Position numbers and translations under genes: made by a program | Shown here: piece by piece, positions 1 to 64,000 of the stretch | How positions within the stretch are numbered: position 1 is the stretch's first letter | Layout: each line of letters opens with the position of its first letter | The notes under the pieces: model-generated | The model's database searches: none | What the model was told of the DNA's origin: nothing | What the model saw: only the letters and a program-made list of their open reading frames with translations | Source of the DNA: a virus | Reading direction: 5' to 3' (one strand) | IMG/VR virus record: IMGVR_UViG_3300023109_003296 | Span: 25,845 to 89,844 of that record | Length of the DNA: 64,000 nt

Positions 1-323
1 AAAATAGATTCATCGTAAACTTTTTCCATTTCTATAAGTGTTGTAGGTTTGTATTCAGCAAGGCTGTCTGGTTCAGAATCTAAAGATTTTAAAGTTTTTT
101 TTAGTTTGTCTGGTTGGCCTTTTAAGGTAAGTTGAACTAGGTGTTTCAATGGTTTATGTCCGCTTTCAGCAACATAGTCAGTCCACACACCTGTATCTTT
201 ATATATCTGTATTGCTGTAGAGTTGTCTCCATCTCTATAAACGGCACTAGTCCTCCAGTGGTTGCCACAGTCAACCAATTTATAGCCAAGCTCTTCTAGG
301 ATTTGTTTATACATATCAGACAT
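1..323 (-). CDS. DNA primase-like protein, N-terminal part (cut by window edge)
   Basis: About 107 residues are visible, starting from ATG at 323; the 3' end lies outside the window. The layout resembles the N-terminal zinc-binding module of DnaG/T7/T4 primases: a short helix, then two beta strands around YRDGDNST and TGVWTDYVAESG, then HLVQLTL, matching the family order of 'CPFH...SF.V...YHC.GCG...'. The usual zinc-binding Cys/His residues are missing; only one nearby Cys is seen. It follows the replicative helicase with an 8-bp overlap, the normal neighbourhood for a primase that makes RNA primers for lagging-strand synthesis. The assignment rests on fold-like spacing plus context. The catalytic TOPRIM half is not in the window, so another replication protein remains possible. 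Confidence 0.5.
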   Translation of the reverse strand, partial: MSDMYKQILEELGYKLVDCGNHWRTSAVYRDGDNSTAIQIYKDTGVWTDYVAESGHKPLKHLVQLTLKGQPDKLKKTLKSLDSEPDSLAEYKPTTLIEMEKVYDESI

Positions 324-1830
324 TTTCAAAGTTCGGAAGTGCATCTACTGGTGACTCATCTATATCGCCACCTCCTTCTAGAGATCTGGCTATGTCACGA
401 AGATCGCCACGCTCAGTAATATTAAAGTTTTTAAATTCAAGGTTAACAGAATTCTTTCTAAGGGCATCTCCTATTTGGACAGGCTCCAACGCTCCAGCTA
501 CATCTTTACCAAGGTGCCTCGACTTAATGTTAATTAACTTGTGAGTTCCAAACCTACCGCCTTCGACCTCAATTTCATCAGCGGTCTTGTTTCTGAGAAT
601 AAACATGTGAGAACAAAACTGAATGATTCTATCAGATAGGGAAACAATGCTTTCATCATCAACAATGTTTTGGGCGTTTCTGTTGTTAGTGATTCCATAT
701 CTGTTTGATTGGACAGAAGTAATCATTGGTATGATGGGCTCTCCATCGTGAAGAATTTCTTTTTGAACGCACTTCTTGAATTTATCAACCATCTCTCCGA
801 CAATCTGCCATTCGTTCTTGTTGTCAGAAGCTTCGCTTGTGGTCTTAATATAATCAAAAGAAAATATCATAGGGTTTCCTCTGCCAACTTTAGAATAATA
901 AAACCTCTTCAAAGTATTAACCATAGAATCAACATCCATACCTCCGACATTGTAATAATAAAACTCCAAGTTTTTAACCTTCTCCCAAGTCGCCCTAACT
1001 TTAGCAACAACATCTTCTCCAGCTTGCCTCCACTTACCGCTTTCTAATAAGTGAGATGATATGCCAGAAATAGAAGCACACTGCCTCATGATGAGTTCTT
1101 CTTTACTCATCTCTCCATTATCAAAGTGCAAAACAGGGACGTTATATACAGAAGCTACTTGTGTTGCATAGTGCATACAGAACTGAGTTTTACCGACACC
1201 AGATCTAGCCACAACAACAGTAATATTTCCTGGTCTTAAGATGGAGCCATACATATCATTAACCTTTTTATGAGGACCCATCATACCAAATTCTTCAATA
1301 GGATTATTTCCCCTATCTTCGATAATGAACTCCATGTCATCATAAATATTGACAGGTTCATCCTCACCTATCTCGTATAGATTTATTCTAGAATTATAAA
1401 CATGATCCGCTTTCTCTATAATCTCATGATATGTTGTTTCTGGAGAAATAGATTTCATCTGCTTCGCCATGTCTTGAGCGGCTTTATAGATGCCCCTCCT
1501 TACAGATATCTTCTTTAGCTCTCTAGCTGTTTTTAGAAGGTTGCCTTTAGGCACTTTTCGCAACGCCAGAGACTTAATATAATCAGATGGGTTAAGCTTG
1601 TCCTCAAAAGACAAACCTATGCTAGATATTCTTTGAGCAATGATAACCTCATCGATGGCCTCACTAGATTCTATAGCTTGCTTGATTACAGTAAAGATAG
1701 TCTTGTGAAGATTCGATTCCTCCGAATAAAAATCATCATGATCTATAAAGTTTGCTATCTCACAAAAAAGATCTGGCTCTTTTATTAAAGCAGCTAACAG
1801 TTGCTTCTCTAATTCTAAATTATAAATCAT
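316..1830 (-). CDS. DnaB-family replicative DNA helicase
   Basis: A 504-residue protein of normal length for a phage DnaB-type helicase, which unwinds the fork as a hexameric ATPase. The N-terminal ~110 residues are helical and begin with the family's 'LE..LLAALI' pattern. The RecA-like motor follows: Walker A ARSGVGKT at 208-215, catalytic Glu in FDNGEMS near 240, and a Walker B strand MIFSFDYIKT with Asp326. A late Arg/Gln-rich segment fits the DNA-binding loop and arginine-finger region. The gene overlaps the 72-residue gene upstream (ATGA) and the primase-like gene downstream, so the three are translationally coupled in one leftward operon with RecA. DnaB family is firm; the exact subfamily is not. 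Confidence 0.9.
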   Translation of the reverse strand: MIYNLELEKQLLAALIKEPDLFCEIANFIDHDDFYSEESNLHKTIFTVIKQAIESSEAIDEVIIAQRISSIGLSFEDKLNPSDYIKSLALRKVPKGNLLKTARELKKISVRRGIYKAAQDMAKQMKSISPETTYHEIIEKADHVYNSRINLYEIGEDEPVNIYDDMEFIIEDRGNNPIEEFGMMGPHKKVNDMYGSILRPGNITVVVARSGVGKTQFCMHYATQVASVYNVPVLHFDNGEMSKEELIMRQCASISGISSHLLESGKWRQAGEDVVAKVRATWEKVKNLEFYYYNVGGMDVDSMVNTLKRFYYSKVGRGNPMIFSFDYIKTTSEASDNKNEWQIVGEMVDKFKKCVQKEILHDGEPIIPMITSVQSNRYGITNNRNAQNIVDDESIVSLSDRIIQFCSHMFILRNKTADEIEVEGGRFGTHKLINIKSRHLGKDVAGALEPVQIGDALRKNSVNLEFKNFNITERGDLRDIARSLEGGGDIDESPVDALPNFENV

Positions 1831-2045
1831 GTTACGTCTTCTAATTTTTGGAGGTAAGATTCAATGGTTTTGATAAGACCCATTTCAATCAGATGGCTTT
1901 CGCACTTGTTGTGTATAATTGGGTATCCTTTTTCATTCGAATAAACCAGAACAAAACCCTTATACTTGTCAGCAGAACCAGTTAGTTCATACAGCTTGTC
2001 TAAGAAGTTTTCTGGTATCGAAAATTCTATATCGTCATTACTCAT
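1827..2045 (-). CDS. Small protein of unknown function between nuclease and helicase genes
   Basis: A 72-residue acidic protein that I do not recognise. It has a predicted strand-rich middle (KGFVLVYSNEKGYPIIHNK) flanked by helices. ATGA overlaps with both neighbours (start shared with the nuclease stop, stop shared with the helicase start) show it is a real, coupled member of the replication operon. No signal peptide, membrane segment or metal motif is visible. A helicase loader or small replication accessory protein would fit the position, but nothing in the sequence proves it. Confidence 0.6.
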   Translation of the reverse strand: MSNDDIEFSIPENFLDKLYELTGSADKYKGFVLVYSNEKGYPIIHNKCESHLIEMGLIKTIESYLQKLEDVT

Positions 2046-2449
2046 AAATATGTATCTTGGTCATTAAATAAGGATGCATTTATCTCATCCGTAGTATAAA
2101 CCTCTACCAACTTTATATCATTTATTTCACAGAAGTCAAGTTTCTTTTGATCTCTTTTCAATTGATCCAAGTACTTTAACCTGTTCTTGTGAAAGTGTTT
2201 TACAAAACGAACATGCTGATCTCCTTGAACCTCAACTGCAACTTTTTTATTTGCATTATAAAAATCCAAAGATAGTCTCGTACCTACGATTCTGAACTCT
2301 TCAAAAACAATATCATTACACCAATAATCCTTCAAGAAGTCTTTGACTCTATTTTGGAATTTACTTCTGCTCTTGGCTTCCCAATCAATCAAATATTTTT
2401 TAGCTCCTTTTAGGTTTCTAGGCTTACCTAATGGATCTAGAAACTTCAT
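2042..2449 (-). CDS. PD-(D/E)XK-type nuclease, Vsr/DUF559-like
   Basis: A 135-residue protein with a compact nuclease core. LSLDFYNANKKVAVEVQGDQH supplies the family pattern: Asp after a hydrophobic strand, then E-x-Q (VEVQGDQH, around residues 72-80), followed by an Arg/Lys-rich helix and the strand-forming IKLVEVYT. This is the layout of Vsr-like and DUF559-type PD-(D/E)XK enzymes, which cut DNA with Mg2+. The N-terminal half is basic and could bind DNA. Lying between RecA and helicase, it could resolve recombination branches or process replication intermediates. A free-standing homing-type nuclease is the alternative, but the tight ATGA overlaps argue for a resident operon member. Confidence 0.65.
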   Translation of the reverse strand: MKFLDPLGKPRNLKGAKKYLIDWEAKSRSKFQNRVKDFLKDYWCNDIVFEEFRIVGTRLSLDFYNANKKVAVEVQGDQHVRFVKHFHKNRLKYLDQLKRDQKKLDFCEINDIKLVEVYTTDEINASLFNDQDTYL

Positions 2450-3564
2450 GAGAATTCGTTGATTGCTTTTTTAAAGTATTCAACAAGGTAGCTAGATAGC
2501 TTAGGGTCATCTTCCAGGCACTTAAAAACTTTATGTTCTCCTTGTAGTTTTTCTGGGAATTCGAAATCGTTGTCCTTCAACAAATCAGCGAAGTCTTCCG
2601 TTACATTAATCCAAGAACCTTTCTTAGAAAGAAACTCCCAAGCAAATAATAAATCAACTATTTCTTTTTCTATCCAAATAGAATTACCATCAGACCTACC
2701 GTACCTAACTGGGTATGTGATTCTTGAATTAGTTTTCTCGTTAGGAGACTTCTTTACTGTGACATTTGCAAAATGACCCACAGGAGGATTTTTTTGCATG
2801 TCCATTTTTTTGATTGATGGGTTTTCTAAGATTATATCTTTAGTAAACCTTGGTTCAAACTCAATAATCCAGTTAGCAAAATGCAATAAAGCGTTACCTC
2901 CAGTAGCGCTGGTTTGTCTGATTGGAGCTTTTGTGTATGGATCTAATTTAATGTCGGCTCTCACTTGAGAAATAAAGAGTGCCATGTGACCTCTTTTAGC
3001 TAAAGCAATAGACATCTTCTTCATGAACGTAGCTGCGACAACCGCTCCTCCAGCCACCTTAGCTGAGTCTTCGAATCCTTTAGCTTGGTCATTCTTTAGT
3101 AACAAGCCGTCAACAGAATCAAGAACAAAACAATATTTGGTTTTATCTTCATTGTTAATGACAAGTTGCCTCATCAAATCCACAACTGTTTCGTATATAT
3201 TAGACTCAAAAACAAAACAAGTTCCCTCTACCCAATCGTCAGCATTAAAAACGAACTTAATTCCAGAACGCTTTCTCATTTCTGGCGAAAGCCTACCTTC
3301 CGCTTTGAAGTAAACGCCCTTTGAGTTTGGTATAGTAATGAGAAAGTTTTTCATAACCTCCAAAGCCTCTGAAGTTTTACCACCTTCATTCATGCCACAA
3401 AATCTGTGGAGTCCAGGACCAAAGCCACCCCCCAGGTGAAGATCAAATTGAAGAGAGCCGCTTGATACTTTATAATCAATTTCTTCTTCAAAATTATAGT
3501 GGTCTTCTTTGTTATTCTTTAAGAAGTTCTTCAGTAGGTTGCTTGAATTTGTTGTATCACTCAT
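2446..3564 (-). CDS. RecA/UvsX-type recombinase
   Basis: A 372-residue RecA-family ATPase for homologous strand exchange in phage recombination and recombination-dependent replication. Seen: Walker A GMNEGGKT at 57-64; Walker B strand KYCFVLDSVDG with Asp149; the segment FISQVRADI near 198-205, matching the glutamine switch; and TSATGGNALLHFANWIIEF near 218-236, matching the conserved RecA/UvsX stretch after loop L2. Length lies between bacterial RecA (about 350) and T4 UvsX (about 390). It overlaps the zinc-ribbon gene upstream by 8 bp and the nuclease downstream by 4 bp. RecA superfamily is certain; RecA-like versus UvsX-like needs a tree. Confidence 0.9.
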   Translation of the reverse strand: MSDTTNSSNLLKNFLKNNKEDHYNFEEEIDYKVSSGSLQFDLHLGGGFGPGLHRFCGMNEGGKTSEALEVMKNFLITIPNSKGVYFKAEGRLSPEMRKRSGIKFVFNADDWVEGTCFVFESNIYETVVDLMRQLVINNEDKTKYCFVLDSVDGLLLKNDQAKGFEDSAKVAGGAVVAATFMKKMSIALAKRGHMALFISQVRADIKLDPYTKAPIRQTSATGGNALLHFANWIIEFEPRFTKDIILENPSIKKMDMQKNPPVGHFANVTVKKSPNEKTNSRITYPVRYGRSDGNSIWIEKEIVDLLFAWEFLSKKGSWINVTEDFADLLKDNDFEFPEKLQGEHKVFKCLEDDPKLSSYLVEYFKKAINEFS

Positions 3565-4024
3565 TTAAAAAATCTTTTGTTGTTTTTGTTTCTTTTCTAA
3601 GGTCTCTATCTTCTCCGACCTTTTCACCAATATTGTAATCGTCATACTTGCTTTTGTCAAGCTTGTAATTAAATGCTCTCCATTTTTTATCCATGGTGTC
3701 CTTAAGCTTTAAGCTAAGAAGATAAGCTAATGAGTCTAGTTTTTTCCAAAACGTAACCACATTCATAAATTCGAGAGAGTACCTGTTACATAAATCATTG
3801 AGTAACTTCATCTCTCTGGCATAGAACATACGCTTACTTGTTTGTGGTTGATTAAGCAGTCTAAGAATAATTTTTCTTTTATTTATTTTAGGCTTCGCTG
3901 GGACTTTGCTACGCTGCTTCTTGATTTTAGTTGGTTCCCCAAAATTAAAACCACAATCACAAGCTAATGTTCTAATGCCGACAAAAATATTGCATTCTGG
4001 ACATCGTTTTTTACCCCTAGGCAT
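3557..4024 (-). CDS. Zinc-ribbon protein of unknown function
   Basis: A 155-residue, strongly basic protein. The N-terminus carries a short zinc ribbon: KRCPECNIFVG with Cys8/Cys11, then LACDCGFNFG with Cys27/Cys29, like the UPF0547-type ribbons. A Lys/Arg-rich linker (TKIKKQRSKVPAKPKINKRK) follows, then a helical domain rich in Leu, Trp and Lys and an acidic tail. A nucleic-acid-binding role in replication or transcription is likely from charge and position between Gmd and RecA, but the sequence gives no specific function. It overlaps the RecA start by 8 bp. Confidence 0.65.
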   Translation of the reverse strand: MPRGKKRCPECNIFVGIRTLACDCGFNFGEPTKIKKQRSKVPAKPKINKRKIILRLLNQPQTSKRMFYAREMKLLNDLCNRYSLEFMNVVTFWKKLDSLAYLLSLKLKDTMDKKWRAFNYKLDKSKYDDYNIGEKVGEDRDLRKETKTTKDFLNE

Positions 4025-4033
4025 GAAGAGATC

Positions 4034-5080
4034 TTACGATAGATCTAAATCATTGTCAATCATCTTTTTAACAAGACCATAGAAATCGGTTTTTCTTACC
4101 CAACCCATTTCCTTTTCCGCAAGACTAGGATCGCCAAGAAGCAAGCTAACTTCAGCTGGTCGGTAATATTTAGGGTTGATTGTCACAAGCACTTGATCTC
4201 CGTGCATGTATTTTTGGTCGAGACCTTGACCGTCCCAATGACACTGTTCTGCACCGAATCCAGCAAAGCCAAACGCAGCCTCTACGAACTCACGAATAGT
4301 ATATGTCTCGCCAGATGCTAAAACATATTCTCTCAAATCTTCGTACGAGTTTGCAGGTTGATTTAGCATTAGCCAAATACCAACCACAAAATCCTCTGCA
4401 TCTGACCAATCTCTTTTGGCTTCTAGATTACCAAGCTCAAGAGGTTTAGGTGTTTTTCCGTCTCTGATCTCCTTGACGATTCTGGAAACACCTTTAGTTA
4501 CTTTGCGGGTAAGAAATTCTTCGCCCCTCCTTGTTCCTTCATGATTAAATAACCATCCTTGAACAGCATAAAGATTATAACTCTCTCTCCATACTTTTAC
4601 CAAGTGCCTCGCAGATGCCTTAGAAGCTCCGTATGGGCTTCTTGGGCGCAGTGGGTGAGTCTCGTTCTGGGGAGAGGTTACAACATCCCCAAACTCTTCT
4701 GAGGAGCCAGCATTGTAGTACCTGCACTCTGGACAGTGCTTGCGGATAGCTTCAAGCTGATATAGTACTGCCATGCAATTTGTTTTCATGTGGTTCTCTG
4801 GCATATCCCAGCTAACACCGACAAAAGAATTTGCAGCAAAGTTTATAAAGTAATCAGGCTTTTCTTCTGAGATCACACGATCAACATTTGATTGGTCGGT
4901 TATATCAAGATCAATAAGCTTAAAGCGATCATTGTTCGCTAGGTGTTTAATGTTATCGTGGTTTTTTACTGAAAGTCGACGTACGCCAGCAATAATGTCA
5001 ATGTCGGTGTTCGCCAACAAATAATCAACCATGTGGCTACCATCCTGCCCCGTTACTCCTGTTATGATTGCTTTACTCAT
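4034..5080 (-). CDS. gmd: GDP-mannose 4,6-dehydratase
   Basis: An extended short-chain dehydrogenase that converts GDP-D-mannose to GDP-4-dehydro-6-deoxy-D-mannose, the first step toward GDP-L-fucose and related sugars. Seen: NAD(P)-binding TGVTGQDGSH near 7-16, the SSEEFGD active-site segment, catalytic YGASK, and the family-typical region GWLFNHEGTRRGEEFLTRK. Length (348 residues) is normal. I place the start at ATG 5080 (MSKAII...) rather than GTG 5086, because the P-loop then lies at the usual distance from the N-terminus. A palindromic element and a possible -10 (TATACT) lie directly upstream. GDP-fucose synthase is not in the window, so the host or another phage gene must complete the pathway. 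Confidence 0.93.
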   Translation of the reverse strand: MSKAIITGVTGQDGSHMVDYLLANTDIDIIAGVRRLSVKNHDNIKHLANNDRFKLIDLDITDQSNVDRVISEEKPDYFINFAANSFVGVSWDMPENHMKTNCMAVLYQLEAIRKHCPECRYYNAGSSEEFGDVVTSPQNETHPLRPRSPYGASKASARHLVKVWRESYNLYAVQGWLFNHEGTRRGEEFLTRKVTKGVSRIVKEIRDGKTPKPLELGNLEAKRDWSDAEDFVVGIWLMLNQPANSYEDLREYVLASGETYTIREFVEAAFGFAGFGAEQCHWDGQGLDQKYMHGDQVLVTINPKYYRPAEVSLLLGDPSLAEKEMGWVRKTDFYGLVKKMIDNDLDLS

Positions 5081-5097
5081 ATACACTATAGTATATA
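5080..5097. promoter_or_regulatory. Palindromic element over the gmd start
   Basis: TATACACTA and TAGTATATA form two 9-base arms with one mismatch, ending on the gmd start codon. The right side (5087-5097, TATAGTATATA) is an exact 11-base match to one arm of the perfect palindrome at 14136-14160. On the minus strand the element includes TATACT (5090-5095), nine bases before the ATG, so a bound protein would cover a possible promoter. Operator function is inferred. Confidence 0.45.
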
Positions 5098-5098
5098 G

Positions 5099-5992
5099 TT
5101 AGTTATTATTTTCAAGCCATCGTTTAAGTTTTAAAGATGGGCCCCAATCTAATAATTTTTTTGCTTTTTTATTGCAAGACAGACTTTCTCTTGGCTCCTG
5201 CCTCTCACTCACAAATGTTTTTTCGCCCCCTATTGCATCTGCTATTTCCTTAACTGAGGTTGCTTGATTTGATCCTATATTTATAGACTCTCCTTTTCCC
5301 ACGTTTTGTGATGTCATGGCCAACATGTTAGCGGAAGCAACATCACCGACATAAATAAAATCCCTAGTTTGATTTCCATCACCGACAATAGTCAGGGGTT
5401 TGTGTTCTTTTTTTTGCTTGAGAAACACACCTACTACAGAACTATAATCACCGCTAACTGGCTGACCTTCTCCAAATACATTAAAGTACCTTAAGTTGAC
5501 AGTTTCTAATCCGTATGCATGACTAAACAACCGACAATATTCTTCACTTATTAATTTTTGTAATCCGTATGGGCTACATGGTTTTTTTTTAGAACCTTCT
5601 TTTGTAGGTAAATTTTTTACATTACCATAAACAGCGGAAGAAGAGCTGTTAACAACCCTTTTGACTCCAGTATCTTTAGCCCATGTCAAGATGTTTAAAG
5701 TTCCGTCTACGTTTTGTTTGTTGTAATTGATAGGATCCTCTATCGACTCTTGAACTTTTGTTAATGCCGCTAAATGAAAAACCCCATCAGAGCCAGACAT
5801 CTCCTGTTTAATTATACGCTCGTACATCGAGTTTGAAATGTCAGCAAAACAAACCTTTGCTTTTTTGTTAATGTTCGCTTTTTTGCCACTTATAAAATTA
5901 TCGATGACAGTAACTGTGTGTCCTTGGTTAATTAGTAGATCAACAAGACGGCAGCCTATGAAGCCAGCTCCTCCTATAACTATATATTTCAT
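5099..5992 (-). CDS. NAD-dependent sugar-nucleotide epimerase/dehydratase
   Basis: A 297-residue extended SDR enzyme. Seen: N-terminal GGAGFIGCRLVDLLINQGH with the GxxGxxG NAD-binding motif at about 7-13, the acidic end of the next strand VIDNF, active-site SSSSAVYG, catalytic YGLQK, and LRYFNVFGEGQ. This pattern is typical of UDP-glucose/UDP-GlcNAc 4-epimerases and related UDP-hexuronate epimerases, not of GDP-fucose synthase. It lies between Gmd and the GT11 fucosyltransferase and overlaps the latter by 4 bp. A 4-epimerase making UDP-Gal or UDP-GalNAc would feed the GT6 enzyme in this operon, but the substrate is an inference. Confidence 0.8.
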   Translation of the reverse strand: MKYIVIGGAGFIGCRLVDLLINQGHTVTVIDNFISGKKANINKKAKVCFADISNSMYERIIKQEMSGSDGVFHLAALTKVQESIEDPINYNKQNVDGTLNILTWAKDTGVKRVVNSSSSAVYGNVKNLPTKEGSKKKPCSPYGLQKLISEEYCRLFSHAYGLETVNLRYFNVFGEGQPVSGDYSSVVGVFLKQKKEHKPLTIVGDGNQTRDFIYVGDVASANMLAMTSQNVGKGESINIGSNQATSVKEIADAIGGEKTFVSERQEPRESLSCNKKAKKLLDWGPSLKLKRWLENNN

Positions 5993-6759
5993 ATTTGAAT
6001 CCAGTCTTTACACTTAATAAAACTGTCGTTAGTGTTATCTCCAAACCATTTTTTAGGACATATTACTATTTTGTTTGGGTTTTTATTTAACCAGGCTCCC
6101 CACCAACTGAAGCTACTGTTAGCTATGATATTGTCAGAACACAGAGACATATAATGTAAGTCCTCTATATTTGTATTACCTTCCATAAAAATAACATTTG
6201 GAATATTTAAGTTTTCCTTGCACCAATCTATATCGTCAGAAAAAACAAATATGTTCCCCTTTGGTTTAATCAACTCTAGCGCTTTTTCGTAATAAGATAT
6301 AGGCTGTAGCGGATGTATATGTTGTAGGCCGACATAGTCCCCACGACGAATATGAATAGAGCAAGAGTTTTCAAAATCAAAATCTTTTGCTTTCGGCCAA
6401 TAGAATAAATCTAATATTTCATCTCTATACTTATTATAATACTCTTCGCACTGCCAATAACCATTGAGATAATAATTATTATCAGCTTTTATTTCTGGCT
6501 TTTTAAAATTAAAGTCGTCAGTTATTATGTGTGCCGACTTCTGACTAAAGAAGTGTAAAATATGTTGGTTCGATATAGGTATATTACCTTTTATTATTTT
6601 TGGCAATTCGTATTCTCTTGCATCAACCGAGTAATTATGATCTTGGTTTTTATAAAAAGAAACGTCAAAGTAAACTTCATTGTTCTTAGACAAAGCATAT
6701 CCATAAGCCCATTGGAAAAGTTGATTGCATAAACCAGCTTGTAATTTAAATATTATCAT
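5989..6759 (-). CDS. GT11 fucosyltransferase (alpha-1,2-fucosyltransferase-like)
   Basis: A 256-residue glycosyltransferase of family GT11, which transfers fucose from GDP-fucose, usually alpha-1,2 to galactose. Three family signatures are visible: N-terminal LQAGLCNQLFQWAYG (6-20), the GDP-binding HIRRGDYV (136-143), and ANSSFSWWGAWL near 213-224. FVFSDDIDWC (171-180) also matches the family. Being slightly short (bacterial members are often about 280-300) is common in phages. Neighbours are a sugar-nucleotide epimerase and Gmd on the 3' side and other glycosyltransferases on the 5' side, which supports a fucosylated product. The acceptor is unknown. Confidence 0.9.
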   Translation of the reverse strand: MIIFKLQAGLCNQLFQWAYGYALSKNNEVYFDVSFYKNQDHNYSVDAREYELPKIIKGNIPISNQHILHFFSQKSAHIITDDFNFKKPEIKADNNYYLNGYWQCEEYYNKYRDEILDLFYWPKAKDFDFENSCSIHIRRGDYVGLQHIHPLQPISYYEKALELIKPKGNIFVFSDDIDWCKENLNIPNVIFMEGNTNIEDLHYMSLCSDNIIANSSFSWWGAWLNKNPNKIVICPKKWFGDNTNDSFIKCKDWIQI

Positions 6760-6774
6760 TAACTATTATTTTAT

Positions 6775-7341
6775 TCATAAAGACCAAGAGCAAACAGTAG
6801 GAAATACTGTAGGCTGTTTTTTGTAATTATACTTCTCGTTATCTATAATATTCCAACCGTAAAGATTCGGGGCAGTATTAAAATCATGAGCAAAAACAAA
6901 TTCAATTCCTTTACTAAAAAAATAATTGACGCTTTCCCCTCTACCGTGGAAACCTTGGTCAACAAAAGCTACATCAATACTAGACAGATCAACAAATGAT
7001 TCTAGTTCTTCGAAGTATTTTTCGAGTGCAGAAGTATCCCTTACTGATCCGTTGCTGGAAAGGAGTTTTTCATCAGATTTGTCAATACCATAATGTTCAA
7101 AGCTTCTAAAATAGCCATGCCAGTTTTCAAAGTTTTTTAAATCTTCTTCGGTTTTTTTGTACCAATAATTATTTTTAGCGGTCTCAAAAGAAAAAACAGA
7201 CTTAAATTCTTCGCATAGTTTTTTTGTCCCTATTCCGCAGCCGAGTTCTATTATGTTTTTGTTTTTTTTGTTTGATATGGTGTCCAATACTGGATACCAG
7301 TTTGTATACATTTCTATTAATGTTTTTTCATCGTAAGTCAT
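6775..7341 (-). CDS. Methyltransferase-like protein in the glycan cluster
   Basis: A 188-residue protein with a Rossmann-like start: NIIELGCGIGTKKLCEEF near 29-46 matches motif I of class I SAM-dependent methyltransferases. FSFETA and VAFVDQGFHGRGESV may be the later strand motifs, and HDFNTAP follows. It has no membrane segment. Its place among glycosyltransferases suggests sugar O-methylation or a related modification. The SAM motif is the only strong signal, so the activity remains tentative. The gene is separated from its neighbours by only a few bases. Confidence 0.55.
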   Translation of the reverse strand: MTYDEKTLIEMYTNWYPVLDTISNKKNKNIIELGCGIGTKKLCEEFKSVFSFETAKNNYWYKKTEEDLKNFENWHGYFRSFEHYGIDKSDEKLLSSNGSVRDTSALEKYFEELESFVDLSSIDVAFVDQGFHGRGESVNYFFSKGIEFVFAHDFNTAPNLYGWNIIDNEKYNYKKQPTVFPTVCSWSL

Positions 7342-7343
7342 AA

Positions 7344-8066
7344 CTAAATAAAAGAGGATGTTTGTCTTGGTATTTGATAATTTTTGTTGTTAGGGTTTAT
7401 TATTACCCCTTTATTGAGGTCAAAAATACAATTTATTCCATAACGCTCATTATCTATAGTATCAAAAAGGTATACAATTTCATCTTTTATTTTTAATTTT
7501 TCAAAAGGGCCAATTCCATCCGTACTTTTTGAGTATAGGTATTGATACAAAAATTTAATATACAGCCCTCTGTTATGAGGGTTGTCGTCAGCGGGATTGT
7601 TAACGCAAAATCTAATAAGTTCAAGAAGTATGGGGCTTTTTCTTTTTGCGGCAATTATACCGTTAGCCATAATTTTTTCAACAGTCTTAGTTTGGCCATT
7701 TCTAAAAGTACAGCTAAAACCCTCCGCACCTCTTCCAAAAGAAGTTATAAAATCACCCATAAAAGACAACTCTTTAAACGGCAACAAAACTTCTAAGTCA
7801 ACATCTAAATAAAAACCTCCACGAAGATATAATAGGCAGTATCTCATCAAGTCTGACTTATGACAAAGCCTGGGGAGTTTGTCTATTGTTTGGCATATTA
7901 TGTTCGGGTCTATACCATCAAACTCTTTAAGTATAAGATCTTTACCTTCATCAAAATCAAAAATGTTGTAACTGTATGTTGGGTTCAGGGTTTTTATTCT
8001 GTCTGTTATTAACTCTGGAACTAATTTTTTGTCGTGGTAGATTTGAAATATGTTTTTGGGTATCAT
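7344..8066 (-). CDS. GT32-like glycosyltransferase with DXD motif
   Basis: A 240-residue glycosyltransferase of the 'sugar-binding region containing DXD' type (GT32, Och1/capsular transferase-like). Seen: the family start IPKNIFQIYHDKKLVPEL, then SDLMRYCLLYLRGGFYLDVD around 73-92, where RYxxLYxxGGxYxDxD is the family signature and DVD binds the metal and nucleotide sugar. The C-terminal part is less conserved. It lies between a GT2 gene (one base after its stop) and the methyltransferase-like gene. Donor and acceptor cannot be read from sequence; mannosyl-, galactosyl- and glucosyltransferases all occur in this family. Confidence 0.82.
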   Translation of the reverse strand: MIPKNIFQIYHDKKLVPELITDRIKTLNPTYSYNIFDFDEGKDLILKEFDGIDPNIICQTIDKLPRLCHKSDLMRYCLLYLRGGFYLDVDLEVLLPFKELSFMGDFITSFGRGAEGFSCTFRNGQTKTVEKIMANGIIAAKRKSPILLELIRFCVNNPADDNPHNRGLYIKFLYQYLYSKSTDGIGPFEKLKIKDEIVYLFDTIDNERYGINCIFDLNKGVIINPNNKNYQIPRQTSSFI

Positions 8067-8067
8067 G

Positions 8068-8730
8068 CTAAATGTTTCTTTGTATTTGAGACTTTTCTGA
8101 ATCCATTATAGACTGTGGGACCTTTATTGATATTGAGTTGTCATTTAAATAGTAATTAGCAAATGCAAAATCAATATACTTCGGTTCCCATTTTTTCATA
8201 ATCCTAACCCAATAATCGTAATCCCAACAAAGTCTCATTTCTTCATTGAATTCACCTATTTTTAAATAAACTTCTTTTTTAAAAAAACAAGATGGCTGCG
8301 GAATATAATTAGCTTCCTTCATATCCTTTAGGTTTACTCTTTCTTTGTAATATGTGCCAGTAGCTTTTCCGTTAACATGGTAATTCAACCTTCCAAAGTA
8401 CCACTTTGATTCGTCTAAGTTTTCTATTAATGTAGAAAAAGCATTTTCACAAAAACAATCGTCATGGTGAAAAACACTAATGATGTCTCCTGTTGTATGC
8501 TTGATAGCCTGATTGCAAGCATGACCTAAAGATGAATCTTCGCACGAAATAATCTTTATTTTATTATGATTAAAATCATTTTTTAGTTTGCCTAGCTCTT
8601 CTTCTGTTCCGTTATGTTTTATAACTATTTCCCAGTTATCATAACTTTGATTTTTAATTTTATCAATGCAGTCAAAAAGCTTAGTATGGGAATAATCTTT
8701 TATAGCTATAATTATGCTTATTAAAATCAT
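8068..8730 (-). CDS. GT2 (GT-A) glycosyltransferase
   Basis: A 220-residue GT2-type transferase. It opens with the standard strand ISIIIAIKDYSHTKLFDCID, continues with QSYDNWEIVIKHNG, and has the metal-binding acidic motif in ISVFHHDDCF (HDD in place of the usual DxD). The FKKEVYLKIGEFNEEMRLCWDYDYWVR stretch matches the acceptor-side W/ED motif of the family. No membrane segment is present, so it is a cytosolic or peripheral enzyme. It overlaps the GT6 gene by 4 bp in the same operon. The sugar transferred is not predictable. Confidence 0.85.
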   Translation of the reverse strand: MILISIIIAIKDYSHTKLFDCIDKIKNQSYDNWEIVIKHNGTEEELGKLKNDFNHNKIKIISCEDSSLGHACNQAIKHTTGDIISVFHHDDCFCENAFSTLIENLDESKWYFGRLNYHVNGKATGTYYKERVNLKDMKEANYIPQPSCFFKKEVYLKIGEFNEEMRLCWDYDYWVRIMKKWEPKYIDFAFANYYLNDNSISIKVPQSIMDSEKSQIQRNI

Positions 8731-9410
8731 GACCTTATTTTTGAGTGATTCTTATCTAATGCTATTAGCTTTGCTTTATATGGTGGGCGCAACGATTCAC
8801 CATAACAATAACCTGGATCTAAAACTTTTGTCGGAGGATTATCAATAAAGTATCTATTCATGTGACTTTCGTCATGCCAAATAGCCATGACGTTATTTTC
8901 TTTATCTATGTCTATATTGTCAGAAAGTTTTTTGCACATCTTTAAATATTCGCTAGAAGAACCCCCATTAAAACCACCAGCAAAGTATTGCATTTTTTCA
9001 AATATAGAAACACAAGCTAGTGATTCTGGGTTTGTATCAGGTGTACCTCTCCCACCGCAAAAAGCTGGATGTTGAGTAGCGACTCTTTCAGAAAGTATTT
9101 CATCTCCGACGGCATCACAAAACAGCATGTCAACGTCGCAATAGAAAAGATAATCTTTACCACATAGTTCTTCTTTGTTTCTCTCAAATATTTTATATCT
9201 TCCAAGAGTCATCCAGGGCCACTTTTTGTGATCAGTTTTTATTACATTTATTTTTCTTTTTGAAGCAATCCCCAAATCTTCATTGTCTGTGAATACAAAG
9301 TATTCCACATCAAAACCGCTAAGTAAGAACTCGTCTGCGCTAGTAATAAGATCGCTTAAAAAATCTGTATACTTATTCGTAGCTATAATTAATAAACCTA
9401 CTTTTTTCAT
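8727..9410 (-). CDS. GT6-family glycosyltransferase (ABO/alpha-1,3-Gal(NAc) transferase-like)
   Basis: A 227-residue catalytic domain without the transmembrane stem of animal members. Features typical of GT6: TDHKKWPWMTLGRYKIF (59-75), DYLFYCDVDMLF with the DXD motif at 92-94, ATQHPAFCGG, YFAGGFNGG (142-150), WHDESHMNRYF (178-188) and PPTKVLDPGY. The last three closely follow vertebrate blood-group and alpha-1,3-galactosyltransferase signatures (GGFFGG, WHDESHLNKY, TKVLSPEY). GT6 enzymes move Gal or GalNAc in alpha-1,3 linkage with retention, often onto fucosylated galactose. Retaining DXD implies metal dependence. Gmd, an epimerase and a GT11 enzyme lie in the same operon, which supports a blood-group-like product. 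Family is confident; donor choice is open. Confidence 0.9.
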   Translation of the reverse strand: MKKVGLLIIATNKYTDFLSDLITSADEFLLSGFDVEYFVFTDNEDLGIASKRKINVIKTDHKKWPWMTLGRYKIFERNKEELCGKDYLFYCDVDMLFCDAVGDEILSERVATQHPAFCGGRGTPDTNPESLACVSIFEKMQYFAGGFNGGSSSEYLKMCKKLSDNIDIDKENNVMAIWHDESHMNRYFIDNPPTKVLDPGYCYGESLRPPYKAKLIALDKNHSKIRS

Positions 9411-10159
9411 TTTTCTAAAGAGTTAATTAACATCATAAATTCAAGGCACTTTTTATCACTAATATCTTGAGGATTCTTTTTGTAAGCAAAATCATTTTGA
9501 AAATAATAAGTATGGTCATAATGCCAAACAGTATTGTTTTCATCAAAGCTTATCCTTACGCCAGCCTCTTTCAACTTAACAGAAAAATCAATATCCTCAT
9601 TATAATCAAAGCCGTTCAGTTTACCATAAAAAGGTATTTCGTTACTCCATTCTACTTCATCTAGCAAGGATCTTTTACATACAGAGAAAGCCCCACACTG
9701 ATAAAGCAATGTATGAGGATCTAATGTCTCATCAAAATCATAAGAAACCATCTTATGTCTAGGCAGGTAAATAGCTCTATCATAGTACCGACCTCCATCT
9801 GGTAAAAATATTTTAGTACCAAGAACTTTCCAATCTGGATTTTTGCTATTGTATTCCTCTAGCTTAAACAGCCAATCATTGGGAAAAATAATATCATCAT
9901 CACAATGGACAATAATATCTGCGCTTGTATTTTTTGTGCCTATGTTTTTTCTCGCACCGAGAAACTTATTATACTCGTTGTCTTCTACAAGCTTAACACC
10001 TAGATCTTTAAACTGATCTATATTGTCACCAACAATTACAATTTCGTAATTTTCTTTTACGTTGAAGTTGGCATGTATAGACTTTATACAGAGATTCGTC
10101 TCTCTTGGTCTTTCTCCATTAGAAATAATACAGAATGATACTTTAGGCTTTAGATCCAT
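9407..10159 (-). CDS. GT2 (GT-A) glycosyltransferase
   Basis: A 250-residue GT2-type transferase. The first strand is VSFCIISNGERPRETNLCIKSI; EIVIVGDN follows, and IIVHCDDDIIFPNDWL provides the DXD-like metal site (CDDD). The C-terminal portion includes NGFDYNEDIDFSVKLKEAG, which matches the family's general-base 'ED.D...R' region. It is the first glycosyltransferase of the leftward cluster, 13 bp after the stop of the preceding 322-residue gene. It differs from the GT2 gene at 8068-8730, so the cluster has two distinct GT2 steps. Donor sugar is unknown. Confidence 0.85.
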   Translation of the reverse strand: MDLKPKVSFCIISNGERPRETNLCIKSIHANFNVKENYEIVIVGDNIDQFKDLGVKLVEDNEYNKFLGARKNIGTKNTSADIIVHCDDDIIFPNDWLFKLEEYNSKNPDWKVLGTKIFLPDGGRYYDRAIYLPRHKMVSYDFDETLDPHTLLYQCGAFSVCKRSLLDEVEWSNEIPFYGKLNGFDYNEDIDFSVKLKEAGVRISFDENNTVWHYDHTYYFQNDFAYKKNPQDISDKKCLEFMMLINSLEK

Positions 10160-10172
10160 AAAGGATCATAAA

Positions 10173-11141
10173 TCAAACATCATCGTTTTCAATTATTTCA
10201 CAATCTTTTAAATGATCGTAGCCGTTGAAATAATCATCGTTTTCAATAACAGAGGACTCATCCCAACCCCACTCGCTAACAGCTTCTTCGTCATCCCACT
10301 CAAGAGCTTCGGAAGAAACAGATTTATTGACAGGCTTTTTGCTCCACATCTTACAAGACCAGTAACGAGGTGTGGTTTTGTCTTTTGCGCTATCGCATTT
10401 ATGTCTGGCTCTAAAGCTACGACGACGATCAGGGTCATCTCTTTTGATCTCCATATTTGGGTCGCCAAATTTAACCATAACTACGTTGCCAGTTTTAGAG
10501 TTTTTCACATATACTCCAAACTTTTTTTTGCCATCCTTTAATCTAAAAGGCTTGTTCAAGGTTTTTTTCTCAGCTTCAGAGAACTCAAGCTCTTCAGCTT
10601 CTTGGTCTTGTTCCCAAGATTCAATGCCAGCTTTTAATAGATCAATTTTTGCTAGTTGAAATTCAATTTCTTCGAAGTCCCAGAAAGCTTCACCTTCTTT
10701 TTCGAGATAGTATTCTTCAGAACCTTTTGCAATATCGCTGTCAGCAGCTTTGTAAGACTTTTTAACTTTGCCACCTCTAGCCATTTTCAGGAAAGTATTT
10801 ACTCTAGCCATTGCCCATTGACCTCTAGTCATTCCAGGTCTGTGACTAGAACTAAATGCACCAGCACCTCTACGATATACTTTTTTAAGTTGAGCAAGAG
10901 TAACTTTCTTGGAGTGTTTTTCGTTATGTTCTTTAACTTTTGTTTGTAAAGCAGAAATAACTTTATCAGAAAACGTTATTTTTTTACCATCTTTACCAGC
11001 ACTACCCTTCTCGTTTTTGCTAGAACCTTCTTTTTTTTCGCTTTTTTTAGCAGGTGTTTGAGCCGAACCTTTTGGTCCTGGTCTTTTTGCTGACTGGCTT
11101 TCTAAAAACGTTTTTGCTTGGTCTGAAAAATCGTACTCCAT
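10173..11141 (-). CDS. Phage protein with two conserved domains, putative structural or DNA-associated
   Basis: A 322-residue protein. After a low-complexity Lys/Ser/Pro/Gly region (residues 15-55), the segment LAQLKKVYRRGAGAF plus HRPGMTRGQWAMARVNTFL (about 82-117) forms one conserved module; FGVYVKN...VVMVKFGDP, KRDDPDRRRSFRARHKC and RYWSCKMW (about 205-265) form a second. I recall both as recurrent modules (DUF-type) in phage proteins, sometimes at the ends of capsid or protease proteins. The C-terminal tail is very acidic. The function is not known to me. It stands alone between nrdA and the glycan operon, with a possible promoter element (GTGTAA, plus strand 11151-11156) upstream. Confidence 0.6.
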   Translation of the reverse strand: MEYDFSDQAKTFLESQSAKRPGPKGSAQTPAKKSEKKEGSSKNEKGSAGKDGKKITFSDKVISALQTKVKEHNEKHSKKVTLAQLKKVYRRGAGAFSSSHRPGMTRGQWAMARVNTFLKMARGGKVKKSYKAADSDIAKGSEEYYLEKEGEAFWDFEEIEFQLAKIDLLKAGIESWEQDQEAEELEFSEAEKKTLNKPFRLKDGKKKFGVYVKNSKTGNVVMVKFGDPNMEIKRDDPDRRRSFRARHKCDSAKDKTTPRYWSCKMWSKKPVNKSVSSEALEWDDEEAVSEWGWDESSVIENDDYFNGYDHLKDCEIIENDDV

Positions 11142-11179
11142 GTTAATTCTTTACACTAAAATTTTAAAAAAATGAAATA

Positions 11180-12850
11180 TCAACCTTCACAAGATGTACA
11201 ATTCATAATAGATCTGGCTAATTCTTGACTAGGATTCATGCTTCTTTGATAATAAAAACCTTTAAGACCCATTTCCCAACCAAGAATCATAAGTTCGCTA
11301 ACCTCTTTTGGAGAGGCTTTAGGGTGAATCATTAGGTTTAAAGATTGACCTTGATCAATATGCTTTTGGCGTTGAGAGGCTTGAATTACAATTTCTTTTT
11401 GTGAAATCTCTCCAAAGGTTTTAAATACATCTTTTTCGTGATCGCTCAAGAAATTCAAATGCTTAACCGATCCGTCGTTGTGGAGAATGGACTTCCAAAC
11501 CGCTTCCGTGTTTTTACCTTTAGACTCCAACAAACTTGCTAAGTGAGGACTTCTAATTGTAAATTTACCTTTAGCTGAGTTCTTAGTATAATAATTTACA
11601 GTAGGCTCAATCCCTTGAGAAACCTGACCAAGAATAAGAGAGCTTGTCGTTGTTGGAGCAACAGCCATTGTTGTTGTGTTTCTACGACCATAACCTTTTA
11701 GGACTTCAGGCTCACCAAATACTTCCGCCAATTCTTTCGTAGCTTTGTCCGCTCTTTCTCTAATTGTTTTGAATATTTCTGCATTTTTCATTTTAGCTTC
11801 CATGCTCTCAAACGATACCATATTGCTCTGAAGATAAGAATGCCAACCAAGAACGCCCATACCTAAAGCTCTATGACGCTTTGCAAAGTTATGGTCAAAC
11901 TCCATATAAGGAATATCTTCTGTCTTCTCAATATATTCTTCCATAACAGAATCGAGGAAGTAAACCATTGTTTCAATAGCGTCTGTTTCTACAATCTCAT
12001 CCCATCTCTCTAGATTTAAGGAAGACAAGCAACAAACAAAAGACTCTGCTGGTGAAGAAGGTAAAGAAATCTCATTACATAAGTTAGAAGCATAAATCTT
12101 CATGTTCTTGTCCTTATATACTTGAGGAGCATTCTTATTAGCTGTGTCTTGGAAAAATAGATAAGGATAACCAGACTCAAATTTCTTCTGAATAATCTTA
12201 GCCCAGATCTTGCGCTTGTCAATGTCACCATTCTTCATGCCCTCCATCCAGTCGTCTGTAATTGTAACAGCAAATGACAAATCCTGAATAGCGTGACCAT
12301 CAGATCTGATGCGAAGAAACTCTTCAATATCTGGGTGATCGACAGGAAGATAAGCAGCAAAGGAACCTCTGCGAACACTACTTTGCGACACAACAGATGT
12401 TACCTTGTCAAAGAGTTCCATGAAGTGGACGGCTCCAGAAGAACTACCTCCAGTACTAATACTGTGTCCTCTACCCCTCAACTCTCCAAAATAACCAGAA
12501 GTTCCAGCGCCATGCTTTGTTTGCATGCCGACTTCCGATTGTTTGGTTAAGATGCCCTCCATGGTATCTGGAACATAAACTCCATTACAGGAAACAGGAA
12601 GTCCCCTGTTTCTGCCATAATTAGCCCATACAGGGCTAGACAGTGAATAAAATCCTAGAGACATATAATGCTCAAACTTCTCACACAAGTCAGAGAATTT
12701 ACCTTTGTGTTCTGTGGGAGCACGAGAAACAAAGTCTTTTTGAAAAGACTCTCCCACACTCAACACCCTACCCGTTAAGCTTTCGCCATCAAGGTATCCT
12801 CTGTTTAAAATCTGTTGCGAAGTTTCGTTGTTCCAATAATATTTTTTCAT
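11180..12850 (-). CDS. nrdA: Ribonucleoside-diphosphate reductase, class I, large (catalytic) subunit
   Basis: A 556-residue NrdA-type subunit that reduces NDPs to dNDPs for phage DNA synthesis. Seen: PVSCNGVYV with the first active-site cysteine (Cys88), SNLCNEISLP (255-264) carrying the Asn/Cys/Glu catalytic triad, FVCCLSSLNL with the partner cysteine near 273-274, GFYYQRS for the radical-transfer tyrosines, and a C-terminal CTSCEG tail (CxxC for re-reduction). The protein is about 200 residues shorter than E. coli NrdA and begins inside the catalytic domain, so the N-terminal ATP-cone is absent and dATP inhibition at that site should be lost. It overlaps nrdB by 4 bp (ATGA), giving a coupled nrdB-nrdA pair. 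Confidence 0.95.
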   Translation of the reverse strand: MKKYYWNNETSQQILNRGYLDGESLTGRVLSVGESFQKDFVSRAPTEHKGKFSDLCEKFEHYMSLGFYSLSSPVWANYGRNRGLPVSCNGVYVPDTMEGILTKQSEVGMQTKHGAGTSGYFGELRGRGHSISTGGSSSGAVHFMELFDKVTSVVSQSSVRRGSFAAYLPVDHPDIEEFLRIRSDGHAIQDLSFAVTITDDWMEGMKNGDIDKRKIWAKIIQKKFESGYPYLFFQDTANKNAPQVYKDKNMKIYASNLCNEISLPSSPAESFVCCLSSLNLERWDEIVETDAIETMVYFLDSVMEEYIEKTEDIPYMEFDHNFAKRHRALGMGVLGWHSYLQSNMVSFESMEAKMKNAEIFKTIRERADKATKELAEVFGEPEVLKGYGRRNTTTMAVAPTTTSSLILGQVSQGIEPTVNYYTKNSAKGKFTIRSPHLASLLESKGKNTEAVWKSILHNDGSVKHLNFLSDHEKDVFKTFGEISQKEIVIQASQRQKHIDQGQSLNLMIHPKASPKEVSELMILGWEMGLKGFYYQRSMNPSQELARSIMNCTSCEG

Positions 12851-13824
12851 GCAAATACGCTATCTAGGTCAAATGTTTGTGATTTTTTTGAATATTCTAC
12901 AGGTCGAGAATGGAAAAAATCTGTCGAATTGTTTCCCATTAACTCCTCCTCAAACCACATTGTATCCTTGATTACAGTATTGTCAACCTCAAATGCTTTT
13001 TTGAATGAAATTTGTTGTAAGGAGTCATTAATACGCTCTTTGATAAACTCTTTAAGAAGGGGCGCACTTAAACCCTCTTCGTCAATACCATTAACCATCC
13101 AATCAATAATCTTGGCTTCTGCTGTATATGCTTGTTCAGCTTCATGCAAAATTCTCTGCTCTAACTCTTCGTCAAAAAGCTCTGGGTGTTCATCTCTAAT
13201 AGTATTGATTATTTTAATTCCTACTTGGGCGTGAATGTTTTCTTCGTTTCTAGTATACCTAACCTGTTGTTCTGTATCTTTTAATACGTTTTTATTTCTA
13301 GAGAACCAATTAATTATATAAAACTGGCTCATAAGAGATACGTTCTCAACGAAAAGTGTAAAAAGAATCAAGGAATATACATACTGCTTCTTACTGTCTT
13401 TGTAATACCTGTGATTGTATTTACGTAAATAGTTGACTCTTCCCTCAATAAAATCAAGTTTTAGATTCTCTTCAAATATTTCTTCAAGACCTAGAACCTT
13501 AAGCAATCTCTCGTATGCATTATTATGAATGACCTCAACATTAGCCATTACATAACCAAGATCGGTAAGGGCTGGGTGAGGTAAGTTATCTCCTAGTTTA
13601 GCCCAGAATTTTTTAACAGCGACTTCAATCTGACCAATAGCAGATAGTGTTCTAACGATTATCTCCTTTTGTTGATCATCCATTGATATTTGGAAGTCTT
13701 GTATATCCGAGGAAAAACTAAACTCTTTATCTGTCCAAAAGCCATTATGCATAACCTCTATGAAGTCTTCTGCCCACGGATAATTGTTAGGTTTTCTTGA
13801 TATTTGTTCCTCGAATATGCTCAT
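12847..13824 (-). CDS. nrdB: Ribonucleoside-diphosphate reductase, class I, small (radical) subunit
   Basis: A 325-residue ferritin-like subunit that makes the radical for NrdA. Metal ligands by alignment with E. coli: Glu67 (IGQIEVAV, replacing Asp84), Glu97 and His100 (VEVIH), Glu160 (LFVENVS), and Glu195 and His198 (NEENIH). Tyr104 (HNNAY) sits where the radical tyrosine is expected, so a tyrosyl-radical enzyme is likely despite the Glu-for-Asp ligand. The C-terminus SQTFDLDSVFA fits the NrdA-docking tail. It is the first gene of the leftward operon. TAAAAT ends six bases before the ATG and there is no Shine-Dalgarno sequence. Confidence 0.95.
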   Translation of the reverse strand: MSIFEEQISRKPNNYPWAEDFIEVMHNGFWTDKEFSFSSDIQDFQISMDDQQKEIIVRTLSAIGQIEVAVKKFWAKLGDNLPHPALTDLGYVMANVEVIHNNAYERLLKVLGLEEIFEENLKLDFIEGRVNYLRKYNHRYYKDSKKQYVYSLILFTLFVENVSLMSQFYIINWFSRNKNVLKDTEQQVRYTRNEENIHAQVGIKIINTIRDEHPELFDEELEQRILHEAEQAYTAEAKIIDWMVNGIDEEGLSAPLLKEFIKERINDSLQQISFKKAFEVDNTVIKDTMWFEEELMGNNSTDFFHSRPVEYSKKSQTFDLDSVFA

Positions 13825-14108
13825 TTCTTTATTTTATTTATTGTGTTTACGTTTCCAGCAAGGTCGGCTTTCTGCCCCCTAATCCACTCGCTGTCTTAAG
13901 TTACACTTTAGCTAAAATTAAGTGACAGTCAATACAAAAATATAGTGAAATTTTTTAGTTGAATTTTTTTTTGAAAAAGTTTTAGAAAAAAGTGGAACGG
14001 TTTTATATAATAAATCGATTAGTATGAGTCTTCCGAAAAAGTTATTGGTTACGATTAAATCGAAAACTAAACGTAAGTCGTTTGTATTCGATATTTTAAA
14101 AGTCTATA

Positions 14109-14139
14109 CGATAAGTATAACCAGTAATCGATAAGTATA
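14109..14139 (+). repeat. Direct repeat CGATAAGTATA, two copies 20 bp apart
   Basis: CGATAAGTATA occurs at 14109-14119 and 14129-14139, start-to-start exactly 20 bp, or about two helical turns. A degenerate third copy, CGATTAGTATG, is at 14016-14026. The second copy runs into the palindrome at 14136. The spacing suggests a protein binding side by side on one face of the DNA, as at iterons or activator sites. Confidence 0.6.
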
Positions 14140-14160
14140 TACTATACGGTATAGTATATA
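14136..14160. promoter_or_regulatory. Perfect palindrome, operator candidate
   Basis: TATATACTATAC and GTATAGTATATA are 12-base arms, perfectly complementary around a single central G (14148). It ends 43 bp upstream of the -35 box of the rightward promoter. Part of the arm (TATAGTATATA) is repeated exactly at the gmd start. A dimeric regulator site is inferred. Confidence 0.6.
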
Positions 14161-14203
14161 TTTAAAATATCTCATTCGAAATTTAAATTTTAATAAAGAA
14201 ATA

Positions 14204-14231
14204 TTGACACTCACTTTTTATAGCATATAAT
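14204..14231 (+). promoter_or_regulatory. Sigma70-type promoter overlapping the dNMP kinase start
   Basis: TTGACA (14204-14209), 16-bp spacer, TATAAT (14226-14231). Both boxes are perfect consensus. The -10 overlaps the first ATG (14230), so transcription should start near 14238-14239, right at the second in-frame ATG (14239). This predicts a leaderless mRNA starting MSVYDCK. Confidence 0.8.
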
Positions 14232-14826
14232 GAAAAACATGTCTGTATACGATTGCAAAATAATAAGTATATCTGGAAACGCCAGGTGTGGTAAGGACAC
14301 CATGGGAAATAACTTTTCCTCTGCATTATCAGAGATAGGAATAAAAACAAAAACTGTCTCCTTCGCTAATGAGTTAAAGAAATCAGTGAATAGTTTTCTC
14401 TTGGAACAAACTGGCATTTCTGCTTTTACAGAAGACGATGAAGAAAAGAAAATTATAAGACCATTTCTTGTTTGCTGGGGCACAGATGTAATCAGAAAGA
14501 TAGATAATAACACATGGATAAACAAACTTGAAAAAAACTTATGTGATAAATCTGTCAACATAATAACAGACTTAAGGTTCCTTAATGAACTCAATTGGGT
14601 TAAGTCAAATAATGGATTTTCCATTATGCTTGAAAGAGAGGGTATAGAACCAGCCAATGATTACGAAAAGTCAAACAACCACCAAATATCTAAGGAGGTT
14701 GACTTAAATTTTTCTGTTGGAAATTTTGAAGATAGTGAGCTTTTGATGTTGACTTCTGTTCAAATACTTGATAAACTAATTAACAAAGAAACATACGACC
14801 TATGGAAAGCGACCTGTCCCTTATAA
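14230..14826 (+). CDS. Deoxynucleoside monophosphate kinase (T4 gp1-like)
   Basis: A 198-residue P-loop kinase that phosphorylates dNMPs to dNDPs for phage DNA synthesis. Seen: P-loop SGNARCGKDT (15-24), the family segment FLVCWGTDVIRKIDNNTWIN, where WGTD..R...D..W resembles phage dNMP kinases, and NIITDLRFLNELNWVK near the nucleotide lid. The first ATG (14230) lies inside a consensus -10 box, so the true start is probably ATG 14239, nine bases in, used on a leaderless transcript; the P-loop then still lies at a normal distance from the N-terminus. The gene overlaps the sigma-like gene by 25 bp. Confidence 0.85.
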   Translation: MKNMSVYDCKIISISGNARCGKDTMGNNFSSALSEIGIKTKTVSFANELKKSVNSFLLEQTGISAFTEDDEEKKIIRPFLVCWGTDVIRKIDNNTWINKLEKNLCDKSVNIITDLRFLNELNWVKSNNGFSIMLEREGIEPANDYEKSNNHQISKEVDLNFSVGNFEDSELLMLTSVQILDKLINKETYDLWKATCPL

Positions 14827-15374
14827 AGAAAATACAAGAATCAAAAGATGGGGATAGTCTGTCTGAATTGATAAATAGACATTCAGGAATATACGTTTAT
14901 ATTGTTGATCAGTATTCTAAAAACGAACGCATCAATACAAACAGGAAGACAATTCTTGACGAAAAAGATTATATGATATATAAGTCAGCTTTAGAATATG
15001 ATCCAAATAGAAACAGTAAGTTCTCTACATTCTTGGCAAACCAAACAAAATGGAAGTGTTTGAACGAGATAAACAAAAAGGAGAAAAGAGATCTCCCTCT
15101 CGACAATGTTCATTGTGATCTTTCTGATGAAGAAGATTCTCTTCAAAAACTTTCTAAAATAGAAGCTTTTGACGTTTTTAATCGTATGCTTTCTGAAGAA
15201 AAAGATAAAAGAGTGAAAAAAATTATTGACATCAGATACAATACCAGTAATAATAAGCTTGTGCCGTGGAAAATAGCAGCCAAGAAGTTAGAGTTAAGCA
15301 TTCAAGGCTGTATTAACATTCACGATAGATTTATAAACAAAGTAAAAACTAAATTAGACGAAAATTATGTATAA
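14802..15374 (+). CDS. Sigma70-family-like RNA polymerase sigma factor
   Basis: A 190-residue protein with the layout of a small sigma factor. Residues 65-84 (EYDPNRNSKFSTFLANQTKW) match the core-binding and -10-melting region 2 pattern 'fDp.rg.kFsTya...i', and the preceding ILDEKDYMIYKSAL fits the upstream helix. After an acidic linker (residues 105-125), the C-terminal third (PWKIAAKKLELSIQGCINIHDRFINKVKTKL) resembles the region 4 helix-turn-helix. It lies in an early-type operon with dNMP kinase and SSB. It likely redirects host RNA polymerase to phage promoters, possibly the TATAAT boxes next to start codons here. The region 2 match is good, region 4 weaker. Confidence 0.72.
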   Translation: MESDLSLIKKIQESKDGDSLSELINRHSGIYVYIVDQYSKNERINTNRKTILDEKDYMIYKSALEYDPNRNSKFSTFLANQTKWKCLNEINKKEKRDLPLDNVHCDLSDEEDSLQKLSKIEAFDVFNRMLSEEKDKRVKKIIDIRYNTSNNKLVPWKIAAKKLELSIQGCINIHDRFINKVKTKLDENYV

Positions 15375-15738
15375 CACAATAGTAGCAGCAGGTCATCTCG
15401 CATCAGATCCAGAGATGAGACAAGTAGGAGATAATAAAGTTTGTAAGATCAGGCTTTGTGTCTCAGGTAAAAGAGCCAAAGAGCCGTGTTTTATTGACGC
15501 AGAGCTTTGGAACAAACAAGCAGAAACAGCTAACCAGTATCTTACTAAGGGTAGACCCATCATCATTCAAGGCGAATTGAGAAATTCTTCTTGGGAATCA
15601 GAAGGCAAGAAATACAATAAGATGTTTATCTCTGCTTCTACCTTCCAGTTCATTGGCGGATCAAATGATTCAGAGCCAAAAACTGAGAGTAAGCAAGCTG
15701 TTAGTGCAGGTTCTGTAGATGAAGATATCCCGTTTTAA
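15367..15738 (+). CDS. ssb: Single-stranded DNA-binding protein
   Basis: A 123-residue OB-fold SSB of bacterial type. Seen: the start MYNTIVAAGHLASDPEMR (family: 'N.v.liGrL..dPe.r'), then CFIDAELWNKQAETANQYLTKG and IIIQGELRNSSWESEGKKY, which trace the five-stranded barrel. A short Ser/Glu/Lys-rich linker leads to the acidic tip DEDIPF, nearly the bacterial SSB C-terminal peptide DDDIPF that recruits host replication and repair proteins. It overlaps the sigma-like gene by 8 bp and abuts the following glycosyltransferase gene. Confidence 0.93.
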   Translation: MYNTIVAAGHLASDPEMRQVGDNKVCKIRLCVSGKRAKEPCFIDAELWNKQAETANQYLTKGRPIIIQGELRNSSWESEGKKYNKMFISASTFQFIGGSNDSEPKTESKQAVSAGSVDEDIPF

Positions 15739-16800
15739 ATGAAAATTTTAGTAGATGCACCACTAAATTCCTTGAGCCTTGGTAATGTTAGTTATAACAT
15801 TATCAAGGAGCTTAAGGGCAAGGGTCATGATGTGGCTGTATGGCCAATGAACGAAGGCAATGTTGATCTCTCTGCTTATAACGTTTCAGACGAATTTAAG
15901 GAGTTTTTACAAGATGCTATAGATAAGCGTTTTGATTTTCTATCTAAAGACATACCATCCATTAAGGTTTGGCATTTAAACGGATCTGAAAACAGAAAAA
16001 ATCCAAATCAGTATCTTTATACTTTTTACGAATGTAGTGATCCAACTGATATCGAGAAAAAGCTTTGCGAAGCTCAAAACAAAACAATATTCAGTTCTTC
16101 TTGTTCAGCTGAAATGTTTAATGCTGAGTTTGTTCCTCTTGGATTCGATAGAGATTTCTTCAAGACTGATAAGTCTTATCTGAAAGATGTAACTCATTTT
16201 GGTTTAATGGGTAAGTTTGAGAACAGAAAACATACAGCTAAAATCATTCAAACATGGGTTAAAAAGTATGGAAACAATAACAAATACCAATTAAGTTGTT
16301 GTGTAAATAATCCGTTCTTCAAGGAAGAAGAAATGAATCACCTTATTAACAATTCACTTGGTGGACAAAGATATACAAATGTAAACTTCTTGCCTTATCT
16401 TAAAACTAATAATGAGGTTAACGAATTATTAAACTCTATCGATATTGATCTTACTGGTCTTTCTGGAGGAGAAGGTTGGAACCTTCCAGCATTTAACGCT
16501 ACATGCCTAGGCAAGTGGAGTATTGTTCTAAATGAAACTTCCCACAAAGACTGGGCAACTAAAAACAATTCAATTCTAATTGATTCTAGTTCTAAGGTAG
16601 ATTCCCATGACGGAAGGTTCTTTATGAAGGGTTCTAACTTTAATCAGGGTCAATTTTATGATTGGGATACTGATGAAGTAGCATATGCCATGGAAAAAGC
16701 TGAAGAAAAAGTAGGACAAATTAACACAGAGGGACAAAAATTAGCGGACAAATTTACCTACTCTAAAACAGTTGATGGTATTTTATCCCATATTTCCTAG
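15739..16800 (+). CDS. GT-B (GT4-like) glycosyltransferase
   Basis: A 353-residue protein with a GT-B layout. The N-terminal Rossmann half begins MKILVDAPLNSLSLGNVSYN with a gap-and-helix pattern like GT4 enzymes, and PLGFDRDFF marks the start of the donor domain. GLSGGEGWNLPAFNATCLGK (about 240-259) is the GT4-type donor-binding signature (EGWNLP.....ALG). It has no membrane segment. The ATG follows the SSB stop directly, with no Shine-Dalgarno sequence. It lies outside the main glycan cluster and in the opposite orientation, so it may act early or on another target, such as modified DNA bases or a host glycan. The donor is unknown. Confidence 0.75.
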   Translation: MKILVDAPLNSLSLGNVSYNIIKELKGKGHDVAVWPMNEGNVDLSAYNVSDEFKEFLQDAIDKRFDFLSKDIPSIKVWHLNGSENRKNPNQYLYTFYECSDPTDIEKKLCEAQNKTIFSSSCSAEMFNAEFVPLGFDRDFFKTDKSYLKDVTHFGLMGKFENRKHTAKIIQTWVKKYGNNNKYQLSCCVNNPFFKEEEMNHLINNSLGGQRYTNVNFLPYLKTNNEVNELLNSIDIDLTGLSGGEGWNLPAFNATCLGKWSIVLNETSHKDWATKNNSILIDSSSKVDSHDGRFFMKGSNFNQGQFYDWDTDEVAYAMEKAEEKVGQINTEGQKLADKFTYSKTVDGILSHIS

Positions 16801-16809
16801 GTTTTTCAA

Positions 16810-16839
16810 TTGGCACAGTATATGCAATAGTAATATATT
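16810..16839 (+). promoter_or_regulatory. Possible promoter for the hsp20 gene
   Basis: TTGGCA (16810-16815) is followed after 18 bp by TATATT (16834-16839), which abuts the ATG, or after 15 bp by TAATAT (16831-16836), three bases from the ATG. Both are imperfect. No Shine-Dalgarno sequence is present. Confidence 0.35.
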
Positions 16840-17160
16840 ATGACATCAATTATTAATGAATTATTGAATATTGACAGGGCTTACCAAGACACAACAAACT
16901 TGGTAAAAAGCAGCGATGACGTTTATACCGTTGAATTTGAACTTGCTGGATTTTCCAAAAAGGATGTAAAGATTACGGTTTGTGATGAAGTCTTAACAAT
17001 TGAAGCTGAAAAAAGTGGTAAAAAGAAAAAGACCCACAAGGTTTATCTAAAAAACCTAGTTTCGTTGGATGGTATTTCATCTAAAATGTCTGATGGGTTG
17101 TTAACAATAACAATGCCAAAAAAAGAAGTAAAAAAAACCTTAACCATTAACGTCGATTAA
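16840..17160 (+). CDS. Small heat shock protein (Hsp20/alpha-crystallin)
   Basis: A 106-residue protein that is essentially one alpha-crystallin domain with short ends. YTVEFELAGFSKKDVKITVC and EVLTIEAEKSGK match the typical 'f.vdlPG..kedi.v...n.L.I.ge' core, and the ending GLLTITMPKKEV matches 'GvL.i..Pk'. Small heat shock proteins hold unfolding proteins and occur in several marine phages, where help with folding of abundant virion proteins is proposed. It lacks the usual I-x-I C-terminal extension, though LTINV is close. A strong hairpin terminator follows. Confidence 0.9.
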   Translation: MTSIINELLNIDRAYQDTTNLVKSSDDVYTVEFELAGFSKKDVKITVCDEVLTIEAEKSGKKKKTHKVYLKNLVSLDGISSKMSDGLLTITMPKKEVKKTLTINVD

Positions 17161-17184
17161 TCTCTAGTTATTGTTCATCATGAG

Positions 17185-17215
17185 CGGGTGTAGTTGAAAA
17201 ACTACGCCCGTTTGT
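17185..17215 (+). terminator. Hairpin terminator after hsp20
   Basis: Eleven-base arms 17185-17195 and 17200-17210 pair with one G·U, closed by a GAAA tetraloop and followed by TTTGT. The loop itself forms part of the -35 box of the next promoter. Confidence 0.75.
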
Positions 17216-17222
17216 ATATAAT
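17194..17222 (+). promoter_or_regulatory. Sigma70-type promoter overlapping the terminator loop
   Basis: TTGAAA (17194-17199), 17-bp spacer, TATAAT (17217-17222). The next ATG is only 5 bases further (17228), where transcription should begin, so a leaderless mRNA is predicted. Confidence 0.75.
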
Positions 17223-17227
17223 AAAGT

Positions 17228-17617
17228 ATGCCCATTTACGAATACCGAAATCCAGAAACAGGAGAGACCGCAGAAGTCATTCAAACGATGTCAGAGGATC
17301 ATGTTTACTTTGATGCTGAAGGTCTTGAATGGAAAAGAGTACTCGTTGTTCCAAATATGTCTATAGACTCTCAGATTGACCCTAATAGCCAAAAAGAATT
17401 CATACAAAAAACAAGTAACAAAAAAGGCTCTCTTGGAGACATAATGGATTACAGTAAAGAATTAAGTGAAGCTCGTTCAGATAAAAATGGAGGAATAGAT
17501 CCAGTAAAGGAAAATTATTATAAGGAATATGCTGCTAAAAGGAAGGGTGCAAAACACGTAGACCAAATGAAATCCGAAGTTAATAAAAACAGCCAGGTTA
17601 ATATAGATTTTGATTGA
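17228..17617 (+). CDS. FmdB-like small protein without zinc ligands
   Basis: A 129-residue protein. Its first 40 residues (MPIYEYRNPETGE..., then MSEDHVYF and WKRVL) follow the FmdB/CxxC_CxxC zinc-ribbon family, which normally begins MPiYEY.C..CG; here all cysteines are absent. The rest is charged and helical, ending VNIDFD. Such proteins recur in phages, but I know of no proven function. It has its own promoter and is the last gene of the rightward operon, ending at a convergent hairpin. The family link rests on the N-terminus only. Confidence 0.6.
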   Translation: MPIYEYRNPETGETAEVIQTMSEDHVYFDAEGLEWKRVLVVPNMSIDSQIDPNSQKEFIQKTSNKKGSLGDIMDYSKELSEARSDKNGGIDPVKENYYKEYAAKRKGAKHVDQMKSEVNKNSQVNIDFD

Positions 17618-17635
17618 AAAGTCGACCGACTTTTT
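17617..17635. terminator. Hairpin between convergent genes
   Basis: AAAAGTC (17617-17623) and GACTTTT (17628-17634) are perfect 7-base arms around GACC, followed by more T on the plus strand. The hairpin can also form in the leftward transcript that ends here. Confidence 0.6.
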
Positions 17636-17642
17636 ATTTGCA

Positions 17643-17807
17643 TCATCCTCCAGTTCCAAATTTTTTACCAAATCTTTTGTGCCACTGTTGTATTGCTTCT
17701 CCTGCTGAGTGGCCTTTTGTTATAAATTCTTGTCCAAATTCAGATTTATATATAGCAGTCCAAATTCCTGTTTTTTTATCTCTTTTTAATGACGGTTTAA
17801 TATTCAT
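17643..17807 (-). CDS. Small protein of unknown function downstream of the LRR genes
   Basis: A 54-residue ORF (MNIKPSLKRDKKTGIWTAIY... ending FGKKFGTGG) that starts six bases after the stop of the 964-residue LRR gene and ends just before the convergent hairpin. The pattern GIWTAIYKSEFGQEF followed by SAGEAIQQWHKRFG looks like a small alpha/beta fold: two strands then an amphipathic helix. It is basic. The compact fit between the LRR gene and the terminator suggests a true last gene of the tail operon. I do not recognise the family. Confidence 0.5.
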   Translation of the reverse strand: MNIKPSLKRDKKTGIWTAIYKSEFGQEFITKGHSAGEAIQQWHKRFGKKFGTGG

Positions 17808-17813
17808 ATTAAA

Positions 17814-20708
17814 TTAAGGCATTTCTATTATATCTATATTATTTCCAGAAAAATTCCATGCGCTATTATAATTTCCAGATTGTCCATTCGGTACGTAAAT
17901 CTCCGTCAATGCTGGCATTGAATCAAAAGCAGTAGTGTCATCGAAACCTCCTCCAAATGTAGGAGCAGGTCCCATAAAGAACAGTCCAGACAAACTGTTA
18001 CATCTAGTGAATGGATTGACACCCCATTTAGTGACCGTTGAAGGAATTGTTACCTCTTTGAGGTTTGTGTTTGGATTAGAACTTTCCATTTGTAAGAAAT
18101 ATGAAGGTATATTTTCCAAACCTTCGTTCAAATAAACTCCGCTTATTGTCCTGTTCTTGCTAAATGAAAAACCCCCCATACCTGTTAACGAAGTGGGTGT
18201 ATTTATTTCTCCTATCATGCATGACTGAAAACAATAACCAGGTATATACTCTAATCCATTATTGAAATTCACCACACTTAAGTTTGGCGAACTAATAAAC
18301 GCTCTAGAACCAATCCCTGTTAAAGAAGCTGGCATTGTAACTTCAGTTATATTATTGCTTAAAGCAAAGCAGTTGGCTTCTAATTCCGTTATTGATGAAG
18401 GTAAAGTTATGCTTGTAAGATTATTACCATAAAATGCACTATTTTTAATCCCTGTTATTGTAGATGGCAAATTAATTCCACTAAGTTTTGGACAGTAAGA
18501 AAACATGTTATCTCCAATATATGGTATTCCCTCGCCCAATGTAACACCACTTAAAAGAGAACAAGAAGTAAAAGATCTAGGATAAATATACTGTAAGCTA
18601 CCCCCTAAGTTTACACTTGATAAGTTTGTACCATTAAAAGAACCGTAATAACTTTGATAACTCACATATCCATCTAAACTCTCTATGTTTGGCAAATCAA
18701 CATGACCAATATAAGGGTTTTGATAGAAAGCATGTCCATCTATTGTAGTTATAGTGCTTGGTAGATTAATATCTCCACTTATACCACATTGACGAAAAGC
18801 CTCTCTGCCTATTCTTTTTACTCCTTCTTGGATAAATACTCCAGACAAAGAATTTGAACCTTCAAAACAGTAATCATGAATACCATCAGCACCTGAAATC
18901 GTTCCTGGTATAGTTACTTCTGTAAGAGAATCGCAATTAGCAAAAACGCTGGAGGCTAATTTTTCTAATTGATTTAAATCTAAACCACTTAAAGATGAGC
19001 AATTACTAAACACACTATATTCCATCTCTTTTAAAGAATCTGGTGCATGAAACCACTCAAGACCATTACACGAATTGAATGCTGAGTATCTTATAACCTC
19101 TAAAGAGTCCATTCCTTTTATTTCTTTTAATCCATTGGATGAGCTGCAAAATTGTGGAGGAATTTCCGTTATTAAAGGAGGAATAGTTATCTCTAATAAC
19201 GAATTACAGAATTTGAAAGTGCTACCATCACCTAATGTTGTAAGACTATTAGACAGTCTAACACCAGAAAGAGAACTGCAATTATAAAATTGATTGCTTC
19301 TATTAAAATTATCTATATACTCCAAATCAATATACAACAAATCTGAACACGAAAAAAAAGTGTTTCCTCTAAGTTGAGATTGACCAGAAGACATGCTTAC
19401 CCCACTTATATTTGTATTCTCCCAACAATTTGCACCCATATAAGTTACACTGTCTGGAATATCAATAAAACCACTAATATTGCTATTAATAAAAGCACTG
19501 AAATCAATTGCAGCAAGTGTTGATGGGAATTCAATTGTTTTCAAGCTATAGGTATTTTGGAAACAACTATTTCCAATATATGATAAAGTATTACCTAAAT
19601 AAATACCAGAAAGAGAATCGCAGTTGCTGAAACAGCTTTGTCCCAATGATCCCATATTATCTGGAAGCTCTACGTATTCAAGAGATTCACAATTATAAAA
19701 AGTAGAATCACTTAAAGATAAAACGTTGTTAACTGGATTAAACACAACCTCTCTAAGACCAGTGCAATCTTGGAAACAATTTATACCAATAGTTTCAAGG
19801 CTTGAAGGGAAATACAAACCAGACAAAACATCACAACTAAGAAACGCATTACTTCTAATTTCTTCAAGCCCCTCGTTAAAGGTAACCCCGCTTAAGTCAT
19901 CACAAGCATTAAAAGCATTTTCACCTATCCCAGTAATATTTGAAGGTATTTCGACGCCACTTAAACTAGTACAACCATAAAAACCGTATCTATTAATAAA
20001 TTCTAACCCAACACCGAAATTAACATAAAGAAGATTAGTATTACCATAAAAAGCACTAGCTCCTAAATAAGTTAAACTATCAGGAAGTGTAACCCCAGAT
20101 AAAGAATAACAATAACCAAAACCAGTTATCCCTATATATTCCAATGTATTAGGTAAATTCAATTCCAAAAGAGACTCACAATTTTTGAAAGCTTCATATT
20201 CAATTCTGTTCAATGAACTACCAAGGTTGATCCCCGTAAGAGATATACAATCATTAAATGCTCTCGGTCCCATATCTTCAACAATATCCCCACAATTAAC
20301 ATAATTAACATTTGAGCAAGTTGCAAAACAATTATTACCTATTTCTAAAACTGAATCAGGGATTTGTATTGAGGTTATATTGTCACAATTATAAAAAGTA
20401 GAAGTTTGCAATACAGATACGCCACTGCCTAGAGTTAATACCCCAGGCATTCCCGCACTAAAAAAAGCACTAGTACCAATATTATTAACACTATCGGGTA
20501 TTGTTATAGGGTGTTTAATTGACTCACATCCTTTAAATGCAGATCCTCTAATTTCCTTTAATCCTTCGTTCAAATCTACACTTTTCAACTTTGCGCAATC
20601 TAAAAAAGATTGCGTTCCAATACCAGTAAGTCCTGACGGCCAATAAAAAGTCTCTAAATTTATGCACCCGTTAAATGCATTATTATCTATGTGTGTTATA
20701 GTATTCAT
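17814..20708 (-). CDS. Giant BspA-type leucine-rich repeat protein without N-terminal platform
   Basis: A 964-residue protein that is almost entirely LRR_5 (BspA-type) repeats with a period of about 23 residues, roughly 40 copies. The unit reads like 'AFYNCxSLSGVxLPxSLTxIG', for example GENAFNACDDLSGVTFNEGL. LRRs begin at residue 3, with no signal peptide, anchor or tail domain. The end (TEIYVPNGQSGNYNSAWN) resembles a C-terminal cap. BspA-type LRR arrays form long curved solenoids that bind proteins or glycans. The start overlaps the stop of the preceding tail-tube/LRR gene by 4 bp (ATGA), so it may be the detached C-terminal part of one larger protein. A receptor-binding role is inferred. 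Confidence 0.85.
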   Translation of the reverse strand: MNTITHIDNNAFNGCINLETFYWPSGLTGIGTQSFLDCAKLKSVDLNEGLKEIRGSAFKGCESIKHPITIPDSVNNIGTSAFFSAGMPGVLTLGSGVSVLQTSTFYNCDNITSIQIPDSVLEIGNNCFATCSNVNYVNCGDIVEDMGPRAFNDCISLTGINLGSSLNRIEYEAFKNCESLLELNLPNTLEYIGITGFGYCYSLSGVTLPDSLTYLGASAFYGNTNLLYVNFGVGLEFINRYGFYGCTSLSGVEIPSNITGIGENAFNACDDLSGVTFNEGLEEIRSNAFLSCDVLSGLYFPSSLETIGINCFQDCTGLREVVFNPVNNVLSLSDSTFYNCESLEYVELPDNMGSLGQSCFSNCDSLSGIYLGNTLSYIGNSCFQNTYSLKTIEFPSTLAAIDFSAFINSNISGFIDIPDSVTYMGANCWENTNISGVSMSSGQSQLRGNTFFSCSDLLYIDLEYIDNFNRSNQFYNCSSLSGVRLSNSLTTLGDGSTFKFCNSLLEITIPPLITEIPPQFCSSSNGLKEIKGMDSLEVIRYSAFNSCNGLEWFHAPDSLKEMEYSVFSNCSSLSGLDLNQLEKLASSVFANCDSLTEVTIPGTISGADGIHDYCFEGSNSLSGVFIQEGVKRIGREAFRQCGISGDINLPSTITTIDGHAFYQNPYIGHVDLPNIESLDGYVSYQSYYGSFNGTNLSSVNLGGSLQYIYPRSFTSCSLLSGVTLGEGIPYIGDNMFSYCPKLSGINLPSTITGIKNSAFYGNNLTSITLPSSITELEANCFALSNNITEVTMPASLTGIGSRAFISSPNLSVVNFNNGLEYIPGYCFQSCMIGEINTPTSLTGMGGFSFSKNRTISGVYLNEGLENIPSYFLQMESSNPNTNLKEVTIPSTVTKWGVNPFTRCNSLSGLFFMGPAPTFGGGFDDTTAFDSMPALTEIYVPNGQSGNYNSAWNFSGNNIDIIEMP

Positions 20709-22291
20709 GGATTGGTCGTTGTCACTGAAGTTAAACTAGTACAGCCTTGGAAAGCACCTTGAGATATAGAAAGCAAATTAGCATCAATGACAAGAGATTC
20801 CAAATCATCGCAATTCCTGAAAGCTTTATTACCCATACCTGTAATGTTTTGCGGTATGAAAAGTTGTCCAGTTATTTCTAAGTGTTCAAAGGAACTTTCA
20901 CCTATTGTATCTACTAAACCTCCAAATGCTATTGACCTTAAATTATCATGTGGACCATAAATTGGATTTTGAGGGTAAGGTGGATTAATAGGATTATTCA
21001 TTTTCCAATTATATGGTATTGTAGTATCGAAAGTATAATCGATGATAACATTGCTTGGCCCAGAGAAGATTCCTGAAGCTGATTCTGCATTTCCATCATA
21101 CCCATCATAACCATATACTCTGGTTGGTACCTGATCACTTACAGGGCAAGCTTCTTTTGGTCTATATCTCGACTGAGCATCACATATAATACCTACAGAA
21201 ACATCTTCAGAGTCTCCTATATCAACTTCAAAAACCAGATCTACAGACTTACTAGGGCCTATATTAGAAGAAAAATTCTCTGACAAAAGAACTGGTTTTA
21301 TAAGAGTCCACTTTATTGCATTTTGGTTTTCACAGTCATTTGCTGAAATTGATATTCTATTACCAAAACCTCCCTCATGACACCTCCTCATTGATTGTGC
21401 TAGATCTACAGTTTCAATATTTGACAGTATGGCATTTACGGATAAAGTAGCTCTTATTGGATATTCTACAACTCTAGCATATACTCCCTTTGTACCTAAA
21501 CGTCTTAATTCCTCTCTTGGCATAGGAATTGATAGGTTTGCACTTTGAAGGTGAAAAGAACCATTGCCACTTGTTTTAGATATAGATTCACCACTTATAA
21601 CACCATCCAAACCTTCAAAAGTTAAAGTTATATCTCGAGGTTTCAATGCAGTTGGACCGCCCTGCCCAGTATTATATGGAGGACATAGTGTAGCCCTGTA
21701 ACCATCTTCTGAGTATGGTCTAGCGTTTTCCATATTAATAGAGGGTACATCTGCGTAAATATCAGTTCCCCAAGTACCCTCCCCACTTACAACGGTATTT
21801 ATACAGTTTATATTTGAACCTTCGCAAGATACATTTACAGTAGGTAAAGATCCAACGGAAAGGTCCACGGAATAGTTAGTAATAAAAACATTTCCAATTC
21901 CCATGATACTTATATCATCCCCATAATCTAAATCAACGGAATCCAAGCCCTCATCAGAAGTCAAAATATACAAATTAAAACCATTATTATCTTCTATGTG
22001 TTTTTTCGAAAACTGGAATGATTCTTCGACATTAAAACCCAAAGCTTTTTCGTTTTGTCCGTCACTCAAATAATAAGAAAAATCAAAATTAACTGTAGGC
22101 AAATCAAGTATAGAGTCAATTCTAGAAGAGAGACCATACTGATTCACATCAGTTTTATTCATAGTAAAGCCATAATTACTACTTTGAATTCTTATCAACT
22201 CACAGTGATTCAAATTAGAGGTAGAAAATATGTCATCACTAACATAAATCGACTCTGATTGATAGATTACCCTGTTTCTTGATTTCTTCAT
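20705..22291 (-). CDS. Tail tube-like protein fused to a short LRR segment
   Basis: A 528-residue protein. Residues 1 to about 395 closely match the two tail tube proteins at 48164-50464: the same start (SRNRVIYQSES), INR/MNK-DVNQYG, APTVNF-like LPTVNFDFSYYLSDG, and SVDLSVGSLPT. From about 445 on, BspA-type LRRs begin (LRSIAFGG..., FRNCDDLESL, FQGCTSLTSV). The protein stops mid-array at TTTNP, and the next ORF resumes the array after an ATGA overlap. It is probably a tail-tube-derived platform that carries an LRR arm. The tail tube fold assembles as hexameric rings, so an LRR arm might be displayed in several copies. Both domains are clear; the arrangement in the virion is not. Confidence 0.85.
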   Translation of the reverse strand: MKKSRNRVIYQSESIYVSDDIFSTSNLNHCELIRIQSSNYGFTMNKTDVNQYGLSSRIDSILDLPTVNFDFSYYLSDGQNEKALGFNVEESFQFSKKHIEDNNGFNLYILTSDEGLDSVDLDYGDDISIMGIGNVFITNYSVDLSVGSLPTVNVSCEGSNINCINTVVSGEGTWGTDIYADVPSINMENARPYSEDGYRATLCPPYNTGQGGPTALKPRDITLTFEGLDGVISGESISKTSGNGSFHLQSANLSIPMPREELRRLGTKGVYARVVEYPIRATLSVNAILSNIETVDLAQSMRRCHEGGFGNRISISANDCENQNAIKWTLIKPVLLSENFSSNIGPSKSVDLVFEVDIGDSEDVSVGIICDAQSRYRPKEACPVSDQVPTRVYGYDGYDGNAESASGIFSGPSNVIIDYTFDTTIPYNWKMNNPINPPYPQNPIYGPHDNLRSIAFGGLVDTIGESSFEHLEITGQLFIPQNITGMGNKAFRNCDDLESLVIDANLLSISQGAFQGCTSLTSVTTTNP

Positions 22292-25200
22292 GTTACTGAT
22301 ACTATTTGAGCGCCATTTGGTAAATTTTGTCTTCCACTAAATGTCGGATTATTATATTCATTATATACACTACTATGTACAAAAAATTGAATATTGTTGT
22401 TTGTGCTAAGAAAATTACCTGTGCCTTCAAAAATTCCAGTTCCTACGTTTTCAGCAATGAATACTAGCGATAAAGAGGTAGAGCTATCAAAGTTTCCTGT
22501 TCCCATTGTAGCGTTTGTATCTGTTGTATCTATATACAACTCGGTCAAGTTAGCGCAATTTTTCCAGTTAGCGTTTCCTATTGTTCCACTAAATCCAGCC
22601 CCTATCCTCAATGTTTGAATCCCCAAAGAATCTTGAAAGTTCGAATGATTCATTGATTCTAAAGTGCTAGGTACTACAAACGGCTGAGTATCGAAAACCA
22701 GGTTTCCAAACTTGCGAGATCCCATCCAGTTATAATTACCTATTGTTTTTAAGGTCGATGGAAACACAACATCGTCTACTGTAGCATCTCTCCAGTTACC
22801 ATAATCCATGCTAATAAGACCCTCTGGCAAATCACAACTGCGAAGAGCATTCGAAAATCTAAAGTTTTCATAAGTCATTGTTTCTAATGAATTATTTGGA
22901 ATATAAACTCCGCTCAATTTGGGGCAAGAATAAAAATTCCTATCTTCCCATGTAGTGGCATTAGGAGCAATTTTAACTTCTTCTAATTGAGGGCATTCTT
23001 TAAAATCTTCATTCAGGTGTCCAGTGAAGCTTGTGCATTGAGAAAAATCAATACCTGTTAAATTTGACTTATAAAAAGTGTTTCCATAAAAACCGTTCCG
23101 TTCATTGTCAAGCATACCTATCTTTTCTAAGCTGCTAGGAAGAACTATTCCACTAATGTCAGCTTCATAAAATGCTCTATAACTAATAGTATCAACTGAA
23201 TTTGGAAGTGTAAATGGTAAATTTCCAACCCATGCACCTTCAAATGCACTTTGATGTATTCTTTCTAAAACAAAAGTATTAAATGTAAAACCAGTTATCC
23301 TAGCGTCTTCAAATGACGAGTAGTCCATGACTGTAGTATTAGCCCTCCAATCCAAATTGTTTATTATCGATTCTTGTAGGACACTGTAACCAACATTCGT
23401 AATACTGGAACAAATTTCTAAAGTATCAATACTTGTGCACTGTCTAAATGCTCTATCTCCAAGTGTTTGCAGTTGAGAGTTGCATAGAAATATATCTGTT
23501 AAATTAGGATTTTCTCTAAAAGCATAAGCTCCTATAAAATCAACATCTGTTGACCTAATATCAATTTCTGTAAGACCGCAATTATCAAAAGCTCCATATC
23601 CAATACTTGTCATTGCTCCATTATTAGGAAAAGTAACACCAGTTAATTTAGTACAACCCTGAAACATCTTCGGGGCGACGGTTGTTATAATGTCTGGGTT
23701 TTGCCAAACAACAGACTCAAGATATGGCATGTCTGCAAAAGTAGAATAATAACCAGGATCAAGTCCAATTTTTGGTAAATTTAACACTCCAGAATGTTTG
23801 TTGTATTGAAAGCCTTGATACCATAATCTTTGAGGATTAGCAGTGCTAGGCGAACCAAAACTAACTTCATTAATTACAGAAGAAAAATCAAGAGTCCAAT
23901 CAGAATTGTAAAACGCCTGTGTCTTAACTTCTCTTAATCCAGAATCAAAAACCCAAGTCCTATTGGCTCCTGATCCAGTTTGACGAAAGTTGCTAAAGCA
24001 TCCAGTTTCAAAAACTTCAAAATTGATATCTGTTAAGTAAAGATTGTTAACTTTGGCAGAAGCTAGAATCTTTTCATTCATTGTTTTTGAATACTGAGGT
24101 CTTGATGGGTCTCCAGACCAATAAAAGTCTTTTGATTCAATTCCATAAAATGCACCAGTTCCCAAACCAGAAACCCCAGCATGCAAGTAAAAGTCAGCGT
24201 CCCTCATATATACATAGTAGAAAGCTGCCTCGCCTATCTCTTCTACACCGCTAGGTATTATTAAATCAACTTGTAATCCACTATATCCGTTGGAATGGAA
24301 TTGTCCAATAGGAGGATCACGATAGTAATCCCTACTACCTGCGTCATAATTAGAAGCTTCATAGAAGGTGCGATTTTCTATTCTTTTTAATTTGGAACCT
24401 GATTGGAATTCAATTCCAGTAAGAAATGCACATTGTTCAAACGCACCTTCACCTAGATACTCCACTGAATTTGGTATTAAAATATTACCAAACTTATGTC
24501 TTTTAAAAGCATCATCAAAGTTTTCACAATTTTTATAAAAAGCGTAATCACCAATTCCAGTTAATCCTCCGTCAAGATCAAAAGTTCCACTATTTATAAA
24601 ATGCTTGCGCATATCGTAAAACATGGAATTTTGTATGTAAAATGCATTTTTAATGTCTAATCCTGAAGTGTAAAATATATTTTTAAATATATCAACTCCA
24701 CCATCACTTATATCCCATCCAGAAGGAAGTATTATTTTATCTGGATGCTGCCCATCTGGAGATTTGCCTATTCCTTGAAATGCTCTCGAACCTAGATATA
24801 CATCTTGTGGTACATCAATAACATATCCGTCGTTATCATTTTCAATTCCACGAAATATTAAACAATCTCTAAAAGCATCTTTTCCAATCCCAGAAAGGTT
24901 ATTCCATGACGTAAAACCTCTCAAAAATTCGCAGCTTCGGAAAGCTCCATCATTTATAAGCTGTAAAGACTCAGGCATATTAACATAATCCCTTATCGAT
25001 GATTGCCTGAAAGCATCAATCCCCAAATATTCTAAAGATTGTGGAAGAGTGATTGAACTATTTATGTTGTCGCAATCAAAGAACGCTCGATAATTAATTC
25101 CACTTAATCCTTCACCAAATTGAATACCTGGCATATTGGCGCTCGTAAATGCTTGTTGACCTATATATTCCATGTTTTCTGGTAAAACAAGATTAAAAGC

Positions 25201-28200
25201 GTAATGACTGATCTGAGCGAACGCCTGAAGTTCTATTCTTTTTAGAGAATTTCCTGCAAAACTTATTCCTGGGCAACTCGTTAATCCATAAAATGAATAA
25301 GGCTGAATAGTTTCTAAAAGTGGCGGCATTTCTATCGGTTCATTTACATTTTCCGTAGAATAAAAAGCATAAGGCTCAATATCAGTAAGACCTGCCCCCA
25401 AGCTTATTTCCTGAAGTCCATTACAGTCATAAAATGCAGCATAACCAATATTAAACACAGAATTAGGTATAATAAGAGGACCTTGAAGCTGCCTACAACT
25501 AAAAAAAGCATAATCACCTATACCATCTACAACGACCCCCAAGTCTAACCATGCATATTTAACATCTGTTCCCGAAATATAGCCTTTTTTATTAGTGTCA
25601 ATATAGTTTCCGTTAGCATTAAAAGGCACTTCTGTCCGAGGATAAGTCCGTAGACTGCCGTCAGCCCATCTAGTGGGTATTGAATAAGGCTGATTATTTT
25701 GAGCCTGAATGACTTCAAAGACTTCGGTTCTCTGATCATTCTTATCATTTATTCCAGGACCTAACCTTTGGTTAGTTGGTGTCGTGGCATCGTTGTTAAT
25801 ATAAAAAGTAGTGTTAGGATTTCCTACACCGCTAATTTGTATACCTTGAAAGTATGGTTTTCCGTTTATTAGTGTTGATTCAGCTAAATAATCATTATAG
25901 GTCAATGGTCCAACTTCAAAAATTCCACCTACTCCAGCAAATGCATCTTCCCCAACAAAAGCATCAACTGGTAAAGTTTGAGTTAATACTCCACTTATTC
26001 CAGTGCAACCACTAAATGCATGAGATTCTATTCTCAACAAAAAGGATTTATCTAAATTAATAATTCCCTCAAGACCAGTGCATCCTTGAAAAGCACCACT
26101 TCCAATCTCTTCTATAAGTGCAGGAATTTCAATTTCACTCGTTAAATTTCTACATTCAGCAAAAGCTCTCTCCCCTATAATCCTTAAACTATCTGAAATA
26201 ATTAAGTCGCCATCAAAGCTAGAACAATTTTCAAACGCATAATTTCGGACATTTGAAACATTATAAGGTATAGTTAAATCACCAATAAGATTCGAATTGT
26301 TTCGGAAAGCGCCAGATCCTAAATATGAAGTTGTTCCAGGCAAATATAAATTACCAGTCAGATTGTAATTATCAAAAGCATTATCTCCTATGGTGGTAAA
26401 TGGAGAAGTGTCAAACTCAAATTTTAAACCTATTGCAAAAGATTGAAAAGTATCATAATCCTCATCAACTATAGCAACGGTTCCAGAGGGGACAAGAATG
26501 TTTGCAAAGTTTGTATTAAAGAAAGCATCGTTTCCAATAAACACTCCAGGCTTTAATCTCAGGTCGCAATTTAAAGATGAGCAGTTATAAAAAGCCTCTT
26601 CCTCTATCAAATTTATATTTTCTGGTATTTTAAATACCCCATCATCATAACACTTTAAACTTGAACAATTCTTAAATATTCCCTTGGGTATTTGATCGAC
26701 TCCACTCCCCAATATCAAAAACCCATCTAAAGAACTCATGTCCAAGAAGGCATATTCCCCCCAACTAGTAACTCTATCTGGTATACACAAATTACCAGTT
26801 AAATTTGAATTCCCTGCAAAAGCATAATCTCCGAAAACATCTAAAGAGCTTATTGTCACTACAAAAATATCTTCTAGTTCCCCATCGTCGTATACAACCT
26901 CAGTCAAATTACCAGAAAAACCAAATTCTAAATCTTCTGGCAATATGCAAAGCCTAAATTCACCATCTAAACTTGACATGTTATGAAATGCACTATGTCC
27001 GACTGCGTATGTTGTTTCTGGTATTTTTAAGTCGCCAGAAAGATTGCTGCATCCAGAGAAAGCATAATTTCCTATAGTTTCATTCAATAAAGGATCAATT
27101 GAAAACTCACCATTAAAATCCGTGCATTCTGCAAAAGCAGCATAACCAACATTTAGACTAGGAATGTGAAGATCCCCAGTAAAGGAATTACCAGAAAAAG
27201 CATAGGCTCCAATTGTTTCTGAGTTTTCGTTTATAGTTAATTTGTTTTCAAATGAATAATTTTCTACAAATGCATTTGCTCCTAAGGAGGAAGCAGAATT
27301 TGCTAAATATAAATCTCCCACCCAAAACTCAAAAGTGTCAAATTCAGTATCTTCTATAAGAAAATCTGAAGAAGCTGCTCTTAATTGATAAAAATTAGTC
27401 CCATCAAAGACATTCAAATAAGAAGATATGGATCCAGCTGTAAGATCTGATATTTGCAAGTAACCATCAAGACCAGTACAATCAACAAATGCCCCGTCTC
27501 CTAAATTACTCAATAGACTCGGTATAATTAAATTTCCATTAAGACCAAAACAAGAACGGAAAGCGTCTACTCCAACGCCTAATACCGAATCAGGTATAAA
27601 CAAATCACCAATAAACCCATCACAATTCTCGAAAGCGCTGACACCAATACCAGTAAGCGAATCTGGAAGATCTATCTCACCAACAAAATTATAATTATCA
27701 AAAGCATTATCTAGTATTCCGCTAAGACCCTCTTGGAAAACAACTTCCATGCTTCTTGGCGCAAAATAATCAAATTCTCCATTGTTTATATTAGCAACAG
27801 ATTCACTAACAATCAATGTAGCAAAAGGTGAATCATCAAAAGAATTAGAACCTACTAAACTCGAAGCCGTAACATTAGTGATTGTTATATCTCCACTTAA
27901 ACCTATACAGCCTAAGAATGCATCTTGTTCTATGGATGTTATATAATCATGTACAATAAGATTTCCACTTAATCCTTGGCAATTCTGAAACGTACCAGTT
28001 TTAACAGTTGTGTAGTCTTGGTTATTAGGCAGGTATATATTTCCACTCAAACTTGAACACTCTGCAAAAGCGTATTGGCCAATACCACTTGTTATGTCCG
28101 AGAAGATCAAAGAACCATTCATACTTGAGCAATTATAAAAAGTATATTCCCCTATCTCTGTTACTGAAGTATTTAAAGTAAGAAATCCATCAACTGAGGT

Positions 28201-31200
28201 ATTATTGTAAAAAGCTCCGTCTCCAATAAAATCTACATTTCTTAAATCTAAATCACCATCTATTAAATTTAAATCATAAAAAGCATAAGGCCCTATATAT
28301 GAAATATTAGAAGAAGAAAAGTCGTAAGTGCCTTCAAAATTACAACCAGAAAAAGCTGCCTGTCCTATGTAGTTTAATGAGAACGGTAATTCTAAAGATC
28401 CTATAAAAGAATAATTATCAAAAGAGTAACCAGAAATTACCTGCAGACCTTCTTGCATTGTTAAATATAAAGGATCATCCTTGAAATAATCAAAATCCCC
28501 TTCGACAATAGTTTCTACAGAATCACTTATTATTAAGTCTGCAAACGGCAGTGGATCATTAAAAACATCGACCCCTATATTTCTAGCTGCAATATTGGAT
28601 ATAGTAATACTTAGAGTCAAGCTTTCGCAACCCAAAAATGCTCTATCATCTATACCAAGAATAAAGTCAGGTATAACTAGCTCTCCCAAAAGACCAGAAC
28701 AACCAAAAAACGTCTCTTCAAGAATATAATCAAATTCTCCAGCAGACAAATCAATTGTTGAGTTTAAATTTTTACAATTTTTAAATGCTCCAGAACCCAG
28801 GTAACCCACATTTCCAGGTAGCAATAAAGGCCCAGTCATTAATGAGCAGTCTTCGAAAGCATAATTACCTATGTATTCGCATTCACCTACATTTTCTAAG
28901 CCAAATTCCCCATCTAAACTTGAGCAGTTATAAAAAGCAAAATCCCCAATGTAATTGACAGGCGAGGGCAGATCCAAATCTCCAACTGCATTATTACAAT
29001 TATAAAAAGCATAATCGCCTATACTAATTATATTATTACCAAGAAACAACTCTCCAGAAACACCAGTGCAATTATAGAAAGCCTCATCTTCCACAGTATA
29101 AACCTCTGAGCCTACGATGATATCACCATGTATATTACTACAGTTTTTAAAAGTTTTTCCTTTTATAACCTCTATGCCGTCCCCTATATCTAATAAATCA
29201 TCAAATCCAGAACAGTTTTCGAAAACTCCACTACCTAAAGATATTACAGTGTCTGGTATTATTAGATCACCATCAAAATGACAATTATAAAAAGCATAAT
29301 CTTCAATAGTCTCAACCTCTTCTGGCAACACAAAAAACCCTGTAATACCATAGCTTCCAGAAAAAGCTCCAGATCCAATATTTTTACATGTAGATCCAAT
29401 AACTAAAAGAGCGTCTCTACTTTGATTTGTATACCAGTATGAAGGAATATCCCCTCTTATAAATTTTATAACTTCTGAAGTATTTGCATCATAAATAACA
29501 GTATCTAATGATCCGTAGCAAACAGGCATTCCTTGGTACAAACCAGCAGTCCCAGCGCTTAAGTAGTCGTTATAGTAAAAAGGAGAGACGAACATACACC
29601 CATTTACCCCAGAGAATGAATTACTTCCTTGAAATATCGTCACTGGAGAATTCATGTATACATCAGTAATTCCAGAGCACCCAAGGAAAGCTTGGTCTCC
29701 TATTGAGCTGACTCCACTCGGCATAGTCAAAGAGGAATTTAAAGATGCGCAATTCATAAAAGCGTTATCTCCTATACTTTCAATACCTGAACTCAACGAC
29801 AGTCTACCCTGCAAACCTGAGCACCCAGAGAAAGATGCGTCGCCAACAATATTGACATTAGGCAACATAAGGGAACCATTAAAAGATGAACATCCTTGAA
29901 AAGCTCCTACTTTAATTTCATTTACACTATCAGGAATAACTAAATCACCAGTCAACGAGCTGCAATTATAAAAAGTATAATCTTCTATAGTTGTTAGTTG
30001 GTTGCTTAATGTAAGCTCTCCATTAAAACCTTCGCATTGGTAAAAAGCCTCTTTACCTATACCAGAAATGTTATCTGGTATGGTTATTTCAAAACTTAAA
30101 TTCCTAGCATTTTTAAATGTTTTTTCTTTTATCTCTTTTAAAGAGTTTCCTATATAAAGCCCCCCTATAAAACCACTGCAATTTTCGAAAGCGCTCTCTC
30201 CAAGTGTTAATGTAGTATCTGGTATATATAAACTTTGATTTAATCCAGAACAGTTGTAAAAAGCTCTTTCCCCTATACTTTGCACATCGGCCAGAAATAA
30301 TGCTTCTGCGGAATCACACCCCATGAAACATTCTTCTCCTATATCTAGCACACTTGCTGGAATAAATATATTTTGCAAAGAAGAGCAATCTTTAAAACAC
30401 CTTTCTCCAAAAGCTGGTATAACACATGAAGAGTCTGTGTAAAAAGAAGGTAAGTTAGAGCAACCGATAAAAACATCTTCGCCCATCGTTAATATTTGGG
30501 GCGGTAAATAAACAGGGCTATTTATATTAGTTGCATAAGCAAAAGCGCCATCAAAAACATTGTAAGATCTTAATTCTCCAAAAGCAACTTTATATCCATT
30601 TAAATCACCAGATTGCCAATTACTAATAACATCATCCAATATGTATTCGTAAACTTTATTTTCATCATCTATAAATCTAGTAACTCCTATATCTTGTTCT
30701 GTTACAGATGTTTTAAACCCTTTGGTATCTGATATTTGAAAAGAAAATTCTAAGTTATACTTTGTCTGTTCATTGACTAAAGTTTGATACTCAACATTTT
30801 CTAATTTTATATCTTCAAAATAAAACTGCGAACTTATTTGCTTTCTGCAATCATTAGTAATGATTCTTAAGTTTGATACTTCGTCACCATAAACCAAACC
30901 ACTTATAAAACCAGCCTCCATCTGTGTTACCAAAGAAGAAATTGATAAAGTTCCTTCTATAGGGTATTCTATTTTTCTATCACAAACATAGTTGGAGCCA
31001 AGCCTATACACATTAGCCCTGTTAATAGGTATATTAACAGAAAACTCATCTATTCTATGGCTTTGAAGATTTATCTTCTGACCACCTATAGATAGATTGT
31101 CCATTTCAAATTTAATATCGTAAGGAAGTATGGTTTCTATATCTGATCTATCAAGATCGTATATATCCCCAAACTTTCCAGTCTCAAAATAATTAACATT

Positions 31201-31806
31201 ACTTAAATTTATTGATCCAACGCCAATGTTATTACCTGATTTTAAGTTTATTGAGGGCGATTCAACCTGCTGGGAGAAATAATTTTCAATTTTTATATTA
31301 GAGCAATCAAACTCTACATCAACAGTTGGAAAAGATCCTACAGAAAAATTAACGCTATAATTTGTTATATATGCATTGCCAATAGAAACAACCTCACCAC
31401 CATTAGGAAAAGACGCTCCATTTTTTATGTATTCTGCTCCATCAAAACCTTGTTCTGGATGGTTGTAAAAATAAAAATTATTAGATACTTCAGACAAACC
31501 ATTTAATATACTAAACTCTGGTTTATAATCTAAATTATAATTGAAACCAAAAAGCTCCTCGTTTGCAAAAGTAGGGGTAAAACCATAACTCATTTGCAGT
31601 GTTACATCTGGATGCCTTATTATGTTTTTTTCTTCATAAAGCTGACTTCCAATTTGCTCAACATCAGCCCTTACGTTACTAAAACCATAAGTAGCAGATC
31701 TTACACCAGCAAAAACAAATCCAGATTCAGTTGTCGTTTTGAATGATGGCGAATCGCCTATTATGACAACTGTATTTGCGCTATTTAATGTTACCCTGTT
31801 TGCCAT
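22288..31806 (-). CDS. Giant tail tube-like/BspA LRR fusion protein (3172 residues)
   Basis: The first ~400 residues are a divergent tail tube-like domain (GVRSATYGFSNVRADVEQIG, NAYITNYSVNFSVGSFPTVD, VYRLGSNYVCDRKIEYPIEG), parallel to residues 1-400 of the tail tube paralogues. From about 425 to near the end are BspA-type LRRs (e.g. AFYNCSSLDGEFGL, SIGDYAFYNCNN), probably more than 100 repeats, with occasional non-LRR spacers such as TEVFEVIQAQNNQPYSIPTR near 2040. A C-terminal repeat-like region ends RQNLPNGAQIVSVT. No signal peptide or membrane helix is seen. A solenoid this long could reach far from the tail. It is coupled to the downstream gene by ATGA. A host-binding fibre or side arm is likely but unproven. 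Confidence 0.88.
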   Translation of the reverse strand: MANRVTLNSANTVVIIGDSPSFKTTTESGFVFAGVRSATYGFSNVRADVEQIGSQLYEEKNIIRHPDVTLQMSYGFTPTFANEELFGFNYNLDYKPEFSILNGLSEVSNNFYFYNHPEQGFDGAEYIKNGASFPNGGEVVSIGNAYITNYSVNFSVGSFPTVDVEFDCSNIKIENYFSQQVESPSINLKSGNNIGVGSINLSNVNYFETGKFGDIYDLDRSDIETILPYDIKFEMDNLSIGGQKINLQSHRIDEFSVNIPINRANVYRLGSNYVCDRKIEYPIEGTLSISSLVTQMEAGFISGLVYGDEVSNLRIITNDCRKQISSQFYFEDIKLENVEYQTLVNEQTKYNLEFSFQISDTKGFKTSVTEQDIGVTRFIDDENKVYEYILDDVISNWQSGDLNGYKVAFGELRSYNVFDGAFAYATNINSPVYLPPQILTMGEDVFIGCSNLPSFYTDSSCVIPAFGERCFKDCSSLQNIFIPASVLDIGEECFMGCDSAEALFLADVQSIGERAFYNCSGLNQSLYIPDTTLTLGESAFENCSGFIGGLYIGNSLKEIKEKTFKNARNLSFEITIPDNISGIGKEAFYQCEGFNGELTLSNQLTTIEDYTFYNCSSLTGDLVIPDSVNEIKVGAFQGCSSFNGSLMLPNVNIVGDASFSGCSGLQGRLSLSSGIESIGDNAFMNCASLNSSLTMPSGVSSIGDQAFLGCSGITDVYMNSPVTIFQGSNSFSGVNGCMFVSPFYYNDYLSAGTAGLYQGMPVCYGSLDTVIYDANTSEVIKFIRGDIPSYWYTNQSRDALLVIGSTCKNIGSGAFSGSYGITGFFVLPEEVETIEDYAFYNCHFDGDLIIPDTVISLGSGVFENCSGFDDLLDIGDGIEVIKGKTFKNCSNIHGDIIVGSEVYTVEDEAFYNCTGVSGELFLGNNIISIGDYAFYNCNNAVGDLDLPSPVNYIGDFAFYNCSSLDGEFGLENVGECEYIGNYAFEDCSLMTGPLLLPGNVGYLGSGAFKNCKNLNSTIDLSAGEFDYILEETFFGCSGLLGELVIPDFILGIDDRAFLGCESLTLSITISNIAARNIGVDVFNDPLPFADLIISDSVETIVEGDFDYFKDDPLYLTMQEGLQVISGYSFDNYSFIGSLELPFSLNYIGQAAFSGCNFEGTYDFSSSNISYIGPYAFYDLNLIDGDLDLRNVDFIGDGAFYNNTSVDGFLTLNTSVTEIGEYTFYNCSSMNGSLIFSDITSGIGQYAFAECSSLSGNIYLPNNQDYTTVKTGTFQNCQGLSGNLIVHDYITSIEQDAFLGCIGLSGDITITNVTASSLVGSNSFDDSPFATLIVSESVANINNGEFDYFAPRSMEVVFQEGLSGILDNAFDNYNFVGEIDLPDSLTGIGVSAFENCDGFIGDLFIPDSVLGVGVDAFRSCFGLNGNLIIPSLLSNLGDGAFVDCTGLDGYLQISDLTAGSISSYLNVFDGTNFYQLRAASSDFLIEDTEFDTFEFWVGDLYLANSASSLGANAFVENYSFENKLTINENSETIGAYAFSGNSFTGDLHIPSLNVGYAAFAECTDFNGEFSIDPLLNETIGNYAFSGCSNLSGDLKIPETTYAVGHSAFHNMSSLDGEFRLCILPEDLEFGFSGNLTEVVYDDGELEDIFVVTISSLDVFGDYAFAGNSNLTGNLCIPDRVTSWGEYAFLDMSSLDGFLILGSGVDQIPKGIFKNCSSLKCYDDGVFKIPENINLIEEEAFYNCSSLNCDLRLKPGVFIGNDAFFNTNFANILVPSGTVAIVDEDYDTFQSFAIGLKFEFDTSPFTTIGDNAFDNYNLTGNLYLPGTTSYLGSGAFRNNSNLIGDLTIPYNVSNVRNYAFENCSSFDGDLIISDSLRIIGERAFAECRNLTSEIEIPALIEEIGSGAFQGCTGLEGIINLDKSFLLRIESHAFSGCTGISGVLTQTLPVDAFVGEDAFAGVGGIFEVGPLTYNDYLAESTLINGKPYFQGIQISGVGNPNTTFYINNDATTPTNQRLGPGINDKNDQRTEVFEVIQAQNNQPYSIPTRWADGSLRTYPRTEVPFNANGNYIDTNKKGYISGTDVKYAWLDLGVVVDGIGDYAFFSCRQLQGPLIIPNSVFNIGYAAFYDCNGLQEISLGAGLTDIEPYAFYSTENVNEPIEMPPLLETIQPYSFYGLTSCPGISFAGNSLKRIELQAFAQISHYAFNLVLPENMEYIGQQAFTSANMPGIQFGEGLSGINYRAFFDCDNINSSITLPQSLEYLGIDAFRQSSIRDYVNMPESLQLINDGAFRSCEFLRGFTSWNNLSGIGKDAFRDCLIFRGIENDNDGYVIDVPQDVYLGSRAFQGIGKSPDGQHPDKIILPSGWDISDGGVDIFKNIFYTSGLDIKNAFYIQNSMFYDMRKHFINSGTFDLDGGLTGIGDYAFYKNCENFDDAFKRHKFGNILIPNSVEYLGEGAFEQCAFLTGIEFQSGSKLKRIENRTFYEASNYDAGSRDYYRDPPIGQFHSNGYSGLQVDLIIPSGVEEIGEAAFYYVYMRDADFYLHAGVSGLGTGAFYGIESKDFYWSGDPSRPQYSKTMNEKILASAKVNNLYLTDINFEVFETGCFSNFRQTGSGANRTWVFDSGLREVKTQAFYNSDWTLDFSSVINEVSFGSPSTANPQRLWYQGFQYNKHSGVLNLPKIGLDPGYYSTFADMPYLESVVWQNPDIITTVAPKMFQGCTKLTGVTFPNNGAMTSIGYGAFDNCGLTEIDIRSTDVDFIGAYAFRENPNLTDIFLCNSQLQTLGDRAFRQCTSIDTLEICSSITNVGYSVLQESIINNLDWRANTTVMDYSSFEDARITGFTFNTFVLERIHQSAFEGAWVGNLPFTLPNSVDTISYRAFYEADISGIVLPSSLEKIGMLDNERNGFYGNTFYKSNLTGIDFSQCTSFTGHLNEDFKECPQLEEVKIAPNATTWEDRNFYSCPKLSGVYIPNNSLETMTYENFRFSNALRSCDLPEGLISMDYGNWRDATVDDVVFPSTLKTIGNYNWMGSRKFGNLVFDTQPFVVPSTLESMNHSNFQDSLGIQTLRIGAGFSGTIGNANWKNCANLTELYIDTTDTNATMGTGNFDSSTSLSLVFIAENVGTGIFEGTGNFLSTNNNIQFFVHSSVYNEYNNPTFSGRQNLPNGAQIVSVT

Positions 31807-31807
31807 T

Positions 31808-33655
31808 TTATAAAACTATATCAAATACCAATTTCCCTGCTGAATCTTTAGCTTGCCAATACGCAGTATCATACCCTTCTGCACCTATTGGAACATGTAT
31901 TTTTCTAAGTTTTCTCATAGTACTTAGAGGGAAGGGTTCGCCTACTATATTTGGAGCTAATGGAGCATTTATATAAATATTATACACCTTATCACAGGCA
32001 CGAAATGCATTATTTTGTATTGTTTTTATTGTACTCGGGAAATTGACATCAGTACCAATCCTCTTACAATTCCAAAAAGCTTGCTCTCCTATTACTTCAA
32101 CGCCAGAAGGTATATCTAAATCTCCATAAAGATTAACACAACCCCTGAAAGTCTGATAAGGTATTTCTTTTAGCGTAGGAGGTATAGCAATTTTAGAGTT
32201 AATATTCACACAACCCATAAATACTGAATCACCTAAACCTGTAAGACTCTCTCCCAAACCTAGATCCTCATCAAAACCATCACAACTAGAGAACGCCTCG
32301 TCTCCAACATACCTTATATTAGGTGGCAACAAAAGAGGACCAGTCATTGAACCACAGTTATAGAAAGCTCTAGCACCTAACTCCAAAATACCCCCTCCTA
32401 AAATCAAAGAATTATTTAACCCAGCACACGAATTAAAAGCATCGTCACCTATTCCAGTAACACTTCCAGGTATATTCAATAACCCCTGCAAGTTAGGCGC
32501 TGATTCAAATGCGCTTTCTCCTATAAATTTACAACCAGCACCTATTTTCAAATCAAAAATATCGGGATCTAATTCGAACCAGTTTGGAGGTATATCTTCA
32601 GAAGCTTGAGCAAGTAAATTATCATCACCGCCAAACGCTCGTGAAGAAAGAGTTTCTTCACTATGTTTCACTCTATCGGGAACAACACCAAAAGGATCCT
32701 CATCAAGTTTCAAATCAAGGTTATGAGAATCAAAACTGTTCCAAGTATGTGTCCACTTCCTACAGACATACACCTTAGGTCTATTAAATACAGTATTGAT
32801 TCTATGCTTAAACCTCTTATACCCATTTTTAGACTCTAAAAAATGAAGCATAGATTTTAATTGTTTAGTGCTAATTTCTGAAAAGTTATATTGAAGAGGG
32901 AAAGAAGCACTGTTGTCCTTAACCTTTCTTCTGTAAGGAAATCCGTCTGAATCACCGAATCTTTGAGTTTCCATAGGAACCGTTGCCGACTGACCAACAT
33001 CAGGTTGCCAAAAAAAGTCTCTAGTCCAGTAGGGGCTATCCTCAAGGCTTGTAGATGTATCTTGAGAGGAATCGTGGTCTTCAGTGCAATAATAAAAATT
33101 ATTTAACCTATCTTGATACTCAAATTCAAGTCTTTGGTCATAAGCTATATCATTTTCTTCGTATTTTTTATTTTCTTGAACATAATAAATACTTTCTTCC
33201 CCTACGTACAAAAAGTTCAAACCAGTCCAATTGAGGTGTCCAGGCGATTCAGTAACTTCAAACAAAGCAGATATTTTAAATGTATCGACATCTAATTGAG
33301 TTACAGAGTATTCCGAGCAATACCCGTTAACTGGTTTATATACGGTAGGGTCTGTATCAAACAAAATCGGATCGATCCCTCTTTTTGATTCAAAAAAATT
33401 AGCTAGTTTTCTGGCGTCCTCTTCTTTAGCCTCGTAAACCATCCTATAATTAGCATAAACATTATTTATACCAACTGGCATTATATTCAACCAATTATTG
33501 TTAGTAGTTAGAGCCTTATCCTTGGCCAAAAATTCTACATTAGAACCTTCTGTAGGGCAAGTGATATCACTAATACCCTCATAATCCGTTACTCCAGAGA
33601 AATTTCTAGTTCTGTCGTAAAGTAGATCATCGCTATCTATGTCTATATAGGCCAT
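31808..33655 (-). CDS. Distal-tail/minor-tail-like protein with C-terminal LRRs
   Basis: A 615-residue protein. Residues ~1-330 contain two related modules: LANFFESKRGIDPILFDTDP followed by FKISALFEVTESP, then LKSMLHFLESKNGYKRFKHR with PKVYVCRKWTHTW. This 'FLESK.G...F' pattern resembles phage minor-tail/distal-tail proteins (pfam05939-type). From about 345 on there are roughly ten BspA-type LRRs (e.g. AFNSCAGLNNSLILGGGI) and a C-terminal cap. It therefore shows the same LRR type attached to a different tail platform. TATAAT ends four bases before the ATG (33660-33665, minus strand). Confidence 0.8.
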   Translation of the reverse strand: MAYIDIDSDDLLYDRTRNFSGVTDYEGISDITCPTEGSNVEFLAKDKALTTNNNWLNIMPVGINNVYANYRMVYEAKEEDARKLANFFESKRGIDPILFDTDPTVYKPVNGYCSEYSVTQLDVDTFKISALFEVTESPGHLNWTGLNFLYVGEESIYYVQENKKYEENDIAYDQRLEFEYQDRLNNFYYCTEDHDSSQDTSTSLEDSPYWTRDFFWQPDVGQSATVPMETQRFGDSDGFPYRRKVKDNSASFPLQYNFSEISTKQLKSMLHFLESKNGYKRFKHRINTVFNRPKVYVCRKWTHTWNSFDSHNLDLKLDEDPFGVVPDRVKHSEETLSSRAFGGDDNLLAQASEDIPPNWFELDPDIFDLKIGAGCKFIGESAFESAPNLQGLLNIPGSVTGIGDDAFNSCAGLNNSLILGGGILELGARAFYNCGSMTGPLLLPPNIRYVGDEAFSSCDGFDEDLGLGESLTGLGDSVFMGCVNINSKIAIPPTLKEIPYQTFRGCVNLYGDLDIPSGVEVIGEQAFWNCKRIGTDVNFPSTIKTIQNNAFRACDKVYNIYINAPLAPNIVGEPFPLSTMRKLRKIHVPIGAEGYDTAYWQAKDSAGKLVFDIVL

Positions 33656-33659
33656 ATAT

Positions 33660-33665
33660 ATTATA
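33660..33665 (-). promoter_or_regulatory. TATAAT box 4 bases before the LRR/distal-tail start
   Basis: Minus-strand TATAAT ends at 33660 and the ATG is at 33655-33653 (spacer ATAT). No good -35 is seen. It belongs to the set of start-adjacent TATAAT boxes in this window. The region is very AT-rich, so chance is possible. Confidence 0.35.
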
Positions 33666-33691
33666 TATAAAATTTTTAAAAAATAAACAAA

Positions 33692-34513
33692 TTAAGGTAA
33701 GTTTTTTCTATCTCCGCCTAAATGACCTACATAAGATAAATTCATCAAAAGTTGCCCATTTACTCTCTGACTCAAGTTCCTAGATACCAAACTAGCATTT
33801 GGTATTTTAATGTATTGCAAAAGTGTTCCGACTCTGCTTTTTACATCTAAAGAAATATCCCTATCTTGCCTTCTGTTTAAAAAATCAAAACTCTGACTAT
33901 TGTAAGTTTTATCTAATTCTAACTGTACTGACGCATTGTATTTCAAAGGTCTTTTCTCCTCGATGTTATATGGAAGATTAGATCCTATAGCGTAGGAAAC
34001 TTCATGATCTATATTTACTGAGTAGTCAAAACCTACAACCCTATTCCCCTGAAAATCTTCTGATTCTATAGATATGCTGTCTTGTGTTGGACTATTAACT
34101 ACTGGGTGCGTTTTTTTGTTTACGAATTCTTTGTACCCACTTTTAATCTCATCTAAAATCAATAATGAATTATTAACTTTTGGCATCGAACCAACTGCGC
34201 AATTTACAGAATAACTCGATAAATAACCGCTTTCAAAACCATAATAACTATCATTTTTTAAATCATAAACCTGCCCATCAATGACCTTGTCTTTACCTAT
34301 AAAGTTAAAGAATGGATCATTATAAATCAAACTTCTAGTTAATGACATTGTCTGCTGTACTGGCCCAGATGACACAGTAAGACCAGCTTCAGTCCCTATT
34401 GGGCTAATAACAGAAGCTGAATGTTTTGATGAGATAGATGCAGAGGAAACCCCTGTCAAATGATATCCATCTAACATCACATAAGATTCATAATCTAAAA
34501 TAGCTCCAAACAT
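33692..34513 (-). CDS. Tail tube-like minor tail protein without LRRs
   Basis: A 273-residue protein related in layout to the tail tube proteins: an N-terminal strand-rich part, LSSYSVNCAVGSMPKVNNSL (near 95-115, matching YSVDLSVGSLPTV...), then the later half with SYAIGSNLPYNIEEKRPLKY, matching the LGSK.PFARVVDFPVNA region. It lacks the LRR array. Its first base is the last base of the tape measure stop (TAATG), so it is made right after it. It may form a tail tip or adaptor ring between tube and distal proteins. The relationship is distant and rests on two motifs and overall length. Confidence 0.6.
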   Translation of the reverse strand: MFGAILDYESYVMLDGYHLTGVSSASISSKHSASVISPIGTEAGLTVSSGPVQQTMSLTRSLIYNDPFFNFIGKDKVIDGQVYDLKNDSYYGFESGYLSSYSVNCAVGSMPKVNNSLLILDEIKSGYKEFVNKKTHPVVNSPTQDSISIESEDFQGNRVVGFDYSVNIDHEVSYAIGSNLPYNIEEKRPLKYNASVQLELDKTYNSQSFDFLNRRQDRDISLDVKSRVGTLLQYIKIPNASLVSRNLSQRVNGQLLMNLSYVGHLGGDRKNLP

Positions 34514-37500
34514 TACCTAAGAGTTCCTCCTAATCTTCTTTCTTCCCTAAGGACCTCAAGAACTTTCTGTTTTATTGTCTTACCAAGTTCTTCCCTATAC
34601 TTATTGTTGTTTGAGGCTCCTTTTTTCTCAACTGTAGCATTACCGTCGGGCCCTCCTGATGAACCGCCGCCACCACTATTTTCATTACCGCCACCACCTC
34701 CATTAACGGTAATGTTGATTTCACCATTATTATCTCTTGTTGCATTTAAGATTTCGTCCAACTTTTCAATTACTTTCTCTGAGTCTTCACCTCCCCCAGA
34801 GTTTAGATTCTGTAAATTATCAGCTCCTACTCTCTCTGTCGCAGCTCTATTTAAAACGAACTCGCCACCAGTCAGCATAGTTTGCACGTTATCTATATTG
34901 GATCCTCCTCCAGTAACATAACCTCCTGTTGCCAAACTCTGACCAGATCCAGTACCTCCAAGGTTGTAACCCCTAAGGTTTAATAGACCTCCAGTATTAG
35001 TTCCAGATCCAGATGATCCTGGAGCACCACGAAGGAAGGAATTCCAAAAACCTCCATTAGCAGCTACACCACCGTTGTTCATGGCTGCACCAATCCCATT
35101 TAACCCAGCGGTTAAACCCATAGTGGCAACACTTATTGCCAGCTGCGTAAGCAGCTGCTTCTTTCTTTCTTTTTCTTGTTTTTTGAGTTGCTCAACAAGC
35201 TCATTATATTCAGCAACTTGTTGTTGGTATTCTAGATTCAATCCAAAGGCTTGAGCTTTAGCATCTTGAGTAGCTCTTTGCAGAGGTGTTCCTCTTGTCC
35301 TACCAAAGTTTGTCAATCTAACACTTTCTGGTTCTAAGGATACCATTGAAGCTCCTGCCGCTTGATTTATAACATCATTTTGACCTCCAGTAAAAGCCTG
35401 TGTAGAAAAGTTAAGCAGGTTGCCAGCTCCTTCTATTTGACCTTGTCCATAAAGACCAGGTATAATAAAATCCTGCCTACCTGTTTGAGGTGTCAAAGCA
35501 CCTGATGGAGAACCAAATATATCTGTTGTTTTAAAGTCCTTTTCTTCTCTTGCAAATGTAGCTCCAGGTACAAGTCCTCCTTTTGCATATTTCTTAACAG
35601 AACCATTATTTATAGCATCAAGGAATGATGTTCCAAAAGAAGAAACAGCATCTTTAGACATAACAAACTCCCCACCCATGAGTAAAGCTGGATTTTCTTT
35701 TTTGTCTTTTGATTCAGATACTCTTAAATTAGTCAACCTCTCATCCAATACACCTCCAAACTTCGGATCAAAAGATGTTCTTAAGCTGGATTCTCTCGTA
35801 GCTTTAGATGCCTCAATTCCAGACTCAGACCTAAACTTAACACTTTGATCTACTCTTTCTTTTTTTTCTTTAGCGTATTTGAAAGAATCTATCCATTTAG
35901 ATGCAAAAGCTCCAGAATCAAATCTCAGATCTTTATTTTTAAAACGCTCTTCTAAGTTATAAACCTGACCTGAGTTAGCTGCTGGTGTGAATTTTGATGC
36001 AGTCAGTCCTGACTCTGTTCTGTTTTCTTCTTCCTTCTTTCTCCTTTTTTCGTTACTCTCTCTTATTACGTCTGCTTTAGGAGTCCAGTCTGAAGACTTT
36101 AATCCAGAATCATTTCTCAATTCATTATTGTCTTCAAAACTTCTTGTCTTTTCTTTTGCATAATTAGCAGAATCTGTCCACTTGGAAATAAAATTACCAG
36201 AATCAGATCTCAATTCTCTATTCTTAAGTCTTTCTTCTTCTTTTTCTACATTAGAGTAGTTGGATTTAGAGGTCCAATTTGAAGCTACAATTCCAGAGTT
36301 AGTCCTCTCATTTTCTCTAGACTTATCAGAATCTTTTTTTGTTTCTCTTGCTTCCCTTGTTGCTGTAGATGAATTTGCCAGCGGTGTCCATTCAGAAGAT
36401 TCAATTCCAGATTCGGTCCTAATCCTTATTCTTTCTTCTGTTTTTTTCTTCCTTGCTTTTTGTATGCTTGCTTCAGCAATCCATTTAGATGCTAGAACTC
36501 CAGATTCGGTTCTCTCCTCCTGATCTACAGTCCTCTCTTTATCTTGGTCTTGGTATTTTGATGCCTTTGGTGTCCAGTCAGAAGCAATGATTCCAGATTG
36601 TGTTCTGTCAGATTCGTTAATACTTCTTCTGTAACCCATGTACTCATTAATAGGCTCGTTCGATCTTGCTCCACCAACCATACCTCCAGTAGCAAAACCT
36701 GTAAGATTCCCAGAGTTTATAGACTCCATCATCCCAGATCCATACTTTTGAACAGCACTTTTTCTTATTACATACTCACCAGCCATTAAAACAGCTGGAA
36801 CGTCATCTCTGACTCCAGATCCACCTGTAACACGACCAGGTACAGAACCACCTTCATTAAATCCTATGGCTCCTAAAATAGGACCTAAGACAGGTCCAAC
36901 TCCAGGTATAAGGCTTGCTAAACTGCCAATAGCTCCACCAAGAAAACCACCGCCACCGCCAGTAGAGCCTTGTATACCTCCTCCGCCTCCGCCTCCGCCG
37001 CCATTAACGACATTAACAAAAACAGGATTTGATTGAGAACCTTTCGGTCCTCCGCTTTCGCCACCTAGACCTAATAAACCAGCTACACCACTTATATCTT
37101 TTCCGATAACACTGCTAATAGCCTTAAGAGCACCACCTTTTATGTCGATACCGCCACTTTCACCTCCGCCACCTTCTGATGTCAAACCTTCCCCATCAGT
37201 TGATGTTACATAAAGCGGGCTACTTGAGGTAAGTCCTCTAGCACTATTTATCAAAGTAGCTCCTGCAGCAGATCCTGATCCTGCACCACTATCCTTTTGA
37301 CCAAATATTGAACCAAGAATGCCCTGGAATCCACCCTCTCCTTGACCAAAGACAACACCTCTTAGTAAGTTTTTAAGCGAGGTTTTTGCAAAATCTTCTA
37401 AAAAGCTTGATGCAGCTTCCCTTAAGGTATCTCTAAGAGACTCCCCTTTGCTTATAGAGTCGACTAGACCATCTGATAAAGTGTCAACAAAATTGGTTGC

Positions 37501-40500
37501 TCCGCTAACTAGAATCTCCCTAATCTCTTTGGCTGACTCTTCTGGGCTCTTACCTTGTTTTTTAAACAGAGTGCCTATATCAGGATTATCTTTTTGTCTC
37601 TCTAAGATTGCAGCTTCTCTTAAGACAGATCCTCTTTCTTCAGGTGTTTTTGCAGCATTTAATCTTTCCCTTAAAGCTAATATTTTAAGGTTTATCTCGT
37701 ATTCGTATTCGAGCTGAACTCTAGATGCTGTATCTATAGTTTTTAAAAGTGCAAGTTCTTTTTCTTTAGCTAAAACATATTCATTTGCCTGTCTTATTCT
37801 ATCTAACTGAGTACCTTCTCCACTTTGTAAAATATCTAGCCTTCCCTGATTTACCCCAGCAGATTGAAGAGCTCCAGGATCAGCCGTGGTTAGAATATCA
37901 AAAGTATTCTGAGCTCTTTGTTCTGGTATATTTTCAAACTCAGATCTAATTAAGCTTGCTAATGTTTTAAGGCTACCAGTGAAATCTTTAAGTGCAGCGT
38001 CTGCCCTTAATCTCGCTATTGTTCCTTTGTCTAAAGCTATGCGGCTTTGTTCTAAACCTTTTCTATAAGACTCTGTTCCTTTTCTTAGTTCTTCTGATTG
38101 TGTTTGCTGTTTCGCTAATCCGATGCCTTCTGCTGAACCAATAAATCCAGTAGTAGGCTTATTAAGATCAAAAATATTACTAGCAGCGCCAAGTTGAGGA
38201 ACTTTTTGAATATTAAATAAACTCGAAATAGATGGAGTCAATGATAATATCGCTCTGTTTAAAGTTTCTGTTGAAGTAGTTAAAGTTGTTTGGCTTGTTT
38301 TTTGTTCTTCGTTTGCTACTTTTAGATCACCTGAGGCCTTAGCAGCTTCATTTATATCTCCAGCAGGGTCTCCAGCAGGGGTAACAGGTTCTTTAACCGA
38401 CAATTCATTAAGTCTTTGTTGGACTTGCAATTCCTCGCCTTTTAGTTCAGCTACTTGTTGTGTGAATGTTTGTATCTGATTAAGAGCATTCTGAATTTGG
38501 GCTTCTTGTACTTTGATTTCTGCTTTCTTGCCTTCTATACTAGCTTGTGCTCCTGCAGAACCTTGTGTAAGACTTGTGGTTATTCCAGAATCTTCACCAA
38601 AACCGTCAGGACTTTGAATGATTAAATTTTCTAATTCGCTTTTTAAATCATTTAATTTTATTTTATTATCATCCAGGTTTTTATTAAATTTTATTAAAGA
38701 ATCCGCAGCTTTTTTAAACTCTTTATTTCTTTCTGGTCCTCTTGTTAATTCTGACTCTTCTATACCTGCTTTTTCCTTGGCTCTGGATTCTGCGAGAGCC
38801 TGAGCAATATACTCTCCGAACTTATTAACATTAGCTCCGAAAATATTAACATTAGCTCCAAATTCTGTTCTTAAACCATCTTCTAATGTTGATTTTAAAT
38901 CCTCAATAAGCTTTTGGCTTTTCTTTGCTTGATCCTCTGCGAGTTTCTTGGAGTCGGTTATTGATTTTTCTATTAACTTTCCTACCGAAACCTCTAAAGG
39001 TGCTAAATCTAGTATGTCTTCTGATCCAGTTATCTTATCTTCCAAACTTTTTCTTTTGGATGGGTCTATAACATCAGAGAAGGCTCTCAATTGAGATACA
39101 AGATCATCAGCTTGAGCTTCTGTTGCTGCTTTTCTTCCCGTGCGAATATCTAAATCTGTCTGCTTTAAGTCTAAGGCGTTAGAAGCCCTAACGTCTGCAG
39201 TTGTACCTTTTCTTCCAGCTTTTCCTGCATCAAGTCTAGCTCTCTCTATATCTATTTGTCTTTGCTCTGCATTAAGAGCGGAAGTGCCGATATCCCTTTG
39301 TTTTTTAGTACGCCTATCACGAAGGTCATTAATTCTCTTCTCTTCTGCAGATTGAAGTTTTAATAATTTAAGTCTTGCATTTTGAAGATCATTGTCAGCT
39401 TTTGCTATTGCTGCTCTCTTTGCTGCATCTACTACGCTTTGCTTTATCGAGGCTATAACTTCCTTTTCTTTTCCAGCTATACCTTCTATACGAGAAAGCC
39501 TCTCTTCTGCAAACTTAACTATATCTCCCTCAAACTTGCCAGTCTTTAATAGATTATCATTAATATTTAAAACAAGATCTGCAATTTGCTGGTATGCTTG
39601 AGCATCTATAGTACCTCCAACATCTGGTATCAAACTTGTCTTTAGACCTTCGTCTGATAATATTCTTTTAGTGAAAATATCAGATATCTCTTCTTGCAAA
39701 CCCTTTTCTACCTGTAGATTTTGCAGTCTGCGATCTAATTCCGCACCTTGTATAGCATTAGTTTTTTCAGAAGCTTTTAAAAGCTCAAGTTTAAATTCTT
39801 TTTCTGATTTTATTGCTGCTATTGATTTTTGCTGGGCTATAACAGAATCCAAGGCTGAAAGAGCCGTATCCCTCAATACTCTTCTGGAGTCTTCTTGAAT
39901 CTTTTTAAGCCTATCAGCTGCATCCGAAGAAGCTATTAATTTCTTTTCTATCTCTCCTCTTAGTACTACTTCTTTTTCTATTTCTTTTAGAATTTGCTTT
40001 GATTCTACGACCCTACTTTTATCACCGTCAATTTTTGCAAGTCTTTCTCTTAATGCTATTTCCTTCTTGATAGCATCTTCTCTTTTCGATTGGTCTTCTT
40101 TGCTTAGTTTGCTTTGTTGTTGTCCCAACAACTTCTGTACATCTTCTGGTTTCTCAAGAAGTTTTTGTTTATCTTGAGTACTCAATGTCGAAATTAAACT
40201 TTGATCAGCTATACCCCTAGTTTCTTTTCCTATACCATCTGCTCTTCCCTTGTTTAAGACACTTGTTATTATTTCTTTAGGGTCTGTTATTACCTTTCCG
40301 TCTTTGTCTTCAATACCCCTTATCTTTAATCTTAACTCTTTTAGTACTAAGTCTGTTGGTGACTCTCCGCCTTTATCAAGACTTAAAGCTGCATCAAGAG
40401 AAGACTCTCTAAGTTTCTCTAGAGACTTTGCAGCGGCTTCCGCTGGCGTATCTATAAACCCTAAAACTCTACCTATGCCTTTTAATCCGTCTAAAAGAAA

Positions 40501-43500
40501 AGATAATGTATCAAATCCACCAGTAGCTTTTTTAATTACAGCATTTAATATAGGGAATAAAGTAATAACAGTTCCTAATATAGGAACAAATCTACCAAAA
40601 ATACCAGCTGCCTTACCGAGAACACTAACAAACTTACCAGAACTTCTTAAAAGACCTCCTCCTCTTAAGCCTAACGCTGATCTTTTTTGTCCAGCTAGTT
40701 CCAACTTAGCCCCCTTAAAACCAAGCGAACCCGCTTTGTTTGGTCCGCTTTTAGCAGCGCCACGTTTAATTCCAGGGGTTAATCCTACTGACTGAAGACC
40801 AAACAATATAGAAGCAGAAGTTAAAGCGGCTTGAGCGAATTCCTGTACAGCTTTTGAAGTTCCTTCTGTTTGTGTCGCTAATCCACCCAAAACACTCTGA
40901 GCTATGAAGAATACCCCAGAAGCTTTTAAATATGAAGATGTTGATTTTTCTGAAGCTACCAATTGACCTTGGTTTGCTTTAGTTAGTTTTACAGAAGATT
41001 CTGTTTGCTTTTTAAGAGCACCTACGTTAGCTTTGGCAGCTTCACCTACTCCTGCTCCTGGCCCAATAAAATTAGGAACAAACCCTCTAGAGGCATTCCT
41101 AGGAACAGCGCCAGTAGGCTCATCTCTAGTATTAGTTACAGCAATACCGTCTGGATTTTGACTGTTTCTTAATTTGCCGTCTTGGTTTATTCTAATCTGG
41201 TTGATTGGGATTCCAGCATCTCTCTCTCTGCCGATAGCTTGTTCAAGTGGGCTTTGATTTTGTGCGAAGTTTGGTATATAACCAGAAGCAGCTCTTTTCA
41301 ATACGCCTGTTGTCTTGTCAGAAGTGAAAGATTCACCTTCTAATTTACTTAGATCATTCTTTTTTATTGTGTAAGTTCGATTAGGATATTTTCCCTTGGC
41401 ATTTAGTTTTAAGAACCCAAGCCTGATTGCATCTTTATTAAGAAGCTTCTTACCTACAAGATTAGTTTCTTTACTACCTTGTTTTCTCTCGAACGCTTTT
41501 CTGCCTCCAACCAATACATCAAAAAACTTTTTAGCCGCTGACTTTTGAAGCTCTGTACTATTTGACCCTTTAACTTCTGCGCCATCTTTTCCTTGACCTT
41601 TACCGACACCAAAAGCTGCATATAAATTATCGGATTTAGGTAAGTCTATCAAAGAGTTTTCAGTTCTTGATGCGTAGTCGTCAAAACCAGGACCTTCCAA
41701 TATAGAAGCTAAAGCCACCTCAAAAACACTCCCAGCCAAAGAGTTTACAGCTCCTTTCTGAAACCTACCCTTTAACTTTTCTGCGCTTTCAGTTCTTACG
41801 TTGCCTGGGCTGCTAATGCTAAGAGCAGTTTTAACAGCCTCGTTAGCACCAAGATCCCTGATTTTCCCCTCTAAAGAATCTATGTAAGATTTTCCATTGG
41901 TGTCCCCCTTAGGTTTTTTTGCTTGAAATGTAGGCACAGCAACCTCAGTAATAGCTTCTGACTTGAAACCTTGCTTTAATGCTTCTTGTGGACTTACATA
42001 AATTCTTGTTTCTCCATCTTTGTCTACAGCTCCAAAATATGAAGCATTGGGACTGTCGTTACCATAAGAGCCAGTCAACAGAACAAAATTAGAACCTCCT
42101 TTATTTACTTTTGATGCAAAATTTGGAATATATCCACCAGCCGCATTTACTTTCTTAGCTCCGCTTGGCAAGCCCATCCTCTTAACCATGTCTTGGTTAA
42201 AGATAGCAGAGCCTCCACCAGCAAAATTAGGAACAATATATTCACTAGAATTAGCGACCATGGTTCCTTTTTTACCATTACCAAATGCAAAGTTTGGAAT
42301 GACAACTGGCTTTGCTGAAGAAGGAGCACCACCAACACCTCTGCTTATGTCCTTTTGTTCTGCGCCAATTGGCAAAAATCCGCCAGCACTTCTTTTAGTT
42401 GCTCCAGATCTTCCTGCCGAAACTATTCCTGGAGCTATAGTAGAAGATAAAGTGTTTAATTGAGAAGTGAGCTTTACTCTTTCCCTTAAAGCTACGTTAA
42501 AAAATTCAGCTTGTTGAAATCTTTTTTGTTCAGCAGTTAAAGAAGAGTTTTCTATTCTTAAAATATTCTCCCTAACACCTTGATCATTAAGTAGAGTTCC
42601 AACTATTTGTTGTTGAATTGACTTAAGTCTTTCAGCTTCTTTATTTAAACCAAGAAATGTTTTGAATGAGTCTACTCCAAACTTTAAAAGCTGTTTAGAC
42701 AACTGAAACAAAAGAACACCGAAAATAGCAAGCCCCCCTTTAACTAAAGCTCCACTCAATCCGCTCAAAAAGCCTTTTGCAAACTTAGCTCCTGGTCCTT
42801 CTCCATCTAAAAAATTATTTACAGAAGAAACAAAATTGTTTACTATATTCAAAAGCTCCTTAAAGGTATCTGTCACTCCAAGTTCGCCAAGATTATTTGC
42901 GAGTTCTTTAACTGTTAATGAAGTTCTGGTTATTGCTGCAGATAGTGTTTCATTCAGAATTATATTTTTCTGATAAGCTTGATCAGTAGCGTTTCTAAAA
43001 GCTTCGGTAGCTTGTATAGCTATAGAAGTCTCACTACTATAATCAGACAAAGCCGCAAGCAGCGGAGCAATCTGGAATCCACCACCGATTTTTTCAGTAA
43101 TAGATCTTACTTGAATATCGTTCAAGTCTCCTAACTTACCCGCTAAATTCTCTATAAGTTTTGTAGCTGGCAATATTTTCCCTTGGACATCTGTTATTTG
43201 TACTCCAAGACTTTCTAAAAGCTGAAGGTTACCCGCACGACCAATACGAGTAAAGATTGTTTTAAATGAGTTACCAATAACAGCTCCACCACGGGCTGTT
43301 TTTTGCTGGACGGCTGTAATAATTCCTCCAAGCTCATCAATACTAACGCCAGCTTGTTGGGCTACAGAAGCGGAACGCTTAAATCCTTCAATAAGGTCTC
43401 TCTCAGAAACGGCAAATTTGTTTGCTGCGTTACTAACTTTGTTAAGAACCTCTCCTGTAGTTAAACCTTCTTTTGAGAAACTGTTAACAGCTGCAGTCAA

Positions 43501-44040
43501 TCCAGCCACAGCCTCTGCAGCATTTATGCCTGAAAGTCTAGAAAGAATAAGCGCATCATTAAGTCTCTTGGCGACCTCTGTTGCATTCAAACCCTGTCTC
43601 GATAATTCCAACGCAGCATCAGCAACAGTATCAAAAGTTTGTTGCGTATTTCTTGCTATATCAAAAATTTGCCCTTTAAGAGAATCTAATCCAGATACAG
43701 TGGTATTAAGTATAGAGTTTATTTTAGCAAGACTAGCCTCAACCTCAATAGTTGTAGTAACCAAACTCTTAAAGGATTGTACGACTGCATTAATAATACC
43801 AACAGAAGCACCAAAAGCAATAACACGGGCATTTGCCGCTTGCATAGACTTGCCAAACTCGTCAGCTTGTCCAGTTATTCTTCCAAGAGGCTGTTCAAGA
43901 GATTTGATGTCCTTGGCGTTAGTGCCAAGATCGATCTTTAAATTTCTTCCAGCTTTTTTTGCTACATTAGCAACCTGTCTCTCAAGTTGAGTTTGGTTTA
44001 CTAGTGTTCCTTTTAACGGTAATGGTACTGACTCTGGCAT
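34513..44040 (-). CDS. Tail tape measure protein (TP901 type, 3175 residues)
   Basis: The longest ORF; it sets tail length. The N-terminal part has the TP901-type tape measure core (AAEAVAGLTAAVNSFSKEGL, then GGIITAVQQKTARGGAV and NSFKTIFTRIGR), followed by coiled-coil-rich regions with Lys/Glu/Asp heptads and Gly-rich linkers. A hydrophobic stretch lies near 420-450 (FLSGLSGALVKGGLAIFGVL). Two repeat sets stand out: five PNFA/PNFI motifs between 577 and 985, and nine R-[TSN]-x-SG units of about 30-45 residues near 2476-2750. At about 1.5 angstroms per residue the tail would be near 470-480 nm. The GEFV motifs near the C-terminus (VMSKDAVSSFG, VLNRAATERVG) recur in many tape measures. Confidence 0.93.
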   Translation of the reverse strand: MPESVPLPLKGTLVNQTQLERQVANVAKKAGRNLKIDLGTNAKDIKSLEQPLGRITGQADEFGKSMQAANARVIAFGASVGIINAVVQSFKSLVTTTIEVEASLAKINSILNTTVSGLDSLKGQIFDIARNTQQTFDTVADAALELSRQGLNATEVAKRLNDALILSRLSGINAAEAVAGLTAAVNSFSKEGLTTGEVLNKVSNAANKFAVSERDLIEGFKRSASVAQQAGVSIDELGGIITAVQQKTARGGAVIGNSFKTIFTRIGRAGNLQLLESLGVQITDVQGKILPATKLIENLAGKLGDLNDIQVRSITEKIGGGFQIAPLLAALSDYSSETSIAIQATEAFRNATDQAYQKNIILNETLSAAITRTSLTVKELANNLGELGVTDTFKELLNIVNNFVSSVNNFLDGEGPGAKFAKGFLSGLSGALVKGGLAIFGVLLFQLSKQLLKFGVDSFKTFLGLNKEAERLKSIQQQIVGTLLNDQGVRENILRIENSSLTAEQKRFQQAEFFNVALRERVKLTSQLNTLSSTIAPGIVSAGRSGATKRSAGGFLPIGAEQKDISRGVGGAPSSAKPVVIPNFAFGNGKKGTMVANSSEYIVPNFAGGGSAIFNQDMVKRMGLPSGAKKVNAAGGYIPNFASKVNKGGSNFVLLTGSYGNDSPNASYFGAVDKDGETRIYVSPQEALKQGFKSEAITEVAVPTFQAKKPKGDTNGKSYIDSLEGKIRDLGANEAVKTALSISSPGNVRTESAEKLKGRFQKGAVNSLAGSVFEVALASILEGPGFDDYASRTENSLIDLPKSDNLYAAFGVGKGQGKDGAEVKGSNSTELQKSAAKKFFDVLVGGRKAFERKQGSKETNLVGKKLLNKDAIRLGFLKLNAKGKYPNRTYTIKKNDLSKLEGESFTSDKTTGVLKRAASGYIPNFAQNQSPLEQAIGRERDAGIPINQIRINQDGKLRNSQNPDGIAVTNTRDEPTGAVPRNASRGFVPNFIGPGAGVGEAAKANVGALKKQTESSVKLTKANQGQLVASEKSTSSYLKASGVFFIAQSVLGGLATQTEGTSKAVQEFAQAALTSASILFGLQSVGLTPGIKRGAAKSGPNKAGSLGFKGAKLELAGQKRSALGLRGGGLLRSSGKFVSVLGKAAGIFGRFVPILGTVITLFPILNAVIKKATGGFDTLSFLLDGLKGIGRVLGFIDTPAEAAAKSLEKLRESSLDAALSLDKGGESPTDLVLKELRLKIRGIEDKDGKVITDPKEIITSVLNKGRADGIGKETRGIADQSLISTLSTQDKQKLLEKPEDVQKLLGQQQSKLSKEDQSKREDAIKKEIALRERLAKIDGDKSRVVESKQILKEIEKEVVLRGEIEKKLIASSDAADRLKKIQEDSRRVLRDTALSALDSVIAQQKSIAAIKSEKEFKLELLKASEKTNAIQGAELDRRLQNLQVEKGLQEEISDIFTKRILSDEGLKTSLIPDVGGTIDAQAYQQIADLVLNINDNLLKTGKFEGDIVKFAEERLSRIEGIAGKEKEVIASIKQSVVDAAKRAAIAKADNDLQNARLKLLKLQSAEEKRINDLRDRRTKKQRDIGTSALNAEQRQIDIERARLDAGKAGRKGTTADVRASNALDLKQTDLDIRTGRKAATEAQADDLVSQLRAFSDVIDPSKRKSLEDKITGSEDILDLAPLEVSVGKLIEKSITDSKKLAEDQAKKSQKLIEDLKSTLEDGLRTEFGANVNIFGANVNKFGEYIAQALAESRAKEKAGIEESELTRGPERNKEFKKAADSLIKFNKNLDDNKIKLNDLKSELENLIIQSPDGFGEDSGITTSLTQGSAGAQASIEGKKAEIKVQEAQIQNALNQIQTFTQQVAELKGEELQVQQRLNELSVKEPVTPAGDPAGDINEAAKASGDLKVANEEQKTSQTTLTTSTETLNRAILSLTPSISSLFNIQKVPQLGAASNIFDLNKPTTGFIGSAEGIGLAKQQTQSEELRKGTESYRKGLEQSRIALDKGTIARLRADAALKDFTGSLKTLASLIRSEFENIPEQRAQNTFDILTTADPGALQSAGVNQGRLDILQSGEGTQLDRIRQANEYVLAKEKELALLKTIDTASRVQLEYEYEINLKILALRERLNAAKTPEERGSVLREAAILERQKDNPDIGTLFKKQGKSPEESAKEIREILVSGATNFVDTLSDGLVDSISKGESLRDTLREAASSFLEDFAKTSLKNLLRGVVFGQGEGGFQGILGSIFGQKDSGAGSGSAAGATLINSARGLTSSSPLYVTSTDGEGLTSEGGGGESGGIDIKGGALKAISSVIGKDISGVAGLLGLGGESGGPKGSQSNPVFVNVVNGGGGGGGGGIQGSTGGGGGFLGGAIGSLASLIPGVGPVLGPILGAIGFNEGGSVPGRVTGGSGVRDDVPAVLMAGEYVIRKSAVQKYGSGMMESINSGNLTGFATGGMVGGARSNEPINEYMGYRRSINESDRTQSGIIASDWTPKASKYQDQDKERTVDQEERTESGVLASKWIAEASIQKARKKKTEERIRIRTESGIESSEWTPLANSSTATREARETKKDSDKSRENERTNSGIVASNWTSKSNYSNVEKEEERLKNRELRSDSGNFISKWTDSANYAKEKTRSFEDNNELRNDSGLKSSDWTPKADVIRESNEKRRKKEEENRTESGLTASKFTPAANSGQVYNLEERFKNKDLRFDSGAFASKWIDSFKYAKEKKERVDQSVKFRSESGIEASKATRESSLRTSFDPKFGGVLDERLTNLRVSESKDKKENPALLMGGEFVMSKDAVSSFGTSFLDAINNGSVKKYAKGGLVPGATFAREEKDFKTTDIFGSPSGALTPQTGRQDFIIPGLYGQGQIEGAGNLLNFSTQAFTGGQNDVINQAAGASMVSLEPESVRLTNFGRTRGTPLQRATQDAKAQAFGLNLEYQQQVAEYNELVEQLKKQEKERKKQLLTQLAISVATMGLTAGLNGIGAAMNNGGVAANGGFWNSFLRGAPGSSGSGTNTGGLLNLRGYNLGGTGSGQSLATGGYVTGGGSNIDNVQTMLTGGEFVLNRAATERVGADNLQNLNSGGGEDSEKVIEKLDEILNATRDNNGEINITVNGGGGGNENSGGGGSSGGPDGNATVEKKGASNNNKYREELGKTIKQKVLEVLREERRLGGTLR
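35785..36615 (-). repeat. Nine tandem R(T/S)xSG...W repeats in the tape measure
   Basis: Within the tape measure, nine units of about 30-45 residues share the pattern R-[TSN]-[EDQN]-S-G-x3-[AS]-[SK]-x-[WF]. Examples are RTQSGIIASDWTPKASKY, RTESGVLASKWIAEA, RNDSGLKSSDWTPKA and RFDSGAFASKWIDSF, joined by Lys/Glu-rich linkers. The units are diverged at DNA level, so this is an old internal amplification rather than a recent DNA repeat. Confidence 0.8.
41067..42310 (-). repeat. Five dispersed [IV]PNF[AI] motifs in the tape measure
   Basis: Five motifs: VIPNFAFG, IVPNFAGGG, GGYIPNFASK (all within about 170 bp at 42112-42310), SGYIPNFAQ (41262-41295) and RGFVPNFIG (41067-41095). Each sits in a Gly/Ala-rich, low-complexity context just after a long Lys-rich domain, like hinges or linker tags. 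Confidence 0.75.
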
Positions 44041-44087
44041 TGTTGTATAACCTTATATCCTTTACATAAGTTACACAAAAACCAAAA

Positions 44088-45068
44088 TTAATGACCAGCC
44101 AATTTCATCATTTGTTCCATATCAAGTTTACCTCCAGCCTTTTTAATCTCTTCTGTGAGTGAAATCCCAGAACTGTCATCACCAGCCAAATCTTGAACGT
44201 CTTCGGTTGTTGCTCCAAATATAGTCGACGCTGCAGAATCTTCATCAATGAACTTCTTAGCTTTACTGCTGTCACTCTTAGATTCAGAAAAGGCTATAAG
44301 TCTTTCAGGATCCATTTTTATATCTTCAGGTATGTTATCAACATTCTGAAATATACTATTAAACACCCTGCCAAAGACCGTCATTTTAAGTTGATATACA
44401 GACAAATCAACCAGCGGTTTGCCAAAAAAATCTTTAGGGTTTTCACAAAAAGATAAATATAAAGTAAAAAACGGTCTCAATACCGTTTTCTGAATATCTA
44501 ATTCGCTTAACCTTGCCGATATTTCATCTTGTTTTGTTCTTAAACAATAAAACTCTTCATCATCTAAGTTATCAAAATCTTCTTTAGAAAAAGCTCTTTT
44601 GTTTAAATCTGCAGAATCAAATACGAAGTATCTAATTATCTCTTGAGCTGCCATGCCAGAAGCATAATCTTCGGCTGTTTTTCCTACTATTTCTTTTCTT
44701 TTTGTTAGTAGTTCAAGCCACTCATTTGTTTTCTGCTCTATGGTCTCCTGAACAGCTTTTTTCTGAGAGGGGAGAAGTAAACTCTCTTTTGTTCTTTTTA
44801 AATTTTGAACCTCTACATCTAAATTAGATATTTTTAAATCCTCATCAGAAGTCCAAAGACCATCTTCTTTTACTTTTTTAAGTATATTCTCTTCAGACTC
44901 AACACCTCTAGCTTTGGCTATATTTATATACTTTAAGTAGTATGAATGGAGGTTCCTTTGATCTTTTATACTGGTATGTTTGTAATACAAATCCCTACCA
45001 TAAAAATCAAACACACTGTAGCCGTCGAATATTTCTCCAGCTACAGATATGTAAAATTCCTCGTTCAC
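44088..45068 (-). CDS. Putative tail assembly protein
   Basis: A 326-residue acidic protein with a coiled-coil-like segment (LDVEVQNLKRTKESLL, then QETIEQKTNEWLELLTKRKE). The start is GTG at 45068 (NEEFYIS), since no ATG lies between it and the upstream stop. It lies directly upstream of the tape measure gene, where tail assembly chaperones normally sit. No enzyme motif is seen. I found no slippery site joining it to the 262-residue gene: its frame is closed 15-20 bases upstream of the start by a TAA. Chaperone is an inference from position. Confidence 0.55.
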   Translation of the reverse strand: MNEEFYISVAGEIFDGYSVFDFYGRDLYYKHTSIKDQRNLHSYYLKYINIAKARGVESEENILKKVKEDGLWTSDEDLKISNLDVEVQNLKRTKESLLLPSQKKAVQETIEQKTNEWLELLTKRKEIVGKTAEDYASGMAAQEIIRYFVFDSADLNKRAFSKEDFDNLDDEEFYCLRTKQDEISARLSELDIQKTVLRPFFTLYLSFCENPKDFFGKPLVDLSVYQLKMTVFGRVFNSIFQNVDNIPEDIKMDPERLIAFSESKSDSSKAKKFIDEDSAASTIFGATTEDVQDLAGDDSSGISLTEEIKKAGGKLDMEQMMKLAGH

Positions 45069-45079
45069 AAAAAATACGG

Positions 45080-45868
45080 CTACTTAACCGCTTCTTTTTC
45101 TTCTTCAGCAACCTCTTCCGTGCCTTCTTCCATTTCTTTCATGAGTTTTTCGAACTCATCTTGAGATGAAGCTTGGTTGAAGAACCAAAATGCAAGTGTC
45201 GTAGAAGCTTTCTTGATTAATTCTAGGTAAAAAGGATCTTCCTCTTCCTCTAACTCGTAATAAAAGGATGTCTTTTCTTCAAAGTCATCTCCTTTGAAAT
45301 AAGGAACAAACTTATCAAGTTCTTCATCATAAATAAATGTCAAGTTCAAGCAATACCAAAGCAATACTTTGTTTTGAGCTTTAACATCTGCGGTATGATC
45401 AAACAAGGATTGGAAATTAGATTCGAACTCTACAATTCTTTTCCTGTTTATAGCAACCAAGCCTGTAACTTTCTCAAATCTTTTTTCCTGAGCCTCTGTC
45501 CTCTTCTTGACTGTATCTAGCCTTAAATATTCATTTTGAAGATCAAGAGCTTCTTTATAAAGATCTCCATACGCACTAGAGTCGTCTTCGCTAAAAAGTC
45601 CGCCAGTATCACTGTACTTTTTACCAAGCATTGCTTTTGTAAGAATACCCTTCTTGATGCAATTACTCATCTCAACAGAATATTCTAGCTCCGCTTCTTC
45701 TAATTGTCTTCTGTTTGGTCTGTTGATTTGAATCTCTACAGGCTCTTTGACTGTCTTTTTCCGTTTGGTGATTGTTTCCTCTCCAGTTTTTTTATTTTTT
45801 CTGGTTGATTCAACAGTTTTCTCATACTCTTTATCAAGAGTAAACTTGTATAATATTTTATTTTCCAT
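45080..45868 (-). CDS. Putative tail assembly chaperone
   Basis: A 262-residue protein, helical and acidic toward the C-terminus. It begins MENKILYKFTLDKEYEKTVE, followed by a basic patch, and ends with an acidic tail of Glu repeats (EEEKEAVK). LDLQNEYLRLDTVKKRTEAQEKRF reads as a long helix. It is the second gene of the leftward tail operon. An SD-like AAAGGA lies three bases upstream of the ATG. Charged, helix-rich proteins in this position usually chaperone the tape measure, but no family is recognised. Confidence 0.5.
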   Translation of the reverse strand: MENKILYKFTLDKEYEKTVESTRKNKKTGEETITKRKKTVKEPVEIQINRPNRRQLEEAELEYSVEMSNCIKKGILTKAMLGKKYSDTGGLFSEDDSSAYGDLYKEALDLQNEYLRLDTVKKRTEAQEKRFEKVTGLVAINRKRIVEFESNFQSLFDHTADVKAQNKVLLWYCLNLTFIYDEELDKFVPYFKGDDFEEKTSFYYELEEEEDPFYLELIKKASTTLAFWFFNQASSQDEFEKLMKEMEEGTEEVAEEEKEAVK

Positions 45869-45874
45869 AATCCT

Positions 45875-46162
45875 TTAATTAAATTTAAATGTTACCTTGA
45901 AATTTTCAATTTCTTTTTGCATATTTCTTACAGATTCATTGCCGTGGTCAAGTATTCTCTTTCTTATCCACGCCAACTTTTCTGGGGTAAAGTGATCTGC
46001 CGCCCTAATTACCGAATGATATTCTTCTGGGATCTCCTCGTATAGCTTTTGATAGTGAAAAACATGATCTTTTTTCATATCCTCCACCAATATAAGCATT
46101 GTTTTAAATAACGATTTGATCTCCTTATCAGAACTATCGTTCAGAATTTTTTTAGCATTCAT
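45875..46162 (-). CDS. Small helical protein of unknown function, first gene of the tail operon
   Basis: A 95-residue all-helical protein (KILNDSSDKEIKSLFKTMLILVEDMKKDH..., then PEKLAWIRKRILDHGNESVRN). An AAAGG element precedes the ATG at Shine-Dalgarno distance, and minus-strand TATAAT (46176-46181) lies 13 bases upstream, so it is well expressed on paper. It is divergent from the connector genes and six bases ahead of the 262-residue gene. No family is recognised. Confidence 0.6.
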   Translation of the reverse strand: MNAKKILNDSSDKEIKSLFKTMLILVEDMKKDHVFHYQKLYEEIPEEYHSVIRAADHFTPEKLAWIRKRILDHGNESVRNMQKEIENFKVTFKFN

Positions 46163-46175
46163 ACCTTTATCCTTT

Positions 46176-46206
46176 ATTATAATATAAAAAAAAGTGTAAT
46201 TTTCAA
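46176..46206 (-). promoter_or_regulatory. Promoter for the leftward tail operon
   Basis: Minus-strand TTGAAA (plus TTTCAA, 46201-46206), 19-bp spacer, TATAAT (46176-46181), then 13 bases including AAAGG before the ATG at 46162. The -10 lies in TATTATAATA (46175-46184), a palindrome, so a rightward -10 (TATAAT 46178-46183) for the gene at 46208 is possible. The 19-bp spacing is longer than usual. Confidence 0.55.
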
Positions 46207-46207
46207 T

Positions 46208-46669
46208 ATGGCTGGCTTTTTATCTACATCACAAATATCAGAAATTGAAAGATTGTATGACAAATTACACGAAACTTTTGCACAAACGATTACCGTTTAT
46301 AAAAATGGCAAAAAGACACTTATAGCTCATGACCCGAAATACAACTCAATTTACGGGAGGAATGACTTAGGGAGAAGAGATAGCGTCGAATATGAAACAA
46401 TTTCCCAAACTTTCGACACTAGAATATACTACATAAAAACAGAAGAAGAACTATTCAACAATGAAAGCAGTCAAGTAAAGGTTATAATGCCAAAAGGGTC
46501 TGTTAAAATAGTAGTAAGGGAAGATGGGTTTAAATTCATTCAAGAAGCAAGAAGAGTTGAGTTTGACGGAAGAAAATTCAGCATACAAACAGATGGAGCC
46601 CCATACGGTTTAACAGGAAAACTTTTTTATACATTTTATTTAACACCATTAGATGAGTCAACAGATTAA
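46208..46669 (+). CDS. Putative head-tail connector or head closure protein
   Basis: A 153-residue protein, strand-rich in the second half (QVKVIMPKGSVKIVVREDGF, KFSIQTDGAPYGL), with an N-terminal helix. It is first in a rightward set that leads through two more small proteins to the tail tube genes, the usual order of closure, neck, tail terminator and tube. It overlaps the next gene by one base (TAATG). No motif proves the role, so the assignment is by size and gene order. Confidence 0.5.
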   Translation: MAGFLSTSQISEIERLYDKLHETFAQTITVYKNGKKTLIAHDPKYNSIYGRNDLGRRDSVEYETISQTFDTRIYYIKTEEELFNNESSQVKVIMPKGSVKIVVREDGFKFIQEARRVEFDGRKFSIQTDGAPYGLTGKLFYTFYLTPLDESTD

Positions 46670-47247
46670 TGATAAGAATACCAAAAAGCGTAATAGAAGA
46701 GATAGAAAGAAAGTCCCAAAAGGTAAAAAAGACAGAATATACAAAAACGTTCAAAAAAAACTTCGATAAAACAAAAGAAGAAATGATAGAATCTTTTCTA
46801 TCTGACCCAGTTACTGTAGAGATATTAACTGGCGCTTCTGGTGGTAATATCAGCGGAACATTGAACGGCAATTCAAATTTGTTTGCATTTATTGGATTTA
46901 ATTCTGGAGATAACCCTATAGAACCAATTTTAACTCTTTTAAGAAATACAACATACAAAGATTCAGGAGAATCTAAAAAAGGCAGAAAGTTTAGTGTTAT
47001 AATGCCTACAACCGAGGATATATTTTCAGTCACACCAATGCCTTGGGCAACTGGTCGCAGCTGGGCTAAAGGAATAGAAACTGGAATATCAGGACTTGGC
47101 TATCTTTTAAATAAATCATCCTCATCAAGTAGATCAGGTGTAGCTATACAAGCAGGATCTAAAGTAAGAAGCGGCAAATTCAATAACAGGCCTTACATTT
47201 CTGCTTTGCTTAAAAAGTACAAAAAAAAGTTTAAAGAAATAAGATGA
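46669..47247 (+). CDS. Putative neck / tail completion protein
   Basis: A 192-residue basic protein. After a charged helix (IEEIERKSQKVKK) comes a Gly-rich fold (TGASGGNISGTLNGNSNLF), then FSVIMPTTEDIFSVTPMPWATGRSWAKGIETGISGLGYLL and a Ser-rich loop, ending in a basic tail. The GRSWAKGIE plus RPYISALL pattern resembles HK97 gp10-like tail-completion proteins that bind the connector. It overlaps both neighbours. Family assignment is tentative. Confidence 0.5.
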   Translation: MIRIPKSVIEEIERKSQKVKKTEYTKTFKKNFDKTKEEMIESFLSDPVTVEILTGASGGNISGTLNGNSNLFAFIGFNSGDNPIEPILTLLRNTTYKDSGESKKGRKFSVIMPTTEDIFSVTPMPWATGRSWAKGIETGISGLGYLLNKSSSSSRSGVAIQAGSKVRSGKFNNRPYISALLKKYKKKFKEIR

Positions 47248-48116
47248 TAGAACAATACCATCATAAACTAACAAACTCTTTTATGTTGTGGTTTGACAAT
47301 TACCTTTTAACAAAAGGGCAAGCTTACACAAACTACACTGGGGTTCAACTTGAGCATTATGCTGACGATAGAATAGATTCTGATTACAAAGCTTATGGAA
47401 GCCCCTACAAACAATGGGTGTTCGACTCTTCTATAGATGGTGCCATCATTCCAGATGGAGTTACAGTTGGTAATACTCCTACTGGCTCCTACAACAGCTT
47501 ATTAAGCGGAAGAGAAGGAATGGCTTTGGATTTTAACGACGGAAGAGCTTTAGTTGAGACTTCAAACGAAAATTATGAATTAACAGCAGATTTCGCCGTT
47601 AAAGATTTCAACATTTACTTCACAAATGAAACAGAAGAAGATTTAATTATCGAAAATAAATATACGATAAACTCAAGAATACCTTCTGCTGATCTTGGCC
47701 CAATAGAACCTTACGATCAAGTTATACCAGCAGTCTTCTTCAATACCAACACATCAAACAATAAAGGATTTGCTTTTGGGGGTATGGAGGAAACCACTAC
47801 GACAATAACAGCCACAGTAATGTCTGAAGATAGCTATCAATTAGATGGAGTCCTCTCTATTTTCAACGATTCCAGAAATGAGTCGATAGCGGTAATACCA
47901 ATGTCAGACCACCCATTTAATGAGTTTAACGACTTAAAAAGTGGAAGTTTTAATTATAATGATCTATCAAATCAATATAAAAAGTGTAATGGTTTATACG
48001 TAAACGATGTAACTACATCTAAATTAACAGACAGGGCCCGAAAGTCTTTGTCTAATAATATTTTCGTTGGCTTCATAGATTTTGAAATACAACACCACAG
48101 ATTTAGGCATCAATAA
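47244..48116 (+). CDS. Putative tail terminator or neck protein
   Basis: A 290-residue protein. It opens with a helix (HHKLTNSFMLWFDNYLL), then GVTVGNTPTGSYNSLLSGREGMALDFNDGRAL, a Gly/Asp-rich loop, followed by a beta-rich C-terminal half. It lies between the completion candidate (4-bp overlap) and the first tail tube gene, the normal location of a tail terminator or neck protein. No clear motif beyond position is seen. Confidence 0.45.
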   Translation: MIEQYHHKLTNSFMLWFDNYLLTKGQAYTNYTGVQLEHYADDRIDSDYKAYGSPYKQWVFDSSIDGAIIPDGVTVGNTPTGSYNSLLSGREGMALDFNDGRALVETSNENYELTADFAVKDFNIYFTNETEEDLIIENKYTINSRIPSADLGPIEPYDQVIPAVFFNTNTSNNKGFAFGGMEETTTTITATVMSEDSYQLDGVLSIFNDSRNESIAVIPMSDHPFNEFNDLKSGSFNYNDLSNQYKKCNGLYVNDVTTSKLTDRARKSLSNNIFVGFIDFEIQHHRFRHQ

Positions 48117-48163
48117 TTTCACAAACCATCAAAACAACTGTAAACATTTAAAATAATAACGTC

Positions 48164-49312
48164 ATGTCAAGAAACAGAGTAATTTATCAATCGGAAGCTC
48201 TCTTTGCAAGTAAAGAGCACACCTCAACAGCTGCTGCAGATCATGAGCAACTTCACAGAGTACAGAGCGCAAATTACGGATTTTCAGTTAGTCGTCAAGA
48301 TGTTAACCAGTTTGGAAACCTAGCTAGAATTGATTCTATTATTCTTGAGGCTCCTACGGTTAACTTTGACGTAACTTATTATCCTACAAACGGATTTAAT
48401 GAAAGAGTATTAGACTTTTTTGTTAGAGATGCCAACACAGATGAGAATGTATCTGGTCAGTTCGCATCAGGACACCTAGCCGCTGGCTCTGGTCAAAACT
48501 TTTACATTCTAACTGTCCCAGAAGGAAGAGACGCAAACATTAATAAGCAGGTTGGAGAAACCGAAAATAGTATTATAGGAATCGGCAACGCATTCCTTAC
48601 AGACTATACATTGGATCTTTCTGTTGGATCTCTTCCTACAGCCACAGTAGCTTTTGAAGCTTCCAATATTGTTGCAGATACAGCAATCTCTGGAAATGCT
48701 GTAGTATTTAGCGGAGTTACTTCACCAGGAGTTGACCCAGAACTTGGAGAGTCTCTCGGCCTTGATGTCGAAGTCCCAGTTGCTTCTGGAAACGCTTCGG
48801 ATTCTGAAGCTGATATTGTTTCAGCTCTTCGCCCAGGAGATATTACGGTTGACATTTCAAGCTTCCAAGGTGAGACACTAAGTAGTTTGATTGGTAGTGA
48901 TGGTATTCACGTACAGAGTGCATCTCTATCAGTTCCTCTTTCAAGATCTCCAATCGAAAGACTTGGATCTAAATTCCCATTCGCAAGGGTTGTTGATTTC
49001 CCAGTTAATGCTACATTAAGTGTTAACGCTATTGTTAACACAATGGAAGCTCAAAACCTAGCTAATGTAATTAGTGGTTGTGGAGAAACAAACAGAAGAG
49101 ACGTTACCCTTACTCTTAAAGAGTGTGGGGTAGATAAAACAGGAATGAACTTCCTCCTTAAAGGATGTACTGTTGATTCAGAAAGCTTCTCTTCCAGTAT
49201 CGGCTCTAACAAGAGTGTTGATATCACCTTCTCAACTCAAATCGGAGGAACAAGAGATGTAAATAACGGCATCTTTGTTAGCGGAAATAGCACAACAATT
49301 CCGTATGCATAA
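48164..49312 (+). CDS. Tail tube protein A
   Basis: A 382-residue virion protein. It shares near-identical blocks with the next gene: start SRNRVIYQSE, QSANYGF, DVNQ(F/Y)GNLARIDS, APTVNFD, GIGNAFL, DLSVG(S/A)LPTATV, SVPLSRSPIERLGSKFPFAR and DFPVNA. In a tail cluster next to the tape measure, the length and Gly/Ser-rich beta pattern fit a major tail tube protein that stacks in hexamers. The first 33 bases differ from the next gene by one base, showing recent duplication or conversion. Having two tube genes suggests a mixed tube, or a tube plus a decoration or tip version. Confidence 0.8.
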   Translation: MSRNRVIYQSEALFASKEHTSTAAADHEQLHRVQSANYGFSVSRQDVNQFGNLARIDSIILEAPTVNFDVTYYPTNGFNERVLDFFVRDANTDENVSGQFASGHLAAGSGQNFYILTVPEGRDANINKQVGETENSIIGIGNAFLTDYTLDLSVGSLPTATVAFEASNIVADTAISGNAVVFSGVTSPGVDPELGESLGLDVEVPVASGNASDSEADIVSALRPGDITVDISSFQGETLSSLIGSDGIHVQSASLSVPLSRSPIERLGSKFPFARVVDFPVNATLSVNAIVNTMEAQNLANVISGCGETNRRDVTLTLKECGVDKTGMNFLLKGCTVDSESFSSSIGSNKSVDITFSTQIGGTRDVNNGIFVSGNSTTIPYA

Positions 49313-49339
49313 AAATTAAAAAAAAAACAATTCTAAACC

Positions 49340-50464
49340 ATGTCAAGAAATAGAGTAATTTATCAATCGGAATCGCTTTACGTTAGTAAAGACGCAGCAT
49401 CCACCTCCTCTGGAGATCATGAGGAGCTTATCAGGGTTCAAAGTGCAAACTATGGATTCAACATTAACAGACAGGACGTAAACCAATACGGAAACCTAGC
49501 TCGTATCGATTCTTTGGTACTTGAAGCACCAACAGTCAACTTTGACTTCTCCTATTACTTAGGTGATGGATTCAATGAAAAAGCATTAGGTTTTGATATT
49601 ACATCAAACGCCCAATTCCCAAGCGGCTTCCTCGAAAGTTCAAGCGGAAGAAACTTCTATATTGTAACTGCTGAAGAAGGTCAAGACTCAGTAAACTTCC
49701 TTAACGGAGATTCTTACAGTCTTATCGGTATCGGAAACGCATTCCTTAGTGACTACTCAGTAGACCTATCTGTTGGAGCTCTTCCTACAGCTACTGTTAC
49801 TTTTGAAGCTGCCAACATCAACTCAACAAACGGCACAATTGAAGGTACTCAACCAAGTAACTTCCACATGAGCGGCGAAAGCCCTGCGGTCGACATTGAG
49901 CTAGGTGTTCCTCTTGGAGAAGAGGTTTCTATTCTTAAGCCAGTAAACACTGGTCAAGATGGTCCTTCAGCTTTACGTCCTGGTGATATTTATATCACAT
50001 TCCCTGGATTTACTGACGATAATTCTGCACTAGCTAAGATTAGCGGAGATGGCAAGTTCCACCTTCAAAGTGCAAACCTTTCTGTGCCTCTTTCCAGATC
50101 ACCAATCGAAAGACTTGGTTCTAAGTTCCCATTTGCTAGGGTTGTAGACTTCCCTGTTAACGCATCTATGTCTGTAAACGCTATTGTGAGCGAGCAAGAA
50201 ACCAGAGACCTTTCAGCGCTTATTTCTGGCTGTACAAGTTCTCAAGGATCTGTCAGAATAACTCTTGAATCATGCGAAGGCGGTGAAGCTATCGTATGGG
50301 ACATTAAAGGAGCAACTCTCGATTCTGAATCTTATTCCTCCAGCATTGGATCAAACAAAACTGTTGATCTCACCTTTGGTGTTCAGCTTGGTGGTATCGA
50401 TGATTTAGAAAACGGCATACTTTGTAGTGGGTCTGGTCAGAACAGACCAATCTTCACTCTGTAG
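49340..50464 (+). CDS. Tail tube protein B
   Basis: A 374-residue paralogue of the preceding gene, alignable over the whole length with short indels around residues 110-125 and 165-205. Shared blocks: SRNRVIYQSE, QSANYGF, DVNQYGNLARIDS, APTVNFDFSYY, GIGNAFLSDYSVDLSVGALPTATV, LSRSPIERLGSKFPFARVVD. It is closer than gene A to the N-terminal domain of the LRR fusion at 20705-22291 (both have NFDFSYYL.DG.NEKALGF), so it is a likely donor for that fusion. A strong terminator follows 36 bp downstream. Confidence 0.8.
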   Translation: MSRNRVIYQSESLYVSKDAASTSSGDHEELIRVQSANYGFNINRQDVNQYGNLARIDSLVLEAPTVNFDFSYYLGDGFNEKALGFDITSNAQFPSGFLESSSGRNFYIVTAEEGQDSVNFLNGDSYSLIGIGNAFLSDYSVDLSVGALPTATVTFEAANINSTNGTIEGTQPSNFHMSGESPAVDIELGVPLGEEVSILKPVNTGQDGPSALRPGDIYITFPGFTDDNSALAKISGDGKFHLQSANLSVPLSRSPIERLGSKFPFARVVDFPVNASMSVNAIVSEQETRDLSALISGCTSSQGSVRITLESCEGGEAIVWDIKGATLDSESYSSSIGSNKTVDLTFGVQLGGIDDLENGILCSGSGQNRPIFTL

Positions 50465-50499
50465 TAAGAGTACAAATGGATACATAACATATATAAAAC

Positions 50500-50525
50500 A
50501 AAGCCCTGCAATCGCAGGGCTTTTT
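50500..50525 (+). terminator. Strong intrinsic terminator after tail tube genes
   Basis: Perfect 10-base arms AAAGCCCTGC (50500-50509) and GCAGGGCTTT (50514-50523), AATC loop, GC-rich stem and T tail. It separates the tail tube operon from the kinase-fold genes, whose first ATG is only 13 bases downstream. It can also form in a leftward transcript. Confidence 0.85.
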
Positions 50526-50537
50526 AATTGAGAAGCG

Positions 50538-51380
50538 ATGACATATAAGCATTTTAACGAGGTAATAATGGAGACCCCAAAATGTATTCTATTGAAAAGC
50601 AATAAAGAAAAAAAACTACTAAAACTTTTTAGAACAGAAAATTCACGCAATCCTTTTAATAAAAAATACAAAAACTCAAGCGCAATTCAAAAAGAATTTG
50701 AAAGTGCCTTAGCTATTAATAAAATTCCAATTAACAAGCCAATGTTTTACGGGAAAATTAATATAAAAGATAGAACAGGTTTTATATATGAATACATAGA
50801 GGGGGAAACTGTTAGCAGTCTTGTTCATTCCCACAAAGAAGAGAATCCTGTAGAATATAAAAAATACGCATCTTATGTATCTTCGCTACATAAAGAAATA
50901 TTAAAACAAAAATGTCCAAAAGGCGTTCTTTCATGGAAAGAAGACATGAGGCCAAAGATATGCAAATCTCCATTTCACACAAAAGAAGTAAAGCAACACG
51001 CTGTAAAACTTATTGACAGTTTGCCAGACTCTGATAGATTATGTCACGGATCATTACACAATGATAACGTTTTAGTTTCCAATGAAACACCTTATGCTAT
51101 TGATTTTGCTACAATAACTAGTGGACCTGCTTTGTATGACATAGCTAAAGCTATTTACTCAACACGCCAAGAACATAACAAAACCTTACATCAAAAAAAT
51201 GACCCAGATGGTTGGGAATTAATGTTAAAACAAAGAAAATATTTTTCCATATGCTACATGGAGCAAATGGGCGTTTGCTGGGAAGACATTCAAGATTATT
51301 ACTACTTAATAAATATTTGCAAAAAAGGAAGAGCACAACAAGAATATCAAATGCCTGACGGACAATTTTTTAGAAAATAA
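50538..51380 (+). CDS. Kinase-fold paralogue 1 (APH/choline kinase-like), degenerate catalytic loop
   Basis: A 280-residue protein of the aminoglycoside phosphotransferase/choline kinase fold. Seen: possible beta3 Lys in LLKLF (26-31), FIYEYIEGE at the hinge region, LCHGSLHNDN (168-177) in place of the Brenner loop HGDLHxxN, and AIDFATITSGPALYDIAKAI (187 onward, matching the DFG-like 'iDf....GP..yDla'). Ser172 replaces the catalytic Asp, so phosphotransfer is doubtful. I choose ATG 50538 because MTY aligns with the MEY/MKY starts of the other three copies; ATG 50568, with a GAGG ahead, is the alternative. Confidence 0.75.
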   Translation: MTYKHFNEVIMETPKCILLKSNKEKKLLKLFRTENSRNPFNKKYKNSSAIQKEFESALAINKIPINKPMFYGKINIKDRTGFIYEYIEGETVSSLVHSHKEENPVEYKKYASYVSSLHKEILKQKCPKGVLSWKEDMRPKICKSPFHTKEVKQHAVKLIDSLPDSDRLCHGSLHNDNVLVSNETPYAIDFATITSGPALYDIAKAIYSTRQEHNKTLHQKNDPDGWELMLKQRKYFSICYMEQMGVCWEDIQDYYYLINICKKGRAQQEYQMPDGQFFRK

Positions 51381-51385
51381 ACATC

Positions 51386-52114
51386 ATGGAATACAAAGAT
51401 ACAATTAAAGAAGAAAACTGGAAGCGTAAATACCTTAAAAGCATAGACGGAAATACTGCATTAAAACTGTTTTCTGAATTTATGCCAGAAAAACACATAA
51501 ATGAAGAATTCAACAAAAGCTTGATAGTTAAAGACTTGCCATTTAACAAGGCTAAGATTATTAGCAAAACAAAAGTAAGAAACAGAAAAGGTTTGGTTTA
51601 TCAGTATTTAGAGGGCCCTACATTAAAAGACTTGATGAAATCAGAAATAGATCCAGGCAAACACATGTCCTATCTTACTACATTACATAAAGATATTCTT
51701 AATATAAAAGCCCCCAATCAGTGCGAAAGCTATAAAAAAATAATAAGACCAAGAATACTAAAACCAAGAACTGATAATGTATTAATAACAAAAGAAGAAA
51801 AAAAGGAAGCATTGAGAATCCTTGATGGCTTACCTGAAGGAGATAACTTGTGTCACGGTTCTTTAAAGCCTTCCAACATTATAATATCAGGAGAAGAAGC
51901 TTATGCAATTGACCTCATGACTATATCAAAAGGCCCTGCGTTATACGACATAGCAAGAACATACTACAACTTAGATAAAAGGCACAAAGTAAAATCAGCG
52001 GAAGACTTAGAAAGAAGAATGGCTTTTGCCGCTTTATATTTAGAGGAAATGGGGACTTCTTTAGAGGAAATCAAAGACTATCTATTCTTGGTTAAATTAA
52101 TTAAAAAAGAATAA
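51386..52114 (+). CDS. Kinase-fold paralogue 2, degenerate catalytic loop
   Basis: A 242-residue, slightly shorter copy. Shared marks: start MEYKDTIKEE, NTALKLF, NKAKII, GLVYQYLEGPTLKDLM, then LCHGSLKPSNIII with Ser159 in place of the catalytic Asp and Asn164 kept, and AIDLMTISKGPALYDIAR with the metal-binding Asp176. It begins five bases after the stop of copy 1, and CATCATGGAATAC around its start matches copy 4. Like copy 1 it could bind nucleotide or substrate without phosphorylating, or use a non-standard mechanism. Confidence 0.75.
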   Translation: MEYKDTIKEENWKRKYLKSIDGNTALKLFSEFMPEKHINEEFNKSLIVKDLPFNKAKIISKTKVRNRKGLVYQYLEGPTLKDLMKSEIDPGKHMSYLTTLHKDILNIKAPNQCESYKKIIRPRILKPRTDNVLITKEEKKEALRILDGLPEGDNLCHGSLKPSNIIISGEEAYAIDLMTISKGPALYDIARTYYNLDKRHKVKSAEDLERRMAFAALYLEEMGTSLEEIKDYLFLVKLIKKE

Positions 52115-52878
52115 TGAAATATGAAGAAGTTTTATATGAAGATTCTCTGATCAAAGTTTTTAGAAGCTTTGATGGTAAAACTGTATTAAAACAATTTCCT
52201 TTTTTAACCAATGAAAAACGAATAGAGCACGAATATAACAATAGCCTAATGATTAAAAACCTACCATTCAACAAGGCTAAAGTAATTGGAAGAAATGAGG
52301 TTCATGGCAAAATGGGTATTATTTACGAATACATCAAAGGTAAAAAATTAAAAGATTTATTAATAGATGATTTTTATAAAGAAACCCATAGTTCTTATAA
52401 TGAATATTCACTTCAATTATCATCTCTGCACAAAAGACTACTTAATTGCAAAGCCCCAGAAAATGCAATTAGTTACAAAAAAAACTTAACACGCAAGGTT
52501 CAGCGATCTGAAGTCCATACAAAACAAGAAAAAAGAGAAGCTTTAGATCTTATTAAAAGTCTTCCTGAAGGAGAATCTTTATGCCACGGATCTCTAGTCC
52601 CAAACAACGTTATAATATCAGAAGGCGAGTCTTATGCTATTGATTTTGCGAGTATCACAAGGGGCCCAATCTTTTTTGATATAGCTAAAACATATTGCTG
52701 CACAGTTCAAAATTACAGGAAAAAGACTTTAGAAGAAAACTTTTCTAAAGAGTTCAGGAAAGATTTAAAAACTTTTGCAGACTTATATCTAAATGATATG
52801 GGTGTTTCGTGGTCTGATATTAAAGACTATCACTATCTTGTTAACTTCTCTAAAACAGCACATCATGGAATACGATAA
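52114..52878 (+). CDS. Kinase-fold paralogue 3, degenerate catalytic loop
   Basis: A 254-residue copy that starts on the last base of copy 2's stop (TAATG). Marks: MKYEEVLYEDSL, KTVLKQF, EHEYNNSLMIKNLPFNKAKVIG (NKAK shared with copy 2), GIIYEYIKGKKLKDLL, LCHGSLVPNNVII with Ser160 for the catalytic Asp and Asn165 kept, then AIDFASITRGPIFFDIAK with Asp177. It is most similar to copy 4 in the YEYIKG and FFDIA segments. It overlaps copy 4 by 14 bp. Confidence 0.75.
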   Translation: MKYEEVLYEDSLIKVFRSFDGKTVLKQFPFLTNEKRIEHEYNNSLMIKNLPFNKAKVIGRNEVHGKMGIIYEYIKGKKLKDLLIDDFYKETHSSYNEYSLQLSSLHKRLLNCKAPENAISYKKNLTRKVQRSEVHTKQEKREALDLIKSLPEGESLCHGSLVPNNVIISEGESYAIDFASITRGPIFFDIAKTYCCTVQNYRKKTLEENFSKEFRKDLKTFADLYLNDMGVSWSDIKDYHYLVNFSKTAHHGIR

Positions 52879-53677
52879 TGTAATTGCTGATTCAGTAACT
52901 TCTACAATACTACTAGATAAAAACGAAGAAAAGATATTAAAACTCTTCCCGAAATTCACTTGCGAAGATTTTGTTGAAAAAGAATTTAAAAATGCCCTGC
53001 TTATTAAAGATTTAGATTTTAATAAGGCTCAGGTCTACGGAAGGTATAATATCAAAAGCAGATTAGGTATTATATATGAATACATAAAAGGCCCCAGACT
53101 AACAGACCTAAGTGAAGAGGAGTTTCTCAAAGGAGAAGGTAAAGAAGATATCAAAAAACTAGAAGACTGTTCTTTTTACTTGTCTTCTTTACATAAGAAA
53201 GTACTAAAACACAAAATCCAATCATCTTCAAGTTATAAAGACTCAATAAGATATCAGATCTCATCTTCCACGATGCATACCAAGGAAGAAAAACAAGAAG
53301 GATTAAAACTTTTAAACAGTCTGCCAGAAGGAGAAAACCTGTGTCATGGCGATTTCCACGTTGGCAATGTAATCGTATCGGGAGAAGGTCCTTATCTTAT
53401 AGATTTTGCCGACGTTTGCAAAGGCCCACCTTTTTTTGATATAGCTAGGTGTTATTGCATGACAGAACATAAATACGGCTTCCACACCCTTAGGCATGAC
53501 CCAAAGCTATTTAAAAGAGCTTTAAAAATAAGGTCTATCATTGCTGAAAAATACTTAGAGCAAATGAATACTTCTTGGGAACAAATTGAAGATTATTACC
53601 ACCTAATTTATATGTGTAAAACAAACCACGATAGGTCTATTTGCGGCAATCATGTTCACCCAAGTTTCTTTGAATAA
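52865..53677 (+). CDS. Kinase-fold paralogue 4 (APH/choline kinase-like), catalytic residues intact
   Basis: A 270-residue copy. The true start is ATG 52865 (MEYDNVIADS), which aligns with MEY/MKY/MTY in the other copies; a longer frame from 52793 would only extend into copy 3. Lys27 in EEKILKLF, YEYIKGPRLTDL, a normal Brenner loop HGDFHVGNVIV with Asp163 and Asn168, and LIDFADVCKGPPFFDIAR with Asp180 are all present, so this is the one copy with a standard catalytic centre. Small-molecule kinases with this fold act on alcohol groups of sugars, choline or antibiotics. The substrate here is unknown. The set is the last of the rightward genes before the head region. Confidence 0.8.
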   Translation: MEYDNVIADSVTSTILLDKNEEKILKLFPKFTCEDFVEKEFKNALLIKDLDFNKAQVYGRYNIKSRLGIIYEYIKGPRLTDLSEEEFLKGEGKEDIKKLEDCSFYLSSLHKKVLKHKIQSSSSYKDSIRYQISSSTMHTKEEKQEGLKLLNSLPEGENLCHGDFHVGNVIVSGEGPYLIDFADVCKGPPFFDIARCYCMTEHKYGFHTLRHDPKLFKRALKIRSIIAEKYLEQMNTSWEQIEDYYHLIYMCKTNHDRSICGNHVHPSFFE

Positions 53678-53709
53678 AAAGAAGCCTCGCCTAAAAGACG
53701 AGACTCCTT
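53676..53709 (-). terminator. Terminator at the end of the leftward head operon
   Basis: Arms 53679-53689 and 53699-53709 form an 11-bp stem on the minus-strand RNA only (two G·U pairs), with a nine-base loop and a TTTTT tract after the stem. On the plus strand the same positions give A·C mismatches and no T tract, so it serves the head operon. Confidence 0.65.
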
Positions 53710-53736
53710 ACAACCAAAACAAACAACAAAAGAAAA

Positions 53737-54183
53737 TTATCCGTCCAATCCAGAAACCTGCCTGGGTTCTGATTGATACATATTGTATTTATGGACTAGT
53801 TCATCCATAATGTTTTTAGCGTCATTAGCAAAAGCTCTAATTATTTTAGCAGATTCATTCTTATTTGTGAATGTAACCCTACTTTCTCCATCGCTTATTG
53901 ATGCAACCTCACCGCCAGAGCTGACAGAACAGTCCATAATGCCACGTAGAGCGTTCCTAGCCTTCTTGGAGTAGTGATGGTATAGATATGCTTGTTTGTA
54001 TATCGCTTGAGCCTCCTCGTCCATGTCATCGCCATCTAGCTCATAACACTGATCAAGAAGCCCATTAAGAACACCAAGATTTGCTCTCATCCAAGAGAGA
54101 ATAGATTGTGTTGAGTTTAATGAGGAGTCATTATCGAACTCATCCTGCATTAATTCTTGAGCTAATTCCTCTAAAACCTGCAT
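53737..54183 (-). CDS. Putative head-associated protein
   Basis: A 148-residue acidic, mainly helical protein (VLEELAQELMQDEF, LDQCYELDGDDMDEEAQAIYKQAY). It is the last gene of the leftward head operon, overlapping the preceding 178-residue gene by one base (TAATG). No motif is recognised. A small head-completion or scaffold-associated role fits its position. The nearest hairpin terminator lies just beyond its stop. Confidence 0.5.
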   Translation of the reverse strand: MQVLEELAQELMQDEFDNDSSLNSTQSILSWMRANLGVLNGLLDQCYELDGDDMDEEAQAIYKQAYLYHHYSKKARNALRGIMDCSVSSGGEVASISDGESRVTFTNKNESAKIIRAFANDAKNIMDELVHKYNMYQSEPRQVSGLDG

Positions 54184-54719
54184 TAAACCTCTCCAATTAT
54201 TTTGATTGTTTCTGCGTGATCAGGATTATTCGGATCTAGTTTGATGGTGTCTACTTTGGTAGGCATAGAGTTTCTCATGTTATTCCTATTGTAGCTTTTG
54301 AATTCAGACTTGAGAACTCCTTTGAGTTGTTGTCCTGGTATATATGGGTTTAAACCTACCTTGTAAGCCATGTCTTGTAAGTCACGCTCTGACATTCCCT
54401 TGAGTTTATCTTCGAATACATCTAGCTCGTTTGTCCCAAACGGATTGATTTGATCAACACCTAAAATATTCTCAAGTTCACTCATCTTCTTTGCGAACTC
54501 AGGGCTTCTTGTGTCGTTCCTAGCTTTCATTTCATTGATTTCGCTAATTAGGCTAGGCTTCTTTGGAGCTTCTTCTGTTTTAGCTTCTACTTGAGTTTTA
54601 GCTTGAGCCATATTGGACTTTTTCTTTCCTTTTTTCATATTTTTAATTGTTTCAGCGGATGCACTGTCGTTATCTACACCATAAGATACATCTAATTTAT
54701 TTTGATTTTCATCTTGCAT
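54183..54719 (-). CDS. Putative head-associated protein with SAP-like segment
   Basis: A 178-residue protein. The N-terminal ~60 residues are low-complexity and charged; the C-terminal half contains MSERDLQDMAYKVGLNPYIPGQQLKGVLKSEF, a helix-loop-helix reminiscent of a SAP/Rho-N-type nucleic acid-binding fold. Minus-strand TATAAT ends six bases before its ATG, immediately after the terminator that follows the capsid gene, so it is likely transcribed from its own promoter. The SAP link is tentative. Confidence 0.5.
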   Translation of the reverse strand: MQDENQNKLDVSYGVDNDSASAETIKNMKKGKKKSNMAQAKTQVEAKTEEAPKKPSLISEINEMKARNDTRSPEFAKKMSELENILGVDQINPFGTNELDVFEDKLKGMSERDLQDMAYKVGLNPYIPGQQLKGVLKSEFKSYNRNNMRNSMPTKVDTIKLDPNNPDHAETIKIIGEV

Positions 54720-54725
54720 ACTTAT

Positions 54726-54754
54726 ATTATAGTCTTGTTATACATTATTTACAC
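54726..54754 (-). promoter_or_regulatory. Possible promoter for the small head genes
   Basis: Minus-strand TATAAT (54726-54731) lies six bases before the ATG at 54719. GTGTAA (54749-54754) occupies the -35 position at 17 bp, but is a poor -35. The box follows directly after the capsid terminator. Confidence 0.5.
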
Positions 54755-54786
54755 AAAAAAAGGCCACCCCGTTAAGGATGACCTTT
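54755..54786 (-). terminator. Terminator after the major capsid gene
   Basis: On the minus strand, an 11-bp stem with two G·U pairs (arms 54776-54786 and 54759-54769), a six-base loop and a T tract. It is followed at once by a TATAAT box, so capsid transcription is separated from the downstream pair. Confidence 0.8.
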
Positions 54787-54805
54787 AAATTTTTTGTTTT
54801 AACTG

Positions 54806-55927
54806 TTACAGTCCGTTACAGATAAGTCCAGCTAGGGCACGATTGTCAAGGACCATACGACCCTCTTCAATACCACCGAACCAGCCAATCTTGTTCTGGC
54901 GGATGCTGTACTGATCATCAGCGACAAGATTCATTTCTGAACCATTCTCTTCGTCAACGGCAATTGCCTTGATAAGAGAGTCACGACCACGATCAAGTCC
55001 AAGAAGGATCTCGTCAGCAGCACCATCGAATACTGCGGTAGAACCACCGTCTGCATCAGAATAGGTTGTAGCACCAGCGATAGTGTCGAAGATTGTGTTG
55101 AACTTCTGTCCGACGCCAAGCTCGTTAACTTCCATGATGGAAATACCGTAAAACTCAGGGAGACCACCACCAGCATTAAATACTGATTCACGAACGCTTT
55201 CAGTAGCAGCAAGGTCAGTATTTTGACCCTTGGTGTTTACTGGGTTGTAGGACATCTCACGAAGTGACTTAACAGCTTCTGGAGAAACCATGAGATCGGT
55301 GATTCCACGACGACCACCTTCTGGAGTACCTTTGTTCCAAGCGGTGTTAATGCGCTTTGCACGGGTAATGAGGTTATTGAAATCGTCAAGAAGGAATGAA
55401 CCGTCTACACCAGCACGGAAAACGTGATCCTTGCCGTTAGTAGAAGCGTTAGCGACTGCACCCATAATAAGGTTAGCAGAAGTGCGCTCTTGCTTAAGAA
55501 GGAGTTCTTGAGCCATACGAGTAAATGTCTTGCTTACAACGTCCATGCGGCTCTTGGCTGCATAACGACGATCAAAGCTAACAGCTGTGTCTAGGCTATA
55601 AGTAGCAATCTTAAGCTCAGAAACGGTAGGAGTTACTTGGTTCTGAGGAAGACCACCAGCAACGCTAGTACTGTAGATGTTTACATAGTCCTCATCAGTA
55701 ACGTCATAGTACAGATCCAACGGAATGGAAGGATTGTCCTCTGAGTTAAACTGAAGTGGAGTAAACAAGTTACTGAGCACTGGTGCATTGTTGATAACCT
55801 CTGCAATGACTGGTCCGATAAACTGAGCGAGCGCAACCTGAGCTTCGTAAGCAACCGAACGGTTCTTAGAAGCCATAGCTTTAATAAGCTCGACCTGTTC
55901 TGGAGTTCTTTTAAGTGAAATTTTCAT
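54806..55927 (-). CDS. Major capsid protein
   Basis: A 373-residue protein with higher GC and a more regular codon pattern than its neighbours, as expected for the most expressed virion protein. It lies downstream of the portal, protease-scaffold and decoration-like genes and has its own strong terminator. The beginning (KISLKRTPEQVELIKAMASK) and the beta-rich, Gly/Asp-rich body with LMVSPEAVKSLREM and YGISIMEVNELG resemble HK97-fold capsid proteins that bind no cofactor. No metal or enzyme motif is seen. The fold assignment is by position, length and pattern, not by a clear single motif. Confidence 0.8.
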   Translation of the reverse strand: MKISLKRTPEQVELIKAMASKNRSVAYEAQVALAQFIGPVIAEVINNAPVLSNLFTPLQFNSEDNPSIPLDLYYDVTDEDYVNIYSTSVAGGLPQNQVTPTVSELKIATYSLDTAVSFDRRYAAKSRMDVVSKTFTRMAQELLLKQERTSANLIMGAVANASTNGKDHVFRAGVDGSFLLDDFNNLITRAKRINTAWNKGTPEGGRRGITDLMVSPEAVKSLREMSYNPVNTKGQNTDLAATESVRESVFNAGGGLPEFYGISIMEVNELGVGQKFNTIFDTIAGATTYSDADGGSTAVFDGAADEILLGLDRGRDSLIKAIAVDEENGSEMNLVADDQYSIRQNKIGWFGGIEEGRMVLDNRALAGLICNGL

Positions 55928-55930
55928 TTT

Positions 55931-55958
55931 ATTATATATATTTCTAGTTAATTGTTAA
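55931..55958 (-). promoter_or_regulatory. Possible promoter for the capsid gene
   Basis: Minus-strand TTAACA (55953-55958), 16-bp spacer, TATAAT (55931-55936), then AAA and the ATG. With a start point about seven bases after the -10, transcription would begin inside the first codons, so either an upstream start or a non-standard mechanism is needed. No Shine-Dalgarno sequence is present. Confidence 0.45.
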
Positions 55959-55959
55959 A

Positions 55960-56568
55960 TTACAGACCAAGTGCAATAACTGCGTAATCACCTGCGAATG
56001 CGTCTGGGATATTTCCACTTGTGCGTGAACCAGTTCCGATCACAGTACCAACTTTTTCTGCTGCGGTTGCGGCACAAGCCTCAACTTTACCTGCTGTAGC
56101 ACTCAGTGCGATACCGCCACCAACTGCAAGAGCACCAGTGTAAGCATCAGAAGTGATGGTGAATACACCACGGGTTGCAACAGGAACAGCTTGTCCAGGC
56201 ATAACACAGCCAAGCTCTTCAGCTTTCACTGGGTTGTAAAGAAGTTTTTCGCCATTCTCGTCGTACTTTGCAGTTTGACGAAGAGTAAGTCCAAGAAGAG
56301 CGTCACCGCTTTCGGCAGGAGCAATCTCAAGATTAACACTTGGGTATTGAGCTTTAACGAAAGGATAATCGGTCTTACCTTGGTAAGCGTTATCTGAGTA
56401 TGATACAGGGTCTAGATCAAAGTTTCCTGCGGAAACCTTTACAAAGACACCAGCATCGCCAGCACCAGAGCCTGTAGTAGACTCGTTTGCACTAGCACCG
56501 TCAAGGGCGAAGAGATTGATAACATCATTCTCGTCGTATTGTCTAAATGGTAGAATTCTTAATGACAT
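55960..56568 (-). CDS. Putative head decoration protein
   Basis: A 202-residue, Gly/Ala/Ser/Val-rich protein with a beta-strand pattern (VFVKVSAGNFDLDPV, GVFTITSDAYTGALAVGGGIAL), typical of small capsid decoration proteins that sit on HK97 lattices. It lies between the protease-scaffold and capsid genes, the usual decoration position. No enzymatic motif is seen. The codon pattern is GC-richer than most of the window, like the capsid gene, which suggests high expression. The role is inferred from composition and place. Confidence 0.6.
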   Translation of the reverse strand: MSLRILPFRQYDENDVINLFALDGASANESTTGSGAGDAGVFVKVSAGNFDLDPVSYSDNAYQGKTDYPFVKAQYPSVNLEIAPAESGDALLGLTLRQTAKYDENGEKLLYNPVKAEELGCVMPGQAVPVATRGVFTITSDAYTGALAVGGGIALSATAGKVEACAATAAEKVGTVIGTGSRTSGNIPDAFAGDYAVIALGL

Positions 56569-56592
56569 GTTTTTATTTTTTTTGTTAAATTT

Positions 56593-58122
56593 TTATGAAA
56601 TTTCTATATTGCTGCGATCAAAAGCTGCAGCAAACTTTTGTTGTAATGTTTCCTCATCACGGGAAACGGTTTCGTTTGAATTTGAAATTGAAGCTTCTGT
56701 AATTTCAGCTCCATCAAGGATTTCCTCCTCGGTTTTGCTTGCTACAACTTCTTCAGTAGGCTTTGAGATTCTTTTCTCAACTTCCTCCTGAATACGTGCT
56801 TCAATTTGCTTTTCAAATTCAGCTTTAGCTTCTTTACTCTTGTGCTTCCAAACAACATCCATCTTCTCTTGGAAGGAAGCAAACGCTTCGTCTGTTGTTT
56901 CGACTGACTTGAGCTCTTTAGCTAAAAACTCTTTATCTTCGTCTTCAAGATCAAATTTTTGATCGAGTACGTCCATACGCTCATTAAAACGAGCAACCGC
57001 TTGTTCAGCCTTGATTGAGGCTTCATATTCAGCGATTTTATTTTGGGCTTCTTCGAACTTTGTCTTCAAGTCTTCGACTGAAGTTTTAAGTTCTTGGTGC
57101 TCTGCAGCAACAGCTTCTTTTTCTTCTTGTGCTTTAGTAAGTTCTGCACGAAACTCTTCGTCTTTTTCTTTGATAGCATCTGCAAAGGTGCTGGTCATAG
57201 AAGCGACAGCTTCTTGCGAGAATTTCTTTTCATGAAGAAGATCCTTCAGTTCGTTAATAACTTTTTCAGTTTCCATAGAATTATTCTTTTTAAGGTTTAC
57301 ATTAGTTTTTTCACTTTGTGAAATATTTTTATCTCTTTTGTCTTTTATAACAATTGATCTTTCTTTATCAGGCTTCATATAAACGCCCTTGACATCTGCT
57401 GCTGGATTAGTTGTATAACCAACACCTAACGGATAAATCTTGCCTGTGATGAGCCTGTTAATCACTTCACCCTTATCTGTTTTACCAGATCCTCCACACG
57501 ATCTCAACGAGCCAAGCATCTCTTCCATTTCATCAGGATCAGATATAATTCTTGCTTCGTCAAGATACTCACTGCCAACAGCCAAGACAAAATCGGAAAA
57601 ACCGACTTCCCAACTTGTAGATACAGAGTGGTACATTTCATCTCCTGAACTACAGGATTTTTCTAATGCTTCTGCAAATGTTGGGTTGGCTGATTTATAA
57701 ACCAAAGCGCCAAGAGCGATATTAAAAGGCTTGTTGTAACCAGCAAGCTCGTTTGCTTGCATGACTCTACTTGTCCCGTATTCGCTCCAACCAGCACTAG
57801 CAATATGACCAACGATTCTATCTTTATCGTGTTCTATATTTGTTGGTTTATGTATAAAGTTTTTGGTATACTCAATGGCCGTACTGGAATCAATTCCATC
57901 GCCATTTTTATTAAATTTATTTACTACAGCGGCATTAAAAGCAACGCCCATAAGGTCAATGTTGTCTTCGAAATTAATACCATTAGGGATAAGTGATTCT
58001 AAATTGTCTAATGAAGCTTTGGAGATAAAAGAGTCCCCACCTATATCGCAAGAAAAAACTTCTGCTTCAAAAGTGGCTGTATATTTATATGGGACTTTGT
58101 TCTTTCTACTTCTTTTCATCAC
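56593..58122 (-). CDS. Prohead protease-scaffold fusion
   Basis: A 509-residue two-part protein. The first ~260 residues look like a prohead serine protease: KNFIHKPTNIEHDKDRIVGH (with His 91/98/106 as histidine candidates) and SSGDEMYHSVSTSWEVGF (with the candidate Ser around 166-170). The last ~220 residues (from about 285) are a highly charged helix/coiled coil (Glu/Lys/Ala rich), typical of scaffold. An internal Met at 283 (57276) precedes the coil and could give a separate scaffold product, as in lambda C/Nu3. It overlaps the portal gene by 17 bp. Protease identity is moderately sure from pattern and place. Confidence 0.72.
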   Translation of the reverse strand: MMKRSRKNKVPYKYTATFEAEVFSCDIGGDSFISKASLDNLESLIPNGINFEDNIDLMGVAFNAAVVNKFNKNGDGIDSSTAIEYTKNFIHKPTNIEHDKDRIVGHIASAGWSEYGTSRVMQANELAGYNKPFNIALGALVYKSANPTFAEALEKSCSSGDEMYHSVSTSWEVGFSDFVLAVGSEYLDEARIISDPDEMEEMLGSLRSCGGSGKTDKGEVINRLITGKIYPLGVGYTTNPAADVKGVYMKPDKERSIVIKDKRDKNISQSEKTNVNLKKNNSMETEKVINELKDLLHEKKFSQEAVASMTSTFADAIKEKDEEFRAELTKAQEEKEAVAAEHQELKTSVEDLKTKFEEAQNKIAEYEASIKAEQAVARFNERMDVLDQKFDLEDEDKEFLAKELKSVETTDEAFASFQEKMDVVWKHKSKEAKAEFEKQIEARIQEEVEKRISKPTEEVVASKTEEEILDGAEITEASISNSNETVSRDEETLQQKFAAAFDRSNIEIS

Positions 58123-60070
58123 TGTGATAGAGTATTGCGGCTGAATAATTATCTAACTCATGTTCGGCTGATATATCAAGTATCTCAGGCAAAACATTTA
58201 AATGTTGTATGTCTTCCAAGTTAGATACACAAGAAACAGCTTTTTGCGTCCAATTTTCAACACTTGTAGAACAAACTATAGCCTCACACAAACTATCAAG
58301 CATTTTCTCGTTTCTTTTGGTGAATCTTTTTATGCTTAATTTGTCCTTCATTTCCTTTTTAATTTCGGCTCTAACCGTTTCAAGATTATGAATTGTTTTT
58401 TCTATATTTTTCCTAGAATACTTAGCTTCAGAGTTTTCTTGAGGTATTCCTGATGTACCTTCTGGTCTTCCAGGTTGTGCATTTGGTCCTTCATTTACAT
58501 CGTCTCCAGCTGGCTCAATCATAGGCACTCCACCCACGATAGGGTTGTAATAACCCTCTTCTCTCTGCTCTATAAATTTCTTTTGGGCTGGCCCTATAGC
58601 TTCCACTTCTGGGAATTTTCCAGTGTGGAACATTTCCATTCCTTGTTGAGGTGTAATAATACCAAGCTCCATAAGTCTTGTGGCAACTTTCATAAGCTGT
58701 GTTTCGTCTCTCATATCCACATCCTTAAATACAGCTTCAGGATAAGATCTAAAGCCTAACTCTTTCGAAATTCTTTTGATTTCTTTTTGTAAGAAGTCTG
58801 CCAAGAAAGCGTTCCTGGCTTCTTTAAGTCTATCAATAAATATCTGAGCCTTAACTTGTGTTGCGCCGTATTTTTCCTCGCCAACAACAACGTTTTGCAA
58901 TCCCTGTTTGATATCTTCGTTTAGTACTTTGTATTTTTCAGAGCCAAGAACTTTATTCAGGTCTGGTATAATAAATTCCGCTTTGGTTGTATAATCTGAC
59001 ACAAGAACACGCCCGACACTCTCATTCTTGAAGAGGCTTTGCATGGCGTTTAGGTTTTGTGCATTTATACCTCCTTTGTCAGGTTCTGCACCCATTGTTA
59101 TTAAAAGTATTACGTTTTCAATGGTTCGTGTTATTGCTTGATCCATTTTTTTAAGTTCAAGCTTTGCATTAATGTCCTCAAGAACTGGGTATCCAAATGG
59201 AATAGCAAATGGTTCGTAATCCTGCTTCTTGTAAAACGAGTGTGAAACTTTTTCTGGGTCCAACTTAATTTTCAGACCGTCTGTGTTATAAGCTCCTCTT
59301 TTTATACTATCTTTTACATCATCTGGTAAAGAGTCAAAGATTTCCTTATCCTCGTCTGTCGATGGGTTCTGAAGTCTTGCCATTTCATACTCAGAAAGTA
59401 TTTTTTCATAAGCACCGTCATTAAAAGAGGAAGCTCTGGTAGCTACAATGTCATAAGGATTCATTAGTATGTAACGAATCGGAACAGTATTCTTAGAAAT
59501 CCCAGTTGGGGTAATAGATTTAACTAAATCTACGAAATCATCGTCTCTAAACTTACCATCAAGTCTATACATGAATATATTTCCACTTCTGTAGTATTCT
59601 CTAAAGTATTGGTCTTTTAGGTTTGTCAGGTTTATTTTCTTAAACCATGAATTAAAGAAATCCCTACTTTTCTTAGTTCCTCCTTGCAAAAACAAATCTG
59701 TGTTGGCAAACTCAGACATAATGTCGACAGCGTTTCTGAAAACAGAGACGTTTGCATACGCTTTCTGACAAAGTTCTATGGCGTCTCTAACATTTACCCC
59801 ATCAGCTGAATACTTGTATGGAAGGAGTCCGCTTCTAATACTTGAAAACCTATCTGACTTCTTATCTAGTGCAGCTCTATTAAATCTAGTTGCCCCTTGT
59901 GCGGATGTTGATCTGGACGCTCTTGATGTCTTAAAAGAAGCTGAGGAAGTATAAAAAGGCTCACCCATAAGGTCTGGGTTGAAATCTTCGGATGGTGTCT
60001 GGATTGGCTGTTGTTCTTGATCGAACTTATTCCAGTAATCTGACTTTTTTGTATATTTTCTTTTCGCCAT
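58106..60070 (-). CDS. Portal protein
   Basis: A 654-residue protein of usual portal length. The N-terminal ~80 residues are low-complexity and polar; then come the helix-and-wing parts (e.g. RDAIELCQKAYANVSVFRNA, AIPFGYPVLEDINAKLELKK, VLVSDYTTKAEFIIPDL), and the C-terminal third is charged with a Pro/Gly-rich stretch. It forms the dodecameric ring through which DNA enters the head. It sits between terminase and protease, separated from terminase only by the two AspH-like genes. No enzyme motifs are seen. A hairpin and a TATAAT box precede the ATG. Confidence 0.85.
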   Translation of the reverse strand: MAKRKYTKKSDYWNKFDQEQQPIQTPSEDFNPDLMGEPFYTSSASFKTSRASRSTSAQGATRFNRAALDKKSDRFSSIRSGLLPYKYSADGVNVRDAIELCQKAYANVSVFRNAVDIMSEFANTDLFLQGGTKKSRDFFNSWFKKINLTNLKDQYFREYYRSGNIFMYRLDGKFRDDDFVDLVKSITPTGISKNTVPIRYILMNPYDIVATRASSFNDGAYEKILSEYEMARLQNPSTDEDKEIFDSLPDDVKDSIKRGAYNTDGLKIKLDPEKVSHSFYKKQDYEPFAIPFGYPVLEDINAKLELKKMDQAITRTIENVILLITMGAEPDKGGINAQNLNAMQSLFKNESVGRVLVSDYTTKAEFIIPDLNKVLGSEKYKVLNEDIKQGLQNVVVGEEKYGATQVKAQIFIDRLKEARNAFLADFLQKEIKRISKELGFRSYPEAVFKDVDMRDETQLMKVATRLMELGIITPQQGMEMFHTGKFPEVEAIGPAQKKFIEQREEGYYNPIVGGVPMIEPAGDDVNEGPNAQPGRPEGTSGIPQENSEAKYSRKNIEKTIHNLETVRAEIKKEMKDKLSIKRFTKRNEKMLDSLCEAIVCSTSVENWTQKAVSCVSNLEDIQHLNVLPEILDISAEHELDNYSAAILYHSDEKK

Positions 60071-60075
60071 AAAAG

Positions 60076-60081
60076 ATTATA
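60076..60081 (-). promoter_or_regulatory. TATAAT box 5 bases before the portal start
   Basis: Minus-strand TATAAT (60076-60081) is followed by CTTTT and then the portal ATG (60070). This predicts a leaderless or very short-leader mRNA. No matching -35 is seen. It follows a hairpin at 60092-60117. Confidence 0.5.
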
Positions 60082-60091
60082 CACGGAAAAG

Positions 60092-60117
60092 TTCAAAGTT
60101 AAACTTTTAACTTTGAA
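60092..60117 (-). terminator. Perfect inverted repeat upstream of the portal gene
   Basis: TTCAAAGTTAA (60092-60102) and TTAACTTTGAA (60107-60117) are perfect 11-base arms around ACTT. On the minus strand the hairpin is followed by CTTTTCC and then the portal TATAAT. The stem is AT-rich, so termination would be weak. It may instead be an RNA-processing or protein-binding site. Confidence 0.5.
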
Positions 60118-60125
60118 AAGTCACT

Positions 60126-60644
60126 TTAAGGTACGAAATCTATCATTAAAATAGTTCTTCTTTTTCTGCTTTTATTCCAGGCGTGATGAAGTTTTCTGTC
60201 ATCAAAGATAAAAGACTCTCCATCTGTCCATCTATATATTTTATTTTCACAAAACAAACCTATATTACCAACAGGACAATCAATACCCAAGTGATATCTT
60301 AAATGCGCTGTTTTAAAACCATAGTGAGGTTTCAATACTGCTCCAGGCTCCATTCTTGAAAATGCACAAGCACCATGAGTAGGTATATTTTCCCTAATCA
60401 ATTTTGTTGTTAAAGGCACTAGAGGTTGAAATACTTCCTCAATATCAACACCCATTCTATCTCCAATGCTCTCTGTTCTTCTATCAAAAACAGGAAACAG
60501 AGTCCATGTGTCTCCATTGTTTATATATGTAGATGGCCATGAAGAAAAATTGTCAGCTATGTTTTCATATTCAGCTTTAATATCTTCCCATCTGTCCTCG
60601 ATAGGCTTAAACCTCTCCTTTAGTTCTTCAAAATCGTATTCCAT
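60126..60644 (-). CDS. Aspartyl/asparaginyl beta-hydroxylase-like dioxygenase 1
   Basis: A 172-residue Fe(II)/2-oxoglutarate-type dioxygenase of the AspH/LpxO family. The iron-binding pattern is complete for this family: H-x-G at His107 (LKPHYG) and a second His exactly 46 residues later (His153, KLHHAW), the same spacing as in AspH, where the acidic ligand is absent. RYHLGIDCP and FIFDDRK are typical family segments. It is a half-length paralogue of the next gene and lies between terminase and portal. The substrate is unknown: a protein Asp/Asn or a lipid acyl chain both occur in this family. Confidence 0.82.
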   Translation of the reverse strand: MEYDFEELKERFKPIEDRWEDIKAEYENIADNFSSWPSTYINNGDTWTLFPVFDRRTESIGDRMGVDIEEVFQPLVPLTTKLIRENIPTHGACAFSRMEPGAVLKPHYGFKTAHLRYHLGIDCPVGNIGLFCENKIYRWTDGESFIFDDRKLHHAWNKSRKRRTILMIDFVP

Positions 60645-60649
60645 TTTTT

Positions 60650-61120
60650 TTATTCTATAAAATCTATTATTAATATAACTCTATCTTTTTTTGTCTTGTT
60701 CCAAGCTTCGTGTCTTTTTCTATCGTCGAATATAAATGACTTGCCGTTTTCCCATTTATACACTTTATTTTCACATTTTAATGCACAATTACCATCAGGA
60801 CAATCAATCCCTAAATGGTATCTCAAGTGATCACTCTGATCTCCAATATGAGGTCTAATTATAGTATTAGCCTCTAATTTAGAAAATGCTGCAGTACCAT
60901 GATTAGGAACATACCTTTTAATTAATTCTAATGTCCTTGGAGCTAATTTATAAGCTTGTTCTATTTGCGTCGGCATGGGCCAATTAAAAAACGGAAACAC
61001 TTTCCAGCCTCCATTATCATACAAGAATGTTTCTGGGTAATTACCCATTTTTTCTTTTATCGATTCATACTCTTCTTTGATTATGTCGAAATTGGCTTCT
61101 AGAGACTTAAAATCTTGCAT
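60650..61120 (-). CDS. Aspartyl/asparaginyl beta-hydroxylase-like dioxygenase 2
   Basis: A 156-residue paralogue of the preceding protein. H-x-G at His91 (RPHIG), second His at 137 (KRHEAW), again 46 residues apart, with the shared LRYHLGIDCPDGN, CENKVYKW and FIFDDRKRH segments. FLYDNGGWKVFPFF in the N-terminal half aligns with YINNGDTWTLFPVF of copy 1. Iron ligands are intact. It follows the terminase gene after two bases and starts the gene pair. Two paralogues at one locus are unusual; they might act as a heteromer or on two substrates. Confidence 0.82.
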   Translation of the reverse strand: MQDFKSLEANFDIIKEEYESIKEKMGNYPETFLYDNGGWKVFPFFNWPMPTQIEQAYKLAPRTLELIKRYVPNHGTAAFSKLEANTIIRPHIGDQSDHLRYHLGIDCPDGNCALKCENKVYKWENGKSFIFDDRKRHEAWNKTKKDRVILIIDFIE

Positions 61121-61122
61121 AT

Positions 61123-62982
61123 CTAATCTATAAACATAGGTGTAAATGTACCCTGGCTTGATTCAATCTTGTCATCCATCATGTCGTAGTAGACATTCAT
61201 CATCCAATTCCCCAGTATCATTGCTGAGTAAGAGTCTTTCCTTGCTTTATCTGCACTGCTTTGTTTTCTCAGGTTTATTGGCAAATCAAAACTTTGTGTT
61301 CCCTGAACAGATGTATTTACTTGTATCAAAGCACACTCGACCTTAATAAGATCCATCATATCCTTTTGGTGTTCAACAAAATCAATCATTTTGGAAGGTT
61401 CGGAGTTGTTTTGATAATTTGGCAGAAAGCTCAATTTTTTTATAGGTATTTTTGCTTTTCTTTGTTTATTGTAATCATCATTCATGGCTGCGCCAGCAAA
61501 GAATATCCTCTTATGATCAAAAGAAGCTTGTAGTAATTCGTTAGCGTATCTAATCCATTTAGAAGTTGGCTTCCTTAGGAAAACATAAGTACTTGTGTCT
61601 TTGTTATACTGTCTTTTCAAACTTCGTAAGCCTTTGTCGTATTCTTGATGGTTGTCAAGATCAGCATCTATTACATTTAGTTTTAATTTTTTTCTTTTAA
61701 ATATACTACTCTCATTACAGGAGTTTAAGAACTGCACACCTCCATTATAGTCACCTACAACTGATACTATATTGAAATGCGTCAGAAGGTAAGCCATGTA
61801 CTCTATATGTGTTTTTAGATTAGCTCCTGGCAAAGCGTAACTATGAACCACAGTTCCTTTTTTAGATTCCTTGTTAAGCTTTATAAGCATAATAGCAAAA
61901 TCATCAGATGATTCACTCTCAGACCAAGACGGGTCAAAAGCAAGTATGTATTCATCCTGTGGTAGCCCAATAACTTCAACAGACTGACCCTCTCCGTCTG
62001 GAATTGTACATTCAGCCATTTTACTAACCTTGAAATAACCAGAACTATCATCTGTAAACACAGCCATAAACTCTCGGTCGAACTGAGACTGACTCATCGT
62101 CGCCTTTGCTTGGTCTATAAGGTTTTGATCATAAAGCTGTTGAGGCGCACAGTCATAACTAAAGTGCATTATTGTCCTGTGAGCTTTATCTTGTTCGTTT
62201 TGATTTAAGATCAATGATTCATATTGACTATACATCTTATACAAATGCTCAAACTTGTAAGAAGCAGATGACAACCCTATAATTTTGTTGTTAGGCCACT
62301 TTGTTCTTTCTTCTTCGGTCAACTTGCCTTGTTTTATCATCTCTGTTTCAAGATCATAAGTTTCTTGCCTCTCTGTTGGGTTCTTGATGACAGACAAGAA
62401 CGGCATGATAACCTCATTCAAAACCTTTTCAGGCATGAGTAAAAGCTCATCAATAATCATTCTCTCAAAACGGAAACCACGAAGCTTCTCTCCATCTCCT
62501 AAAGGCAAAGCAGTAATTTTGCTGGTTCCTATCTCCATGACCCATTGGTCATTAGCTTTAGACACCCTAGTTATACATTGAGATAAAAATTCAGCCTTTG
62601 GGCTTTGAGCTATCTCTTCCATCTTAGTAAAGATCATTTTTGACTGTCGAAAGGACTTAGATATGATTCCTATGTGGACACCTTGGTTCATAATAGCGTC
62701 TAATAGCGCAAAAACGGCCGTAGAGAAGCTTTTAGACATTCCACGACTCCATATCCCCAAAAAGTAATCGGTCTCCATCATGCCCTTAATAGCCATGTGC
62801 TGGAAGGGGAACAATCTGACCCCAGTTATGAACTCCGCAGCAAAAGATGGGTTCTGTCGTAGAAATTTATAAAACAGTATTTTAGCTTCATCTTCCTCAA
62901 GGTATCCTTCTATCTCTAAAAGCTCTTTATTAATATCTGGGAACCTATTTCTAGACTCTTGTATTCCTTTTATCCAACTCAT
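61123..62982 (-). CDS. terL: Terminase large subunit
   Basis: A 619-residue packaging motor. ATPase half: a variant Walker A SRGMSKS (79-85) and Walker B MIIDE with Asp178/Glu179. Nuclease half: LAFDPSWSE with the first acidic residue Asp350, and VVGDYNGG with Asp411, in the RNase H-like order of terminases. It translocates and cuts concatemeric DNA. It overlaps the ERCC4-type nuclease upstream by 4 bp. The C-terminus (IESSQGTFTPMFID) may dock on the portal. The Walker A lacks the common first Gly, as in some phage terminases. The small subunit is not clearly present; the gene cut by the right edge is a candidate. Confidence 0.92.
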   Translation of the reverse strand: MSWIKGIQESRNRFPDINKELLEIEGYLEEDEAKILFYKFLRQNPSFAAEFITGVRLFPFQHMAIKGMMETDYFLGIWSRGMSKSFSTAVFALLDAIMNQGVHIGIISKSFRQSKMIFTKMEEIAQSPKAEFLSQCITRVSKANDQWVMEIGTSKITALPLGDGEKLRGFRFERMIIDELLLMPEKVLNEVIMPFLSVIKNPTERQETYDLETEMIKQGKLTEEERTKWPNNKIIGLSSASYKFEHLYKMYSQYESLILNQNEQDKAHRTIMHFSYDCAPQQLYDQNLIDQAKATMSQSQFDREFMAVFTDDSSGYFKVSKMAECTIPDGEGQSVEVIGLPQDEYILAFDPSWSESESSDDFAIMLIKLNKESKKGTVVHSYALPGANLKTHIEYMAYLLTHFNIVSVVGDYNGGVQFLNSCNESSIFKRKKLKLNVIDADLDNHQEYDKGLRSLKRQYNKDTSTYVFLRKPTSKWIRYANELLQASFDHKRIFFAGAAMNDDYNKQRKAKIPIKKLSFLPNYQNNSEPSKMIDFVEHQKDMMDLIKVECALIQVNTSVQGTQSFDLPINLRKQSSADKARKDSYSAMILGNWMMNVYYDMMDDKIESSQGTFTPMFID

Positions 62983-63899
62983 AATTCTTTTAAGTGTTTA
63001 GACCAGAAATAATTTATATCAGTCTTCCAAGATTTCTTACCGCAAACAAGTAGTTTAGGAATAAGCTCTTCACTTAACTCTCTAGAACCAGCGAATACAA
63101 ATTGACAACAGTCCTTGTATTGTTTTTGTATTTCACGCATATTATGAAGTACATAATCAAGTTTATACTTCTTGTAGCTTTTGTAATTGCACTCATCAAT
63201 GCCTTCAAACGAGAATTCCATTACCACAAACAAATAAGCCCCCAAAGACCTACACCTATCAAGCTCTTTGCAAAAACGAGAATACCCTACTGTAGTTGTG
63301 CCACAAAAATCACCAAATGACTTTCTGTCGACATAAGTATAATCATAATCTTTTGCAGTAACACCATAATCCCCGACATCCAACTTAAAAGACTCTGAGT
63401 TTTTAAAAGAAAGAGGTTGTTGCTCTCTAGTATCAATTAATATTTTAATATTAGAATAATCATTAAAGAACTCTTTTGGCAATTGGCTCCCTAGCAATGG
63501 CATTACGCCAGCCTTATCACATGCATATGTGTAACTGCCAAAATACTCTTTGTAAACTTCAATTGATGGCAATCCAGCTGACCTTAGCTCCAACTCCGTT
63601 GGGCCATAGCCCATATCTTTATTAGATACTCTCTTTTGTAGTATTTCAATTAAGTACTCTCTCACTTCCTGGGCTGGTGACTTGTTCACCCACTCCATGA
63701 GTTGGTGTGGTTGAGAGAAATCTTTCGAAAAGTAATCCTTATAGTTCTTAAAGGGGAGAAGGTCTCCCGTAAGCTTGTTCTTACGGGCGTAATGCTTTAC
63801 GTAGTAATCCCCAAGAAACATGTCGTGTTTCTTTACATGCGTGTGGAGACCTCTTTGTGAATCGAAGTCCTTCCCACATTCTTTGCATTTAAATGACAT
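62979..63899 (-). CDS. Zinc-finger ERCC4-type nuclease
   Basis: A 306-residue protein. It starts with a C2H2 zinc finger (Cys5, Cys8, His21, His25). From about 151, an ERCC4/XPF-Mus81-type nuclease core follows: KILIDTREQQPLSF with Asp156 and Glu159, LDVGDYGV with Asp177, VDRKSFGDF (190-198) matching the ERK-x3-D signature (here D-R-K), and FCKELDRCRSLGAYLFVVME. These enzymes cut branched or junction DNA with Mg2+. Placed just ahead of terminase, it may clear branches before packaging or cleave host DNA. Its start overlaps the end of the gene at the right edge by 11 bp. Confidence 0.82.
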   Translation of the reverse strand: MSFKCKECGKDFDSQRGLHTHVKKHDMFLGDYYVKHYARKNKLTGDLLPFKNYKDYFSKDFSQPHQLMEWVNKSPAQEVREYLIEILQKRVSNKDMGYGPTELELRSAGLPSIEVYKEYFGSYTYACDKAGVMPLLGSQLPKEFFNDYSNIKILIDTREQQPLSFKNSESFKLDVGDYGVTAKDYDYTYVDRKSFGDFCGTTTVGYSRFCKELDRCRSLGAYLFVVMEFSFEGIDECNYKSYKKYKLDYVLHNMREIQKQYKDCCQFVFAGSRELSEELIPKLLVCGKKSWKTDINYFWSKHLKEL

Positions 63900-64000
63900 C
63901 GTCTTGACTTATACCTAAAATTCTAGCTTTCCACTCAGCCATACCCTCAAGCCTTTCTGCTTCTTTTTTGACTGTCTCTTTTTGCATTTCAGCAATCCTC
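63889..64000 (-). CDS. Unknown protein, C-terminal part (cut by window edge)
   Basis: Thirty-six residues are visible, ending ARILGISQDDVI. They are charged and helical (MQKETVKKEAERLEGMAEW). The frame overlaps the start of the ERCC4-type nuclease by 11 bp, so it belongs to the same operon. The terminase small subunit usually lies here, and a short helical C-terminus would suit it, but this part is too short to identify. The 5' end lies beyond 64000. Confidence 0.45.
   Translation of the reverse strand, partial: RIAEMQKETVKKEAERLEGMAEWKARILGISQDDVI

Follow-up and report, generated by a model that had tools for sequence, protein, structure and literature searches.

The 64,000-nucleotide window analysed here (bases 25,845–89,844 of an 89,844-base viral contig from an uncultured tailed phage) encodes, at positions 50538–53677 of the + strand, four intact tandem genes of the APH family (PF01636) arranged head to tail, three of which carry Ser in place of the catalytic Asp of the Brenner loop. 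Judging from the sequences, it may well be that a single kinase gene was amplified, that copy 4 is active, and that copies 1–3 are nucleotide-binding pseudo-phosphotransferases acting with or against copy 4. The coordinates of the array and of the features discussed below are collected in the table.

Table. Kinase-fold genes and associated features; positions refer to the window unless marked as contig positions.
Feature	Position	Strand	Description	Basis
Kinase copy 1	50538..51380	+	280 aa, HGSLHNDN, Ser codon TCA	ORF, Pfam APH 2e-10
Kinase copy 2	51386..52114	+	242 aa, HGSLKPSN, Ser codon TCT	ORF, Pfam APH 1e-4
Kinase copy 3	52114..52878	+	254 aa, HGSLVPNN, Ser codon TCT	ORF, Pfam APH 6e-8
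Kinase copy 4	52865..53677	+	270 aa, HGDFHVGN, Asp codon GAT	ORF, Pfam APH 1.6e-12
Left flank of slot	49340..50464	+	Tail protein, one of a paralogous set	Weak minor-tail PHROG match
Right flank of slot	53737..54183	-	148-aa head-module protein, convergent	
Bidirectional intrinsic terminator of tail module	50499..50526	.	Hairpin, -17.5 kcal/mol	Terminator scan
Second, weaker terminator-like hairpin	53679..53709	.	-6.5 kcal/mol for 53674-53715	Terminator scan
Putative major capsid protein	54806-55927		No PHROG match	Identity from position
Portal	58106-60070			Weak match
Terminase	61123-62982			
Fifth kinase-fold gene (L006, contig G000:C1)	contig 16,370-17,440	-	Outside window	

The four copies share 37–44% pairwise identity and are closely packed. 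A gap of 5 nt separates copies 1 and 2, the end of copy 2 overlaps the beginning of copy 3 in TAATG, and copies 3 and 4 overlap by 14 nt, counting from the ATG at 52865. The ORF list places the start of copy 4 at 52793, but the ATG at 52865 aligns better with the starts of the other copies (M-E-Y), so that the shorter product is probably the correct one. Because the 5-nt gap, the TAATG and the 14-nt overlap join neighbouring copies, the four genes look as if they were translationally coupled. The terminator of the tail module lies 12 nt upstream of copy 1, and the second hairpin closes the cassette ahead of the convergent head gene. Consensus promoter matches in the cassette numbered 17 against 16.7 expected from shuffled sequences, and none stands out. 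With a strong terminator directly upstream and promoter matches at shuffle level, the cassette is likely expressed late and at a low level by read-through from the tail operon. The tail protein on the left flank belongs to a paralogous family (20705-22291, 48164-49312, and 49340-50464; 40–55% identity among members), and the N-terminal domain of a 3172-aa protein (22288-31806), which is followed by repeats similar in look to those of the 964-aa protein described below, is homologous to it.

The original prediction of four tandem kinase-fold paralogues with a common set of motifs is borne out by the intact ORFs and their Pfam APH matches. Copies 1, 3, and 4 score above the curated PF01636 cut-off of 23.2 bits, and copy 2, at 22.6 bits, falls just below it; this marginal copy is also the most changed in the DFG-like segment (IDLMT). 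The LK(L/Q)F motif reads LKLF, LKLF, LKQF, and LKLF in copies 1 to 4, the hinge reads YEY, YQY, YEY, and YEY, and all four contain IDF or IDL followed by GP and DIA. The beta3 Lys, the alphaC Glu, the loop Asn, and the metal Asp are likewise kept in every copy. In an alignment with methylthioribose kinase, the Ser of copies 1–3 stands opposite the Brenner Asp of HGD. The Asp of the H-x-D-x(4)-N loop is present in copy 4 and in the single-copy relatives described below, so the predicted split into three HGS copies and one HGD copy holds at the level of motifs, codons, and alignment. By fold and descent, copies 1–3 are APH members as far as their sequences tell, yet they lack the residue on which the catalytic criterion of the family depends. 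The loss of this Asp together with the retention of Lys, Glu, Asn, and the metal Asp in the alignment makes them probable pseudokinases, of the class that retains nucleotide binding.

The AlphaFold model of copy 1 (pLDDT 80.9, pTM 0.80) is consistent with this assignment. Its best Foldseek match in the PDB is APH(3')-Ia (E 1.7e-9, TM-score about 0.6, about 12% identity), and its structural matches also include viral proteins annotated as NTP transferase or guanylyltransferase. Among NCBIfam models, TIGR02172 is the best match for all four copies and also for the kinase gene found singly in related phages, with E between 5e-10 and 7e-22; copies 1 to 4 have E values of 2e-18, 1.6e-12, 9e-19, and 7e-22, respectively. 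All miss its curated cut-off of 228 bits, the best score being 78.3 bits (copy 4), and on sequence the copies are distant relatives of this family and not members.

The genomic setting of related phages indicates which state of the loop came first. Using the putative capsid protein as the query, we fetched 80 related viral loci. Most relatives in which both flanks could be placed have a bare gap of 86–166 nt between the convergent tail gene and 148-aa head gene, and the terminator hairpin stands alone in the empty slots inspected. Three close relatives (L008, L011, and L015) carry a single kinase gene in the slot, directly behind an equivalent terminator hairpin. These kinases are 32–39% identical to the four copies, and all three have complete motifs (IYKLY, HGDF or HGDY then xxxN, and AIDFG). 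In a further relative (L051:12184-12871) the slot measures 687 nt and contains different small ORFs, one of which has a probable membrane segment, so that the site looks like an accessory or cargo position of the phage between structural genes. A profile of the four copies matches the single-copy relatives at E 4e-60 to 5e-54, and 80 sampled cellular homologues from Clostridia at 7.5e-27 for the best of them and a median near 1e-24. HGD is found in 80 of these 80; one cellular homologue that at first seemed to lack HGD had been misread by the text pattern. Since the relatives closest by profile are HGD without exception, as are the cellular homologues, the most simple reading of the sequences is that Asp is ancestral at this locus and that HGS is derived within the amplified set of this phage.

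The array was seen in one contig. Viral contigs contained neither a near-identical second assembly nor a second array when searched with the four-copy alignment, copies 4 and 2, and the core motif, and genome contigs searched with the phage kinase alignment gave no match. Two tblastn hits (H1 and H2, on unverified gut contigs) were discarded as phage relatives, as their bacterial-type metabolic genes make them look like host fragments.

The original prediction saw a sign of selection in the fact that three copies carry an identical substitution. The substitution is real, but as evidence it weighs less than was assumed, as a single D-to-S event before duplication may suffice to explain it. A maximum-likelihood tree separates the four copies from their relatives with full support and leaves their mutual branching without resolution, and AU tests reject no grouping of the four (all p > 0.1), so that the threefold change is not usable as an argument at face value. 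Three alignment columns unite copies 1–3 against copy 4 and the relatives, two of them in the catalytic motif (S172 and L173), and two other trios of copies have three uniting columns each. The Ser codons are all TCN, two substitutions away from GAY, which is compatible with one event and is not proof of it.

Comparative support for a functional role of such proteins comes from a second locus. The fifth kinase-fold gene of the contig sits between a gene for a ClpB-like ATPase and a small conserved gene. Its APH sequence match is weak, and its AlphaFold model (pLDDT 83.2) is matched by Foldseek to APH(4)-Ia and the choline kinase LicA. When the fifth protein itself was used to search the viral contigs, no relative came up, and homologues were located with its neighbour gene as the query. 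The gene reads HGD in this phage, and its syntenic homologues read HGN (L106 and L107), HGS (L093), or HVN (L108 and L109), with the HGS and HVN versions also lacking the metal Asp. The homologues L093 and L108 carry an extra C-terminal region. Between the two HGN versions, dN/dS is about 0.06 at a dS of about 2.4. On these sequences, purifying selection appears to maintain an Asp-less kinase-fold gene in this phage group, and the selection on the HGN versions is the best comparative support for regarding copies 1–3 as functional pseudoenzymes. L106 shares a contig with L008, giving a phage with an HGD kinase in the slot and an HGN gene of the fifth type. On the G006 contig (L027 and L093), the slot is empty and the fifth-type gene is HGS, and the two loci are thus not strictly paired.

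An alternative to the amplification of a kinase together with useful pseudoenzymes is relaxed selection, whereby only copy 4 would be needed and copies 1–3 would be drifting passengers descended from one inactivated duplicate. The accessory nature of the slot, which is mostly empty in relatives, the strong divergence of the copies from one another, and a possible single origin of HGS, against which no AU test speaks, all fit this explanation. Nevertheless, about 3.1 kb have remained free of stops and frameshifts despite saturated synonymous sites (pS between copies 0.68–0.80). Moreover, K29, E53, N177, and D189 (copy 1 numbering) are invariant across the copies and relatives, and all four of these nucleotide- and metal-binding residues fall within the invariant columns of the ungapped alignment, which number 32 out of 227 (P = 3e-4), an observation that does not depend on how often Ser arose. 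The NG86 dN/dS is 0.12–0.34 between copies where computable, values that are only indicative because dS is saturated, and 0.12–0.17 among the single-copy relatives. The comparison of copies called for by the original prediction has therefore given ratios below 1, and its view of copies 1–3 as pseudokinases and not decaying genes is supported by these ratios, with the same reservation about dS, by the intact frames and invariant residues, and by the second Asp-less locus, whose low dN/dS also argues against drift. We consider relaxed selection unlikely.

The Ser copies might instead be active with altered chemistry, for example slow Asp-free phosphotransfer or AMP transfer, on different substrates. 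All ATP- and metal-binding residues are retained in these copies, kinase-fold proteins without the canonical residues can catalyse other reactions, as the AMPylase SelO does, and enzymes with Asp changed to Ser may retain residual activity. A substitute acidic base was sought in the loops of copies 1–3 (HNDN, KPSN, and VPNN), but D176 occurs only in copy 1 and there is no common alternative. In APH(3')-IIIa, the loop Asp is reported to be indispensable (PMC3691515), and together these points render altered chemistry improbable. The tandem amplification, the preserved nucleotide site, the lost catalytic residue, and the resemblance of the fold to antibiotic kinases would also suit a set of decoys that sequester a host metabolite, an antibiotic, or a host kinase partner without turnover, much like a gene-dosage response. 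The divergence among the copies is, however, too large for a recent dosage response, and PADLOC returned no specific defence-family match; such a set is in our view a rather remote prospect. PADLOC gave only partial matches to PD-T4-6 (E 8e-4 for copy 2 and 3e-4 for the L015 relative), and no full-length significant match to its anti-phage defence kinase models for the copies or the L015 relative. The defence or anti-defence role once considered possible for the array finds no specific support in these weak and partial matches or in the position of the slot among structural genes, and we have dropped this assignment.

Under the amplification reading, a complete single-copy kinase gene of the APH/TIGR02172 type in the accessory slot behind the tail-module terminator would have been expanded to four coupled copies. 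Copy 4, with its full catalytic set, is most likely an active phosphotransferase, as predicted from its sequence. In copies 1–3, phosphotransfer would be dead or strongly impaired, and we infer from the retained residues that they may still bind nucleotide and Mg2+; with the Asp gone and the nucleotide- and metal-binding residues in place, the likeliest reading is that they are nucleotide-binding pseudo-phosphotransferases. Since all are encoded in one apparently coupled run, they would most plausibly act with copy 4, be it as hetero-oligomer partners or regulators or by competing with it for a substrate or target. The proposed mix of one active and three altered, possibly regulatory, subunits is thus plausible from the sequences. 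A more specific version, in which the active kinase is gated within a heteromeric complex by three nucleotide-sensing pseudo-phosphotransferases and recurrent loss of Asp at two loci is an adaptive theme, is possible, if doubtful.

The substrate of copy 4 is perhaps a sugar or an amino alcohol. This is a reasonable guess, no more, based on the structural resemblance of copy 1 to the viral NTP transferase or guanylyltransferase entries and on a glycosylation cluster at 4034-10159. That cluster comprises genes for a GDP-mannose dehydratase, an epimerase, GT11, and other glycosyltransferases, and suggests glycan modification by the phage. Other features of the window include a 964-aa protein consisting almost entirely of BspA-type LRR_5 repeats (17814-20708) and a small protein that by eye resembles Hsp20-type heat-shock proteins (16840-17160). 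Homologues of the putative capsid protein were found in viral contigs, in about 400 candidate stretches; among isolated phages, only distant matches to the terminase, none to this protein, and no nucleotide-level relative were found. The phage is probably aquatic, a guess that we base on the type of virus and on its relatives. An SD-like motif precedes only 2 of the 45 genes in the window, and A/T-rich leaders together with little SD use may hint at a host such as Bacteroidota.

Several known systems resemble the array in part. Members of TIGR02172, a paralogous APH-like family of Fibrobacter for which our literature search found no papers, and the Clostridia homologues are, like the copies, single-domain proteins of near 250 aa; they differ in that 80 of 80 examined keep HGD, and the copies score far below the family cut-off (78 vs. 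228 bits). APH(3') phosphotransferases such as APH(3')-Ia share the kinase fold with the copy 1 model and the HGD(x4)N loop with copy 4, whereas the sequences of the copies give no sign of an antibiotic substrate and the catalytic Asp is lost in copies 1–3. In eukaryotes and in poxviruses, pseudokinases have been studied in depth. Vaccinia virus encodes the B1 kinase and its pseudokinase paralogue B12, which stand in an epistatic relationship (PMC6395007). The combination of a viral kinase with a pseudokinase paralogue is comparable to the array by analogy only, as B1 and B12 come from an animal virus, are of the eukaryotic protein-kinase type, and belong to a different family from the four tandem APH-type phage genes. 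A full-text search of a limited collection found no on-topic literature on pseudokinases in bacteriophages or aminoglycoside phosphotransferases, and pseudokinases seem to be hardly described in phages or the APH superfamily.

With one complete and three Asp-less copies, and a single-copy form in close relatives, the array is a compact natural system in which to ask how a small-molecule kinase turns into a pseudoenzyme and of what use the latter is to a virus. The HGD, HGN, HGS, and HVN states at the second locus suggest recurrent Asp loss that can be compared between natural relatives. If the gated complex proved true, bacterial viruses would have their own counterpart of kinase/pseudokinase pairs.
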